Shown: one piece after another, positions 1-64,000 of the stretch
Layout: each line of letters begins with the position of its first letter
Position numbering within the stretch: position 1 is the stretch's first letter
From: Carallia brachiata
Taxonomy: Eukaryota > Streptophyta > Magnoliopsida > Malpighiales > Rhizophoraceae
Assembly: GCA_021464245.1 (NCBI GenBank)
Contig: JADCRB010000018.1
Span: 2,466,015-2,530,014, forward strand
Direction: 5' to 3'
DNA: 64,000 nucleotides
Program-made: the position numbers and the translations under genes
Notes under the pieces: model-generated
The model's database searches: none
Told to the model about the DNA's origin: nothing
Seen by the model: only the letters and a program-made list of their open reading frames with translations

Positions 1-1220
1 TGAACCTTAATTAATCTGAAACACTATACACAAAATTAATCTCAGCAGGGAATCACTTGAAACTTAATTGGCCTAAAAATTGTTTAATCTGAAACCCAAA
101 TAATTCATATATGGAATATTCGAAATTTGAATTACTTAAACTTAAAAGTCCAAAAGTTTCTAAAATTTACTATATTCAAACCCATGAATCCGAAATAGGA
201 GTTATACTTTTCTTTTCTTCTTGAAACTCTGTATACTAGCGACAGACTCGAAATATAATGTATTGGAAACCCAGATCATCTGACAATAGAAATATTCTTG
301 CATATGACCGAGACACGAAAACAACACAATCCAATCCAACCTGATTTGCCACGTCAATTTACACATTTCCAAAATAATCAGTGCGGTAGAGAAAGTAAAC
401 GCAAATGTGCAAGGTTGCTCAACGGGAAAGACATCAAATGGTCACGTATTGGATTCCCAATTCTACTTAAAGTAAAAGAGGAGAAACAAAAATCATTTTG
501 GGAAAGGGCTTCGTTATATCATATGTACACGAGTTGTTTTACACATATTAGAAGCAAGATTAATAGATGGATTGAGTATAAATTTGTATTTATCATCACT
601 AATTACAATGTTGAATTACTGCGAATAAACAGTGACGATGGTTACAATATGATTTTTTGTGCTTCTATGGGCTTCAGAAAATTGTATCCATATTTCGGTT
701 AACCAAAACTTTTGATCTGGTATCGAGTTTCAATTTAACTTTAAGCTGATGACCAAGAGTTTAGGAATAATCAAAATTAATTTCAACTAGCAAGTAGTGA
801 CCATGATTTGATCAAATGACAACTCGCATATGCCTATTTAGTCAAAAACTTGAAACAATCAAATGCATTCCTTCACCTGAGAGATTAAATAATTTCAGAA
901 TCTTCATCATAAGATGATTCTTTTTTTTTATTAAGAAAGTTATTTAGTCATGCGCTGTATAACAGTAAAACTCTTTTTCATAAATTTTACATTTTTGAAG
1001 CATGGTGAAAGCTGAAAAAGGATAAGAAGAAACAAAAAGGGCTAAATATAAACAAGAAAAGTAAGGGGAATATCCATAAAACAATGACAAAGAAGTAGTT
1101 TACATACATAGAAGATAAACTAAAAGACAAATAGGAAGTAGGAAAATCGCTTCTTCGACTGCTCCATGTGTGTGTGTGTGTGTTTTTTTTTTCATAGCCT
1201 TGCAACCTCAGGCCACAGAA
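1..1220. other. intergenic, no gene recognised
   Basis: AT-rich DNA with short chance reading frames only. A frame of 134 codons at 298-702 has no recognisable domain and its composition resembles the flanks. A (GT)n run followed by poly(T) lies at about 1168-1190. Nothing else could be supported. Confidence 0.5.
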
Positions 1221-1223
1221 GAC

Positions 1224-1388
1224 TCAATCGGATTTGAGGAATTCAATCTCGGCCGTCAATTTGGTAATCTGATCCTTAAATTTGTCCATACTCCTCCTGC
1301 GGCTGCTGCTGGCTGCCTGCTGATCCGCATCATCGAAGGAGCTCTCCTTGGCCCTCCGATCATTGTCCTTCATTGATAATGGTGCCAT
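1224..1388 (-). CDS. possible small coiled-coil protein (54 aa), unrecognised
   Basis: A 54-codon frame beginning MAPLSMKDNDRRAKES and ending in a short amphipathic stretch (KFKDQITKLTAEIEFLKSD). It is hydrophilic, has no signal peptide or membrane segment, and its C-terminal half could form a short coiled coil. The ATG directly follows AATCGCAG, which could also be a splice acceptor, so this may be the last exon of a longer transcript. It lies about 250 bp downstream of the NB-LRR remnant on the same strand. Composition is less AT-rich than the surroundings, which argues for real coding. I do not recognise the family. Transcript evidence would settle it. Confidence 0.35.
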   Translation of the reverse strand: MAPLSMKDNDRRAKESSFDDADQQAASSSRRRSMDKFKDQITKLTAEIEFLKSD

Positions 1389-1640
1389 CTGCGATTGCTA
1401 AACTCAAAAAACTTTCAATCAATAAATCAATCAAAGAGAAAAGAAGACCGATTTACTCGCTGCACTCAAAGGTAGAGTGGGGCAATAAATTAGTTCGGCT
1501 TGCCCCAAGGGAAAGAAGGTGCGAGAAATAATTAACAAAGAAGAAGTAGAAGGGAAAGAAGAAGAGGAAGAAGAAAGAGGGATATGAAATGAATACCCGG
1601 GCGGCGATGGCGGTAGTGGCTGCGGCAGGAAGCAAGAATA

Positions 1641-3993
1641 TCAGTGTAATATTGTGACATGAGGGATGTGAGAGATTTTGGACCAATCTTCTCCCTTCTC
1701 CTTGTTGTGGCGCTCTTCAGAAGATGCTTCCATCAATTACTAGTGTTTGAAGCATTGTATTTTGCAGAATATAATCTAGCAGTGCCTTTAAGTGTCGACA
1801 CTCATAAATTTCCAAAGAGCGAAGAGATGGCATTATTATAATGGAAGGAGGCTTGGTAGTGCCATAATTATAATTATAATAATCATCCCACTCTTGCCAG
1901 CTATGCATCGAAGTGAATGCAAGTTTGTCAATTTGGGGAAAGCAACAACATCTATTGGTGAAGAAGAAGAAGATGATGATGAAGATGGTGCTGATATCTC
2001 ACTAATTCTGTCACCAATTGAGTTTCTATTCCTAAAAGCTCAAACCCACATTTTTAACAACCTTCATTCCACCCAAGCCAAGAGTTTCAAGGACACACTT
2101 ACCCAATGAACGCAAGTGCTCACACGTTCACAGGTAAATAACATAATAGACCTCAGATTCGTTAATGAAATTATCCAACCGGGAAGGTAGTACCTTTATA
2201 GTAGGCTATCCCAAGAATCTCCAAGTTTGGAGATGGCTCCAATGCTTCTAGAAAATGCTCTTCTGCTTCTCCTCCTTCTCCTCCGCCTCCTCTTCTTCTT
2301 CTTTCTTTTTTTGGACTCTGATTGAAATTGAAGTAACAAACTAGTGATGTGTTCCTTTTTCTTGAGCTCTGCTTCCTTAGTCTTGCCCACATGAGGACTA
2401 TGTGCTCCCAAATTTCTTATGAAAACCCTTCCCGAAGTTGGATTAGGTCCTTCAAATCACCAAGAGAAAATTTATCCGCATGATCACACCCAACGTTGAT
2501 ATCCTCCAATATTCTTAGACCAGTTAATCGTGCAATTCCTTTTGGCAACCTACTAGGGCTTCTTTCACTGGCAATGCAGAAATTATGACGATGCCTCAAG
2601 TTGATTAGTTTTCCAATCCCTAGAGGCAACTTCAAATGCAAGCAATTAAAAACATTTATAGTTTGCAAATTATGCAGTTCACATAGCGTTTCAGGCAACT
2701 TCTTCAGTTCATGATTGTGAGACAAATCTAGGCACCTCAAATGAACCAATTCACTGACAGAGGAAGGAATCTCTACAAATTCACCGTCTTTGAGGCTCAA
2801 CGATCTTACATGTGTTAATTTACTGAATAAACTTGATAACTCTTCTGTTGTGGCCTTTGACCACAATAAAAGGCTTTGCTTTTTTTTAAACCACCCGAGA
2901 TATTAAGATATGGCTCCCGTGTTGGAAGATGTAAATGGCGCACTTTTTTGATTAACTCTTCTGAGTCATCGACCTGCACACTATGACATTCATTCCGTGC
3001 AACAATTTGGGCTAAATCATGCACCATATCATGCATCTTATAGCTGGTGATGATATGATCATCCCAAAAATCTTTCTGGAAATCTTGAAAGAAAGAACGC
3101 ATTGTTAAATTTTGTAGTTAATATTCTCCAATAACTTCCAAGTCATCACTTTGTCTTTGCTTAGGATAGCCTTGAGCCATCCACAATTCTATCAATTTTC
3201 TTCTCAATCTCATAATCCTTTGGGAAGATAGCGCAATACGAGAAGCATCGTTTCAGTTCTGGGGACAAATCAAAATAGCTCAACCAAAAAGCTGCAAAAG
3301 CTTCTCTTTGAGCTTCTTCTAGTTCCCATATCTCACTTTTTAAAACACTTTGCCACTCTTCTCTAGATTTTCTAAACTGTAGAATGCTTCCCAAAACCTT
3401 TGCAGTAAGAGGCAAACCCCTACACCTGCTTGCAAGTTTTCTACCAATCTCCTCTAAATGTTTGCATTCTACAATACTCTTATCAAACAATGCTATTTTA
3501 CTCATAATTAACCAACAGTCCTCATCAGACAAAATCCCTACTTTTAAAAGATCATCTTTGAAACAACCCATAACCGACGCAACATTTTCTTTGCGTGTCG
3601 TCATTAAAACTTTACTTCCTGGCGAACCACAACATAGAGATTGTTTCAATGGATGTCACTTCTAGAGTTTTCTTCCCATATATCATCGAAAATAAGAAGA
3701 AATTTTTTTCCCATAATAGATTCTCCTATTTTTTGCAACAAGTTTTCTAATTCTATGAATCCAGAAGTAGAGCATAAAAGAGATTCAAGAATTGCCTTAG
3801 CAACCCTAATCTCATCGAAAGAGTCTGAGACACAGATCCAGATTTTCTTATCAAAGTAATCTTTATTCAATCGTCCTTAAAAGCATATTGGGCAAGAGTT
3901 GTCTTGCCAATTCCTCCCATCCCTACCATGGAGATCACATGGAGATCTGGTCTATCACCATCACTCAACAACTGGTAAAAATGTCCCATAATT
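1641..3993 (-). pseudogene. CC-NB-LRR disease resistance gene, 5'-truncated and frameshifted
   Basis: Read on the minus strand, the pieces come in the normal order of an RGA-type NB-LRR receptor. P-loop GMGGIGKTTLAQ is at about 3910-3950. RNBS-A and kinase-2 (FLLIFDDIW) are at 3650-3870. RNBS-B (GSKVLMTTRKENVA), GLPLTAKVLG and RNBS-D (CFSYCAIFPKDYEI) are at 3165-3640, MHDMVHDLAQ at about 3030, LRRs at 2420-2860 and 1720-2390, and the C-terminus GEDWSKISHIPHVTILH ends at 1641. The tryptophan ending kinase-2 marks the CC/non-TIR class. The N-terminal coiled coil is missing: homology stops at about 3993. At least five frame changes or stops separate the pieces, including one just after the P-loop and one near 1727. 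A CT-rich run at 2265-2310 encodes a spurious arginine/glutamate tract. Intact members act as cytosolic immune receptors; this copy cannot encode one. Confidence 0.9.
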
Positions 3994-5600
3994 GTTAGTA
4001 AAGGGAAAAACTGTGCGGACGGAAAAAAGCGATGGGAATCCGACGGAAAATTACTGTATCAACTAAAAAAATATTTTTTTCACTGTACTAGTTACTGTTT
4101 ACACAGTAAAAAATAATAAAATAATAACAGTTTTACTGTTTACACAGTACCGCGGCACAATTCGGTCACTTTCTCCTGTCCCTGTAGCGCTGGTCGTTAG
4201 TAAATGGTGCAGCTGAATATGAACAGAAAAAAGTGCATCTGAGAGACTGAAATTAGATTCTTCTTTTGCAGTGTATTTAGATTAATAAAAAATTGAGAAA
4301 AAAAATATAATAATAATAATATTTTTATTGATAAAAAATTATGAAAAAAAAATAATTAAAAAGTTATAAAAAAATTAATGATAATTTGTAAGAGAAAAAA
4401 TAAAAATTAATTGTTTAAATTAATAAAAAATAATAAAAAATTATAAAAAATAATATTATAATAATAATATTTTTTAAATTTTTATTCTTTTTATTTTCTT
4501 TTATTTTTTCTTTTCTATCATACTAAACAAACTATTAGTGAGTCGAGAAGAAGCTTTTGAATTAGAGAGCTACAAATTGGAAATAAAATTCAAAAGACAT
4601 ACACATCGAGTATCGAAACTGGTTAGCATAAGTCGATCTTCACTTTGGGGGTCGACATTTATGCCTGCAGGAGTAATTAATTTGCAATTTTCACTTTCGT
4701 GCGTTCAGTGCACTTCGCCGGAGATTTCTGCCTGCAGGGTAATTAATTTGCCATCCATAGCATTGCTTTTCAATTCTGGCTACAGATCAAATCATCAACA
4801 TTAGGTCAACCGATCTACTAACGACTGAAGAGACTTTTTCTCTCACCCTCTTCTACTCCGCAATATCAACTTCCTTCCTTCATCCTCAAAATGTCAAGAT
4901 CTTCGTCATGGGAACAACTCCCGACCATCAGCAATACTGTTTTCCGGCAAAGATTAACTTCTTCTGCACTTCTCTCTACAACGCTAAGATCAGTGGGGAA
5001 GCGACATTTTTTTTTCCCTTGGGCTTTTGGCCATGTAACGATTGGAGGAGATGGAGACTTCTTCCGCCACGTCTTGCCCTTTTTCAATTCCTCCATGCCA
5101 TGCCACGTAGATATCATTTTAAATGAGTACACGTCAGATGATTTGACATCTCTGTACATAACATCTGTATACAAATTAAAAAAAAAAAAATTTAGTATTT
5201 ATTTAACTGATTAATAGAGTTATCTTTTAATTAATAAATGAGAGATTCAAATCTCACTAAATCTCATTTTTCCCTCATTAAATGTTCAATAGTGCTCTTT
5301 ATAGATAAAAAAATAAAAAAATATAAAAAGGGACTTTATTACATTTCCTTATATCGGCGGTCGAATTGTATCTAAATATTAAGTGATTGTACAACATAAT
5401 ATATATTGTGTAATTATAATTAAAATATATAAGTTAAAAAAAATAATATTTTTTTATATTATTATTTATTATTATGATTGTACAAAATATATTATTTATT
5501 ATTAAAAAAATATTTTCTTATCACTAATATTTTTTATTTATTAAAAAAATTAATATTTTTCTATCACTAATATTTTCTGTAAAAAAAAAAGACAAAAAAA
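3994..5600. other. intergenic, AT-rich with short repeats
   Basis: Holds two direct copies of TACTGTTTACACAGTA about 50 bp apart (4090-4150), an AT-rich degenerate repeat (4260-4500), and chance frames at 4538-4804 and 4866-5214 that match nothing I recognise. Confidence 0.4.
4260..4500 (+). repeat. AT-rich degenerate repeat, same family as 28590-28880
   Basis: Units built on GATTAATAAAAAATTGAG plus A-runs recur here. The same pattern appears on the opposite strand at 28590-28880, where it shares a boundary-like phrase GT(A/T)TT(A/G)GATT. It looks like a dispersed AT-rich element rather than plain low complexity. Confidence 0.45.
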
Positions 5601-5610
5601 AAAAAGCTTT

Positions 5611-6140
5611 TTATAGTTTTCGGTACAGGTACCGAAAAGCTCGGTACCTGTAGTTGGGTCCAACTGTAATCCGGTCCTCACTTGATGGCCTCCATCCAAC
5701 TAAACGGAGCTCTTGTGACTTAGCCTTGCTGGCCATTGCAGGAGCTACAAAAGCATCTCGACATTCCTTGTAACGGATGAAGATGAACTCCTTTGAATAC
5801 TCATCAAAATGCTTGCCTGATAACACCCTATCGCATCTTCATCGCCAAATCCACCAGCCGGTGAGCCGAAAACAGGATAGACCCATCAAATTCCTGAGAC
5901 CCACATGCACTCCGTATGTTCTCCTCAAGCCATCGTTGGGAGTTAAGTTGAAAAAAACACCATAATACTCTGCCTCTAGCAAACGTTCCCACAACCGAGC
6001 GGCCATGGAGCAACTACGAAGCATGTGCGATAATGATTTTTCAGTGACACCACAAAGAGGACAAAGACTTTAAGAGGCAAAACCACGTTGGAAACGCTAA
6101 AGCATCGAACAAGATCAGGGACTTGTAATTTCCAGATTCT
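5611..6140 (-). mobile_element. LINE 3' fragment (zf-RVT region), decayed
   Basis: Minus-strand translation gives LCPLCGVTEKSLSHML followed by RSCSMAARLWERL. This is the zinc-binding reverse-transcriptase domain (zf-RVT) found at the 3' end of plant L1-type LINE ORF2. A second frame (5611-5826) contains a W-R-P-S-S-E-D-R stretch in the position where the RNase H-like tail begins. Stops and frame changes lie between. No poly(A) tail or target duplication was found, so it is an internal relic. Confidence 0.65.
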
Positions 6141-7122
6141 GTAGCTCAAATTGAAGCTTTGATGTTCTGGGTTTTTTTTTTAGGTTGAGAGAGAAATTGA
6201 GAAAGATCGAACGCGCGCATGGATGGGTTGCAAAATAATTTTATATATGTAAGGAAGACATTATGATCATATATATACAGATATATAAAGACTTTATGAT
6301 TAATTTATGATTTTTGTCTGAGTTGAGAGACGGTTATTAGTTAAAGTATGTTTTCTTAATTTTTTAAATTAGGGGTGTTATTTGTAATTATGCCCTAAAT
6401 TTAAGTTGTTAGATGTAAATTATCTAGCAATTATCCACAAAGACCGTCAAAACAATTTGGGGAATGAAGATTTTTTTTCCTCCTTTTTGGATATGAAGAA
6501 TGAAGATTTTATTCGTAGAATACGAAAACTGAGATTATTTATGTGGTGGATTCAACATATATATGACGTCATTATATATTGGTGTATGTTTATAAAGTTA
6601 TTCAAAATGCTTTATGTTAAAAAACAACAATAAATTTTATATAAAAATAAACTCTTAGTTATTTGATAATAATTACTCCCTTCCTTTTTATTGATGACTC
6701 AAGAATTTTAATGAGTAACTCTTGAAACTTTAGCACTCATATAACTCTTGATCTTCAAGATAATGATAATTGCTTTTTTGTATTTAGCATCAAAATTATA
6801 TAAACTTTAATTGAGGATAGACGTCTTAGTTGATGGAATCCTGAAATGACTTGCAACATAATAAGAAACACACTATAAGACATACAGATACACAAAAACT
6901 CATGAAGTAAAATGAGCAACTCTTAAAATAAAAAAATTCTGACAAAAAAGAAATGAAGATAATTAAAAGCAGCGGAAAGAAAATCTCAAATAAAATAACA
7001 ATACCATCGGTGTCTTCATATTTTTTGTGTGATGACAATTTTATTTTATTTTATTGTCAAATTTTTACTACAATTTTCTCTTAATCTCAGGAAATCTAAT
7101 GGGAAAATCTAAAATTATCTTA

Positions 7123-7378
7123 GGGTGTGTTTGTTTCTTGGAAAACATTTTACAGGTTTTCCAGCATTTGTTTCACGGAAAATATTTTATATAGGCAAAA
7201 TTTTGAAAAAATTTTCAAGTAAAATAACTTCTTTTTTTTCAGAGTTGAAGTTATTTTTAGAGAAAACACAACTGTGCTATAAGTAAATGACAAAAGAAAA
7301 TCATTATTTTCACTGTAAATATTTTTTCCTGCAAATATTTTACAAATATAAGTTATTTTACAGCAAACAAACGGACCC
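7123..7378. mobile_element. Tourist/Harbinger-type MITE
   Basis: A 256-bp element with terminal inverted repeats GGGTGTGTTTGTTT at the left and GGGTCCGTTTGTTT (read inward on the other strand) at the right. It is flanked on both sides by TTA (7120-7122 and 7379-7381). A TTA target duplication and GGG-starting termini are typical of PIF/Harbinger MITEs. The interior is AT-rich and noncoding. Confidence 0.8.
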
Positions 7379-7748
7379 TTATTTACGAAAAGAAATTCCC
7401 TTCCATGCCTTAGTAAAAGTCTTTGTTCGCCAACTCATTACCAAGATGTCATCTATTTATCATTTTTCATCATGTTAAACTAATTTAGTTTCATTACAAA
7501 AATGTAAGAGATACTGAATCCTCTTATTTGTAAACATGCATCAAATTCTTCTTCTTATTATTATTATTTTTTCTAGTATGTTGGGAGGACCTAAGTCCAA
7601 AAAGGAGAAAGAGTTTGAGAGCAGGGGTGCGGGTTCAAACTTTGGCCGCCTTTCACGAAACAACCGCCCCATGCAACTCAGTTAAGCCAAATTCCTCATG
7701 CATCGAATTGTTATGAATATACAATTAAGAGAAATTGTGATTGAATGA

Positions 7749-8000
7749 GGAACAAATGAGAGGAGGGGGCCATGTATTTGCTCCCTCCAATCAAAGGGCA
7801 TCTAGACTAAATGAATATCACTTCGGACACCTAAGTCATTTTGTTAAGGAAAAAGTTCCCTGACTCAAATCGATCATCAACCCATGAAAAGGGGGAACAA
7901 ATGAGAGGAGAGTGGCCCATGGAATTGGCCTCCTCCGATCAAAGGGCACTTATGCCGAGTGAATCTCAGTTTGAGCATCTACGTTTTTTGGGTTGAAAAT
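7749..8000. repeat. direct tandem duplication, unit about 145 bp
   Basis: GGAACAAATGAGAGGAG starts at 7749 and again at 7894. Both are followed by a diverged copy of the same text, including CCAATCAAAGGGCA or CCGATCAAAGGGCA and a GAAT..CACTTCGG or GAAT..CAGTTTGA stretch. The second copy fades near 8000. Confidence 0.6.
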
Positions 8001-9158
8001 AAAAATTATGTATGTACATAATAATAAATAAAAAATTAATATATAGAGATATAAATTAATAAATTATAAATATTTTATTAAATATTTTTAAAAATAAATT
8101 ATTAAATTAATAATATATTTGTTTTTTGTATATAACTGTTTGTATGAATATATAATAATGACATTTATTGAATTCATTCTTAGTACATCCTATTCTGAAA
8201 TCATTAAAACGATGGCATTCATTCCTTTTACTGCCACAATGATGTTGATTATTACCTAATCAATGATTAGTAAAATAAATTATGATTTCTTCGAGATAAG
8301 TAATAATGAAGAATCATCAACGCACATTGCGTGAACTAAACAAGAAAGCAAACTCATGTGGGCCCTATCCACTCAAAACGGATAAAGTAGGGAAGAAAAT
8401 TGATGGCGCCTAGTACGACACCAGCACCAAATAAACAAACAAACAAACAAATAATATTTTATAAAAAATAAAATAAAAAATAAAATAATATAATAAAATA
8501 ATATATAAATAAAAATAATAATAGATATTCTAGTGATAAGAATATGATAAATGAGTGATAGGTGATAACATATAAAATTATTTGTCTATCACAAAAAATT
8601 TGAGGTAAAAATAATAATTTATTGTTAAAAAAATTAAGTTAGGAAAGATATTATACTTTGTCCCCACAAAAAAAAAGAAATATTAGACTGAAATTCGATC
8701 GTCCGATCCTCTAATAAAAAGTACATGTGTTTTTGCCACTACAATTTAGCTAATTAACCACATTATTTAGTATTGGTTTTATTACATAAGTAAATAAAAT
8801 TTTTTTATTGTATTTATACATATTTTTTATAATTATAAATATTTTTTATTTAATTACAAGAAATAAATATAAATAAAAAAATAATAATATTTTTTATATT
8901 ATTTTTTATTATTATAATTATACAAAAATAATCATAATCACATAAAAAATACGCATAAACAAAATAAAAAAATTTTATTTGCAAGATTTTTACCTTAGGA
9001 TTAGCCTATAAACAACCATATCAAGTCTAATCTAATCCACAATATGTGGGACCCACGATGAGCAAGGAACCCACATGCCACAATTTTTTGATAATGATAA
9101 TGATTATCTCACCAGCTCGGTACGCTCCACTGATACGTAACCCTCCGATCACACTTCC

Positions 9159-9165
9159 ACGTGTC
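9159..9165 (+). promoter_or_regulatory. G-box/ABRE-like site in LRR gene promoter
   Basis: CCACGTGTC contains the palindrome CACGTG and the ABRE core ACGTGTC. It lies about 190 bp upstream of the end of the predicted 5' non-coding exon, in a GC-richer stretch with two CGGCTCGG copies and a CT-rich leader. It suggests bZIP/bHLH control; this is inferred from sequence only. Confidence 0.4.
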
Positions 9166-9199
9166 AGTCATCTGCAGGCTTGAAATCCGGCTCGGTCAC

Positions 9200-9353
9200 A
9201 GCCACCTCACCCACCGTTTCCGCTCCATTTTTTAGTCCGGCTCGGACACTTCTGTTTCGTCCGTACGTCTCTGTCTCTGTCTCTCTCTAGCTGAGATAAC
9301 TGATTATTGTCAGTGAAAAGGCTGTTTAGTTTCAGTCGTCGATCGTGACGAAG
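9200..9353 (+). other. predicted 5' non-coding exon of the LRR gene
   Basis: A CT-rich leader ends at GACGAAG|GTATACC (donor at 9354). It would be joined to the acceptor TTCTCTGCTGCAG at 10925, removing a 5'-UTR intron of about 1.57 kb. The transcription start is not visible. Inferred from splice signals and from the absence of an ATG-initiated frame before 10964. Confidence 0.45.
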
Positions 9354-10094
9354 GTATACCGATCACGAGAATTCGATCGTCTGTGTGCCCGTGTGTTTGT
9401 TTGTAGGTTGTTTGTTTCCCGAGAAAATGATTTCCGGGAAAAACAAAGAAAGAAATTCACGGCGGCCTTTTCTGGAAATTTTTTCTTTTTCATCTTTTTT
9501 TTTATATATTTAATGCTTCTAAGCTGTGTGAAGTAGCGTTTGATCAAAAACAAAATGGAATTTCTCTTTGGAAGTGAACAATTTTATTTCTTTTTTATTT
9601 TTTTCTACTGGTTTCGCTCAACGTGTAGAGTTAACTTTGTTTTAATTATATTTTGTTCGTAAGATCAGCCTGTTATTTTTGTTAAAAAGTCATTACTGAA
9701 GGTAGTTAACTGTTTTGCTTTTTTTTTGTTTTACTGTTGGCTGTGATTGATTTTCCGTTGATTCTGTTTGGCAGCTGAGAAAATTTTAAGAAAAAGGGAA
9801 AATGAAATGAAAGTGGTGTTATGAGCTTAAGATTCTCACTTTTATGTTTATGGAAGTTTGTTTATTATTTAAGTTTGAGTGTGTGTTGCATTATTGGCTT
9901 GGCTTTGTATGTTGTAGAAGATGTATAGTCAGTTCAAGCACTGCATATAATTTCTATGTAGTTAATTGGGACATACTTTCTACCAATCTAAATTTGGCTA
10001 TTCAGCTAAAAAGTATAGAATTTCTTTCTATTGAGTTGCTGCAATTTAACCGGATTGATGTAATGACGTTTTGGTAAAACAGAGTGTTTATTAT

Positions 10095-10235
10095 GTCAGT
10101 TTTTTTTTTTTTTTGGGGATGGCGCGGTTTGCTAGCGCGCCTCTAGTGCCGGAAGTTCCCACTTGCCTTAAGGAATGTACTTGGTTGGATTTAAACTTGA
10201 GCTCTTACTCCTAGATTAGCCATATTGGTTTATTT
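10095..10235 (-). mobile_element. probable tRNA-derived SINE, minus strand
   Basis: On the minus strand a B-box-like AGTTTAAATCC is preceded by a GGCTAATCTAGGAG segment in A-box position. A short GC-rich body follows and a poly(A) tail (the T run at about 10102-10115 on the plus strand). The flanks share an imperfect GTTTATT..ATGTCA, possibly an eroded target duplication. It sits in the 5'-UTR intron of the LRR gene. Confidence 0.45.
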
Positions 10236-10963
10236 GGATGTCATTGGTTTATTTTGGCTTGTACTCTTTTTCTCTGTTAATTTGTGGTGGGAAAACAATT
10301 AATAATTTTGGTAACATGGGGGCACAATTGGTGCCCATGACATGCTGCAGAGGATTGGGTGGTTATCTGATTCTTTGGGTAGGAATTCCAACTGATTTCA
10401 CTTCAAATGAGAAAGACACTTATTCTCAAATCAACATGCATTTTGGCATCAAAATGTTTTTGTGTGCATATTCTGTCAAGAGGGAAAAAAAGTGCAATGC
10501 CATCAAGTTGTTTTGGTGCTTTGGATGTAAATTTGTTCTAACTTGTGTTCTTAAAAATCATTTACTGAAAGAAGATAATTTTTGATACAGTTTTCATTCA
10601 GGGGGTGAGCTTGATACCAAACCACGTGCTAATTGCACATCTTTTATGAACTTAAAACTTATCCTTTTTGCTGCATAATTTAACAGAAAATTTGTCGGTT
10701 CTTTTATTTGTTGGTGATGTTGAACATACACGTGACGATTTATTGTATTCAAGACAAGGAACTGATCACAACTCTCTCTTCTGAATGTTGTTCTGGAGTT
10801 GTTTCCTTTATGATGATGTTGGTTGGACATGCATTCTATTACATTTTTTTTGTTCTTACATGGTGCATTACAGTGCATATTATTATTCTTGTTGGTTAAG
10901 CGGATTGGGGTTTTCTCTGCTGCAGCTTTTATGATGTTTGATTGATTGCAAGATATATCTTCA

Positions 10964-13900
10964 ATGGGGGGAGCTTGTTCTAGGAAGCGAGGTCAATCAG
11001 ATAGTGAAGATAACTTACCTGGATTTCTTTCCGGAAGATATAGCAAAAGTGGAAGCTCAAAGTGGTTGGCTTCTTCATTCTCTAGATCTCTCAGTGATTT
11101 ACAGCAGGGAATTGGCAAATGTCCATCCCTCATGGAATTATGTGTGAAACAAATATGTGAGGTATAATCTCTTCTGCCTGATACCTTGGCGAGACTGTCG
11201 AATTATTTTTGTGGACTGTATTTTTTATGTGTTTTCCTTGAACAGGACATAGATCGATATAAGACATTTGCAATGCTTCCAAGGGACATAAGTCAGCAGA
11301 TCTTCAATGCATTGGTGTATTCTCAACGTCTGAATGATGTTTCTTGAAGCTTTTCGAGATTGTGCTATCCAGGTTATGTGCAGGAAAATACTTGTCCAAC
11401 ATCTCTTTTTTCCCCTGAATTTTATTTATCCTGTTGGCCATGTTAATCTGTAATGTTTTGTTGTGGGTATTTCAGGACATTCACATAGGAGAATGCCCTG
11501 GGGTCAATGATAGTTGGATGGGTGTTATCGCTTCACAAGGAATGTCTTTACTTTCTGTGGATCTATCCAGCTCTGATGTCACTGATTTTGGACTTATTCA
11601 TCTTAGGGACTGCATGAACCTGCAATCGTTGAACTTTAATCACTGTGAACAGATTTCTGACTTTGGGCTAAAACAGATCAGTGGTAATGTTTTTCTGTCT
11701 CATTATTCAAACCTGAAGTGCTTAGTTACATGATATGCCCACTTCTGTTATTGCATTTGGCTGATCTGGTCGCTTGATTACTCTGTTTTTAAGTAGCTGC
11801 TCATCAAAGTTCAGTTGTTTCTTCACCCTAAAAGGATGAAGCTGAACAGTTTAGGTATTTTAAAATGATTGGTTATTGTTTACACAAGCATTACTTTTCA
11901 TTCAGATGGTCTAGGTATGCTATTTCATATTAGATTGATTGGACTTCCTTACCAGTGCTTTGAATGGTTTGCTGATGTAATTTTAGCAGACTTACACAAC
12001 AAAATAGCTGGTAAAATAATTCTATGGGAATAAAATATCTCTCAATGGCCATAAAAATGAACTGACTGCTCGGATTACAAAAAGAGAGAAAATGAATTGT
12101 CATTCAATGCCATATATATTGTTTTTTAGGCCTTTCAAGCTACAGGATGACAGTAGTATATGCAGCATATGTGGGCTCTAAAGTAAGGCATTGGTGTTTT
12201 ATTTTTTGCTCCCCTCTATTTTCTTTCAAGTAAAAGGGTGTCTTAGTACACGAGGCACCATCATTGGGGAGTGTACGGAAGGTTCAGATATATGCACATT
12301 ACCACTATTTTATAGAGATATTGTTTCAACGACTTGAACCTACGACCTCTAGGTCACAATGGAGTAACCTTGCCATTTTACAAAGGCTCACCCTTCTATT
12401 TAATCTCATGTGCACACAACATATTTTGGTTCGGTTACTGCTACTTCGCTTTGTCGTACCTTTTTTTTATTATCTTTACTATTTTAAGTTCCCACGGATA
12501 CCTACCCTTCAGTACCAAAACTATTTCATCTATATATACAGAGTGGACCTTCTAGACAAGCACACTTCAGTACCATCATGTGTGATAGGACTTCTGTTTT
12601 CTTTGATGAGATATCGTTGCCTTTTTTTTTTTTTTTTTTAGGAAAATACGATGTTACCACATTATAAAGTGGCTTGGTGGGGGGTGTTTGCGTTAATCAT
12701 AGTTGTGCTACATTATATGTCTAATGACTGCACATAGCTTCTACAAAACTTGGGAATGATTTACACTTGTCACTGGTGTTACCTAGTGCACATCGATGAG
12801 AGTCTAGATACAGGAGTGGTCAAGGGTGAGGGGTGGCTGCCCATCCTGCTTTGCTTCAAAACTTAGAAGATTTTTCTTGCGGTCCTATTTTTCAGGGTCA
12901 AACTTGTTGTCTATGACTTTTAACTTTGAGAGAGGCCTCACCAATCGTGGGCCTCCAAATTTTTGATTGAAAACTAAGTTTGACAGAGTAATAAATTAAA
13001 AAGAATAAAATCAACGTAAGAAATTGATCAAAAACATTATGAGATTGAGATAAAGAATATTATCTCTAAGCAGCAGCCTGCTTAGGAGTGAGGGGGGTAG
13101 GCTAGTTTCTTGGTTATAAAGTATGAACGAAGGTTATAAAAATAAGCCACTATTTGGAGCAGAAGTGAATTGATAGAGTTTGGGATAGAGAGGACCATGA
13201 TGGCATATGGGCATGCCTAATCACGGGTCCTGATAAGTCGCCAGTCCTCATAAACATATAGAGAGTCACAGGTCAGAGTTCTGGCACTTCTTTTCCTGAC
13301 TGTCTGGTGTTTTTCTTAATTTTCATATCCTTGAAGGTATTCTCACAGTTATTCTGTCATTTTCATAGTTATGTTGGTAGCTTGCTGCTTTATGTTTTTT
13401 GTGGTTTTATCATTAGATTTTGTGATCAGATTTCTGGTCTATATATTGTAGACCTTTCAAACTTGACAAGTTTGAGTTTTAGAAGAAACAACGCAATAAC
13501 AGCACAGGGAATGAGTTATTTTACTGGCTTACCCAACTTGGTCAAGTTGGATCTGGAGAGATGTCCTGGTATTGGTGGTGGACTCGTACACCTCAATGGT
13601 ATTATTCTTCTCCTCATAAACCCTTGCTTGGGGTTGTTTATAAATTTCTTGTACGTGGAAATGCCTATTATCTAATTTATTCATGCCTGAAATTACTGAT
13701 TTGTCTGTTGTGTCTCTTGCTTGTGAGAATTCCTGGCTTTGCTTCTTTATAGGAAAAAAAATGAAGTTTGAATCGCATTGTCTAGGTTTATCACAATTGT
13801 CTTGTTGATGAAACTTCTTATTGTTGGCAGAAGGGCCTTATGAATGCATTGGGTTTCATAAACCTCTTTTAAAGAATTATTGTTAACAATTGGCATTTTG

Positions 13901-14417
13901 TGCATGGACAACTGTATTTGCATGTCTGGCTTCATGTACAAGCGTATGCATACATATGATGGGCTCAATCTTTTCTTGCACATGTTCTTCTTTGTACGGA
14001 ATTTGGGTATTTTCCTCTTCTCCTTGAATCCTCGCAATGTAAACATTGTATGGCACATCCATTGCCATAAATCACTGGTCGTTGTGCTCTGTACGACTCC
14101 CTTTGTTCGTTTTGCTGTGCTCTGTTCTATATGCATGTGTTAGCCAGTGTTCGTTTTCAGCTACTTTTTTGTTTCTATTTTATTTGGAGCCACTGCATCT
14201 GGCTTGCACAATCAAAAAATTTGCTAGATAATTGATTACTTGGAACCTCTGAACTGGGGTGTTGCCCACCGAGATATCTGTTATTGTACACATGGGCTGA
14301 TGTGTGTGATTATTACAAGCCACAATCATTCATAAACAGGTCTGAAGAAGTTGGAGTGTCTTAATTTCAAATGGTGTAATTGCATAACAGATGCTGATAT
14401 GGAGCATCTATCTGGTA

Positions 14418-14448
<31 letters not shown>

Positions 14449-17400
14449 AGCCACTAAGCCTTAATCACAACAATTTGCCCGATACTCATGTAAGTAGAAC
14501 TTGTCTATTAAAAACATTGGATTCCTTTTGTGAGTCTAGAATTGATCATTTGTAGCAATACAAGAATGTTATTTTTTATAATTTTTTGTCAAATTGCCCG
14601 CATGACCTAAGAATAAAGTTTGTTGGAATCTGATGACAGTTTGCAAGAATTATTATTACCTCTTAAAAGTGATATTGAGACTGGCTTTTTGTGAAAACTG
14701 CTAGTCTCTTAGACATTGTTATTTTCAGAAGTGATTCTCCTCTCTGTCAGCTGGCTGAAAACTGATCCAATATTTCTTCCAGGCTTGATGAACTTGAAAG
14801 GCTTACAAGTTTCGTGCAGTAAGGTTACGGATTTGGGAATTTCCTACTTAAAAGGTATTCTCTTTTCGTTTTATTTTGCATCATAAATTGTGTTATACTC
14901 ACCAATGAGTGCTTTTGCCTGATGAGTGAACAGAATATGAATGCCAAAGATTCTAAAACTATTGTAACTGACATTTTTCTTGGACAAGTGTCTCAAGAGT
15001 TGTATTTATAGAATAATAATTGTGTGAGATGTCTCTTTACAATGAACCATGATACTGTTATCAATATGTTACTTATATTACGGTGATACTGGTGCCAGAT
15101 TCTATTTTTCTTTCAAAGATTCTTGATTTCTAGCATTCACAAACCTTTGTAGTGAACTGTACTTGGCTGTCTGAACCAGTTGTCTGCTACAGTTTCTCCA
15201 TTATGAGAAGCTTCGTACCCACATCAACGGATGACATTAATTCTGTTTTGCATTGCAGGTCTGCATAAGCTTAATCTGCTAAACTTGGAGGGATGCCCTG
15301 TTACTGCTGCATGCTTGGAGTCCCTTTCAGGTATTCCCTCCAGCTTTGCTTATTCACACCACCTCTGAATTTAAATTAGCATTGCTTTTCACACAGATTG
15401 CATTCAGATTTTTTTTTCCTTGATTATTAATGGCATATCCCACAATTAAGTAATTCATATGTATTAGAGCAGATTGTTGATCCATGATTTTTAGGTTTAC
15501 TGTGATTTTAAGCTTTAGGGATATGGTAAAGCTGTATGATGTGAGTAATGTGTGTTGAATAATATGGTCTTGTGCTTAAATCTAAAACATTTGGTTTAAA
15601 ATTAATTTGACCTGAATTCTGCATTCTCCTGATTTTGTACAGGTCTTGCTGATCTATTATATCTGAATCTAAGCAGATGCCAACTCTCTGATGATGGATG
15701 TGAGAAATTTTCCCGTAAGTTTCAAATTCCTGTTAAAAATTTTTTGTGGATGTTAAGTCAGTGTTACCACATGCTATAACTATTCGAGTGATCAACGTCT
15801 TGGCCACTGTTTTCAGAGTTTGTTAAACTAAAAGTATTGAATTTGGGCTTCAATGACATCACAGATGCTTGTTTGGTCCACCTGAAAGGTAGTTTCTGTT
15901 TGCTCTTATTTTATTCATTTCAAAATTATTAAGTATTTGTCAAATACCCAAAAAGGCAAAAATAGGAAGAAAAAATCTAAGAAGTGTGAAAAACATGTGG
16001 ATACACAAACCCCGAATAAAAATTGCTGGAAAAAAAAATGAAAGCAGATGGAAAGAGGCAGCATGGTGAAGTTGTTGGCTTAAAATGAAAAGTACCATTC
16101 TTTCCAAACTGTAAACTAGTACTTCCTTTCCTGGAAAAGCTCCTACAATCCTTTTCAGAAAATTTATGCGCCCTATGGGTTGAACTATGTACAGAGTTGT
16201 GCCAATGTTATCTCCCTTTAAGTCTCCATGCAATTGACAATGTTGATAAAACCACGTGATGCTGAATGCATGCATTAAAACAGAATTGGTTTGGGGAGCT
16301 TTGCAGTTTTTTGTGGTAGTGGGAAGTCTCCCTTAATTTTTTGTGCAATTGAGCACTGAAACTTCATTCTTCTCAACATATAAGCAAAGAATGTATCTTC
16401 TGGTTTATTGATGTTAATTTAATATTGCCTCTTAACGATTGTAAATTCTGTTTATCCTATTCACAGATTGGGATCACTTTCTGCTTGTAGTGGATGGATA
16501 TTTCTTGCTTTTCATTATTATTATTATTATATTTTTTTATTATTTATTATTTTTTTTTTTTGCTTTTCTGCTTTAAATAGGTTTGACAAATTTGGAAAGC
16601 TTGAACCTGGATTCATGTGCAATTGGTGATGAAGGGCTGGTTAATTTAATAGGTCACACTTCTTCATTTTCTTGCTTTCGTCCTGAAAATATTCTTTTCC
16701 TATTGTGATTATTTTATTTTTTGAAAGTACTCTGGGTTGATGGTATCTAGCATTGTTATTTTGTGCATGTTAAACGGCAGAAGTCCACAAGCTGGACATT
16801 TGGTGTTCATTAACCTGGAATGGAGATTCCAGCTATTTTAGATCAAATTTTCTCTGTGCTTTTGCATCTTCCATATCCAAAATGCTCCATCTTTCATACT
16901 AGAAATCACTTTAGGATATATTAATTGTTGAACTGTCTTCCATTTATGCTTCTTGAACTCAAAAGCATTGCATCTTGGTTAGGTGAGATTCTGTTATTGA
17001 AATTTGTCTGTGGATGGTAGACTAGTTGTGCAATTTGGTATGTTGCCAATACTTTGCATCAGTGTGCCTGGTTTTGGGGGCATCTGCTGTTTGTGCTCTC
17101 TCTCTCTCTCTCCTCCCTCCCTCTGCACTGTTCTTGTTATGTCACCCTTGGTATAATAGTCTTGGATATCCCACCTTTTGTTTCTCTTCTTTTTCTGCAT
17201 TTTGCTTCTATCTTTTTATTACTTTGTGCTAATTTTCTTCTGATTTTTTGGATATCTTAGGATTTCAGCATTTGAAATGTTTGGTGTTGTCAGATACAGC
17301 GGTTGGAAGCACTGGTCTTGGCCACCTCTCTGGTTAGAAATTTAGATATCGATAAATATGCATGAGTCGTTTTACTAAATTTCCTTTTGGTTAGTGATTG

Positions 17401-20400
17401 TGAATTAATTCACTTCTTAAAGTCCTTTTTTCAACATGGTTGCTTCTTCTTTTTTTTCTTTTATTTTTTTCCTTCTATTTGTCCATTCCTTTCCAACCCA
17501 GCTGATAATATGGACACTCCTCTGGTTGTCAACTTTCCTTAAGTTAGAAATTTTTGTGGTTGGCAACTTGGCATTTGATAGCATATAGCTATTGTCATTT
17601 GAGTGGCTTGTTTTATTTTGTCTTTGAAATTTTGTGTATGGATGTTAAGGCTTTTCAAGCTGAGTCTGTCTAAATGGAGGTCCTTTAATGATCAGTTTGG
17701 TTGCTTAGAGTTGCAAAAAAGCTATAATATCTTCTATCGAAACTTTGGTCATTCAATGGAGCATATGCAAATCAAATTTGGATTTGTTGGCCATGATAAT
17801 TAGCATTGGCAGTGCTGTTCATATTATATACGATGCCAGATTTACAGTGAAATTATTCTTCTGAAAGATTTGTTTCCAAATCATCATACCTATTGTAATC
17901 CTTTCACTTAATTCCATTCTTTGGACAACAACATGACCCTTATTTGGGATCAAAGATGTGTACGTTCAGTTGTTCCTTGCTTCATGGCAAAGGAGTAATG
18001 TATGCACTCATCTGTTGCAACTAAGACATTGGCAGTACTCTATTCACGGGCAGTCATCTATGAGAACTGATCTGGCTTGGAACTTAACAGTCCAATTTTA
18101 AGCTTTTCGACTGAAAACTGATTCACAAATAGAAAACATGATTTGGTTGATATATCCTACATTTCTATTGAAAATAGTTGTAAATTCAAACTTAAATGGA
18201 AATTGACAGCCAAGACGGTGACGGTAGCTGTCATAAGGTTTATGTGAAAAGGGCAAGAAACAATGTTTCATGGGATAATTATTGTGGGATACTTGGTGTG
18301 AAGTTGTTTGTCTTCATCTGTGTTGCCAAACTGCTTTGCTATTATAATTTGATATTTATGTGCATTGTGTTGAACTCATCCTCTGTTTTTTGGTAGGTTT
18401 GACCAATCTGGAAAGTTTAAATCTGTCGTTTACAATGGTTATGGATGGTGGCTTAAGAAAGTTATCCGGATTATCTTCATTGAAAACACTTAATTTGGAT
18501 TGCCGCCAAATTACAGATACTGGTCTTGCTGCCCTTACTAGTAAGTGCAATTTGGTTGATGGTCGTCTTATTCTTCGTCCTCTCCCCCACCTCCCAACTC
18601 CTAATATGTAGTTGGCCTTCAATATTGCATTTAGTGCCATTGAAGTGATGTGAAATTTAATGCATTGAAGATATAATATCTTGGAAGCTTAGGTTTTGAG
18701 ATTGAGGACCTTATACAAAGACACTTGGACAATAGGCATATCTTATGAAGTCCAGTTCACTTTTTCTGCAGTACTCAAAATATAAAAAAATAAAGTTTGG
18801 TATGTGTGTTTACTTACAGTGTCTCTCAAAGGTTCTTTGCTGTCAGTTTTTATCTTTTGGTTTAGTAAAGATTGTTTTATAAAAAATTCTTTGAATGAAT
18901 TCATTCGCTTAGGGTTCACACTTTTGGTAGATGTGCTCACTCCTGTTCAGTTTGGTGTTGTCTGTACATAGTTTGAGATAATTTGTATGCCTTTTTGGCT
19001 AGGATTCTATATAAACACATTTGGTTGGGAAAATACGAGCAACATTGACCCAAAAAACTGCAAAAGATGTGTGCCTAACTGGGCTCCTGTACCGGGAGAT
19101 TACATGCATTCCATTGTGCTGTTGTCTTGAGTGTGAAAGGAACAAATCAATTCCAAAATTGAAGAATATGGACATAGTATTTTTCATTGTCTGTCTAGAA
19201 AGTAGAGATGGAAGTTAATGGTATGGTTTGTCAAATGCTAATGTTTTGCTAACCTCACAAGAAATGAAAGCATCTTCCTTTGACCATATGGAACTTGAGA
19301 ATTGAGGTGATGTGACACGACTCCTAAATATTACAACATGTTAATAGAGTCCCCACTTTTTTTTTTTTAAAAAAAAGAAACTAATATTTTGGGCAGAAGT
19401 CTTATTGTGGTCTGAGTTGACTGATTGCTAGTTTGAGCAGGAAAAATTTTGCCACAAACTGAAGAGAAAGAGTGATTGAATGGGCTGGGAAGAGACACAA
19501 AAATCTTTTGTCGTAAATAACAGATACCACAAGTTTTAGTGGAATGCTAGTTGAATGATTCATAATTTGAATGTCTGGAATTATTTTTTTGACTACTGGA
19601 TGGGGAGATTCTTTTGTTACATAAACTGGTGTCAGTTTATTATTTATTTATTTATTTTTACATAAACTGGTGTTAGTGTAATTTTTTTTGGGGGGGAAAA
19701 ACTAGGAGGACATAGAAAATAGTCATAGGCAGTAGAAAAAAAAATTTTTAGCAAAAAAAAAAAAAGAGAAATCAAGGTTTAGGGTAATACTAAGTATATT
19801 TAAGGTAACTTAAGTACATTTAGGGTGTAGTTTTGAAAATATGATTTTCAATTATTTATTAGAGGTTAAATTCATTCCTATGGTTATTTTATGGCTATTT
19901 CCTATGTTCTCCTAGCAGGACTCTCTCTTTTTTTTTTTTTTAATGATACAATGACCATGTGATCCTTTTCACATGACATTTTTATTCCAGTACTATGTAA
20001 TTTTGAGTAGTGTGTCCATGACTTTCTTTCCTTTGTCCTGATCATTGGATGCATTCAGCCACTCTATAGTGCTGCTCTTTCTCATGCAGGTTTGACTGGA
20101 TTGACCCATCTGGATCTGTTTGGAGCTCGTATTACAGATTCGGGAACTAACTATTTGCGAAGTAAGGTTTGTTGTGTTAATCACTGGTAGAGATAAAGAT
20201 GCCTAGCTATTTATGTTGAATGCATGAAGTTTTTTTTTTTTTTGAGGAAAAGTATGTTGAATGCATGATTACCACCCATATTTTGTTCTCAAAAGTATAG
20301 TACAAAGCATCTCATAAAACTACATGTTCTATGTAAAATGGAGGGTTTTTGTCCACCAAGGAGCTTCTTTCCTCGTAAATTGGTGTGAGCAATTACTAGC

Positions 20401-22011
20401 CATGGATGATAATTTTTTTTTTTAATGGCAAACCTTGTCAGAAAGCACATTACTCAATTACATTGGCTTCTTTATTAACACCGATCTAATTGATTCTGCT
20501 TCCACCTGTGCCTTTGGTCTTTGTGTTGCTGCTTCTGTTTTTCAGTTTCTTATTTCTTGTGTAGATTTTAAGAATCTGCAGTCGTTGGAAATATGTGGTG
20601 GAGGATTGACTGATGCTGGTATAAAGAACATAAAAGATCTTACATCTCTGTCACTGCTAAATCTGTCCCAGAACTGCAATTTGACAGACAAAACATTGGA
20701 ATTGATTTCTGGTATCCGCACTCACTTTGCCTCGTGCTTTACTTAAAATGCTTACTTCATTGTTCATATGGTTAGAATTAACACTTGTTGACATCTGAAG
20801 GATGATGTGAATGTTTGTACTAGAGGAACAAAGTGTGCAAAATAGTGGATATTTATGGTAGGTCATTTTTGTAATCGTTTTATAGGAAGTAAGCAAAGAT
20901 TCTTTGCAAGTGCACTCAGTTTGCTGTATTTGGTTGGGGGATGAGCGCTATGTCTATCATAGAAGTAAAGTTATCCACGTTGTTACTTACACATGAGGTG
21001 GTTGTCAACGGTACTATTTGTTATGCGGCTGTAGCTGTGAACATGAGTTTGATTGGCAGATATTCTATTGGATTGGGCAGCTTTTTGCAGTATACTTTCA
21101 CTTTGATTTTCTTTGAGGAAGATGTTTACGTCCTGTTTCACTATCTCTAATTAAAAAAAAAAAAAAAAGAAGTCATCTTAGTGCATGAGATTTACACACT
21201 ATGAGTTTTAGCAAAGGTTTAGATATACACATCCAATTTTTTTTTTCCAAAAAAGAGATTGTTTCCTTTCCATTTGACCTGCAACCTCCAAGACACGATG
21301 TAATATTTTTACCATTACACCAAGGCTCACCTTTCCTCCTATTTTACTCTTGTTTCTTTCCTATTATTTTCTCTTCCAGGAGGGGAAGAAGTCCAAACTC
21401 TTTTATGTCACTGTGAACCCTCCCCAGTGATGGTAGTGTGTGTTTGTTGTCTGTCTTTTGGGAGTTCATTTATTACAGATTCATGAGTACCCTTTGCACT
21501 AAAAGCTAGTCTAACAAGTTCATTTTGAATCTTCTGTGTTGAAATGAGCATGTACGTACCACCATATTTGAGTGGAACATACGGGATTAAAAATGAAAAA
21601 AAGTTAGGCCAGATTCTGGCCCTCAATTTTGTCAATTGTCATGAACTGTACGGCAGTGCTATGTCTCGTTGTTAATGAAACCTTTTGAATTCCTTGTGTT
21701 AACAATAACATGACGTTTGATCCGATTAAGCAAGGATAGTTGAAGTGTTTTTCATTTCATCATTTCCAGCCTAGATTTGATGTTTGCAGATGATATCAGG
21801 TTTTACATTTTTTAATATGCATGCAGGGTTGACGGGACTGGTCTCTTTGAATGTTTCAAATTCTCACATAACCAGCTCAGGTTTACGTCATTTGAAGCCA
21901 TTGAAAAGCTTAAAATCTCTGACCTTGGAGTCTTGCAAGGTGACTGCTAATGATATTAAGAAGCTTCGATCAACTGACCTACCTAATCTGGTAAGCTTCC
22001 GTCCTGAATAG
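10964..22011 (+). CDS. LRR-repeat protein of the AT1G15740 type (frameshifted allele)
   Basis: Coding exons: 10964-11161, 11246-11372, 11476-11683, 13452-13598, 14340-14414, 14783-14854, 15259-15330, 15643-15714, 15817-15888, 16581-16652, 17261-17332, 18397-18540, 20090-20161, 20565-20711, 21827-22011, all GT..AG. About 578 residues result once a 2-nt deficit is allowed for. The start MGGACSRKR was chosen because it matches the family and carries Gly2/Cys5, suggesting myristoylation and palmitoylation and so membrane attachment. An F-box-like N-terminal part is followed by about 16 cysteine-containing-type LRRs of 24 residues (xLxxLxLxxCxITDxGL), ending LPNLVSFRPE. After exon 4 every junction is phase 1, with exon lengths of 72, 75, 144 or 147. 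Exon 3 is 127 nt where 129 is expected, creating TGA at 11345-11347. As written, the protein stops after about 93 residues. Function in Arabidopsis is not established. The rest is intact, so an assembly error or a recent mutation are both possible. Confidence 0.93.
11339..11347 (+). other. 2-nt deletion causing frameshift in LRR gene exon 3
   Basis: The exon reads N-D-V-S then TGA. Two bases further on, the expected E-A-F-R-D-C-A-I-Q resumes in another frame and runs to a phase-0 donor at 11373. The family motif here is V-S-L-E-A-F-R-D-C-A. The exon is 127 nt, two short of a multiple of three. Confidence 0.85.
11684..13451 (+). other. intron 4 of LRR gene with SINE insertion
   Basis: A 1.77-kb intron, the largest coding-region intron of the gene, carrying an Au-like SINE at 12237-12400 and a T-run at about 12618-12638. 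No further exon was found inside; the LRR phase joins correctly across it. Confidence 0.7.
12237..12400 (-). mobile_element. Au-like SINE (minus strand)
   Basis: Read on the minus strand, it starts GGTGAGCCTTTGTAAAATGG (A-box region), continues with ACCTAGAGGTC, then the B-box-like AGGTTCAAGTC, and ends in CTTCCGTACACTCCCC and TGCCTCGTGTACTAAGA. These match the general form of the angiosperm Au SINE (head GTGAGCCTTGGTGTAA.GGTAAA, tail ..GCCTTGTGCACTGGG) as I know it. It lies in an intron of the LRR gene. Confidence 0.7.
14424..14450 (+). repeat. (CT)n microsatellite
   Basis: A pure CT run immediately after the exon 6 donor of the LRR gene. A second CT-rich run lies at about 17096-17120 in the intron before exon 12. 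Confidence 0.8.
19702..19915. mobile_element. inverted-repeat MITE candidate in LRR gene intron
   Basis: The left terminus CTAGGAGGACATAGAAAATA and the right terminus read inward, CTAGGAGAACATAGGAAATA, form terminal inverted repeats of about 26 bp around an AT-rich core of about 160 bp. No clear target duplication was seen, so the superfamily is unassigned. Confidence 0.55.
21172..21340 (-). mobile_element. Au-like SINE, second copy (minus strand)
   Basis: On the minus strand: GGTGAGCCTTGGTGTAATGG, then CTTGGAGGTTGCAGGTC in B-box position, and ending with CTAAGATGACTTC next to an A/T run. It is the same family as the copy at 12237-12400 but more decayed in its 3' half. It sits in the last intron of the LRR gene in the same orientation. 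Confidence 0.65.
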
Positions 22012-22300
22012 ATGGGGAGGTATCACGGGATATGCTGTAAATAGCTACTGTTGTCTTCAAGGAAAGGCAGCAGTTATACATAAAACAACAATAAGGCGTA
22101 AAGCCTGTGCTGTAAATATGGGTAAGACTTGAAGCTGATTAATTTGGGCTAGATACTGTCGTGCTTTATGTGAAGCTATCTTTCATACTGTTTCGGTATG
22201 GAAGAAATTGTATGTAAGCTTCCTTGGCAAGTCTTATATATGCATGCTGATACGGTTTCTGAATTTTTAAACTTGTCAATTGTCATGCATAAGTTTGCAT
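22012..22300 (+). other. predicted 3' UTR of the LRR gene
   Basis: Sequence after the TAG is still not repeat-like for about 290 bp and has several TGTAAAT/TGTAAG-type elements (22038, 22109, 22211), as plant 3' UTRs often do. No canonical AATAAA was found close by, so the poly(A) site is a guess. Confidence 0.35.
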
Positions 22301-25190
22301 CACGTTCGTAGGCCTCCAGATCATTGCCACTCTTAAGTGTAATATGAAGCAATATGTCTGAATTTGGATGACCCTGCGCTTTGTGGTTTTGCCATACGTG
22401 AGTGTCTGCAATTTGTCTCAGCCATGGAAAACCGCATTGCTGACCTTTATTTATGCTAGGTGCTCAAGTTTGACGCAAACTGTCCATTCCCATAAATGGG
22501 AAAGGGCCAGTGAAGGGTAAGCAGGTTTTTCCTTTTGCCTTTCTTTTTTTTTTTTTTGGTTGTCCATCCAAACTAACGGCGACCTTTTGTGGAAATTTGA
22601 TTAAGTTGAGGTTTGAATTCCCAATTCTCTAAGTGTGAAAGGGTAAGGAGTTTCTTCACTGCGACATTCCTAAAGATTTGTTCAAATCCTGCTTTAATGG
22701 TCATAAAATTTACTTCTTCTGGGGCCTAAAAAAATCAACGTCTGCAAAATTTCTTTTTAAAAGAAAATTATGGGTATGTCATTATAGTTGGTATGGATAA
22801 ACTTGATTGCCTTCAATTTGTAGTAAAGAGTCTTTTTTAAGATTTTAGTGACAAATAACATAGATTCTGTTTTCCTTGAATTTTCTTTCTTATTTTAAAG
22901 TTCTTTTCCTTCTTTTAAGAAATTTGGCCTCTTTCCAAAGTACATTACATTATGTTTTACCCGATAACGTTTTAAGTATATTCAACTCGGCTCTAAAAGC
23001 GAGAGTGAGGAGGCTTATAATTTCCTGTAAACTATTTCAAACTCTATGCTTGGCAAAGCAACTCCCATGAGACCGCCAAATAGATGCGGATATTGCAAGT
23101 ACATCCAATTAACTTCTGCTGAGTATATTTATTGTTTTACTTCTTTTTTTTTTATATATTAAAAGGTCCATCAGTGTGAGTTATACAGTAAAAATATCTT
23201 TCTTAATTTTCACAAACTTTATATTTTCCTTCTTAGATCTCAAAAATAAAAATTTTGAATCTTAATTATTGGGGTATTATTGAACGGTAGCATTGTACCT
23301 CTTATAAGCACGTACAAGAGCGCTCAGTTATAGCGTTAAATCCGTATTGACCGTACGTGTTCCAATTTGGCGTTGCCTCTAGTTGGGCACTTCCTCAGGT
23401 TAATTAGTTTTTCATCACTAAGTTCGCCCTAGGAGCGTTGGGTGTACCGGGATCACCAGTCTCCACGGGAGACAAGGATAGGAGAAAGGGCCTCTTCTCC
23501 GCCCAGAATCAGAGTGGTTGGGTGGGTGGGAAGATGTTTGAATTCGGGGATGCAGATTGGGATAACACTCTCCGCTTCTTTCTCGCTTTGTTGTTATTCC
23601 TAGAAATTAAAACTCAACTATAAACCGGCGTAAAATACAGTTATAGGCCATAGAAATAATTAAGATAACAATGAATATATGCGACAAATTTTACAAAATT
23701 CTGACCACAACCACCAACAGAGATCACTCTTAGATTGTGATAAACAATACTATATAACCGAGGGACCTATTTATTATCCAAATTCAAGTCTACTACACTC
23801 AGTCTCAGACCATAGCTATGGTAAGTTCAGTATCATAGCTTTCTCATTCATAAAGACACCTCCCACCTTTGGCTCTTTGCTAAAGGGGATGCCCCTTATA
23901 TATAATATATATATATATATACATATATAAAAGAAAAGAGAAAAATTTTTTAATTTGACTCATTTAAAATATAAATTCTGTTAATTTAAATTTAAATACG
24001 AGTGAAAACAAAAGTTTTACTGAAGCCTAATTGAAAAAAAAAAATTGTGTGATATAAGATCATTCTATACTCATAAAATAATGTCAGTAAGATTGACGAA
24101 CACCAAAATTAGAGTATCCAAATTAGACTCAATCCAAAGTTGTCTACAAAATTTGACTCAAACATGACTGGAATGCAACGTGATCCATCGACCAAAAGTA
24201 TATGAGCAATATTTGATTTTTGGTGTTTACTAATTTTATTCACATTTTTTTGTGAGTATTGCATATTATTTTATACTACATAAATTTGTTTTATCATATT
24301 TTTATTTCAATTGGATCTAACTTAAACCTTTTTTTTTTCCACTCATTTTTAAAGTTGAGTTAACTTGACCATGTTTTAGGTGAGTAAAATTAAAATTCAC
24401 TTATATATATAAAATGAAATCATGTATGTTACATTGAATTTATATAATTTTGACTTACTATATATAATTAATTATTTTATATTATGTTGCATTTTTATAT
24501 ATATCTTTTTTATTTTTTATATTTATAATATTAGTCAAATTTTATACCTATATAATATATTTGTAAATTTATATTGTATAGATAAATATATATCATATAC
24601 ACATACCTATATCCACATAAATATATAAACAAAATAAAAAATAATATAATATATATGATGTGTGTATATTTTGTATACTTTTAATACAAATTTAATATAG
24701 AAAAAATATAAAACATATAATAATAGATTTGCACATATTTTGAAGTGAACTGTTTGATTGATGATCTGAAGTAAACTCGAGTGATACAAAGCTAATTCGA
24801 CTATAATATTATAATCTGAGTCATGGGGCCGAAAAAATAACATCCCACCCGACCCGACCCGACCGTTTCACAGTTCAATGTATATTGGACGAAAAATACA
24901 CATTAAAAAAAATATAATGAAGCAGTACAATCAATTAATTAAATTATATAATAAAATAATTATTATTTATATAAATAAAATTAATAAATTTAATTAATTA
25001 ACTACCCTAACTGGGTCCCAATGACAAGTGTCAGCAGCACTCGACTCAACTCTACAAGCCACGCCTGAGTGCTGAGTGTTGACTGTTGAGCTTTCTCTCT
25101 TGCTCCGGGAAACATTTCCACTTTGCATTACTCTAAAACGAGCCAATACAAAGGTACATTTTGTGTCAAATATCGGAGCCATGTGAAAAA
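22300..25190. other. intergenic, no gene recognised
   Basis: Holds a short tRNA-like B-box-type phrase near 22605-22620 (GAGGTTTGAATTCCC), a (TA)n run at about 23900-23930 and a strongly AT-rich stretch at 24240-24760. A GC-richer piece at 23430-23540 has no recognisable coding content. Confidence 0.4.
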
Positions 25191-25197
25191 AAAAAAG
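25010..25197 (+). promoter_or_regulatory. duplicated promoter/leader of B3 gene, copy 1
   Basis: About 190 bp upstream of the B3 start are repeated at 31618-31790 with shared blocks such as CCTGAGTG.TGAG, GAAACATTT.CACT.TGCATTACT and TAT..GAGCCAT. Presence in both copies shows that the duplication included regulatory DNA. Confidence 0.6.
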
Positions 25198-27056
25198 ATG
25201 TCTTTTTCCGGTGAGGGAGACGAAGGAAGCTCAATGTTTCAGACGAAAACACCCCAATTTTCAAGATAATTCTGGACCATTCTTTACGTGATGGAAGCTT
25301 GTAAGTGCTCTTTTTATTTCTATTCTTTCGTCATTTTTCTTCTTCCTGAACCAAGGGAACAAAGCATTACGCTCATGGATTAAACTATACTATATCTTTG
25401 TTTCATGAGTTCCTTTCCCTTCTCTGTCTTCGTGCCTGCCTTGCTCTTGGTTTCCTTATTTGGGTTTTTTTTTGGGGGTGGGGGCGGGGGAGGGAGGGGT
25501 TTTGAAAGAATTTTGGTGGGTTTAAATTTGTCGATTTTTATCAGTTAGTTTCCCTTAGAAATGTCTGGTCTTGCCTGTTTTTCGACCAAAGTTTTCATCT
25601 TGATGCAATTTGGCTTACTTTGAACTTTTTTGACCAGGCAATTCCAAGAAAGTTTGTAAGAAATCATGCTAACGATCTCTCGAGTCAAGCGCTTCTTAAG
25701 GTTCCTAGTGGTGCCGTTTGGAAAGTCGAGTTGGTCAAATCTGATGGTGATCAGATGTGGTTCCAAAATGGCTGGAAACAATTTGCGGACTTTTATTCAG
25801 TAGCCTGTGGTTATTTCCTTGTTTTTGAGTATCAGCGAAGTCGTGAATTTCATGTACTCATATTTGATACAAGTGCAGTGGAAATAGAGTATCCTTTCTC
25901 TAGGAATGGAAAAAATGAGTCAAACTGTACAAAAAAATTTCAAGAGCCCAGGGATGGAGAAACCAAAGATGAAATCTCCATTGAAATCTTGAAAGTAGCA
26001 TGTCCACGACCTAACAAGATGATGAAAACCAATTCAAATGGCAAGGCTGAAAGCAATTTGAAGTCACAGAGTTTAGTTCCACCTATTGGGAATCAATCTG
26101 GTAGGATAAAAGTGAAGAATCCCATGAAAGATGTAAACAGAGCTAGTCCAACAAGGCGATTAAAGGGGATGCAATTTCGGTGTACTTCAAAAAGCCCACT
26201 TTTTTTTTTTTTTTTTTGTAATTATGTTAATTTTTCTGCCTCTTGAATGGAGTTGAAACCCTTGACAACTACATGTGAAAGCCAAAGCTCTTCATAGCCC
26301 ACACACACCTTGATGTTTTATGGTTTCGAATCTATGAAATTGTTGCAGGGCTATTGTGTCAAAGCCAAGTTTTGCAGCTTGTTTTTAGAAGAGACGGCCA
26401 ATCTGTTATTGTCAAATGTTTGATTTATGCTTTCAATGTTTATCCTATATAACTGTTCTGCTGCAAATTCATTATAGAGTTTCCTCATTGAACTCTGATA
26501 TATCTTGTACTCGTTAATTTATTGTAGGAAAGTTTGTGGAATGCAAGCGAACAAAAGGTGTTGGACATGGTGATGAAGCTGAGAGCAAATTGAGTAGTTA
26601 TGCACCCTTCACGGTTGTTTTGAAGTCTTATCATCTTAGAAGTTAAATGGTGGTATGTGATATCATCTACTAAGCCATACCTGAAACTATGTTCTGGAGA
26701 ATAGGATGCTTTAATTTATCTAATGTGCTGCATGCAACTTCTGTCAGCACTAAAACCACTTTGCCAAGTTTTCCTTTTGTTTCTGTTCAAGTGTCTACAT
26801 CTTCCTTATGCAGAAACTACCATCTGGCTTTTTCGGGACGGATATTCTTCCTCGCAGACAGACTGTGATGCTTCAGGTTGCAGGAAGATCATGGCCTGTA
26901 CAGTTGCTCTGTTATGGATCTCCAATAGGTAATTATTTATCGAGTGGTTGGGCAGCGTTCGCAAAGGAAAATTCCTTGCTAGTTGGAGATGTTTGCACCT
27001 TTAAGATGTTGAAGAGTGGAGTTCTGAAAGTATCCATTTCCAGGGATAGCTGTTAA
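25198..27056 (+). pseudogene. REM-like B3-domain transcription factor gene, decayed
   Basis: Exon 1 is 25198-25300 (MSFSGEGDEG start) and holds the first strand of a B3 DNA-binding domain (FKIILDHSLRDG). Exon 2 from 25638 continues it (AIPRKFVRNHANDLSSQALLKVP, VWKVELV.SDGDQMWFQNGWKQFADFYSV, GYFLVFEY), followed by a lysine-rich linker. Exon 3 (26528-26649) and exon 4 (26814-27056) encode a second B3 domain (PFTVVLKSYHLRS; KLPSGFFGTDILPR; SSGWAAFAKEN; LLVGDVCTFKML) ending at TAA. Two B3 domains are typical of the REM subfamily. Damage: exon 1 is short by one base in CCCCAATTTTCAAG and one in GGAAGCTT, relative to the frame the domain needs, and exon 3 has TAA at 26644-26646 just before its donor. 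Splice sites are otherwise kept, so decay is recent. The exon 2 end is uncertain, near 26178. Confidence 0.8.
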
Positions 27057-29290
27057 TCTTCATGTCATATGTAGCTTTAGAAGCTCCTAAATGTGGGATG
27101 GATCACATTGATGTGTTTTTGGAAATTGCTCTAGAGTATCTTGGTCCTGTTCCATGGATAGATAGGATTAAATTTTGAGGGAAATTGTCAGATATTTTGT
27201 GTTTTGTGGTTCATTTGCTGATTGAAATCTCTATTTAGCAAAGATAAGTGCCCCTTGAAGCTAAGGAAATCTTGTCGATGGTATGTCTTCCCTTCATTAG
27301 TTCTCTCTCGTTACCATTATTATTACAGTCTTCAATTCTTATGAACATATTTATAAATTGTCATCTATTTTTTTTGTTGGTTGAAAAAAAATGGAAAAGC
27401 ATCGGTGACACTTTATAATTATATCCGGAAAAATTATGTCCTATCAGATAAGTAGTCTTAAAAATGTGCTTTAATTTAATAAATAATTCAACGAATTCTT
27501 GAATCCATGATTTTTAGCATAGCAAGGAATGAACTCCTTCACCACTAAACCGTAATGTTGGGTGGAAATTGTCATCCAATTTAAGCTGGTAGCAGAAAAT
27601 CCGCTTTCACTCTTCACCTCCTCTGAACTAGTTGTAAATAGCAAAAATCATGGAGATCATATTCAAACTTCAGCTCTTCAAATTTACATATTTAGGCGTA
27701 CGAAAAAGAATAAAGACTAATTGCAAAAGAAGCTGACAAGCTTTCAAGCAAGAAAGAGTAAAACGATACTCCAAAAATTGTGACTCCCAATGAGACCCTC
27801 AGGAAGCTTTCCAATATAGGTGGTAGAACAGCTGTTCTAATATCATCAACCCCAAGGAATTTTTACGTCATCCTGTTACGTTCTGTTACGTAGACAAATC
27901 TCGCTCATATTTTGTCATTGGGATAGGGTTGGTGAAGAGTGGCAACGGAATAATTTTATTTGTTTTTTATTTTAATATGTCATATATTAATTTTAAATTT
28001 GTTATATATAATCTTTATATATATATATATATATATATTAATAGATTAATGTATGATAAATAAGAAATAAAAATTTTAAAGTTATTTATATAATAAATTT
28101 AAAAATAATGTATAATATTTATTATATATTATATATATATAGATTATTTTTTCAAAAAAAATTTAAAAAATCCATAAAACTCACGCCAGGTCCTGCCAAC
28201 TCTCTTCTCTCCTTTCTCTCTCTTTCTCTGTTTTTCTCTTCCCCTAAACCCACCCACCAGCCCCAGTCCCTAAACTGCACCTCTTTCCGTATTACCCAGC
28301 GAATCTGTCATTCCATAAACTGCTTAATTTTTATAATAAAAAAAAAATATATTTTAAATTTTGTTACAATAATTCAACATCTTATAGCTATCTAAAAAAA
28401 ACTTTCTTTTTACCATCTACTTTTTTCCTGTTCATCTACATTTATCCTAGATGACTTTCAGATTGTCAGCAGAATCTGCCACGAGCAGTGGAATTCAAAA
28501 TGTGTAGCCAAATGTACTCATCAAGCTAGGCAAGCCTGGACGGCACCAACGCTCTTAAATTTTTGGTTTATTGGAATCCTATAAGAAAGATTTTTGTGAA
28601 AAAAAATACAATCATTATAATTTTTTTATATTTTTTTTCACAATTTTTTTATTAATCTAAATAATATTTTTTTATAATTATTATTTATTTTCTTTTCAAT
28701 TATTTTTTCACAAATTTCTCATTAATTCAAATAATTTATTTTTCTTATAATTTTTTCCCTCACAAATTACTATCTATTTTTCTTTCTTATTATTTTCTTT
28801 ATCACAACTTTCCTTATCAATTTAAATAATTTTATTTTTTCACCACTTTTTTCTCACAAATTTATAACAATCCAAACACACTATTGGAGTTTTATCCCGT
28901 AAAAAAGTGCAATGCACTTTCTGCTTGTGTCATTTGGGGATTCCTTTTTTCATTTTTCTAACAACAACAAACTAAATCATTAACTATTTCTTATAAAAAA
29001 AATGTGTAAGTATATAATAATAAATATAAAATTAATAAATAATAATATGAATGGTTGAATTATAAAAATTATATTAAACTTAAAAAAAAAACAAAACAGA
29101 TTGCGCGCATGATGAAAAAGAACAAAAAGTTAAATATGAGTCTGACTACAAAATCTTCCACTCCCACCGTCGGGCTTTTCTCTAGAAAATTGCTCACCAC
29201 GTGTCCCATTCTCTATACCCAGCAAGTACATAGACAGGGTCAAGATTTAGTCAAAACGCATTTTGAGTCGGACGTCGACAACATTGATAA
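27057..29290. other. intergenic, no gene recognised
   Basis: AT-rich, with a (TA)n run at about 28018-28040, a CT-rich stretch at 28198-28290 and the AT-rich tandem repeat at 28590-28880. A 95-codon frame at 28108-28395 is low-complexity and not supported. Confidence 0.4.
28590..28880 (-). repeat. AT-rich tandem repeat, degenerate unit about 60 bp
   Basis: Four to five degenerate units of the form TCACAA.TTT.T.ATTAAT(C/T)..AAATAAT follow one another. Read on the minus strand they match the array at 4260-4500. Confidence 0.5.
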
Positions 29291-29299
29291 ATTATTTTT

Positions 29300-29635
29300 T
29301 GGGGGTAATGCTCATTTTGACGCTAAATTTTTATAAATTTTTTTAATTTATTAAATTTTTATAGATTTTTTTAATTTAATTTTTTTAATTTTTTAATTGA
29401 ATTCTAAATTTTTCGATTCTTTTATAAATTGACATTTTTGTTAATTTAAGTCAGTCAAGCCGTTATTTCTATTTGGTCAATAGTTAAATTTAACGGATTG
29501 ACTGACTTCTGTTAATGAAAATAACAATTTGTAAAAGAATTAAAAAATTTACAACTCAATTGAAAAAGTTGAAAGATTTAAAACTAAATTGAAAAAATTT
29601 ATAAAAGTTTAGAGCTAGAATTAGTATAATCTCGT
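29300..29635. mobile_element. foldback/MITE-like inverted repeat
   Basis: The two halves are imperfect reverse complements. AAGTCAGTCAAGCCGTTA (about 29449) pairs with TAACGGATTGACTGACTT (about 29491), and the outer ends CTAAATTTTTATAAATTTTT and, inward, CTAAACTTTTATAAATTTTT also pair. The whole unit could fold into one hairpin of about 330 nt. It is noncoding and AT-rich. Confidence 0.6.
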
Positions 29636-29689
29636 TTTTAACTCGTACACTCATTTTGGCTAACATTTTCTCCTATACAAATTAAAAGT

Positions 29690-30085
29690 TTAAGATTAAT
29701 ATTGTCTGTCGATCACACAAGTGGTGAAAGTCATATAACCTACTCAGAACTGCCCAAATCAGATCTTATTATTATATGCAGTAGTATATGGCAAAAAAGT
29801 TTGCCTCCAAGAGAAGAAACCGGTGGCCATAATTGCTATCCATTCGTGGGAATGAAAATTCTTCTTATTCTTATCGACTGATCTCATATTATTTATTCTC
29901 ATCGATGCTCACAATCAGGATACGTACAATAAGAATAGTAGTTACGGCCACCAATTTCTTCTCTTGAAGACAATCATTTTTGCCCAACACTGCTGCATGT
30001 AATAATAAGATCTGATTTGAGTATCTCTGAATATGTTACATGACTTTTATCACCTACATGATCGATAGACAATATTAGTTCTAAT
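29690..30085. repeat. long inverted repeat with ~150-bp arms
   Basis: The left arm (about 29690-29840) and right arm (about 29932-30085) are reverse complements with scattered mismatches. Shared blocks include AATCAGATCTTATTATTA, CAAGAGAAGAAA..GGTGGCC and AATATTGTCT.TCGATCA. The spacer is about 90 bp. It could be a MITE or a hairpin RNA locus. A stretch ending GTTACATGACTTTTATCAC at the right arm is repeated directly at about 30091-30109. Confidence 0.7.
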
Positions 30086-30134
30086 ATGTTACATGACTTT
30101 TATCACAATAAACAATATTTATGACGTTTTTTTT

Positions 30135-30372
30135 TATAATTACAAAGAAAATATACGATATGTCAAAAAGAAATATATGACTTGTTTGAACAGTTATGTA
30201 CTTTTCAAACTAAAAAATTTAAGTTTTTCATAACTATTTACACGTCTTCTACAATTCTCTTTGAGATATCGTATAATTTTCTTACAATTACTTTTACACG
30301 TCATATATTTCGTCTGTTTATACGAGTCGTATACTTCTCTTTGACATATCGTATATTTTCTTTATAAATATA
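30135..30372. mobile_element. MITE candidate with ~38-bp terminal inverted repeats
   Basis: The left end contains AAAGAAAATATACGATATGT and the right end read inward contains the same 20 bases, AAAGAAAATATACGATATGT, with similar sequence on both sides. The interior is about 160 bp and noncoding. A further CGTCTGTTATA copy lies just outside at about 30390. Confidence 0.55.
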
Positions 30373-31469
30373 AAAAAATTTAGTATATTTCGTCTGTTAT
30401 ATTGTGTACTACTGTCATTTACAGCTATAAAATTTTTCTATTTTAAAAAATTCAAATTTTCGAAAATAACGGAAAAGGGATCGTTGAATTTTGTAACAGT
30501 TGTTTATACATGCAATCGGTTTGTTGCATATTTAAAGAATCGTTTTACAAGTGTAATCGTAAAACCAAAATATCTGAAATTCGCCTCGAGCTTTCGGATT
30601 CAAAACGTGGCGAATCAGACACCAATTATGAGCTCACTCCTATTATATAATCATATTTTAAACATTATTAAATTGATAACATAATTTATATAATGATATT
30701 TAATAATTTAATTGTTATTTATTAAATTTAATTATTTAATTATTTATATTGTTTTAAATAAATTTTAATTTTATCTAAAAAATTTTGTCAAATATTTTTG
30801 ATACTAAAAATCTTAATATGTTAAGTGGGATCAAAGTAAAAAAATTTTAATTAATATTTGTTAGGTGAAATCAAAGTGAAAATAAGTGGTATAAATTATT
30901 AAATAATTAAATTATAAAAAATAATAAAATAGTAATAGACTGCTTAATAACTACCTTGCCTTACTGAGTTACACCCACATAATAATGTTCAAAATCTTAA
31001 TACTCCGGCTATCGAGCTTCTGTGCAATGTGCACACCACATGCACAGTGGAGAGAGGAGGTACATAGTCAGAGGATCAAAGATGCCGTCAAGAGCATTTG
31101 GGTCAACGACATTAAAATATATATTTTGTCTACAATAACACAACTTCGTTCTACAATTAACAACGCCATTTTTTAGTAGGCTAGAAGTAAAACTAAATTA
31201 AAAGCCTTCGCTTACATTAACATTATCTACATCCACATTATGCTTTATTGGTTAGTTCACGACGTCACACGAATTAAGTGGATCGTGTTTTTGTTGGTTC
31301 TCAATTCGCAATGTCGCCCCATTTAACTTAATTTGTTTTTCTATAATTGATTAACATATACAATGAACTATGATATTGCATTTATCGGCTTTTTTTTAAT
31401 TATTGATCTAATATTTTATTTAAATAAAAATATATAAGTTTAAACTGTCTCAACAGTTTGGAGAAGTCA

Positions 31470-31535
31470 ATGAATTGGTGACGATATTATTTTTTTTTGT
31501 TTTTTTTTTGACATGGGAATTGGTGACGATATTAA
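31470..31535. repeat. 17-bp direct repeat around a T-rich insert
   Basis: GAATTGGTGACGATATTA occurs at about 31471 and again at about 31518, separated by about 30 bp of almost pure T. This is the look of a target-site duplication around a tiny poly(A)/(T) retro-insertion or a template-switch event. Confidence 0.55.
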
Positions 31536-31609
31536 AAAACAATTAAAATGACAATTTTAATATAGAATGTCCTCAAAATTCACCAAACTACATCCTCGAA
31601 CTCCTGCCA

Positions 31610-31893
31610 TGAAATTATGAATAACTGGACTCCAATCATCAGTAGCACTCAGACTTAACTCTGCATGCCATGCCTGAGTGTTGAGCCTCTCTCCACTCCA
31701 TGAAACATTTGCACACTGCATTACTGTAAGTGAGCCTCTTAGAAAGGGACATATTGTGTTGAATATCAGAGCCATATTAAAAAAAAAAAAAAAAGCCTTT
31801 TTGCGGCGAGGGAGACGAAGGAAGCTTAATGTTTCAGACGAAAACACCCCATTTTTTTCAAGATAATTCTGGACCATGCCATTTCCCTGGATA
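31610..31893 (+). pseudogene. truncated duplicate of B3 gene promoter and exon 1
   Basis: Matches 25010-25285 along its length. GAGGGAGACGAAGGAAGC, ATGTTTCAGACGAAAACACC and AAGATAATTCTGGACCAT are shared almost unchanged. The start codon equivalent is lost (AAAGCCTTTTTGCGG against AAGATGTCTTTTTCCGG), the T-run has seven bases where the B3 frame needs six, and homology ends within exon 1. The remaining exons are absent, so it is a partial duplicate with no coding capacity. Confidence 0.8.
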
Positions 31894-31899
31894 ATATGA

Positions 31900-32444
31900 T
31901 GAAAAAAAAGCCTTTTTTTCTCTTGTTTTGTAAGGACTATTATCAAATTCAAACTTGAAATTAAGTGTTCATTTGGTGCTTATTTTTATTAGCAAAGCTC
32001 TTTTTTTAAAAAAAAAAAATAAAAGGTCTATTAAACAGTTTAGATATCAAATAAACAGCAGAAAAAAACTTTTCAGTGCCAACGCTCGAAAAAAGATGCG
32101 CTTAATTTATGTATCATACTGTATATCATTTAACATTATCGTCTCTATAGATACGTTATAATGATGAGTTATATTCATAACAAAACGTTTGCTAACGCTA
32201 CGAATAAAACTAATCTACACTCATGATTTAAAAGCCAATAACTAGATATAACAGCAGAGGAATGCTCGTCTGGCATTGCAACCAGTTGGAAAATAATACA
32301 TTTAGACAGATTGGACTATGCTTTTCATTTACGTGTGTTTGGAGTCAAACACTTATTTTATATTCATTAAAACGTGACAATCAACAGCGAGAGCAAAAAG
32401 TGCACTAAAGAGCTACATGTCCAATAATAAGAAACACAACATGG
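31900..32444. other. intergenic between B3 fragment and RLP gene
   Basis: No gene seen. The part next to 32444 is probably the 3' UTR of the minus-strand RLP gene. Confidence 0.35.
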
Positions 32445-35400
32445 CTACCTATATAATTTAGCGAATAATTTGGGAACGGTATAGAAAACCAGGAAATAGC
32501 ATTCGTCTGTGAGATAATCAATGAACATGAACAACCTCCGTCGCCAGCCAAGGTTGACATAAAATACCAATGCAAAGCTCAACAGAAATACCAGGTAGGT
32601 TGCTATGAAGCTTGCAGTGAAAGAAACAGGATCAATGTCATGCCATTTTCCCTCACCTGTATCAGTATTGGATGGTGTCAATTGCGGTATGCCTTGAATG
32701 CAACTTCTCACTAATGGAGGTCCGCAAAGAAATGGATTTCCTTCATAGCTTTTGTTATCAAATGTTTGAAACTGCTTGTTCATGCATGGAAGCCTTCCGG
32801 ATAAGTTGTTGTAAGCCACATTGAAGTACGATAGGAAGGTAAGACCTATTAGTTCGGATGGAATTCCTCCACTTAAATTGTTGTGGGAAAGGTCTAAGCT
32901 CTCGAGCACTCCAAGATTTGCAAAAGTTTCCGGAATGAAGCCTGTGAACTGATTGTGAGACAAGTTCAATGCACGTATCCCACTTAAATTTCCGAGTTCT
33001 GTTGGTATTTCCCCTGTCAGCTGGTTGCAGGACAAATCCAATCCGGACATCAATTTAAGAATGCTACCTTTGTATTTGAGGGTTCTTGTTTTTGTCAAAA
33101 ACTCAACTTCCAGTTGTCGCACATACATAACATGCACTTCCCAGATATTCGTTACATTTCCTCCAATGTCGTAGTTGTGGTCGTATTCCCAGGTAAGGTA
33201 AACAAAGCCTGAAATTGCAAAATCAGACAAAGGTAACTTCCCAAAAGAGATGTTACCAAAACAGCGAGGTATGGGTCCAGAAAACGAGTTACGTGAGAGG
33301 TCCAGGATGCTAAGTTCATTCAACTGACACAGTTGATCTGGTATCAAACCCCTCAAGGAATTTCTGCCCAGTAGAAAAACCCTCAAATCCGATAAAGCCC
33401 CAACCGCGGATGGAATGCGACCAGATAGAAGATTATTTCCAATGTTTAGCGTCAGAAGACCAGAAGAATTGAATAATGTTTCCGGAATCGAACCAGTGAG
33501 TCTATTTCCTTCCAAATTGAAATGCTGTAAAGATGAAAAATTGAAGCAAGACGGAATAGGGCCTGAAAGAAAGTTATACGAAAGATCCAAAAGAACAAAC
33601 TCGAGCCTAGCCAGTTCACATGGAATTCTGCCTTCGAGCCTATTACCCGCCATGTTTAGTGTTCTTCCACCAAAAGGGGCCACATTGCCGACTGAGGAAG
33701 GAAGTTCACCTGATATCTGGTTGTCACTGATATCTAAGTACCCTAATCTTGGATTGTGTGAGATCCAACTCGACAGATTGCCTGTAATTTGATTTCCACC
33801 CAGTTGCAAGCTCTCCAATAGAGTCATATTAATGGAGTTTGGTATTTGGCCATATAATTTGTTGTCTGTAGCCGCCAAAATTCTCAAATTAGAGGAATTT
33901 GCTGCTCCTATCAAGGTAGTTGCAATGTCTCCTGAAAACCTGTTGTTGGATAAATCTAAAGATTCCAGCTTTGGCATTTGGCCAATTGAGAATGGTATGC
34001 GACCTTCAAAGGCATTTGCGGAAAGGTTAAGTAATTGAGCTATCGAAAACAAATGGCCAATATCTTGTTGAAGCCCCCCATAGAGGTGATTGTCTGATAT
34101 ATCTATGCGGTGCATCACAAAGCTGGAGTTGGAGGATAAATGGAATTGACCCGTGAAGGAGTTATTTCTAAGACTCAGGAACTCCATTTTTGTATTGTTT
34201 TCAAGCAACCAGTTGGGGAAGGTTCCAGTTAGGTTATTATGGGAAAGATCCACGAATCTCAAGTTTGTTTGGTGAGCAAGAAAATGAGGAATACTGTGAA
34301 ACTTGCAGTTTGGCATTGAAAGAACCTTAAGCTGAAATGTCGGTAGCCAATCATGAGAGTACTGAGTTTGGACCTCTAGCTTATGGTTAGGGCTTGATAA
34401 CATCAGCACTTCAAGGTTAGTGCGATTGGCAATTGAGTAAAAAGAGAATAGACCCTCAAAAAGATTATCTCTGAGATCAATATACCTGAGGTCTTTGAGA
34501 TTAAAAATTGGGGAGGATAAGATATCCCCTTCAAATTTGTTAAATGACAGGTCCAAAATTCTCAGAGATGTCAAACTGGCAAGACAAGGTGGAATAGTTC
34601 CGCTTAGATTATTTGCACTGAGATCCAACTCTTGAAGGTTCTTCAATTCACATAAGCCTGCAATAATAAATGTGGCAGAATCTCTATCATTTTCCGTCAC
34701 ATAAGAGATGTAATACCTAAATTTGAGCATTGACGAAATGTCAGTGACTACCTTGTTGGGCCAAAGATCCATTAAGAAGGTTGTGAGCCAAAGATAAAGC
34801 CTTAAGCGAAGTCATATTGCGAAGAAAATGGAAAACCTTTCCAGAAAGTTCATTCCAACTCAAATCTAGGATTTCCAATTTCTGCAAACTTCCCAGTTCT
34901 GTCAGATAGACTGAAACACAAAACAGTCAAATTGACATGTTAAAACCGCTAAATGGCCACATAAAGGAAACTCCCATACAATAGACCTTGTAGCAATGAA
35001 AAGGAAAAATCTAAGCAAAACAGAACCCAAGAGGATGAACAAAACAGTTCTTGTATCAGAAACAGGATATAGCTGTCAATAATTTATGAAACTATCATTG
35101 ACGATATGAACTACAAGTTGGATCGCTAGAAACAGGAAAAATGGCAGCTCGGGTTCCCTAATAAGGTAAAGCTTTTTGGCTGGTAGACGAGATATGTCCA
35201 AGGTGTGGGAGGCAGCGGAATGGCTGCTCATGCTCTTTCTTAGTGTCCCTAGGTTGTTGAAGTGTGATTCTTGTTTACTGTTGCTGCTCGTGTTAGGGAC
35301 CATCTCCACTTTGCTCTATGGGATTGGTTCAATTTCATACGAAATTTTGGTACGAAGGAACAAATGCAGTTACTTTTTATGGTGGCGTGGGCTATATGGT

Positions 35401-36798
35401 GGGGGAGATATTTATTTTTTATATGGAACGCAAAGTAGTTGAACCTCCAGATAATGTTAGAATGGCATTGCAGCTCTATGGGGACTTTCATGAGCGCAAA
35501 GTTAGTCATTTACTTGCTAAACATGCTCTAGTGGTTCTAGGAAAAGTTGTTTAGTCTTGTGATTTTCTGTCTTTTTTTTTTCGATGTAACATAATGCAAT
35601 TCTTATTTACCTCAAAAAAAAAAAAAAAAAAAAAAAACTTAGATCCGATTGTTCCAAGTTTTACCAAGAAACTAATTCTGCCAAAGAAGTTAAAATTTGA
35701 GAGACTTAAGATGCCCACCTCGGATGGGAAGATCGTCAAGAAAGCTGTTCAGAAGACGTAGTGATCGAAGCGATGTTAGGGTGCTTAGACATGGCAGTAT
35801 GCTGCTGTCTATACGGGAGGTGCTTAGATCTAGTGCCACCAAATTCTCCATTGCCTCGAAATCTATATATAAGTAATGTGTTACTAATACAAGTAAACTC
35901 GCGGTTTACAGTTCACAAAAACAAAACTATTATGAAGCACTAAATGTATAATGCGTTTAACTGCTGCACCCCAAATAGTTTAACAAGATATTGCATGCAC
36001 AATTTGCCAAGTAAAACCCAAAGTGCGGTTGTAATTTTCTGGTTGGATACTAGTTTTTACCGCGATCAACCAACTAAACCTGATTTAATGCTCTCTTGGA
36101 TTGCACCGGACCGACGTGTATATATATGCATATAGGCATGTCTGCGTGGGATATAATATGTAAATGATTGACAAACAGAAGCGAATGTTATTCTAGAAAG
36201 ACAAAGCAATTCAATCTGAAACATAATCTCATTATTTGGCTTTAAATAGTTAAATGAAGTAGAGTTAATCAAACTCTTTACTATATGCCAACTAGGAAAT
36301 AGTTGTTTCGTGTTTGTGTTGTAGATTATCAAAGAAACACGGACTGGAGAAACAAAAATGTATTAGAGCCATTGTATGTTACGTACCATAATTCTGGGAG
36401 CAGTTAGTTAACGAGAAATCGTATAAGCGTAAATTGAACAGATCCTTGAAAGGAGTAAACAAGGACATGTTTAGAGGCATGGGCAGACGCCAGGGCGGGA
36501 GCAGCAGGTAGCCGTATAAAGAGAGTTGAGTCACCCGGGAGGTGGTGCTATTACACTGGACTTCCTTCCAGCTGCAGCAGTGAGACTCTGGATCATCAGT
36601 CCACGAAGAAAGGAAATGTTCAGCGAACGATGGATATTGATCAGCAAAGTTTAACTTGAGGTAGTCCTTGATGCTTAATAGACCCAACCTTTCTTCCTCT
36701 ATACAACTCTCAACAACAACACCCATAAACACCACATGAATGGAAACCCAAAAACAATAATACTGTTTTCTAGTGAAGTATCCATATTCCATTGGCAT
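32445..36798 (-). CDS. LRR receptor-like protein (RLP), membrane-anchored, no kinase
   Basis: Four minus-strand exons: 36387-36798, 35719-35862, 34752-34898, 32445-34657, all GT..AG and phase 1, giving 971 residues with no stop. The ATG at 36798 is the first in frame and is followed by a hydrophobic signal peptide (about residues 10-32). Next come the paired-cysteine N-cap (CCSWKEVQC), about 30 plasma-membrane-type LRRs (LxxLDLSxNxLSGxIP), an island with EVEFLTKTRTLKYKGSIL, four more LRRs and a C-cap (NPFLCGPPL). A transmembrane helix at about 914-935 precedes a basic 36-residue tail starting NLGWRRR. There is no kinase domain. The layout fits the RLP class with CIEEER at the mature N-terminus (Arabidopsis RLP1/13-15-like, Cuscuta-receptor-like). 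Such proteins act at the plasma membrane as pattern receptors with SOBIR1-type partners; the ligand is unknown. A LINE tail occupies the intron between exons 2 and 3. Confidence 0.93.
35085..35637 (+). mobile_element. LINE 3' end with poly(A), inside RLP intron
   Basis: Plus-strand frames give WQLGFPNKVKLFGW and then EICPRCGRQ, the zf-RVT region at the end of plant L1 ORF2. About 370 nt later a frame ends GKVV-stop, followed by a short 3' UTR (ATGTAACATAATGCAATTC) and a pure A-run at 35614-35637. It is 5'-truncated, with at least one frameshift and no clear target duplication. It is antisense to the RLP gene. Confidence 0.75.
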
Positions 36799-39260
36799 GC
36801 AACAAAAGCACTAAAACAAAAATTAAAATTACGCACCCACTGCTTTACAATGGGTTCATTTTTGTATACATATTTTTATATACAGATGGTATATATATAA
36901 ATGTATTTTTGTGACGAACTTGATTATTTTTTCAATAATATTTATTATTTTTATAATAAAAAATTATATATTAATTTCTTATATCATATTTCATTAATTT
37001 TATTATAAAAATAAATAAATTCGTCACAATATATATACTAAACATAATTACTAAAATATAAATACCAAACTTTTTTCCTTTACCATTGCGATTTTAATTT
37101 CTCTCTCTCTCTCACACCACACGTATATAGAACAGAATATCTATGTAAGGGAGTCAACTTTTTCATGCAATGGTCAACTGTAAAGTGTAAACACACATAC
37201 ACACACACACAGAAAAGAGAGAGAGGAAGAAGTCAAAATAGGATGGTGATGGATGTTGAAAAAGAAAAAGAATGGAAGAATTGTCAACAATAGCAATTAA
37301 TCCATTCTCTACATGACCAAAAAACTTTGACAAGTTGATTGTCAAGTTGGCATAAGTAATTAACGGATGCAATAATCTTCTTTTGTCATATTTTTTCTTG
37401 ATCTGCAAATGAAGGGACACACCGAGAAAAAGGCAAAATCCCTCAAACATTTTCTTATTCTCTCTTTTTGTATCGTAGGCGTATGTTCTTCAATTTTTAG
37501 ATAAAAACTTAAAATATTAAAAAATTTTCAAAAATGTCTTGAACAAATTCAAACTTGTACAATTTATATCTAAACTTTCAATTGTTACGGTGCATAATTT
37601 TTAATATGATCTGTTAAATTTATATTCATATTTATTGTATATCAACTTTCATAAATTTTTAAATTTGTTTATTTATATGTGCAATACAGTCAAATTTAAT
37701 ATGTAATAAAAATATAAAAAAATAATTCTGCCTCTCTCCACAACAAACATTTTACCTGTCTATGTATTAAAACCCTCTATTGTCCCGCCAACTTCAACTT
37801 GCGCTCATTTTTTAGTCTCTCTTCTTTTTTTTTTTTTTTCCTGTCAAGACGATGCGTTGATTTTGTTGGGTTGGTTCTCTCTTTCTCTCACTAAAATCAC
37901 ACATCACGACGGCAACGCAAAGTAAATTAGACTCAAGGCTAAACGGGGCCTTTTTTATATTGTTGCTTTACTACTCTCATTTCTTTGGTTGTTATTTATC
38001 ACTTATCAGAAAAACTGGACGGCATAACCTTATGGGGGCGCTGGTCACATCTACGTCCCCCCAGAATTCAACCAATCAGTTAATTTTTTTAGCTTTTTCC
38101 TTTTCAAGAGAAAAGGGCACAATAATAAAAGTATAATGAAAAAATCGGAAAGTGCAATTATTATTTTTTTCTTCTATTTTTTTTTAAATAAAATTATTTA
38201 ATAATTCGTATTATTATATATATAAATGTACTTCAATTAAATTTTAATCTCTAAACTTTCTGATAATTATGTTATTAATGTTCAAGAACATTTAATATAA
38301 ATAATAAGTTAAAAAAAGATAATATCAAATGAATATTTATAATAAATTCATATATATATTACCACAAATTACTATACGTAGTTATTGTAGTGTTGAATTT
38401 AAAGCACATATCTATTATGTAACTGACAAACAAGAACAAGGAAAAATTCCCGCTACGCCACTTGCGTTCCGCATAAATACACTGGGGCCTGCTTTGGAAT
38501 TGACAAATTAGTTGCAAAAGTGACTTGTGGGATACGAAGTATTGCTAGATTTCAATTTTTTTTTTTTTTTAACAAAAAATGGTACATCCTGAGTATTCTT
38601 TACATCTTTTGTTATTTTGACATTGTCTCGTCGTCTTCAAGTTGTTCTCCCTAATAATAATATAACAATATAACGTGTCTCTCTCAGTATTAACTTAAAT
38701 TTAAATTTTTATGTTCGTATCTCTCTCAGTTATCTGGGATTAGCGTGAGTACGACATATAGAATTTAACATTTGTTAACACTGTAATCAAAATTAAGAAA
38801 AGATCGTTTTAGATCTAGTAATATTCTGCGTAGTGGGTTTTTCATATAGAGTAGATTGAATGGAGATATCAACAACTTAAAAGTCGGCTCCAACTTAAAA
38901 ATTCAATTACTTACATATTAATGATATAATATTTTTCGCTAAAAAAAAAGGTCATCTTCGAGTTGCGCTCATTTTTCATCGTTTTTTTGTCTGTTGAACT
39001 TTCAGAGACAATGCATTAAAGAGCAACATAAACGAACTGAGAATTTTGTCCCAGCCCGTTCCCAATTGCTGACGTAAGAAGATTTTTTTTTTTTCTGGAA
39101 AAAACTACACTTAAGTAATTTTTAATATTACTCTAAATATACTGAATATATTTTTAAATATTTAATTGAGCTTATAACCTAGGATCTTGTTTATTATTTA
39201 CCTCAAGTGCCAAAAGCTGTTCATTTTGTTGGGATAGAGAAATGCAGATTTAATCCCATG
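36799..39260. other. RLP upstream region and intergenic DNA
   Basis: The first few hundred bases upstream of 36798 should hold the RLP promoter; AT-richness prevents choosing a TATA box. A CT run (37099-37114), an (AC)n run (37190-37211) and a T run (37828-37842) are present. No coding content was recognised. Confidence 0.4.
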
Positions 39261-39264
39261 TCCT

Positions 39265-39404
39265 TATTTGTGCAGTGGATTTGTAATTTATTGGACGTTC
39301 TTGTACGAAGGAGCAAGCCCTGAAAACAGGCATTGGTTTATTTGAAGTATTTATTCCTATGGCATGGAGGACGGCAGTTTTTCATTGTCAACTCAAGGGT
39401 AAGT
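39265..39404 (+). pseudogene. relic of penultimate exon of a CobW-like gene (copy A)
   Basis: After an acceptor-like TTTGTGCAG the sequence gives YGMEDGSFS..STQG before the donor AAGG|GTAAG. This recalls the Q-G-M-(D/E)-E-R-F-V-F-Q-G segment that precedes the last exon of plant CobW-domain proteins. The match is short and interrupted by a stop. Its position on the correct strand, about 0.7 kb before the last-exon acceptor, supports it. Confidence 0.4.
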
Positions 39405-40119
39405 TTTTTTTTCTAGTAAAAGGGTTTGAAGTAGGACATATCATGAAATATATATTTTATTATTCTATAATATTGTAATTATTATTATTATAATTTTACA
39501 TATTATTTAGAGCATTTTAATACTAATCAGAAGATTTTAAGATATTATTTGAGAATTTTTTTAGCCTTAAGTTTAGGAATTAAATAATATCCTTTCTATG
39601 TTTTACTTGATCATTAAATTTACTTGGTTACTAAGTCTAGAAATGATCATGAATATGGCTCTAGGTTTTTTTTTTTTTTTAATCAGTATATCAATTTCAG
39701 TAAGTCTATCCAGATAAAATATTAATGAAAATTCTCTTTTGGGACTCATTTATGTTCTCTAGTGGATTGCAAAAACTTCTTAAAAGCTCTGTCCAATATT
39801 GGCCTTTGGTTATTTCTTTTCTATACTATCATTCAACCTCATTTGGTATCAGAGATTGGATTCCCTTACTTGTTAACATTTAGCATATTCACGCTTCCGT
39901 CCCGCATCATATTTGGCTTAATTCACACTTCCATCCCGCATCACTTGGTATCAAAGTTTGGATTTATCTTGCTTGGTATCATCAACTGACGTTTATCACG
40001 TTTACATCCTACGTCAATATGTCACCGAATTTCTCTTCTTTCTCACACATATAAAAGGCAAAATTCATAATTCTTTTCTATGTGTTGGGATTTCTTGCCA
40101 TTTATTCTGTTTGTTAATA

Positions 40120-40124
40120 AATAG
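40120..40124 (+). repeat. left target-site duplication of LTR element 1
   Basis: AATAG here and AATAG at 49368-49372 flank the element exactly. The pre-insertion sequence read TTTGTTAATAAATAG|GGTGTCGATGAC, so these five bases were also the splice acceptor end of the CobW last exon. Confidence 0.85.
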
Positions 40125-40897
40125 TATAAAAGGTTGACTACTGTGATCGGCAATTGCTGACCATAGTAGCCATCAACTGCACAGTTGGTGGCTTTAATTT
40201 TCTTCTTTTCACACAATATTTTCACATTGAAAGGAGCCCTATAAATATGCCCTTGCTTCCCAGTTTAAAATAGATTCAGCAAATCCATAAACAGAAAAAT
40301 CCAGAAAATTTGAGAGAAAAATAAAATTTTGAAAATCTCTCAAAAAAATTTCTCATTTTCTTACGTATTTTCACTCTGCAGTATACTCTCTTAACTCCTT
40401 TTTAAGAGATATTTCCAGGGTAAACCCCAAAAAATTTACTGTTTCCATTTCTAAGGTTATTTTTAGATTTATATTTTCTGATCGCTCTAGATCTGAATTT
40501 ATAAGAATATAGATCTAAAAATATCAAATTATTACAAATCCGGCTGAGATCAAACCTCATACGACCCTCAGCAAAGTCCAGGCAACTCATCCGAGAACAA
40601 GTCCCTTCGACCCTCGATGAAATTAAGCCAGATCGGCTCAGATCAGGTCTCTGCGGTTCTTAACCGTAGCCTAAACGTCCAAACCAGATCCAGTTTCAGT
40701 CTACCCAGTTCAAGGAAAAAGCTGTGGAAATTATTTCTGTCAAGATCAAACTTGTGCAGCCCTTAACAGAGTCAAAAAAAGGAAATTAAGCCAGATCGAC
40801 CTCACGTAAATTTTCTTTTATTATAAATTTTTATTTGTAATTTATTTTTTTGTATTTTTTAGTTTAATTATTTTAGACTCGAAATTTACATGTTACA
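40125..40897 (+). repeat. 5' LTR of gypsy element 1
   Basis: Begins TATAAAAGGTTGACT (original TG eroded to TA) and ends GTTACA. It matches 48572-49367 throughout, with roughly fifteen substitutions in the first 200 bp by eye, so the insertion is not recent. It contains the palindromic ACTGCACAGTTGGTGGC block and a promoter-like CCCTATAAATATGCCC at about 40238. Confidence 0.9.
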
Positions 40898-40903
40898 AAT
40901 TTT

Positions 40904-40921
40904 TGGCACCCTCGGTGGGAC
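40904..40921 (+). other. primer binding site of element 1
   Basis: TGGCACCCTCGGTGGGAC lies six bases after the 5' LTR. Element 2 has TGGCACGCTAGGTGGGAC at the same place, which confirms kinship and orientation. The priming tRNA cannot be assigned with confidence. Confidence 0.65.
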
Positions 40922-41150
40922 ATCTTCACCTTATCTCTTGTTCCTTAAAAAAAAACAAAAAAAAAGAAGCAGCGGAAAAAAGAAAAGAAAAAAAGGAAAA
41001 AAGAAAAGAGTCGAGAAAAGAAGAAAAAAAAAAAAAGAAAAGAGAAAAAGACAAAATAGAGAAAAAGACAAAAAAGGATAAAAAGTAAAAAAGTAAAAAA
41101 AATAAAAAAAAAGGTTAAAAAAAAATTTTAACAGGTATCCAACACATCAA

Positions 41151-41684
41151 ATGACACCAAAGAGAAGTACAACTGCAAGTACCAATAAGAAGGCAACTGC
41201 TCCACTGGCTGCATCAACTACCCTATCCGGGTACACGAGCCCACAAGCCCGTGGAAGGACATAGTTCCTTGCCACTCAAAAGAGTCAACAGACTCGCGTA
41301 AAGACAAGGTTCCTCGCCACCAACAAAATTAAAATAGAAGACCTGCAGCTCACACAGCAATTAGATTTCTCACGTGACTCTACCACCAAACGAAGGAATC
41401 GATTATCTACCCCCACCGAAGTTAGGGGTAGAGCATCAAATTCTACCCAACAGCAATGTTTGAGACGTTCTGCAGAAGCAAGCATGGAGGGACTAGAAGA
41501 GCCTTCTACAAAAGTCTTTCGTGGCGCATCATCTATCAACGTTGGCCCCATGCCGACAGATGCTCCCAGCCTTGATGACTTGCTTACAGAAAGCGAAAGA
41601 GGAATGTTACAATTGCAGGAGATCGTAGACGAGCAAATTGTTGCCATCGAAAAAAGGCAACCAGAATGGCCCAAACTGCCATAA
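41151..41684 (+). pseudogene. 5' ORF of element 1 (gag-proximal, 177 codons)
   Basis: A frame starting MTPKRSTTASTNKK, basic and Ser/Thr-rich, ending QPEWPKLP-stop, with a TAG at codon 38 (41262-41264). No gag core or zinc knuckle is present. It may be an ORF upstream of gag, as in Ogre/Tat elements, or the N-terminus of gag. Long A/G-only tracts flank it on both sides (40940-41110 and 41700-41850). Confidence 0.5.
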
Positions 41685-41818
41685 ATTTCTGAAGCATTGT
41701 TATGTAAAAAATAATAAAAAAAAAAGCAAAAAAATTAAAAAATTAAAAAAATGAAAAAGATAAAAATAAAAAAAATGAATAAAAAAGCAAAAAAAAAAAA
41801 AGAAGCACAAAAAAAAGC

Positions 41819-41850
<32 letters not shown>

Positions 41851-42059
41851 TCTGTGCATTGCTAAAACCCTTCATCAAAATTCAAATTTAGCTTCGGAGC
41901 AAATCTCAAGTCTCGACTCAAAACCCAACAAAATTCAAAAGCCAAACATAAACTCGGCTAAACCCGGGCTCAAAGCCCAAATCCAAATTCCAACTCAAAG
42001 TTCAAATCCAGATTCGAGGGTAAAACTTAAACCCTGAATCAAAATCCAGCTCAACAAGC

Positions 42060-42180
42060 AGCTCAACAGCTCAGCAGATCAACAAGCAGCTCATTAGCTC
42101 AACAAGTAGCTTAACAGCTCAACAAATAGCTCAACAGCTCTGCAGATTCGTAGCGTATCAGCTGAACAGCTCCACAACAA
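42060..42180 (+). repeat. short tandem repeat AGCTCAACA(A)
   Basis: Repeats of AGCTCAACAAGCAGCTCA-like units, about ten bases each, between the CCAAA-rich block and the TATA minisatellite of element 1. Confidence 0.6.
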
Positions 42181-42182
42181 AG

Positions 42183-42490
42183 CACTCCTGTCTCGCACGA
42201 GTATAAAAGGCGACATCACAGTTCAGCACTCCTGTCTCGCACGAGTATAAAAGGCGATAATCAATTCACCACAATTCAACACTCCTGCTCGCACGAGTAT
42301 AAAAGACGACATCACAGTTTAACACTCCTGCCTCGCACGAGTATAAAAGGTGACATCACAGTTCAACACTCCTGACTCGCACGAGTATAAAAAGCGAACA
42401 GCTCCACAACAAAGCACTCCTGCCTCGCACGAGTATAAACACCATAATTCAACACTCCTACCTCGCACGAGTATAAAAGGCGACAATACA
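42183..42490 (+). repeat. minisatellite with seven TATA boxes, unit about 44 bp
   Basis: Seven units of the form CACTCCTG(C/T)CTCGCACGAG-TATAAAAGGCGA carry TATAAA at 42202, 42246, 42298, 42342, 42386, 42433 and 42472. CTCG.ACGAG just before each TATA is palindromic. The unit resembles the single copy upstream of the homeobox ORF (46877-46926) and the array in element 2 (58400-58760). Confidence 0.85.
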
Positions 42491-42739
42491 ACAATGCAGA
42501 CCCTAATAAGTGAGAAGCAGCCACAACCTGCCGAACTTCGCTTATAAGAGGCTTCATCTGCAAGCACCATCCCAGTCCTACACTATGTGTCGAAGTCACG
42601 ACGTCTAAAAGGTTAGCCCCTTTTTCTTTTTTTTTGTTATTGTATTAATCCTAAATAGGAGGAAGGACACACCCAACCCGAGTCAGAAGTGCTTCAAAGA
42701 CAGGCTCGTCCAATCAAACCGAAAAGATGGAGTCAGGGG

Positions 42740-44345
42740 CTCTACATTTCATGTCACAATTAGCGAAGAGGCTGAGTCCGACTTATCAGATGACGAAGTA
42801 AATGAGGCTCCCCCAGAACTTGAAGATGGTGATCAAGCAACTGTTGATGAACTCAAGGAGGTCAATCTTCGCTCTCTGGAAGATGCCCGACCTACATTTG
42901 TAAGTGTTTTACTTACTGCAGAAGAAGTGTAAGAATATGTTCAGGTATTAAGTCAATACAGGGACGTGTTCACATGGAGTTACAAAGAAATACCTGGACT
43001 TGACCCAAAAATTGCGGTGCATCGTCTAGCAGTAAAGAAGGGTGTTCGTTCTGTCAAGCAGCCACAACGACGGTTCCGCCAGAACTCATTCCACAAATCG
43101 AGGAGGAGGTTAACAAACTGATCAATGCTGGCTTCATCCGAGAGGTCACCTACCCAACGTGGATTGCCAACATAGTCCTGGTAAGAAAGAAGAATGGACA
43201 GTTGAGAATATGTGTTGACTTTCGAGATCTTAACAAGACTTGTCCGAAAGATGACTTTCTGTTGCCCATAACGGAGATCACAGTAGATCCAACAACAGGA
43301 CACGAAGTATTGTCCTTCATGCATAGTTCTTCAGGCTATAACCAAATCAGAATGACACCAGAAGACGAGGAGTTGACAGCATTTCGCACCTCAAAAGGTA
43401 TATACTGTTACAAAGTTATGTCGTTTGGATTAAAAAATGCTGGCGCCACTTATCAACGTGCCATGCAAAAAATTTTTGATGACATGCTGCACAAGATTGT
43501 AGAATGTTATGTTGATGACTTAGTTGTAAAGACTAAGAAGCGCAAAGACCACCTCGAGGATCTCAAGACGGTGTTCGAAAGACTTCGCAGGCATCAGCTT
43601 AAAATGAACCCTCTCAAGTGTGCATTTGGTGTCACATCAGGAAAGTTTCTTGGGTTCGTGGTGCGCCATCGTGGAATCGAAGTTGATCAGTCAAAGGTTG
43701 AGGCAATTCAAAAGATGTCTGAACCTAAAACCTGCATGAACTGCGAAGTTTACAGGGAAAGCTGGCCTACATTCGCCGTTTCATCTCCAACTTAGCTGGG
43801 AGATGTCAACCTTTCCATCGACTGATGAAGAAAAATGTCAACTTCGAGTGGGACGAAGCTTGCAGCAAAGCCTTCGAGAGCATAAAGAAGTCTCTTTCCA
43901 ATCCACCAGTCCTAGGTGCTCCAATTAAAGGAAGTCGTTGATTCTCTATATTGCAGAGCAGGAAAAATCTTTGGGAGCCCTGCTTGCACAGGAAAATAAG
44001 CAGGGAAAAGAAGTTGTTCTGTATTACTTGAGTAGAACACTAAACGGTCCAGAGCTGAGCTATTTGCTCATTGAAAAGACATGTCTAGCACTGTTCTTTG
44101 CCATTGATAAGCTGAGACACTACATGCAAGCTCACACGGTACGTCTCGTTGCTAGAGCTGCTCCTATCAAATATATCTTATCTAGACCAATCTTGTCAGG
44201 ACGACTTGCCAAGTGGGCAGTAATTCTACAGAGTTACGACATTGTCTACGTGCCTAAAAAAGCAGTAAAGGGATAAGCCTTAGCAGATTTCCTAGCAGAT
44301 CACCCTGTTCCGTCAGATTGGGAGTTCACAGATGATCTTCCGGAT
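42740..44345 (+). pseudogene. pol: reverse transcriptase and first RNase H of element 1
   Basis: From about 42800 the frame reads TVDELKEVNLRSLEDARPTF, then W-S-Y-K-E-I-P-G-L-D, the region before the palm domain of Tat-type pol. After a one-base loss near 43080 it continues with the reverse transcriptase core (LRICVDFRDLNKTCPKDDF; catalytic YVDD within ECYVDDLVVKT at about 43505). A second one-base loss near 43727 and a third near 43935 lead into a degenerate RNase H (ILYIAEQEKSLGALLAQENK; LARWA-like LAKWAVILQ). TAA at 44274-44276 and a TAA-like stop near 42930 add to the damage. Not functional. Confidence 0.9.
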
Positions 44346-44381
44346 GAAGAGGTCTTTTACATTGAGACACTACCACTATGG

Positions 44382-44777
44382 ACGATGTTCTTTGATGGTG
44401 CAGCAAGGCGTGATGGTGCTGGTGTCGACATAGTGTTTGTCACTCCTCAACGACAAATACTACCATATGCTATCATTCTCGGTGAGTTATGTTCAAATAA
44501 TGTTGCTGAATACCAGACTTTAATCATTGGTCTTCAAATGGCTGTCGATATGAAGATTCCAACTATAGAAGTTCACGGAGATTCTCAACTCGTCATCAAC
44601 CAACTTACAGGGCTATATGATGTGAAAAAAGAGGACCTTGCGCGTTACCATCAACGTGCTCGACAGCTAATAGATGAATTTGAAAGCATCACATTGGAGC
44701 ATGTGCCTCAGCGAGAAAACACTCAGGCAGACGCGTTGGCTAACCTGGCCACTTCTCTTGCAAAGTCAGAAATTTAG
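44382..44777 (+). pseudogene. second RNase H domain of element 1
   Basis: An intact-looking frame with the D-E-D-D set of an RNase HI fold: D in MFFDGAARRDG, E in NNVAEYQTLIIGL, D in VHGDSQLVINQL and D in NTQADALANLA. A second, archaeal-like RNase H after the ordinary one identifies the Tat/Ogre lineage. It is followed directly by the integrase region. Confidence 0.88.
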
Positions 44778-45720
44778 GTTACAGTTATTGTCGTATGCCA
44801 GAAATGGATAGTGCCGCAGAAGGATGATGAAGAAACTACAACAGCTAACGTTGTATCTGTACGTCTCGCGGAGGATGAAGATTGGCGCCAACCAATCATT
44901 GACTATCTACAGCACAGGAAGCTGCCCGAAGATCGTCGTCATAAGATAGAAATTCAACGACGAGCTTCCCACTTCATATATCTCAAGGATGCTCTGTATC
45001 GAAGGTCTTTTGATGGAGTTTTACTTCGCTGCCTAGGCAATGAAGAGGCAAAACAAGCTCTCACTGAAGCACATTCTGGTGTTTGTGGCGGACATCAATC
45101 AGGGCCTAAGTTACACTTTCAGCTTAGAAGGATGGGATACTACTGGCCAACCATGGTACGTGATTCATTTGAGTTTGCTAAAACCTGTCAAGCTTGTCAA
45201 TTTCATGCCAATTACATGCATCAACCACCAGAACCACTTCTCTTGCAAAGTCAGAAATCTAGGTTACAGTTGTTGTCGTATGCCAGAAATGGATAGTGCC
45301 GCAGAAGGATGATGAAGAAACTACAACAGCTAACGCTGTATCTGTACGTCTCGCGGAGGATGAAAATTGGCGCCAACCAATCATTGACTATCTACAGCAC
45401 AGGAAGCTGCCCGAAGATCGTCGTCATAAGATAGAAATTCAACGACGAGCTCCCCGCTTCATATATCTCAAGGATGCTCTGTATCGAAGGTCTTTTGATG
45501 GAGTTTTACTTCGCTGCCTAGGCAATGAAGAGGCAAAACAAGCTCTCGCTGAAGCACATTCTGATGTTTGTGGCGGATATCAATCAGGGCCTAAGTTGCA
45601 CTTTCAGCTTAGAAGGATGGGATACTACTAGCCAACCATGGTACGTGATTCCTTTGAGTTTGCTAAAACCTGTCAAGCTTGTCAATTTCATGCCAATTAC
45701 ATGCATCAACCACCAGAGCC
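44751..45720 (+). repeat. 485-bp tandem duplication in the integrase N-terminus
   Basis: Bases 44751-45235 are repeated at 45236-45720 with about a dozen differences (offset exactly 485, for example the same ATG context at 44811 and 45296). The joints lie in CCACTTCTCTTGC and CCACTGCATCC, sharing CCACT, consistent with unequal exchange at microhomology. Each unit encodes the junction to integrase and the H-H-C-C zinc finger (AEAHSGVCGG-HQSG; TCQACQFHA). Confidence 0.88.
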
Positions 45721-46480
45721 ACTGCATCCAACTGTCTCATCCTGGCCCTTTGAAGCTTGGGGTCTCGACTTAGTGGGGCCCTTGCCAAAGTCATCCCTGG
45801 GTCACCTTTACATCCTCGCAGGAACATACTACTTCTCAAAATGGGCAGAAGCTATTCCACTTAGAGAGGTAAAGAAGGAGCACGTTGCCAATTTCATCCG
45901 GACTCAACTGATATATCACTATGGAGTTCCTCGATTCATCATCACTGATAACGGCAAGCAGTTCTACAATAGGTTGATCGACAAGCTCTGCGAGAAGTTC
46001 AAGTTTAAGCAGTACAAGTCATCCATGTACAATGCCCCGGCTAATGGCTTGGCTGAAGCATTCAACAAGACTTTGTGCAACTTATTGCGGAAGGTAGTCT
46101 CTAAATAAAAAAGAGATTAGCATGACAGAATTCCAGAGGCATTATGGGCGTATCGTACAACTTACCGGACTCCAACACAGGCAACGCCATACTCACTTGT
46201 CTACGGTGTCGAAGCAATACTGCATTTGTAAACACAGATTCCATCTCTCCGCATGGCTGTTCTGGAAGGACTCACATAGGAGGAGAATGCTCGCCTACGT
46301 CTGGATGAGTTAGAAGCCCTCGATGAAAGGAGGTTCGAAGCACAACAACAACTTGAGTGCTACCAAGCCCGACTCACCAACACGTTCCACCGCAGGGTCC
46401 GCCCTCGATCTTTTCAAGTTCGAGACCTTGTTCTTGCAGTACGACGGCCCATCAACATGAAGCATCGGCCTGGTGACAAG
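44790..46480 (+). pseudogene. integrase of element 1, disrupted
   Basis: Two copies of the zinc-finger part are followed by the DDE core: D in GLDLVGPL, D in FIITDNGKQF and E in GLAEAFNKTLCNLL. The C-terminal part is in broken frames (RLRLDELEALDERRFEAQQQ; FQVRDLVLAVRR) to about 46480. The second zinc-finger copy has TAG at about 45629-45631, and a stop follows KVVSK at 46106-46108. It ends at an A-rich tract (46490-46575). Confidence 0.87.
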
Positions 46481-46579
46481 CTTACTTCCAAAAAAGATTC
46501 AAAAAAAAAAGAAATAAAAAAAATCAAAAAATAGAAAAAAATAAGAAGAAAGAAAAAAAATAAAAAAAAAAGTTCGGAA

Positions 46580-46875
46580 GTCCCGATCTGAAAATCCAAG
46601 TGAAAATCCAAACTCGAAAATCCAAACCCAAACACTTGAGCCCAAATGAGAAAACACAAGCCCAACTCAAAAGCCCGAAAACTAAATTCAAATCCAAAAT
46701 CCAAACACTCGACCCAAATCCAAAAATCCAAGTCCAAAACCCAAACACTCGACCCAAATCTAAAAATCCAAGTTTAAAAGCTCAAACACTCGACCCAAAT
46801 CCAATCCAAAAAATTGAAACCCAAAAATCCCAAGTTCCAGACACAAGTCCAAAACCCAAGTTCAAAATCCAATCC
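46580..46875 (+). repeat. CCAAATCCAAAA degenerate tandem block
   Basis: Repeats of AATCCAAACCCAAACACTCG type, alternating about 20 and 40 bp. The same style of sequence appears at 41870-42050 in this element and, on the minus strand, at 58790-59115 in element 2. In each case it lies just before a TATA-bearing block. Confidence 0.7.
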
Positions 46876-46894
46876 AACTCCTGGTCCGCATGAG

Positions 46895-46926
46895 TATAAA
46901 CTGTGAACGGCCCAAAAATATAAAAG
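46895..46926 (+). promoter_or_regulatory. candidate internal promoter of the homeobox ORF, element 1
   Basis: Two TATA boxes, GAGTATAAACTGTGAA (46892-46907) and CCCAAAAATATAAAAG (46911-46926), lie 95-120 bp before the ATG at 47014. The same two boxes with the same spacing precede the homeobox ORF of element 2 (58384-58416, minus strand). Conservation between otherwise diverged copies suggests that this region is functional. Confidence 0.6.
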
Positions 46927-47013
46927 CGACGGAGGGTTTGAGTCTGAAACCCAGCATCAGTCTCAACCGATCTTCACCATATACCAGACCTTTGCTCCTC
47001 TGCCACAAGAAAG

Positions 47014-47640
47014 ATGGAACCAGTTGCAGAACCTCAAGACAAGGGAGAAGAAAGGTCACCCCACACAAGGTGGCAACCAACCATGGCACAACTGCAAATT
47101 TTGGAGGAAGTCTTCCACAACAATAAAGGTATTATTCCTAATGCATCTCAGATTTACCAACTTGTCTCGCGATTTCGCCCGCTCGGGGCAATCGAAGGAA
47201 AAAATGTGTTTTATTGGTTTCAGAATCGGAGAAGCAAGAAGAAACCAGCACTGAGAGCTGCTTTTTCCAAAGAACAGTCTGCCGTTCTGATAGTAGATCC
47301 CACTAGTACAACTTCGCCCTCAAATGAAGTAGCTCCGAGTTTTATTACTGCAATGGTCTCTTCAGGCTATAACGATCAAAGTCGTAGCCTGTGGGAGCAT
47401 GCGTACTGGTCCTGGTGGTCTTACGGAGTCAGTCAAGGGTTCATTCCTCCTAAGTACTTAAGTTCATGAGGGACTTTTATAGCAGAAGGAAGTCATTCCG
47501 GCGAAACTTTACCTCTCTTCCCAGAATATTCCAGGAGCATCAACCAGCCGGGAGGCTCCAACGACGTCAACATCATCGGCCCACCAGACGAGGCCGAGCT
47601 TGACTTGGAACTGCGCCTCGGGCCCCGCCAGGACAGTTGA
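47014..47640 (+). pseudogene. WUSCHEL-type homeobox (WOX) ORF inside gypsy element 1
   Basis: A 209-codon frame with one stop (TGA, codon 152, 47467-47469). Residues about 18-79 form a WOX homeodomain: TRWQPTMAQLQILEEVF, then SQIYQLVSRFRPLGAIEGKN, then VFYWFQNRRSKKK, with the W-F-x-N recognition-helix core. After the stop, the same frame contains the WUS-box TLPLFP (165-170) and the EAR-like LDLELRL (196-202), both in the positions seen in WUS-clade proteins. A middle block, SLWEHAYWSWWSYGVSQGF, is unlike known WOX proteins but nearly identical in element 2. The first 151 codons, including the full homeodomain, are open. WOX proteins are nuclear regulators of stem-cell identity; a truncated product could bind DNA without the repression motifs. 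No introns are present, consistent with capture from an mRNA. Clade assignment within WOX is tentative. Confidence 0.88.
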
Positions 47641-48557
47641 CAAGATAAAGTGCAACGACTTTTGCAGCACACGACAACGATTTCTGCAGCACACGACAAC
47701 GACTTCTGCAACACACGGTAACGACTTTCGTAACCCGCGTCAGCCACTGCCTCTTTTGTCTCTTATACGGGAAAGAGACGTCGATGACCCTACGTACCTT
47801 CCTTTTGACTTTTCAAAAAAAAAAAAAGTCTTTATTATATGCATAGATATCATACATGCCCGAGTTGTAATACTCACCCCTCAGCTCTTCTTTTTCTCAA
47901 AAAGAAAATGGCTTGTCTCTGCACTTGTTTCAGAAAATTCTTTGATCAAGAAGTTGGAGGCGCACGAGTTAAGAAAAGAAGAAGTAGTCCTTCTTGAGGG
48001 ATCCCTAAAAGCCCTCGAAACTTAGTCTCAAACACTATCGGTGTCATGGAGTTCCAACTACTCTCCTTAGTTCACATCTACCACAGAGGGATGAGAAGCT
48101 GCAATCATCCTAATCTTCCTTTGGATGCAGCGACGTACAGGGAAGTTTCAACTACTCTCCTTACGTCGGAGCAGACTCGGGAATCATCACGATAGTCAGT
48201 CTCTCTGTGTGCCGGTCTTGAAGTTCTAAGGTGTTGGGCCTTCCTCTTGGAGAGATTCAAGTTCTTTGCATACCGGATCATCCTCACCGGAGCTTTGGAA
48301 TTTTAAAGAATCTTTGCTAGCCTTTGCGAGCTATGGAAGTTCAACATTACCTGGAGCCAAGGCTTCAATTTCTATATTCGCTGGGCTGCTAACGTCCTCA
48401 AGATCGTATCGGATTCCTATTGCGATCCAACAACAGCATGCATAGTCAGAGTTAGAAGACTTCAACATTCAATGTTCATCAGAACATCTCAAATTTCAAC
48501 ATGAACTTCAAGATTCGGTTCGGATCACGTCTATAAAGTTCTTCCTTACCGACCCTT
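47640..48557 (+). other. element 1 tail, between homeobox ORF and 3' LTR
   Basis: Starts with three to four 24-bp units CGACTTYTGCAGCACACGACAA (47648-47725). Element 2 has a related stretch (57300-57680, minus strand) including CACGAGTTAAG.AGAAGAAG and CTCGAAACTTAGTCTCA-like text. It also has CGACGTA(C/A)..GGGAAGTT motifs. No protein recognised. Confidence 0.55.
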
Positions 48558-48571
48558 GAAGTGGGGGCATT
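48558..48571 (+). other. polypurine tract of element 1
   Basis: GAAGTGGGGGCATT directly precedes the 3' LTR (TGTAAAAGG). The identical 14-mer precedes the 3' LTR of element 2 on the minus strand. Confidence 0.8.
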
Positions 48572-49367
48572 TGTAAAAGGAAAAAAAAAAGGGTTGACTA
48601 TTGTGGTCGGCAATTGCCGACTACAGTAGCCACCAACTGCACAGTTGGTGGCTTTAATTTTTTTCTTTTCACACAATATTTTCACATTGAAAGGAGTCTT
48701 ATAAATAGGCCCTTACTCTCCAATTCAAAACAAATTCAGCAAATCCATAAACAGAAAAATCCAGAGAATTTGTGAGAAAAAGAAAATTTTGAAAATCTCT
48801 CAAGAAAATTTCTTCTTTTCTTACGTGTTTTCACTCTGCAGTATACTCTGCTAACTTCTTTTTGAGAGATATTTCAAGGGTAAGCTTCAAAAAATTTGCT
48901 GTTTCCATTTCTAAGGTTATTTTTTGGTTTATATTCTCTGATCGCTTTAGATATGAATTTATGAAAATATAGATCTAAAAATATCAAATTATTACAAATC
49001 AGGCTGAGATCAAACCTCATACGGCCCTCAGCAAAGTCCAGGTAACTCATCAGAGAACAAGTCCCTTCGACCCTCGGTGAAATTAAGCTAGATCGGCTAA
49101 GATCAGGTTTCTACGGTTCTTAACCGTAGCCTAAACGTCCAAATCAGATTTAGTTTCAGTCTACCCAGTTCAGGAAAAAACTGTAGAAATTATTTCTGTC
49201 AAGATCAAACTCGTGCAGCCCTTAACAGAGTCAAAAAAGGAACATTAATCGGAGGAATCACGAAAATCAACCTCACGTAAATTTTTTTTATTTTACATTT
49301 TTATTTATAATTTAATTTTTTGTATTTTTGAATTTAATTATTTTAAACTCGAAATTTACCTGTTACA
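48572..49367 (+). repeat. 3' LTR of gypsy element 1
   Basis: Begins TGTAAAAGG and ends GTTACA. It matches the 5' LTR along its length; the extra length is mostly an A-run near the start. It is followed by TSD AATAG. Confidence 0.92.
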
Positions 49368-49372
49368 AATAG

Positions 49373-49570
49373 GGTGTCGATGACATATTCCAAGGCTTGC
49401 AGGATCGATTATGGCGACCAAATGAATCTAGGATAAACAAAATTGTGTTCACAGGAAAGAACTTGGATCAACAGGAAATTGAAAGTGCTTCAAAGCCAGC
49501 TGACTTTGATTTGCGAATAGGATGTGTTTTTAAGTTAAAGCCTTTTTTCTGTGACTCAGCCAAATATTGA
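49373..49570 (+). pseudogene. last exon of a CobW-like GTPase gene, copy A, cut off by element 1
   Basis: Reads GVDDIFQGLQDRLWRPNESR, then INKIVFTGKNLDQQEIE, the C-terminal end of plant CobW/COG0523 metallochaperone-like GTPases (Arabidopsis AT1G15730 ends with a similar segment). A frame change after QEIES moves the end to a later TGA (49568-49570) instead of the usual GFKACL-stop seen in copy B. The splice acceptor AATAG belongs to the target duplication of element 1, and upstream coding exons are now 9 kb away and eroded. The GTP-binding domain is not in the window. Confidence 0.8.
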
Positions 49571-52500
49571 CTGTTTATTGAATATGGCTACATTACCAGC
49601 ATTTTACTGTAACCAAAAAAAAAAGAAAAAATAAGCAAATAAGAGCAACCAACATTGGCGAATTAAGTTGCTCTAATGGGATCGACGATGGAATTTTTTT
49701 TGGCTTATGCGTTTATCTTTTTATTATATAATTTTCTTTAATGATGGTAGTTTTCTAACTTCAAGGCCTTTTTTTTTTCTTTTGGCAAATTGCTCCCTCT
49801 TTTTTTCTTTTGTCTTTCAAATGGCTATCTTATGGTCTTGAAATGTAAGAGAAATCATTTCAAATCAGTCTACAACGAAGAAAAAAAAAAAAGGAAAGAA
49901 ATCATTGCAATCATGCAACTCATACCACATATCATGGCAATCACAACCATCGTTTAGTTCTTGCGTTATTTAAGTGAAAAATTTCTGCATTGTTGGCTTT
50001 CATGCACTGCATTAATATAAACAGGATACACATGGTTATTTATAATTGCATTGTTAAAGCAATTTAGCTTAGAAGATATGGATCTCATATAATAAATTGT
50101 TGCTAGTAGGAGAAAAATTATTCTAATCTATTAGAGGAAATTAATCAGAAAAATATGCTAAAATTTATTCTTTTTTATGACTGATTTCACTATTGTTGGC
50201 ATTGATCAAGGTAAAAACTAGAACACTTCTTAGGCTTGTATTGCCAGTAACATGTAACGAGTCAAAATCATGAATGATAGGCGCTTTTGCAATTAGAGGT
50301 ATGGTTATGCGAAGAAATATAGAAAATAACGTTTTATCTCATCCGATCAAATATTTAGAGTTGAATCAACTGAGTCAGTAATTGATCAATTTACAGACTT
50401 GGACTCCATTAGTGCAAATTGCGGTGATGGCAAAATAAATTTATTGTTTATATATCTATCGATAACATTATTTAGTAAATTGGTACAAGCTTATCAGTTG
50501 TGACGACATATTATCAACCATCTGATGAGAAGATCCAAATTTAGAATATGAATTTTTGTAACTATTACAAGTAGGACCAAACTATTTCGGATTAAAACTT
50601 ATTGTTTTACACCATATCATTTATAAAGGAGTCATTCTCAGGGCGGAACTAGACTAAACTAGACTAAAAATTGTTGTTCAAGTGTGTCCATCTTGTCTAA
50701 GTTCAGGCCAAAATCGGTGTGTCTGATTGGTCCATCGCTAGTGTAAGTAATAATAGGCGATAAGACTGAAAATATGACTAACCATGGCTTGAACAGATTT
50801 AGCTTGGGCCTTATTGTCATTTTGTCTTGTTAAAAAATTGGTAGCAACTTCTTGTGTAGTTTTATGAGACTTTTTTTTAATTATAAATAGTCATTGCCTT
50901 GCACTTTGTATTCAAAGTTTGTGTTTCACTTTTAACCAATTTTTTATTTTTTCTTGTTAATATTGATATGAAACTAAATTTAAACAAGAAATAAAATAAG
51001 TGAAGGTATATTAATATACAGCAGTCAGTGTAGTTCATAGTTGCGCCAAAAGTGTTGCTTGACATGGTAAATTGTAATTGCGAAAGGAGAAAAAGACAAA
51101 CTTTCTTAGGATACGATTATAATTTATCATTCACGGAGAGAATGAGTCGATCAAGTAACAATCTTAAGCCTGCATCAAGCTTTTGCTCACCGAATAAAAT
51201 TGTTTGTAATAGTAAATATTGTGGTGGCTAAAAGAACAAAGATGATAACAACAATTCCTTGGTTCCTTTTCAATGGACTATTGCTTCGTGAAAAGTAAGA
51301 AAATGAAGAAAGAAAAATCATTGCGGTGGCAGATTCAAGCTATTATTCTTAGAGAAAGTTTTCTTTATTTTTCTCGAGTTTTGTTTGAGGGAAAGCGTTC
51401 TTACGTTATGCCAACAATATTTATGTCTAAATTGCTTTTGTTGGTGATGATTAATGCATCCCAATGCCAGAAAATCATGACGAGATTATGCAAATGGGAA
51501 ATATAAACCCATTTCATAAGTTAGTTCCTAAAGTAGTTAGGTGAAATCTACTTTGAATATTATATATTCATGCATTCCATAGTTAGGGAATGGTCATGCT
51601 TTGAATATAAAAGTTGAAAATATAAACTTTGGTAACCGAAGCCATCCATTGTCGGTGGGAAAAAAATTTATGTAAAATAGATTACCACATATCTTTGTTA
51701 GTAGAAAATAAACCAATAAATTATAATTATGTATTGGAGGAAATTAAGGTTCAAAATTCAATTAAAATCATTCAAGCAAGTTAGTTTCTTAATTACCAAA
51801 ATATGGTTCAAATGGGAGAGTCATTTTTTTAGCTGATAATGTTGGCTCTATAGAGTCTTTAATAGGAAATCATCAAAGCAAATTTTGCAACCTCATGCAA
51901 AAGCTGCGACTAACAACTAACAAAACAGAAATAGGCTCTCTTCAATACAAATAAGGTGGCACCAATACAAATTGTTCCTAATGATACTAAACTAGTAAAA
52001 ACATAAAGATACCCAAATCACATTACATTGTTAGAAACCATATAAAAGATCTATATGTATTCAACTTCAAAGTCATTTTCCACTGAAAAACACTTTGTAA
52101 TTTTAAACTACAACTAAAATAATTGAAGATTAAGAAAATTTGAAATGGTTGATTTGACAGTCAGTGGACCAATTTTGAGTAGTCATAACTTTTGTGCTAA
52201 TAGGACTAATTATAAAAAGTTTTAGCACCAAATTTTTTTGTTGTTTTAGTGTTGAGAGGTTCTTAAGGTTTAGTACATTATTATACTAATTTTAACCATT
52301 AATATGCTCATTTCATTTGATTATCAGCATTTGCACAATTGTAAAACATTCTTATAGACTTTGGTGGAGATTCAATTATTGTTAGAAATATAAAAAGTTT
52401 AATATACAAATATATTATGAAATTGCATAACTTTACAAATTTAGCCGAACTGTCGAAAAGTACTGGATAGTATTTACAGAATTTTTTCGCAGCAAATTGA

Positions 52501-53880
52501 GGACACTTTAATTTTTTTTCTAAATGGAATCCGATTCACCTACGCCAAAGCTAAGGGCTTGTATCTTGTATTGGTTACCTTTATCAAAGGCATGTCGCTT
52601 ACAGGTCATCGGATTAGATAGATCTATTAGATAAAATGTCATTGTGATAGATTTATTACCCCAAAAAAGTCTATGAAATGCCAAACTTCTACTTTTTAAA
52701 GGTCTTATTATAATTGTGAAAATACGAAAAGTTTAGCATATCTTCCCATATTAATCCTATATCAAATCTAATGTTTTCTCAGCTTATTCATGTAATTGTT
52801 TTGTTAGCTACACTCAATGTGGTTCTTCCCCAATGTAATATATGGGATGTTTACTCAACAATTTTTCAATTCTCTCCACCACTTCTCTGTGAACTTCAAA
52901 CAAACAATGGTAATTGCGCAAAGAATTGAGACATGATGTATGGAGAGATATTTCTACTTCCATAATTTCAATCTAGCCTCCACACGCCCAACAATCGGGT
53001 TTCATAACTCTTTGGTTCTTGCATACCCAAGCATTGAATAGGTAACTCACCCTCCGTGCACCCCCAAAAATTAGCCTTGTACGTTCTGAAGCATTGGAGT
53101 GTCTACTCGGATATCCGCGATAACATATTCTTAATTGATCTTTATGCTCAAACAACGCTGGAAGCAAATCAAAATGGTTCCGATTCATTGTACCATCGTC
53201 ATTACTCAACTTGTTTAAGAAAGTTGTCAAAATATTATCAGCGTAGAAAAGCTTTGGCTCTTGCCATGTTCGGTTTTCTGCCTTCTCATGGAATAAGGAA
53301 TTGCACCATACTATATATATTATGTTACGAAGATGATGTGTGAACTCTTTGCAGAAACAGGCTTCTTAAGATGGAGAATCAAATGCATTAATTTACTAGA
53401 GTCTTCATTATTGTGTTGTTATAATGTCATCCTACAAATATTCGCATAATCATCTGCATCATACGGTTGTTTGTTTCACGGGATATAGTAACTGCAACGT
53501 AACTTTGTCTTCCAGGGAACTTATTTGTTGATGGAAAATGATTTTTGTATTTTGAACATTAAAAATGGAAACTTTTTGAACTATACATACTATTTAACTC
53601 TATTTAGATAGGATTTAATTGCTAAATGGATTGCCTATCTGAAACTGGTTTAACCAAGTGCTTGTGGAGCAAAAAATGTGATTAAACGTATCTCTACTTC
53701 AGAACATGCTTTAATCTCCTACTCCATCATAAAACGAAATCCAGTTTTGTCCATACTTTATGCTGGATTTTCATTCCTATAGAAAACCAAAAAGCAATTC
53801 ACGGTTTTTTTTCCCCCTAGTGTTCGTGATTTTAAAGTTGAGAATTTTTTTGGGTTTTATGTTCATACTTACCATGTTTT
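49571..53880. other. duplicated CobW 3' flank (copy A) and intergenic DNA
   Basis: 49571 to about 51650 is a diverged duplicate of 54054-55794 plus 61748-62310. Beyond 51650 the sequence is unique and AT-rich. A minus-strand frame at 52973-53230 (85 aa, ending CWACGG) contains a good donor site but has no family I recognise. No other gene seen. Confidence 0.55.
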
Positions 53881-53916
53881 TTTTTCGGGTTTTCTTGCCA
53901 TTTATTTTATTTACAG

Positions 53917-54053
53917 CATGTTAATGACATATTCAAGGATCGCCGGATCAATTTTAGGAACCAGATGAAACTAGGATAAACAAGATTGTGTTCGCAGGAA
54001 ACAACTTGGATCAACAAGAAATTGAAATGGGTTTCAAAGCCTGCTTACTGTGA
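53917..54053 (+). pseudogene. last exon of a CobW-like gene, copy B, with indels
   Basis: After a normal acceptor (ATTTTATTTACAG) it encodes H-V-N-D-I-F, then TRINKIVFAGNNLDQQEIE and MGFKACLL-stop in the proper C-terminal order. One base is missing in TTCAAGG and the D-Q-F-W-R part is garbled around 53952-53975, so the frame is broken. The end matches the family better than copy A. Confidence 0.75.
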
Positions 54054-55789
54054 TTTGCTGATAGGATGTGTTTTAAGTTGAAGCCTTTTTCTGTCTCAGA
54101 CAAATGTTGACTGTTCATTGAACATTGCTACGTTGCCAGCATTTTACTGCAAAATAAATAAATAAATAGATAAGAGCAGCCAATTTTGATGGATTTAGTT
54201 GCTCTAAACGAATCGACAATGAAATTTTTTTGGGGAAACACTAATGCCTTTTTTATTTTTTACCTCTTTGTTTTTTCTTACTTGACAGTGGTTTTCCCGT
54301 TCACGGCCATTGTTCTTTTCCTTTGGCAAATTGCTCAATTTCTTTTCAATTGCCTATTCCATGATCTTCAAGTGTTAAGGAAAAGGTAGACAGAGAGATC
54401 GTTTCAAATCAGGAAAAGTGAAAAAAAAAAAAAAAATCGCAATCGCAACATGACAATTACTCCCATTAATTACTTCCTGTATTATTTGCGTAGAAATTTG
54501 CTTCATTATTGACGTTCATGCATCTTGAATACAGAAAAGTTCATGTTATAAATATGAAATTCATTATTATAAACATGATATACATAGTTGCTCAAAATTG
54601 CATTGTTTTTTTGGGTCTTCCCTTAGTATCCGGTATATTTCATTGGGTCCCCGACTAATCTGATTCGAGTACTGTCGGGTCCATATTAAGGCCTATACGA
54701 GATCTCATGATTTTAACAAATTGTTAATAGCATGAGAGAAGACATCGTGATGTATTGGAGTAAATTAAAAAGTAAAATGTTCTTGAACTTATTATTGTGT
54801 AAAACTAATATCATTATTGTTGGTTGCATACTTGGAGTAACTTCGATAAAGAAGATTATAAAAATTTGTGATCTAAGATGCAATGAAACCTTATTGTTGC
54901 AAGTATTATGAAAAAGTATTTCAAGTACTCAAAACAAATACGAGTACTATCAAAATGAGGTGTAAATCTTGTGACCTGTGGCACAATGCGACAATTACTA
55001 CAAATAGCATAAATAAATGGAAGTGTCATGAAGAATGATGTGGAATGAATGTTGAATAATTTGAAAATGTAGTTCTGGATATATGGAGAAATATAGAAAA
55101 TAATATTTTATCTTATCCCACCAAATATTTAGAATTGAATCGATTTAATAGACGCTGAGACCTGACTAACCCACAAGCATGATTAGATTTAGCTTGGGCC
55201 TTATTGTTATTATATCTAGGATTCCATTAAGTGGCCAAAAGAATTTGTCAAAAAAATTTCTATAATGCTATTATGTGGATTTATTATGTAACTGTATTGA
55301 TTACAAATGTAATAAAAAAATAAAAAAATAATTATTTTTTCATCGCACAATAAATTTATATAGTTACAAATAATTTTTAATTGATTACATTTTAAAAATT
55401 CTTCTAAATATTTTGCTCCGGACAAAAACTTTTCTGCTTATATCTATTATAAGTTTTGGTCAAAAACTTGTCCTTGTAGTACAATGAGAAAACTTGTAGT
55501 CATTGGCTTGCGCTTTGTGTGCATATATTGTGTTTTCATTTCAAATCAATCTTGATTGTTTTTGTGTTAATATTAATATGAAACTAAATTCGACAAGAAA
55601 TTGATAGTTGAAGGTATGCTAATGTACAGTAGTCATTGTAATTCATCCTTTTGGAAATGGTGTAGATTGAAATGGTGAAACAGTAAAAGATATAATCTTT
55701 CTTAGGATACGATAATAATTTATCATGCTAAAAGAATATGAATTGATCAATTAAGAATCTACAATTGCTTCGTCCCTTTTTCAATGGAT
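54054..55789. other. duplicated CobW 3' flank, copy B (left part)
   Basis: Noncoding. It aligns by eye to 49571-51280, for example AGCAGCCAATTTTGATGGATTTAGTTGC against AGCAACCAACATTGGCGAATTAAGTTGC. It differs by a SINE fragment insertion at 54605-54700. Confidence 0.6.
54605..54700 (-). mobile_element. SINE 3' fragment, present only in copy B
   Basis: On the minus strand it reads TACTCGAATCAGATTAGTCG, then GGATACTAAGGGAAGACCC and A7. This resembles the 3' end of the complete SINE at 63409-63607 (TACTCGGATCGGTCTAAATTAGTC..AATACTGGGCGGTCTCAGAC then poly(A)). Copy A lacks it. Confidence 0.5.
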
Positions 55790-55794
55790 TATTA

Positions 55795-56777
55795 TGTGAA
55801 ACAGGAACCCCTATGGTTTCGAGTCTACAACATTTAGGTCTCGAAAAATACAGATATAAATTATAAGTGAAAATTAAAAAATTATGTGGGGTTCGATATC
55901 TGAATAGATCATCCGATTAATACTCCTGTGATTTAGTTAAGGGTTGCACGAGCTTGATTTTAATCGAAAGATATTAAATTTCCACAGCGTGATATTAAAC
56001 TGTAGGAAATAGATTACACTGAAGGACGAAACTTAATCTCAGGTGGTGCTGGAACTCCAATGAGGGCCGTAGAGGCTTGATCTCGTTCGGAATGGTTTGG
56101 TTCCAGTAAAAGCCGTATGGGCTTGGTCTCAGGTGGATTGATTTGACTCCATTAAGGGTCGAGGCTTGATCCCACTCAGACTGTTTAGCTCCACTGAGGG
56201 CCGTAGAGGCTTTATCTTAGATAGACTTACTTCGTTAAGGCCTGTAGGAGGCTTTATCTCAGACAAAGGTTTAATATTTTAATATTTTAGATATTTTCTC
56301 TCGCCGATCTCAATTTGAGGCGACCGGAGAGCGTATACCCAAAATATACTTGGAAATGGATATAATAAATATTTTGGGTGTTGTATCTGGGATATCTCCC
56401 TTAATAGAGTTCGGAGAGTATAAGCCTAGTATACAAAAACATAGGAAAGGATTTAAATTTTTCTTTTGGGACAAATTTTAATTGCCAACTTGATTCTCCG
56501 TGCTCCAATTGGCTTGCCTTACTGCCTATTTATAGGCAGTCTGGCAAGGAAGAGGACCAAAATTTCTTCCGTTTTTTTTTTTTAATGCTTCCACCGTCAT
56601 GGCCACCATTTTCTAATGTTGGCACCACCATGGTCACCATTTCAATGTTTGCACTGCCATGGCTACTACTTCTCCATGTCTGCACTGCCATTGACTTTGA
56701 ATTTTTTTTTCTTCTTCTAGATGTCGGTCACTGACTTGGACTTTTCTTCTTCTTTTTTTTTTTTTTTTGTATTTACA
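55795..56777 (-). repeat. 3' LTR of gypsy element 2
   Basis: Plus-strand boundaries TGTGAAACAGGAAC..ATTTACA. It matches 60777-61747 over its full length. It contains about six diverged tandem units of about 50 bp (56015-56270) sharing GAGGGCCGTAGAGGCTTGAT. Similar AAACCTCATACGGCCCTCAG text occurs in the LTRs of element 1, showing relatedness. Confidence 0.9.
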
Positions 56778-56791
56778 AATGCCCCCACTTC
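56778..56791 (-). other. polypurine tract of element 2
   Basis: GAAGTGGGGGCATT on the minus strand next to the 3' LTR, identical to element 1. It fixes the element's orientation. Confidence 0.8.
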
Positions 56792-57681
56792 AAAAGTTGG
56801 TGAGGAAAAACTCCAGAGATGTAATCTGAACCGAGTCTTGAAGTCTAACTTGATGCTTGAGATGTCTCGATGAATATTGGATGTTGAAGTCTTCCAACTC
56901 CGATTATGCCTGCTGTTGTTGGATCTCAATGGAAATCGATACAACCTTGAGGAAGTTAGCAGTCCAACCAATATAGAAATTGAAGTCTTGGCTCCAATTA
57001 ACGTCGAGCTTCCATAGGTCGTAAAGGTTATTTTATATGTCTTGAAGTTCCACAACTCCGGTGAGGATGATCCGGTAGGTAAGGAACTTGAACCTCTTCA
57101 CGAGGAAGGCCCAGCATTACAGAACTTCAAGACCTGTGCACAAGGAAACAGGCTGTAGTGATGATTCCCAAGTTTGCTTCGACGTAAGATGAATAGTTGG
57201 AACTTCCCTATACGTCGCCGCATCTGAGAACATATGAGGATGATCGCAGCTTCTCGTCCCTCTGTGGTCGATGTGAACTAAGGAAAGTGGTTGGAACTCT
57301 ATGACACCGATGGCGCTGGAGGCTGAGATTCGAGGGTCTTTAGAGATCCCTCAGAGTGGACTACTCCTTCTCTTCTTAGCCCGTGCGCCTTCAGTTTTTT
57401 GGTCAAAGAACTTCCTGCAAGAAAAAGTGTAAGGGCTAGCCTTTTTTTTTTTCTTAGAGAAAGAAAAGCTGAGGGGGTGAGTATTGTGACTTTGTCGTGC
57501 AGAATATATATACAAAAAAGTGACCTTTTTTTAAAACAAAAAAAAGTCAAAAAGAGGATACGCGGAATCTGATGAGGTCCTCCACGTCCCTTTCTTCCAT
57601 AAGTGACAGAAGAGGCAGCGGCTGACGCGCGTCGCAGAAGTCGTTGCCGCGTACTGTAAAAGTCGTCTCGTCTTATCCTTG

Positions 57682-58308
57682 TCAGTCATCCAGGTGGGGC
57701 CTAAGGCGCAGCCCCAAGTCAATCTTGGCCTCGTCCGATGGGCAGATGATGTTGATGTTGCTGGAGCCTTCTGGGTGGTTGATGCTGCCGGAATATTCTG
57801 GAAAGAGAGATAAAGTTTCGCCTGAATGACTTTTTTCTGCTAGAAAAGTTCTTCCTGGACTTAAGTACCCATGAGGGATGAACCCTTGACTGACTCCGTA
57901 AGACCACCAAGACCAATGTGCATGCTCCCACAGGCTACGGCTTTGATCAACATAGCTTGGAGAGACTATTGCAGTGGTAGAACTCGGACATGCTTCATTT
58001 GAGGGTGAAGCTGTATCGGTGAGATCTACTACGGGAATGACAGACTGTGCTTTGGAAATAGCATCTTTCAGCGCCGCTCTCTCCTTATTTCTCCAATTTT
58101 GGAACCAAAAACGTACATTTTTTCCTTCGACTGTCCCTAGCGGGTGCAGTTGTGAGGCAAGTTGGAGAATCTGTGATGAGTTAGAGACAATATCTCAATT
58201 GTTGTAGAAGAACTCCTCCAAAATTTGGAGTTGCGCCAAAGCTGGGTGCCATCTTTTGTGGGGTGACCTTTCTTCTTCCTTAACCTATTGTTCTGCAAAT
58301 GGTTCCAT
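57682..58308 (-). pseudogene. WUSCHEL-type homeobox (WOX) ORF inside gypsy element 2
   Basis: Also exactly 209 codons from ATG to final TGA and collinear with the copy in element 1. Homeodomain: KRWHPALAQLQILEEFFYNN, then SQILQLASQLHPLGTVEGKN, then VRFWFQNWRNKERA; the W-F-x-N core is kept. The block SLWEHAHWSWWSYGVSQGF is almost unchanged. The WUS-box is TLSLFP and the C-terminal EAR-like motif is IDLGLRL; no stop interrupts this half. In-frame stops are TAG at codon 8 and TGA at codon 38, neither shared with element 1, and the element 1 stop (codon 152) is a glycine here. So the two copies were broken independently after a long period without indels. Many codons differ in amino acid, so the family is old. 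Confidence 0.87.
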
Positions 58309-58383
58309 TTTTTTGCTGCAAAAGAGCAAGGTCTGATATGCAGGAAAGACTGAAGCCGAGACTCAGACTCAAACTCACGATCG

Positions 58384-58416
58384 TTTTTATATTTTTGGGT
58401 CATTCACAGTTTATAC
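58384..58416 (-). promoter_or_regulatory. candidate internal promoter of the homeobox ORF, element 2
   Basis: Minus strand: GCATGAGTATAAACTGTGAA and CCCAAAAATATAAAAACG, about 80-105 bp before the ATG at 58308. It matches the arrangement in element 1. Confidence 0.6.
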
Positions 58417-58760
58417 TCATGCGGGCCAAAAGTTGGACTGGATGTTGAGTTTGGTTTTTGGGCCGTTCATAGTTTATACTCGTGCGGGCCAAAAGTTGGA
58501 CTGGATGTTGAGTTTGGTTTTTGGGCCGTTCATAGTTTATACTCGTGCGGGCCAGGATTCTTGGACTGGGTCCTGTGTTGTTGTTGCCGTCTCACCTTTT
58601 ATACTTGTGCAGGCAAGAGTGTTGAACTGTGTTGTTGTTTTTTATACTCATGCGAGGCAGGAGTGTTGATTTGTGATATCGCCTTTTATACTCGTGTAAG
58701 GTAGGAGGGTGCTTCTGTTGATCGCCTTTTATACTCATGGGAGGCAGGAGTGTTGAACTG
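58400..58760 (-). repeat. TATA-bearing minisatellite of element 2
   Basis: About seven units containing TTTATACTCRTG.(G)GC on the plus strand, that is GC.CAYGAGTATAAA on the minus strand. The first three are almost perfect 62-63-bp repeats (58409-58560, sharing AAAAGTTGGACTGGATGTTG and TTTTTGGGCCGTTCATAG); the rest are shorter, resembling the 44-bp unit of element 1. Confidence 0.8.
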
Positions 58761-58789
58761 CTGAGCTGTTGAGTCGTTGAACTGTTAAG

Positions 58790-59115
58790 CTACTGACTTG
58801 GGTTTTGATTCAGGGTTTGGGATTTGCCCCCGAGTCTGGATTTGGACTTTGAGTTAGAATTTGGATTTGGGTTTTGAGCCCAGGTTTGAGTTTGGGTTTC
58901 GGGCCCGGGTTTGAGTTTGGATTTTTGGATTTTCAGCTGGAATTTGGGTCTGAGTTTGGAGCCCCCGAATCTGGATTTGAATTTTGAGCTGGAATTTGGA
59001 CTTGGGGGTTTTCAACACGAGTTTGAGCCCAAATTTAGAGTTGGGTTTTGAGCCTAATTCAGTTTGGATTTGGGCTGTCAATTTTGAGTCGGGGTTTGAG
59101 ATCTGCCTCCAAATC
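58790..59115 (-). repeat. CCAAATCC-type degenerate tandem block, element 2
   Basis: On the minus strand, repeats of CCAAATTC, AACCCAAACTCAAACC and AAAATCCAAA. It is the counterpart of 46580-46875 and 41870-42050 in element 1. A T-rich low-complexity stretch follows at 59160-59270. Confidence 0.65.
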
Positions 59116-59412
59116 TAAATTTGGATGTTGAGGAATGGTTCTGAAACTGCACATAAGCTTCAGACTTTTTTTTTGATTTTTTTCTTTTTTTATTTTTCTT
59201 TTTTTAATTTTTTTTGCTTTTTTTTAATGTTGAATTTTTCTCTTTTTTTGTTTTTTTTTTTTTTAAATATCAATACTTTAAAAATTTATCGCTTGATCGA
59301 GGCGGGTCAGGATGTGTTTTTGGGTATGACAACATGTAAGTGTAGATTCATGCTGACTTTCTTCTGACGGATCTAAAAAGACGGTAGTTTGGTTGGCTAA
59401 GGCTACGTCTTC

Positions 59413-60675
59413 TCAGTCCAAAATGATTTTATTTTGGTCCATAAGCTTCAAGATCAGCTCCTTTAAGACAAAACACTTCTTGATTGGATGGCTAACTGTG
59501 CGGTGATACCTACAGAATTTTGGATCATTGACCCGATCCTTCTGATTGGGTTGTTTGCACTCTAGGAACTTGATCAGCTTAGCTTCCAAAAGTTGATCGA
59601 GAATGTCCGAAACATCAGAGTCAGAAAATGGATACTTTTTTCTGTTACAACTCCCGCTACGTCGCCTTACCTCTTTCTTGTTGTTTTGGTTGATTTCTCG
59701 ACTCTGAAAGACTGACTTTTGCTTTAGCTCCAATTTTTATTGGTGAACCATCAACAGTCATCACTTGTTTGCCCCCATGTTGGCCTAGTTGGATGGGAAT
59801 CGTACCTTTGGAGGTTTTGATGCTTATCTCCATGTCATGCGTCCGAGTAGCCAATTCCTTGAAAATTCGAGATTTGATGCCCTGCAGAATGTATAGCATT
59901 TCCCAGTGCATCCCTTGGATACACATTTCCACTGTAGAAGTCTCTGTCAGACGATCTTTACAATCTAGGCTAAGAGTACGCCATTTGTTTATGTATTCAA
60001 TGACATGCTCTCCTTTCCTTTGCCTGGTGCTGGTAAGCTCCATCATGCTTACTGTTCAACGGGTGCTGAAAAAATTTGTTGAGAAACTCGCATTGCAGCT
60101 GCTCCCAACTGTCGATTAATTCTAGTTCAAGATTTACGAACCAGATAAAGGTAGTGTCCTTGAGTGAATGAACAAACTGTTTCACCAAAAAGTCACCGCA
60201 GGTTCCTGCATTGTTGCAGGTTTCGATGAAGTAAGCAATATGCTACTTCGGATCACTTTGTCCATCGAATTGTTGAAACTTGGGCGGTTGGTAATCCAAG
60301 AGCATACTGAGGTTTTCAGTGCATCTCGTGTACGAATTTGTAAACCTTGAAATGGTGTACTTTGTTGTAGGCAGATTGTATTTGCTATCATATCCTGTAA
60401 TTGTTGGACAGATAGCGAAGAGGCAGAATTTGTAGGCAGTAGCTGTGTAGAACTATTTGGTTATTTTTCCGTAGTGAAAAGATCAACTGGCATTGCTTCT
60501 GGAGTGAAACTGGGTGGATATGGTTCTCTTCGTAGGCCTTAGGATTGGCTTGGATCGGGGCCTTTCCTTGGAGGCGGGCGATCTGTTGATCTTTTTTTTC
60601 CACAGCTTTTATCAGTTGAAAAATTCTACTCTCCAATTCTGCGATCCTGTCTTCCCTGTTGGTTACGCTCGTCAT
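59413..60675 (-). pseudogene. gag of element 2, frameshifted
   Basis: Starts MTSVTNREDRIAELESRIFQ (coiled-coil-like N-terminus). It continues through ETCNNAGTCGDFLVKQFVHSL and DSWEQLQCEFLNKFF, then ELTSTRQRKGEHVIEYINKW and TVEMCIQGMHWEMLYILQGI (the retrotransposon gag core), and ends with a zinc-knuckle-like FCRYHRTVSHPIKKCFVLK. At least four frame changes separate the pieces. This is the gag type that normally accompanies Tat/Ogre-like pol, which is missing here. Confidence 0.85.
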
Positions 60676-60754
60676 CGTGATTGTGACAACATCGATGTTG
60701 GATTCTTGCTGGAATTTTTTTTTTTTAGAGGATCAAAATATGAGAGGCAGAGTT

Positions 60755-60772
60755 GTCCCACCTAGCGTGCCA
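60755..60772 (-). other. primer binding site of element 2
   Basis: TGGCACGCTAGGTGGGAC on the minus strand, four bases inside the 5' LTR. It differs from that of element 1 at two positions. Confidence 0.65.
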
Positions 60773-60776
60773 ATTT

Positions 60777-61747
60777 TGTGAAACGGGAACTCGTATGGTT
60801 TTGAGCCTGCAACAGTTAGGTCTCGAAAAATATAGATATAAATTACAAATGAAAATTAAAAAATTATATGGGGTTCAATCTCTGGATATATCCTCCGATT
60901 AATGCTCATGTAATTTAGTCAAGGGCTGCACGAGTTTGATCTTGACCGAAACATATTGAATTTCCACAGTGTGATCTTGAACTGTAGGAAATAAATTCTA
61001 CTGAGGGTCGAAGCTTGATCTCATCAGGTGGTGCAAGAACTCCGATTTGGGTCGTAGAGGCTTGATCTCGTTTGGAATGGTCTGGTTCCGGTGAAGGCTG
61101 TATGAGTTTGGTCTCAAGTGAACTGATTTGACTCTACTGAGGGTCGGGGCTTGATCCCACTCAAACTGTTTAGCTCCGTTGAGGGCTGTAGAGACTTTAT
61201 CTCAGATAGACTGATTTCGTTGAGGGCTGTAGATGACTTTATCTCAGTCAAAAGTTTAATATTTTAATATTTTAGATATTTTCTCTCGTAAATCTCAATT
61301 TGAAGCGACCGGAGAGCGTATATTTAAAATATACTTGGAAATAGATATAATAAATATTTTAGGTATTGTATCTAAGATATCTCACTTAATAGAGTTCGGA
61401 GAATATAAGTCCAGTATACAAAAACATAAGAAAAGATTTAAGTTTTTCTTTTGAGACAAATTGTAATTGCCAACTTGATTCTCCGTGCTACAATTGGCTT
61501 GCCTTACTGCCTATAGGCAATCTGGCAAGGAAGAGGACAAAAATTTCTTCCCTTTTTATTTTTTCAATGCTTCCACCGTCATGGCCACCATTTTCTAATG
61601 TTGGCACCGCCATGGTCACCATTTCAATGTTTGCACCGCCATGGCTACTACTTCTCCATGTCTGCACTGCCATTGACTTTGATTTTTTTTTTTCTTCTTC
61701 TAGATATCGGTCACTGACTTGGACTTTTATTTATTTATTTATTTATA
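60777..61747 (-). repeat. 5' LTR of gypsy element 2
   Basis: Plus-strand boundaries TGTGAAACGGGAAC..ATTTATA (outer TG eroded to TA). It pairs with 55795-56777. The same 50-bp GAGGGCTGTAGA-type tandem units are at 61005-61240. Confidence 0.9.
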
Positions 61748-62700
61748 TATCACTTAGTGAAAGTAAGAAAATGAAAAAAGAAACATCATTGCAGTAATAG
61801 ATTTAAGCCATTATTCCTACAAAAAGTTTTCTTTTTTAGATAAGGGAAAAACTATGTATCATATATTAAAGTAATCACAAAATTGACACATTAGATCTAA
61901 ATTATTGGATTGTAGAAAATATATAAAAATAAATAAATAAATTGTGGAATTAACTATATGACTTCCACTTGCCGTATAATGCGTAGCTATATAATCTTGC
62001 CCTTTGCAAAAAGAATCACTCACATTAATGTAGAGAATATCAAATTTGCTTTATTTTTTCTCTTCATTTTTGTTTAGGAGAATAGTGTTTTAGTATTTTC
62101 CATATATTGCGCAAAAATTGCTTTTGTTGTTGATGATTCATGCATCCAAAATGCGGAAACGGGCGAGATCACAAAATCGACAAAATTTATTCTATTCTGT
62201 TAGTATTAAATATTCATGCATACCATATGTAGTAAAAGGTCATGCTTCGATTATGAAAATCGAAAATATACTTGGTCATTGTAGCTATAGGGAGAATTTC
62301 GGCGGAGACTACAAAACTGAAAAGTTTACAAAATTGAAAAAAAAAACCATTAAAATCTAAAAATACTTTTAAAAAAAAAAGAAATGTTTACAAAATTTTT
62401 AGTTCAAAAATATGAAAATTGAAAAATTTTTACAGAATATCTAAAATAACAAACCCAAAATTGAAACTTATCAACCGTTGTGACTAGATGTTTTGAATCA
62501 GATTTTTGTAAATCAAAGGTCCTTCTTCAACTATCAATTGCATACTCATCACCAAATTCATAGGATTCTATCTATTGTATGATGATCTTTTCTTTTCTTT
62601 CTTTCTTTTTATCTATTATAAAAAACTTATTAGATCATGAGTTATACCAACACAAATACTGTTTTTTTTTTATAATAAGCTCATGCTCCTTTTTCCAAAT
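61748..62700. other. duplicated CobW 3' flank, copy B (right part), then unique DNA
   Basis: 61753 to about 62310 aligns with 51285 to about 51640 (GTGAAAGTAAGAAAATGAA.AAAGAAA.ATCATTGC). It has an extra stretch of roughly 200 bp at 61840-62050. Beyond that no gene was seen. Confidence 0.55.
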
Positions 62701-62732
62701 TAATCCACACCCAAAGAGACCATGAACTATAC

Positions 62733-63300
62733 TTATTGTGCAACCTGACCTCCAGAAGCCAATTGGGTCTTCCGCCAATTCTCCTCCATCTCGTCAATAT
62801 CCATCAATCTTCTTAACAATACAGAGGGGTCACTTGAAAAATTGAGCCCCACTTGCTGCCCAATGTCCCATGTGAGCTTAGCTTCCAACTGCCGTGTTGC
62901 TTCTTGATATGGTAACTTTGCCGCAGCATCAATTTCTATCATAATCGCCTTATTTTTTGTTGAATGTTTGTGCCACTGATTGAAAAATCAATGGTCCCCC
63001 CAAAAAGTTCGCTTGGTTTTTGGGCCTCGGGTTGTTTCTTTCCTCTAAATTTTTTGGGTTTATTTAGTTTACTGACCAAGAGATTAACGGACATAGCACA
63101 TTTTTTGCGTGGCTTTGATAAGGAAGGTTGAGGAAAGGTAGAGGATAAAAGATGAGGAGAGCTACCGGGTATTTCTGGAATAATTTGAGAAGATGGGATA
63201 TATTGACCTTTGGTTGGGCTCGGGCTATGTGGTATGGAGGTAGGTACGTAAGAGTTACTTGGGTCAAGATTAACCGAATAATTAAGGGACTTGGTTGATG
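62733..63300 (-). mobile_element. LINE ORF fragment upstream of endonuclease
   Basis: Minus-strand translation gives a Ser/Pro-rich stretch (TSIPHSPSPTKGQYIPSSQI), a basic piece (KLNKPKKFRGKKQPEAQKP) and, after a frame change, EATRQLEAKLTWDIGQQVGL with acidic residues following. This resembles the linker between the gag-like zinc knuckle and the endonuclease of plant LINEs. There is no reverse transcriptase here. It is too short for a firm family call. Confidence 0.5.
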
Positions 63301-63396
63301 GAGTGGGCTAGGACAGATGTGGAAGAAGCAATAGGCTTAAGTTTGTTTTTTGAGACTTAATAAAGATATTCAAGTATTAAATGTCTTCTATATAAG

Positions 63397-63408
63397 AGAA
63401 ATTCGTCA
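63397..63408 (+). repeat. left target-site duplication of SINE
   Basis: AGAAATTCGTCA, repeated exactly at 63608-63619 after the poly(A) tail. Confidence 0.9.
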
Positions 63409-63607
63409 CCAGCGAGCGTTGGTACGGATGGCTGGGATTCGTCGCCGCTTAACCAGAAGTCTCGAGTTCGAGTCCCTTGATATGCAGTTGCGTTAAATAC
63501 TCGCTGAAAGACTTTTGCCGCTTTTCGGGGTCCTACTCGGATCGGTCTAAATTAGTCAACTCATTGGGTTGAATACTGGGCGGTCTCAGACAAAAAAAAA
63601 AAAAAAA
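63409..63607 (+). mobile_element. tRNA-derived SINE, complete, with perfect TSD
   Basis: A 199-bp element. An A-box-like TGGTACGGATGGCTGGGA and a B-box AGTTCGAGTCCC lie in its first 75 bp. A body ending ACTGGGCGGTCTCAGAC follows, then a pure A tail. It is flanked by the 12-bp duplication AGAAATTCGTCA. An intact TSD and tail suggest a fairly recent insertion. Confidence 0.88.
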
Positions 63608-63619
63608 AGAAATTCGTCA

Positions 63620-64000
63620 ACATAGTTTGTTCTAACAACAATTTGAACAGAAAAATGACCTGCATATTTTACCATATGAGCCTTGAGGAAATATAATTAA
63701 TTGTTGCTAATAAAGTACTAGCAAAATATTATATAACCTTGCCGGTTCAAAATTAGAGTTTAGCAGAAGTTATGAATATAAAATGAGATGGATATCATGA
63801 AAAAGAGATTAGAAGGCAATTGGCATATACAGGATAAGAGGAACTTCAAACAATTACAATAAAAATTAGTTGGCAAAAAAAAAAAAGGAATTGCGAGAAG
63901 AACTCGTTCTCTTTTTTAACTTTTTAAGGTCCAGCATTTGAACCATAAACCTAAAACCAAGAGTTTGAGTATTAGTTTTAGAACAATGCACACATGAAAA
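63620..64000. other. intergenic, nothing recognised
   Basis: AT-rich sequence with an A-run near 63876-63886 and no coding signal. Confidence 0.4.

What the first reader, a model, noticed from the sequence alone, without database searches (positions are those of the whole stretch)
47014..47640. A WUSCHEL-type homeobox gene carried inside a gypsy retrotransposon
Between integrase and the 3' LTR of element 1, in the same orientation, is an intron-less frame with a WOX homeodomain (VFYWFQNRRSKKK), a WUS-box (TLPLFP) and a terminal EAR-like motif (LDLELRL). This is a complete set of WUS-clade landmarks in the slot where some plant gypsy elements keep an extra ORF. A mobile element that spreads a stem-cell regulator ORF, possibly expressed, would be a notable way to move developmental regulators. 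The first 151 codons, with the whole homeodomain, remain open. I know of no published description, but could not search.
Basis: partly seen in the sequence, partly recalled or inferred. Interest (0 to 1): 0.95.

Follow-up and report, generated by a model that had tools for sequence, protein, structure and literature searches.

The report
Retrotransposon family carrying WUSCHEL stem-cell gene
This plant genome holds about 800 copies, whole or broken, of a WUSCHEL-type stem-cell regulator gene, which in all 32 places examined closely sits in a gypsy retrotransposon, and its DNA-binding part stayed conserved while the elements multiplied, so the elements likely use it.

Summary
Window 47014-47640 encodes a WUS-type homeodomain (E 3e-17 to WUSCHEL), WUS-box and EAR motif, between integrase and 3' LTR of a Tat-lineage gypsy element with a 5-bp target duplication; 57682-58308 (-) is a second copy in an element without detected pol. 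The genome holds 648 + 154 homeodomain matches (two subfamilies) against 763 integrase matches, reversed controls 0; 10 of 10 integrase loci fetched as a check have the gene downstream, whole or broken. Of 7 young copies (LTR pairs with 1-8 mismatches) 6 keep the full ORF. Homeodomain omega is 0.15-0.31 on internal branches against 0.61-0.74 on terminal ones: purifying selection during spread; the middle region shows no significant constraint. The ORF is intronless and shares a homeodomain residue with host WUS that host WOX1-5 lack: likely a captured WUS mRNA. Its role is inferred; LTRs show no clear excess of WUS sites. One precedent exists: a 2023 meeting report of LTR-flanked WOX amplification in Vigna. 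Ten library searches found no anatomy or selection analysis. The host is likely near Rhizophora. A new variant of a known kind.

The parts
40120..40124 (.). target site duplication AATAG, 5' side of element 1
   Evidence: identical to 49368-49372
40125..40897 (+). 5' LTR of element 1
   Evidence: 89% identical to 48572-49367; 71 mismatches in 769 ungapped columns
42169..42490 (+). tandem array of about 44-52-bp units each with a TATAAAA-like core; a similar array lies at 58535-58773 (-) in element 2
   Evidence: the repeat finder D4, self-blast, positions
43004..43795 (+). reverse transcriptase fragment
   Evidence: PF00078 E 1.1e-30
43929..44276 (+). RT-associated RNase H
   Evidence: PF17917 E 2.4e-23
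44277..44777 (+). additional RNase H between RNase H and integrase
   Evidence: PF13456 E 7.6e-22
44778..46108 (+). integrase pieces (H2C2 zinc and rve core), broken, with an internal 490-bp duplication
   Evidence: PF17921 E 2.2e-9, PF00665 E 3.7e-8; repeat 97%
46919..46926 (+). TATAAAAG, predicted TATA box about 90 nt upstream of the WOX ATG
   Evidence: AATATAAAAG at -95 to -97 in 20 of 20 fetched elements; the second window copy has AATATAAAAA at the aligned place; promoter function not tested
47014..47640 (+). WUS-type homeobox ORF (homeodomain codons about 17-79; TGA at codon 152; WUS-box TLPLFP and EAR LDLELRL after it)
48561..48569 (+). polypurine tract GTGGGGGCA
   Evidence: sequence; same string found in 18 of 20 fetched elements
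48572..49367 (+). 3' LTR of element 1
49368..49372 (.). target site duplication AATAG, 3' side
57682..58308 (-). second WOX copy, in element 2, two stops
55791..56779 (-). 3' LTR of element 2 (outer limits approximate)
   Evidence: 88% identical to the LTR at 60773-61753
60773..61753 (-). 5' LTR of element 2 (outer limits approximate; no TSD recognised by eye)
59660..60052 (-). gag-like piece of element 2, in which no pol was detected
   Evidence: PF03732 E 0.0021, below the Pfam cut-off; no match to the pol of element 1 in the self-blast

Best explanation
This is a WUSCHEL-type homeobox gene carried as an accessory gene between integrase and the 3' LTR of a high-copy Tat-lineage gypsy retrotransposon; it was likely captured from a spliced host WUS mRNA, and it likely makes a nuclear DNA-binding protein that would help the element be expressed or spread in meristem cells. 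Shown: location, copy number, co-occurrence with integrase, recent spread with an open frame, purifying selection on the homeodomain, and absence of the introns that the host WUS gene has. Inferred: capture from mRNA, transcription from the TATA box just upstream, nuclear entry and DNA binding. The benefit in meristem (germline-founding) cells is the most speculative step. I put the first half (a resident accessory gene kept by selection) near 0.9 and the stated role near 0.4.
For: Copy number: 648 type-A and 154 type-B homeodomain matches, reversed controls 0, against 763 integrase matches, control 0. Of 15 integrase matches listed on contig C1, 11 have a WOX within about 1.6 kb in the (capped) lists; the other 4, and 6 of the 7 listed on C2, were fetched, and 10 of 10 have it, whole or broken. 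LTR pairs with 1 mismatch in 645 columns (L020), 2 in 772 (L017), 6 in 955 (L024) flank open WOX frames. TSDs in window element 1 and in 3 of 7 further copies examined. Homeodomain internal-branch omega 0.15 (20 S, 7 N) against terminal 0.61, Fisher p 0.004; with type B 0.31 (38 S, 27 N) against 0.74, p 0.006; binomial against neutrality 4e-6 and 3e-6. No nonsense change on internal branches, 6 on terminal ones, codons 1-150. The predicted homeodomain fold matches WUS homeodomain-DNA structures first. Host WUS has introns between homeodomain and WUS-box; the element ORF runs through. WUS-specific extra residue between helices 1 and 2. Same TATA position in 20 of 20.
Against: Outside the homeodomain (codons 77-150) internal omega is 0.73, not different from terminal 0.87 (p 0.53; binomial 0.08). 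Six of 46 loci share a TGA at codon 152, so a lineage lacking WUS-box and EAR also spread. The frame between WUS-box and EAR slips in a simple repeat; the EAR is in the open frame in 25 of 46 loci (duplicates removed). LTRs show no excess of recalled WUS motifs in 4 of 5 LTRs tested. No expression data. Pol is under much tighter constraint (internal omega 0.06) than WOX. Descent alone could explain the shared TATA box.
Confidence: 0.55

Rival explanations
1. The gene acts on the host rather than on the element: a diverged WUS mimic or antagonist that alters stem-cell fate, or WUS-linked antiviral defence, and so creates more cells in which the element can jump.
For: Homeodomain kept but recognition helix changed (VFYWFQNRRSRKKPAL in type A, VYFWFQNRRHRETVAL in type B, against VFYWFQNHKARERQK in WUS). 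WUS-box and EAR kept in the open frame in 31 and 25 of 46 loci (duplicates removed). No clear WUS-site excess in the LTRs.
Against: No expression or phenotype data; a harmful developmental effect would be selected against in the host at hundreds of copies. WUS antiviral immunity is recalled, from no call.
Confidence: 0.3
2. A passenger: a transduced gene copied along without function.
For: Captured host genes in plant LTR elements are common (PMC7264820, parts 1-2 of 3 read); the middle of the protein shows no significant constraint; a lineage with a truncated frame also spread.
Against: Homeodomain omega 0.15-0.31 on internal branches, below neutrality and below terminal branches; gene present at 10 of 10 integrase loci fetched; retained in two window elements with dissimilar LTRs.
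Confidence: 0.12
3. The conserved thing is DNA or RNA, not protein: the WOX region holds a cis signal (packaging, dimerisation, promoter), which is why elements lacking gag or pol keep it.
For: L028 has no detected gag or pol and shares with a full element mainly the WOX and 3' part; no pol was detected in element 2.
Against: The shortage of non-synonymous against synonymous changes is a codon-level signal and is significant in the homeodomain only.
Confidence: 0.1
4. Two unrelated host WOX pseudogenes that happen to lie near LTRs.
For: The window copies carry stops.
Against: About 800 genomic matches, fixed position after integrase, TSDs, LTR pairs; host WOX genes are separate, the host WUS gene with introns.
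Confidence: 0.01

Closest known systems
LTR-flanked WOX amplification in Vigna marina and V. riukiuensis (PMC10714607, section 7 read whole)
   Same: Many WOX copies (V. riukiuensis over 1000) mostly between identical LTRs with target site duplications
   Different: Told in a meeting report, in legumes, without element lineage, position, selection or protein anatomy; whether those elements are related to these could not be tested. Here the host is likely near Rhizophora (Malpighiales), the gene sits after integrase of a Tat element, and selection is measured.
Antisense accessory ORFs of Retand / Grande / RIRE2 (PMC7264820 parts 1-2 of 3 read; PMC11963269 passages)
   Same: Conserved extra ORF between pol and 3' LTR of Tat-lineage elements; Grande's product is nuclear and has its own promoter; the Retand TRP28 domain probably binds DNA
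   Different: Those are antisense and without clear cellular relatives; this one is sense and of cellular WUS kinship.
Sense env-like ORFs of Athila and Bagy2 (PMC7264820)
   Same: Same slot and orientation
   Different: Homeodomain protein, not an env-like one.
Host-gene transduction in plant LTR elements (Bs1 and sorghum captured genes in PMC7264820; LOGL4 and histone H3 cases recalled)
   Same: Host coding sequence carried by an LTR element
   Different: The two papers say that transduced extra ORFs occur in one or a few copies (PMC7264820, PMC11963269); here about 800 copies, with purifying selection on the homeodomain.
Cellular WUSCHEL (host WUS genes at C90 and C65; PDB 6ry3, 6ryd)
   Same: Homeodomain fold, WUS-length loop, WUS-box, EAR
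   Different: About 45-50% identity in the homeodomain; intronless; changed recognition-helix end; in a mobile element.

Membership tests
WUSCHEL / WOX family | WOX-type homeodomain | tested here: met
   E 3e-17 to WUS, 1.2e-14 to STENOFOLIA; PF00046 above cut-off; fold search ranks WUS-HD first
WUSCHEL / WOX family | WUS-specific extra residue in the homeodomain | tested here: met
   loop segment of 19 residues in type A, type B and host WUSa/b; 18 in host WOX1-5 (gene names by my reading)
WUSCHEL / WOX family | WUS-box in the open frame | tested here: inconclusive
   31 of 46 loci (49 rows less 3 duplicates); in the window copy it lies after the TGA; most type-B copies read ILPLFP
WUSCHEL / WOX family | C-terminal EAR motif in the open frame | tested here: inconclusive
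   25 of 46 loci in the open frame, 38 of 46 in some frame (duplicates removed)
WUSCHEL / WOX family | groups within cellular WUS in a tree | tested here: inconclusive
   element proteins form one clade on a long stem (100/100); place relative to WUS unresolved
WUSCHEL / WOX family | DNA binding and stem-cell function | not testable with these tools
   needs bench work
Tat-lineage Ty3/gypsy | additional RNase H; between RNase H and INT in angiosperm Ogre/Retand (PMC6317226 passages) | tested here: met
   RT-RH-RVT_3-INT order in the window and in L020 and L023
Tat-lineage Ty3/gypsy | LTRs TG..CA with short TSD | tested here: met
   TG..TTACA or TTTACA ends (the G is A in the window 5' LTR); 5-bp TSD in window element 1, L009, L018, L024; none seen in L023, L028 or element 2; not determinable in L026, L016
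Tat-lineage Ty3/gypsy | RT-RH-INT tree placement (Ogre or Retand) | not tested
   no reference set of elements at hand
Transduced host gene | intronless version of a host gene with introns | tested here: met
   host WUSa exons lie apart, with stops between; element ORF continuous
Vigna LTR-WOX elements | sequence homology of the elements | not testable with these tools
   no Vigna element sequence available; protein searches listed no evident element-borne relative among 11 hits and the best 120 of 456

The most novel reading that the evidence does not exclude
A plant retrotransposon has taken the host's stem-cell master regulator WUSCHEL as its own accessory transcription factor, keeps its DNA-binding domain under selection, has diversified the recognition helix into subfamilies, and uses it to act in the meristem cells that found the germline: a plant counterpart of the transcription-regulating accessory genes and captured proto-oncogenes of retroviruses.
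Probability: 0.4. Interest if true: 0.92.

Novelty: new variant of a known kind. Interest (0 to 1): 0.76.

Why it matters
The function of the conserved extra ORFs of plant LTR elements is unknown, and the antisense ones have no clear cellular relatives (PMC7264820), while captured host genes are described as rare within a family. This family joins the two: a recognisable host regulator with purifying selection on its homeodomain, in about 800 copies. Because WUS binding, repression motifs and phenotypes are well studied (recalled), the function of a retrotransposon accessory gene becomes directly testable. It also warns that WOX gene counts in annotated genomes may include element genes, and that surveys with a 250-codon cut-off (PMC6317226) would miss this 207-codon ORF.

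Tried and rejected
Host pseudogene idea: rejected by copy number, position and TSDs. Element self-regulation through LTR WUS sites: tested with TTAATSS, TAAT, TGAATGAA, TGAATGA and CACGTG (motifs recalled) in 5 LTRs against 200 shuffles; only the element 2 LTR had an excess of TTAATSS (4 against 0.9, 2 of 200 shuffles; 25 tests, uncorrected), so not supported. Viral contig scan with the WOX query: nothing. Protein database: cellular WOX proteins among the 11 hits and the best 120 of 456. Homeodomain tree: did not place the element clade inside any cellular WOX group. Clarifying tallies: the 49 rows hold three loci twice (L002=L025, L003=L026, L005=L027), so I give 46 loci, recounted by hand; L081 (broken N-terminus) and L082 (gap) were left out; changes on the two root branches were left out; L028 (no pol) and L021 (52% covered) were left out. 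The 20 long copies were picked on purpose mostly (16) from two tied, likely young groups of the 150 best of 2,061 candidates. Paper searches.

Full report
The feature. The 627-nt frame at 47014-47640 translates to 151 residues, a TGA, and 57 more residues. The first part holds a homeodomain (PF00046 E 2.6e-12) nearest to WUSCHEL among solved structures (E 3e-17). An AlphaFold2 model of the window's 151 residues gives three helices with pLDDT above 90 for the blocks of residues 21-70; most of the rest is of low confidence. Foldseek ranks WUS homeodomain-DNA structures first. After the TGA come TLPLFP and LDLELRL. A second copy at 57682-58308 (-) is 65% identical and carries two stops.

The element. 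Element 1 has LTRs at 40125-40897 and 48572-49367, a 5-bp duplication AATAG at both ends, a polypurine tract, and RT, RNase H, a second RNase H (RVT_3) and integrase pieces in that order. A second RNase H between RNase H and integrase is the arrangement of angiosperm Ogre and Retand elements of the Tat clade (PMC6317226, passages). Element 2 lies on the other strand, has LTRs without a match to those of element 1 in the self-blast, a gag-like piece below Pfam's cut-off, no detected pol, and the same WOX and 3' region at about 76-81% identity.

Copy number and position. The genome (337.5 Mb, 164 contigs, unnamed) gave 2,061 first-look candidates for the WOX query; the 150 scored have E of 1.9e-80 or less, and by hand count of the listing 100 of 150 have no stop in the matched codons. 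A 37-base piece of the homeodomain has 648 matches with up to 3 mismatches; a 40-base piece of a second subfamily (type B) has 154; an integrase 37-mer has 763; the reversed-pattern controls are 0. The two homeodomain patterns differ at more than 3 places, so I add them to about 800. Of 15 integrase matches listed on contig C1, 11 have WOX nearby in the capped lists; the remaining 4, and 6 of the 7 listed on C2, were fetched, and all 10 have WOX downstream, several of them broken. In 19 of 20 long stretches a conserved integrase piece lies just upstream of WOX; the exception, L028, has no detected gag or pol and shares mainly the WOX and 3' part with L020. L020 has a 756-residue frame with a weak aspartyl protease match (E 0.003, below cut-off), a 957-residue RT-RNaseH-RNaseH-integrase frame and an open 207-residue WOX. 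The 32 places of the plain sentence are the two window copies, L009-L028 and L089-L098.

Age. LTR pairs were found for 14 of 20 copies (some partial, because the stretch began inside the LTR): mismatches/columns are L020 1/645, L022 1/262, L017 2/772, L012 3/534, L024 6/955, L018 6/854, L023 8/941, L011 11/631, L009 13/690, L014 18/741, L010 20/778, L016 25/856, L026 29/482, and L028 97.3% identity. Gaps, many in A-runs, are not counted. L013, L015 and L021 gave no pair (5' side not fetched), L019 only a 76-bp partial match although its 5' side was fetched, and L025 and L027 were not tested for want of the exact polypurine string. Of the seven copies with 1-8 mismatches, six keep WUS-box and EAR in one open frame; L012 has slipped after the WUS-box. 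With a recalled rate of 1.3e-8 the youngest would be well under 0.2 million years and the window element roughly 4 million; these are rough. TSDs were clear in L009, L018 and L024 of 7 looked at.

Selection. On a tree of 36 distinct sequences (49 rows, rooted on the second window copy, root branches left out) site-by-site parsimony gave, for the homeodomain, 20 synonymous and 7 non-synonymous changes on internal branches (omega 0.15) and 42 and 58 on terminal branches (0.61), Fisher p 0.004; over all 150 codons the internal-terminal contrast was not significant there (0.50 against 0.73, p 0.14). Adding type B (67 rows, 47 distinct) gave for the homeodomain 38 and 27 (0.31) against 51 and 86 (0.74), p 0.006; for all codons 0.53 against 0.84, p 0.012; codons 77-150 gave 0.73 against 0.87, p 0.53; nonsense changes were 0 internal and 6 terminal in codons 1-150. 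Binomial tests against neutrality give 4e-6 and 3e-6 for the homeodomain and 0.08 for codons 77-150. The same method on 500 codons of pol in 19 copies gave 0.06 internal and 0.38 terminal. So the homeodomain was under purifying selection in the lineages that spread, and relaxed after insertion; the middle region serves as an internal control for mutation bias. Limits: parsimony, related copies, a sample chosen by similarity, possible recombination.

Motifs. Over 46 loci (49 rows less 3 duplicates, recounted by hand), 43 have no stop before codon 81, 31 keep the WUS-box and 25 the EAR in the open frame, 38 have the EAR in some frame, and 35 are open to codon 195 or beyond. The TGA at codon 152 is shared by 6 of 46 loci, so a lineage making only the homeodomain and middle part also moved. 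Types A and B differ at the end of the recognition helix (RRSRKKPAL and RRHRETVAL), which may change DNA preference (inference); most type-B copies read ILPLFP at the WUS-box.

Origin. The host has its own WUSCHEL genes (two) and WOX1, 2, 3, 4, 5 homologues (names by my reading of the homeodomains). The exons of host WUSa lie apart with stops between; the element ORF is continuous. The segment between helices 1 and 2 is 19 residues long in host WUS and in element types A and B, and 18 in host WOX1-5. I infer capture of a spliced WUS mRNA. The homeodomain tree gives one element clade on a long stem and does not place it within a cellular group. The capture likely predates the split of types A and B and of the two window elements.

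Expression. AATATAAAAG lies 95-97 nt upstream of the ATG in 20 of 20 fetched elements; the second window copy has AATATAAAAA there. It is a predicted TATA box; descent alone could explain its presence. Tandem units with a similar core lie about 4 kb upstream in some pol-bearing copies and just upstream of WOX in L028 and element 2. No transcript data were available.

Literature. Two papers state that transduced extra ORFs are found in one or a few copies (PMC7264820, parts 1-2 of 3 read; PMC11963269, passages), and the first that antisense extra ORFs lack clear cellular relatives. A survey of eORFs used a 250-codon cut-off (PMC6317226, passages). 'homeo', 'WUS' and 'WOX' do not occur in the main texts of PMC11963269 or PMC13317346, nor 'homeo' or 'WUS' in PMC6317226. 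One meeting report tells of many WOX copies, over 1000 in Vigna riukiuensis, mostly between identical LTRs with TSDs (PMC10714607, section 7 read whole); I did not find the primary paper. So the kind is known in outline; the anatomy, the Tat lineage, the association with integrase and the selection result are new as far as these ten searches of an open-licence library go.

Host. The receptor-like protein at 32445-34811 is 71% identical to one of Rhizophora mucronata, then 45% to Centaurea solstitialis (second by score) and 56% to Vernicia fordii (third), so the plant is likely in Malpighiales near Rhizophoraceae.

Noticed in passing
window 44749-45238 and 45234-45723: A 490-bp direct duplication (97% identical) inside the integrase region of element 1; paired integrase matches about 600 bp apart on C2 and C10 hint at similar duplications elsewhere.
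   Followed up: no
window 42169-42490 and 58535-58773: Tandem units with a TATAAAA-like core; next to WOX in the elements without detected pol, about 4 kb upstream in some pol-bearing ones.
   Followed up: partly
L028 (G000:C49:793024-803023): An LTR element (97.3% LTR identity) with no detected gag or pol that kept the WOX part: apparently a non-autonomous element carrying the accessory gene.
   Followed up: partly
L069-L088: Type-B subfamily: 154 matches, those listed all identical over a 40-base homeodomain piece, with a different end of the recognition helix.
   Followed up: partly
window 32445-34811 (-) and 36379-36810 (-): LRR receptor-like protein frame of 788 residues and an LRR N-terminal piece upstream.
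   Followed up: partly
window 25506-26246 (+): Open frame with a B3 DNA-binding domain (PF02362 E 3.2e-14).
   Followed up: no
window 49380-49892 and 53924-54435: A 75% identical repeat pair in the stretch between the two elements.
   Followed up: no
G000:C90:2365810 and C65:260991: The host has two WUSCHEL genes, and pairs of WOX1- and WOX4-like genes, which may reflect a genome duplication.
   Followed up: no
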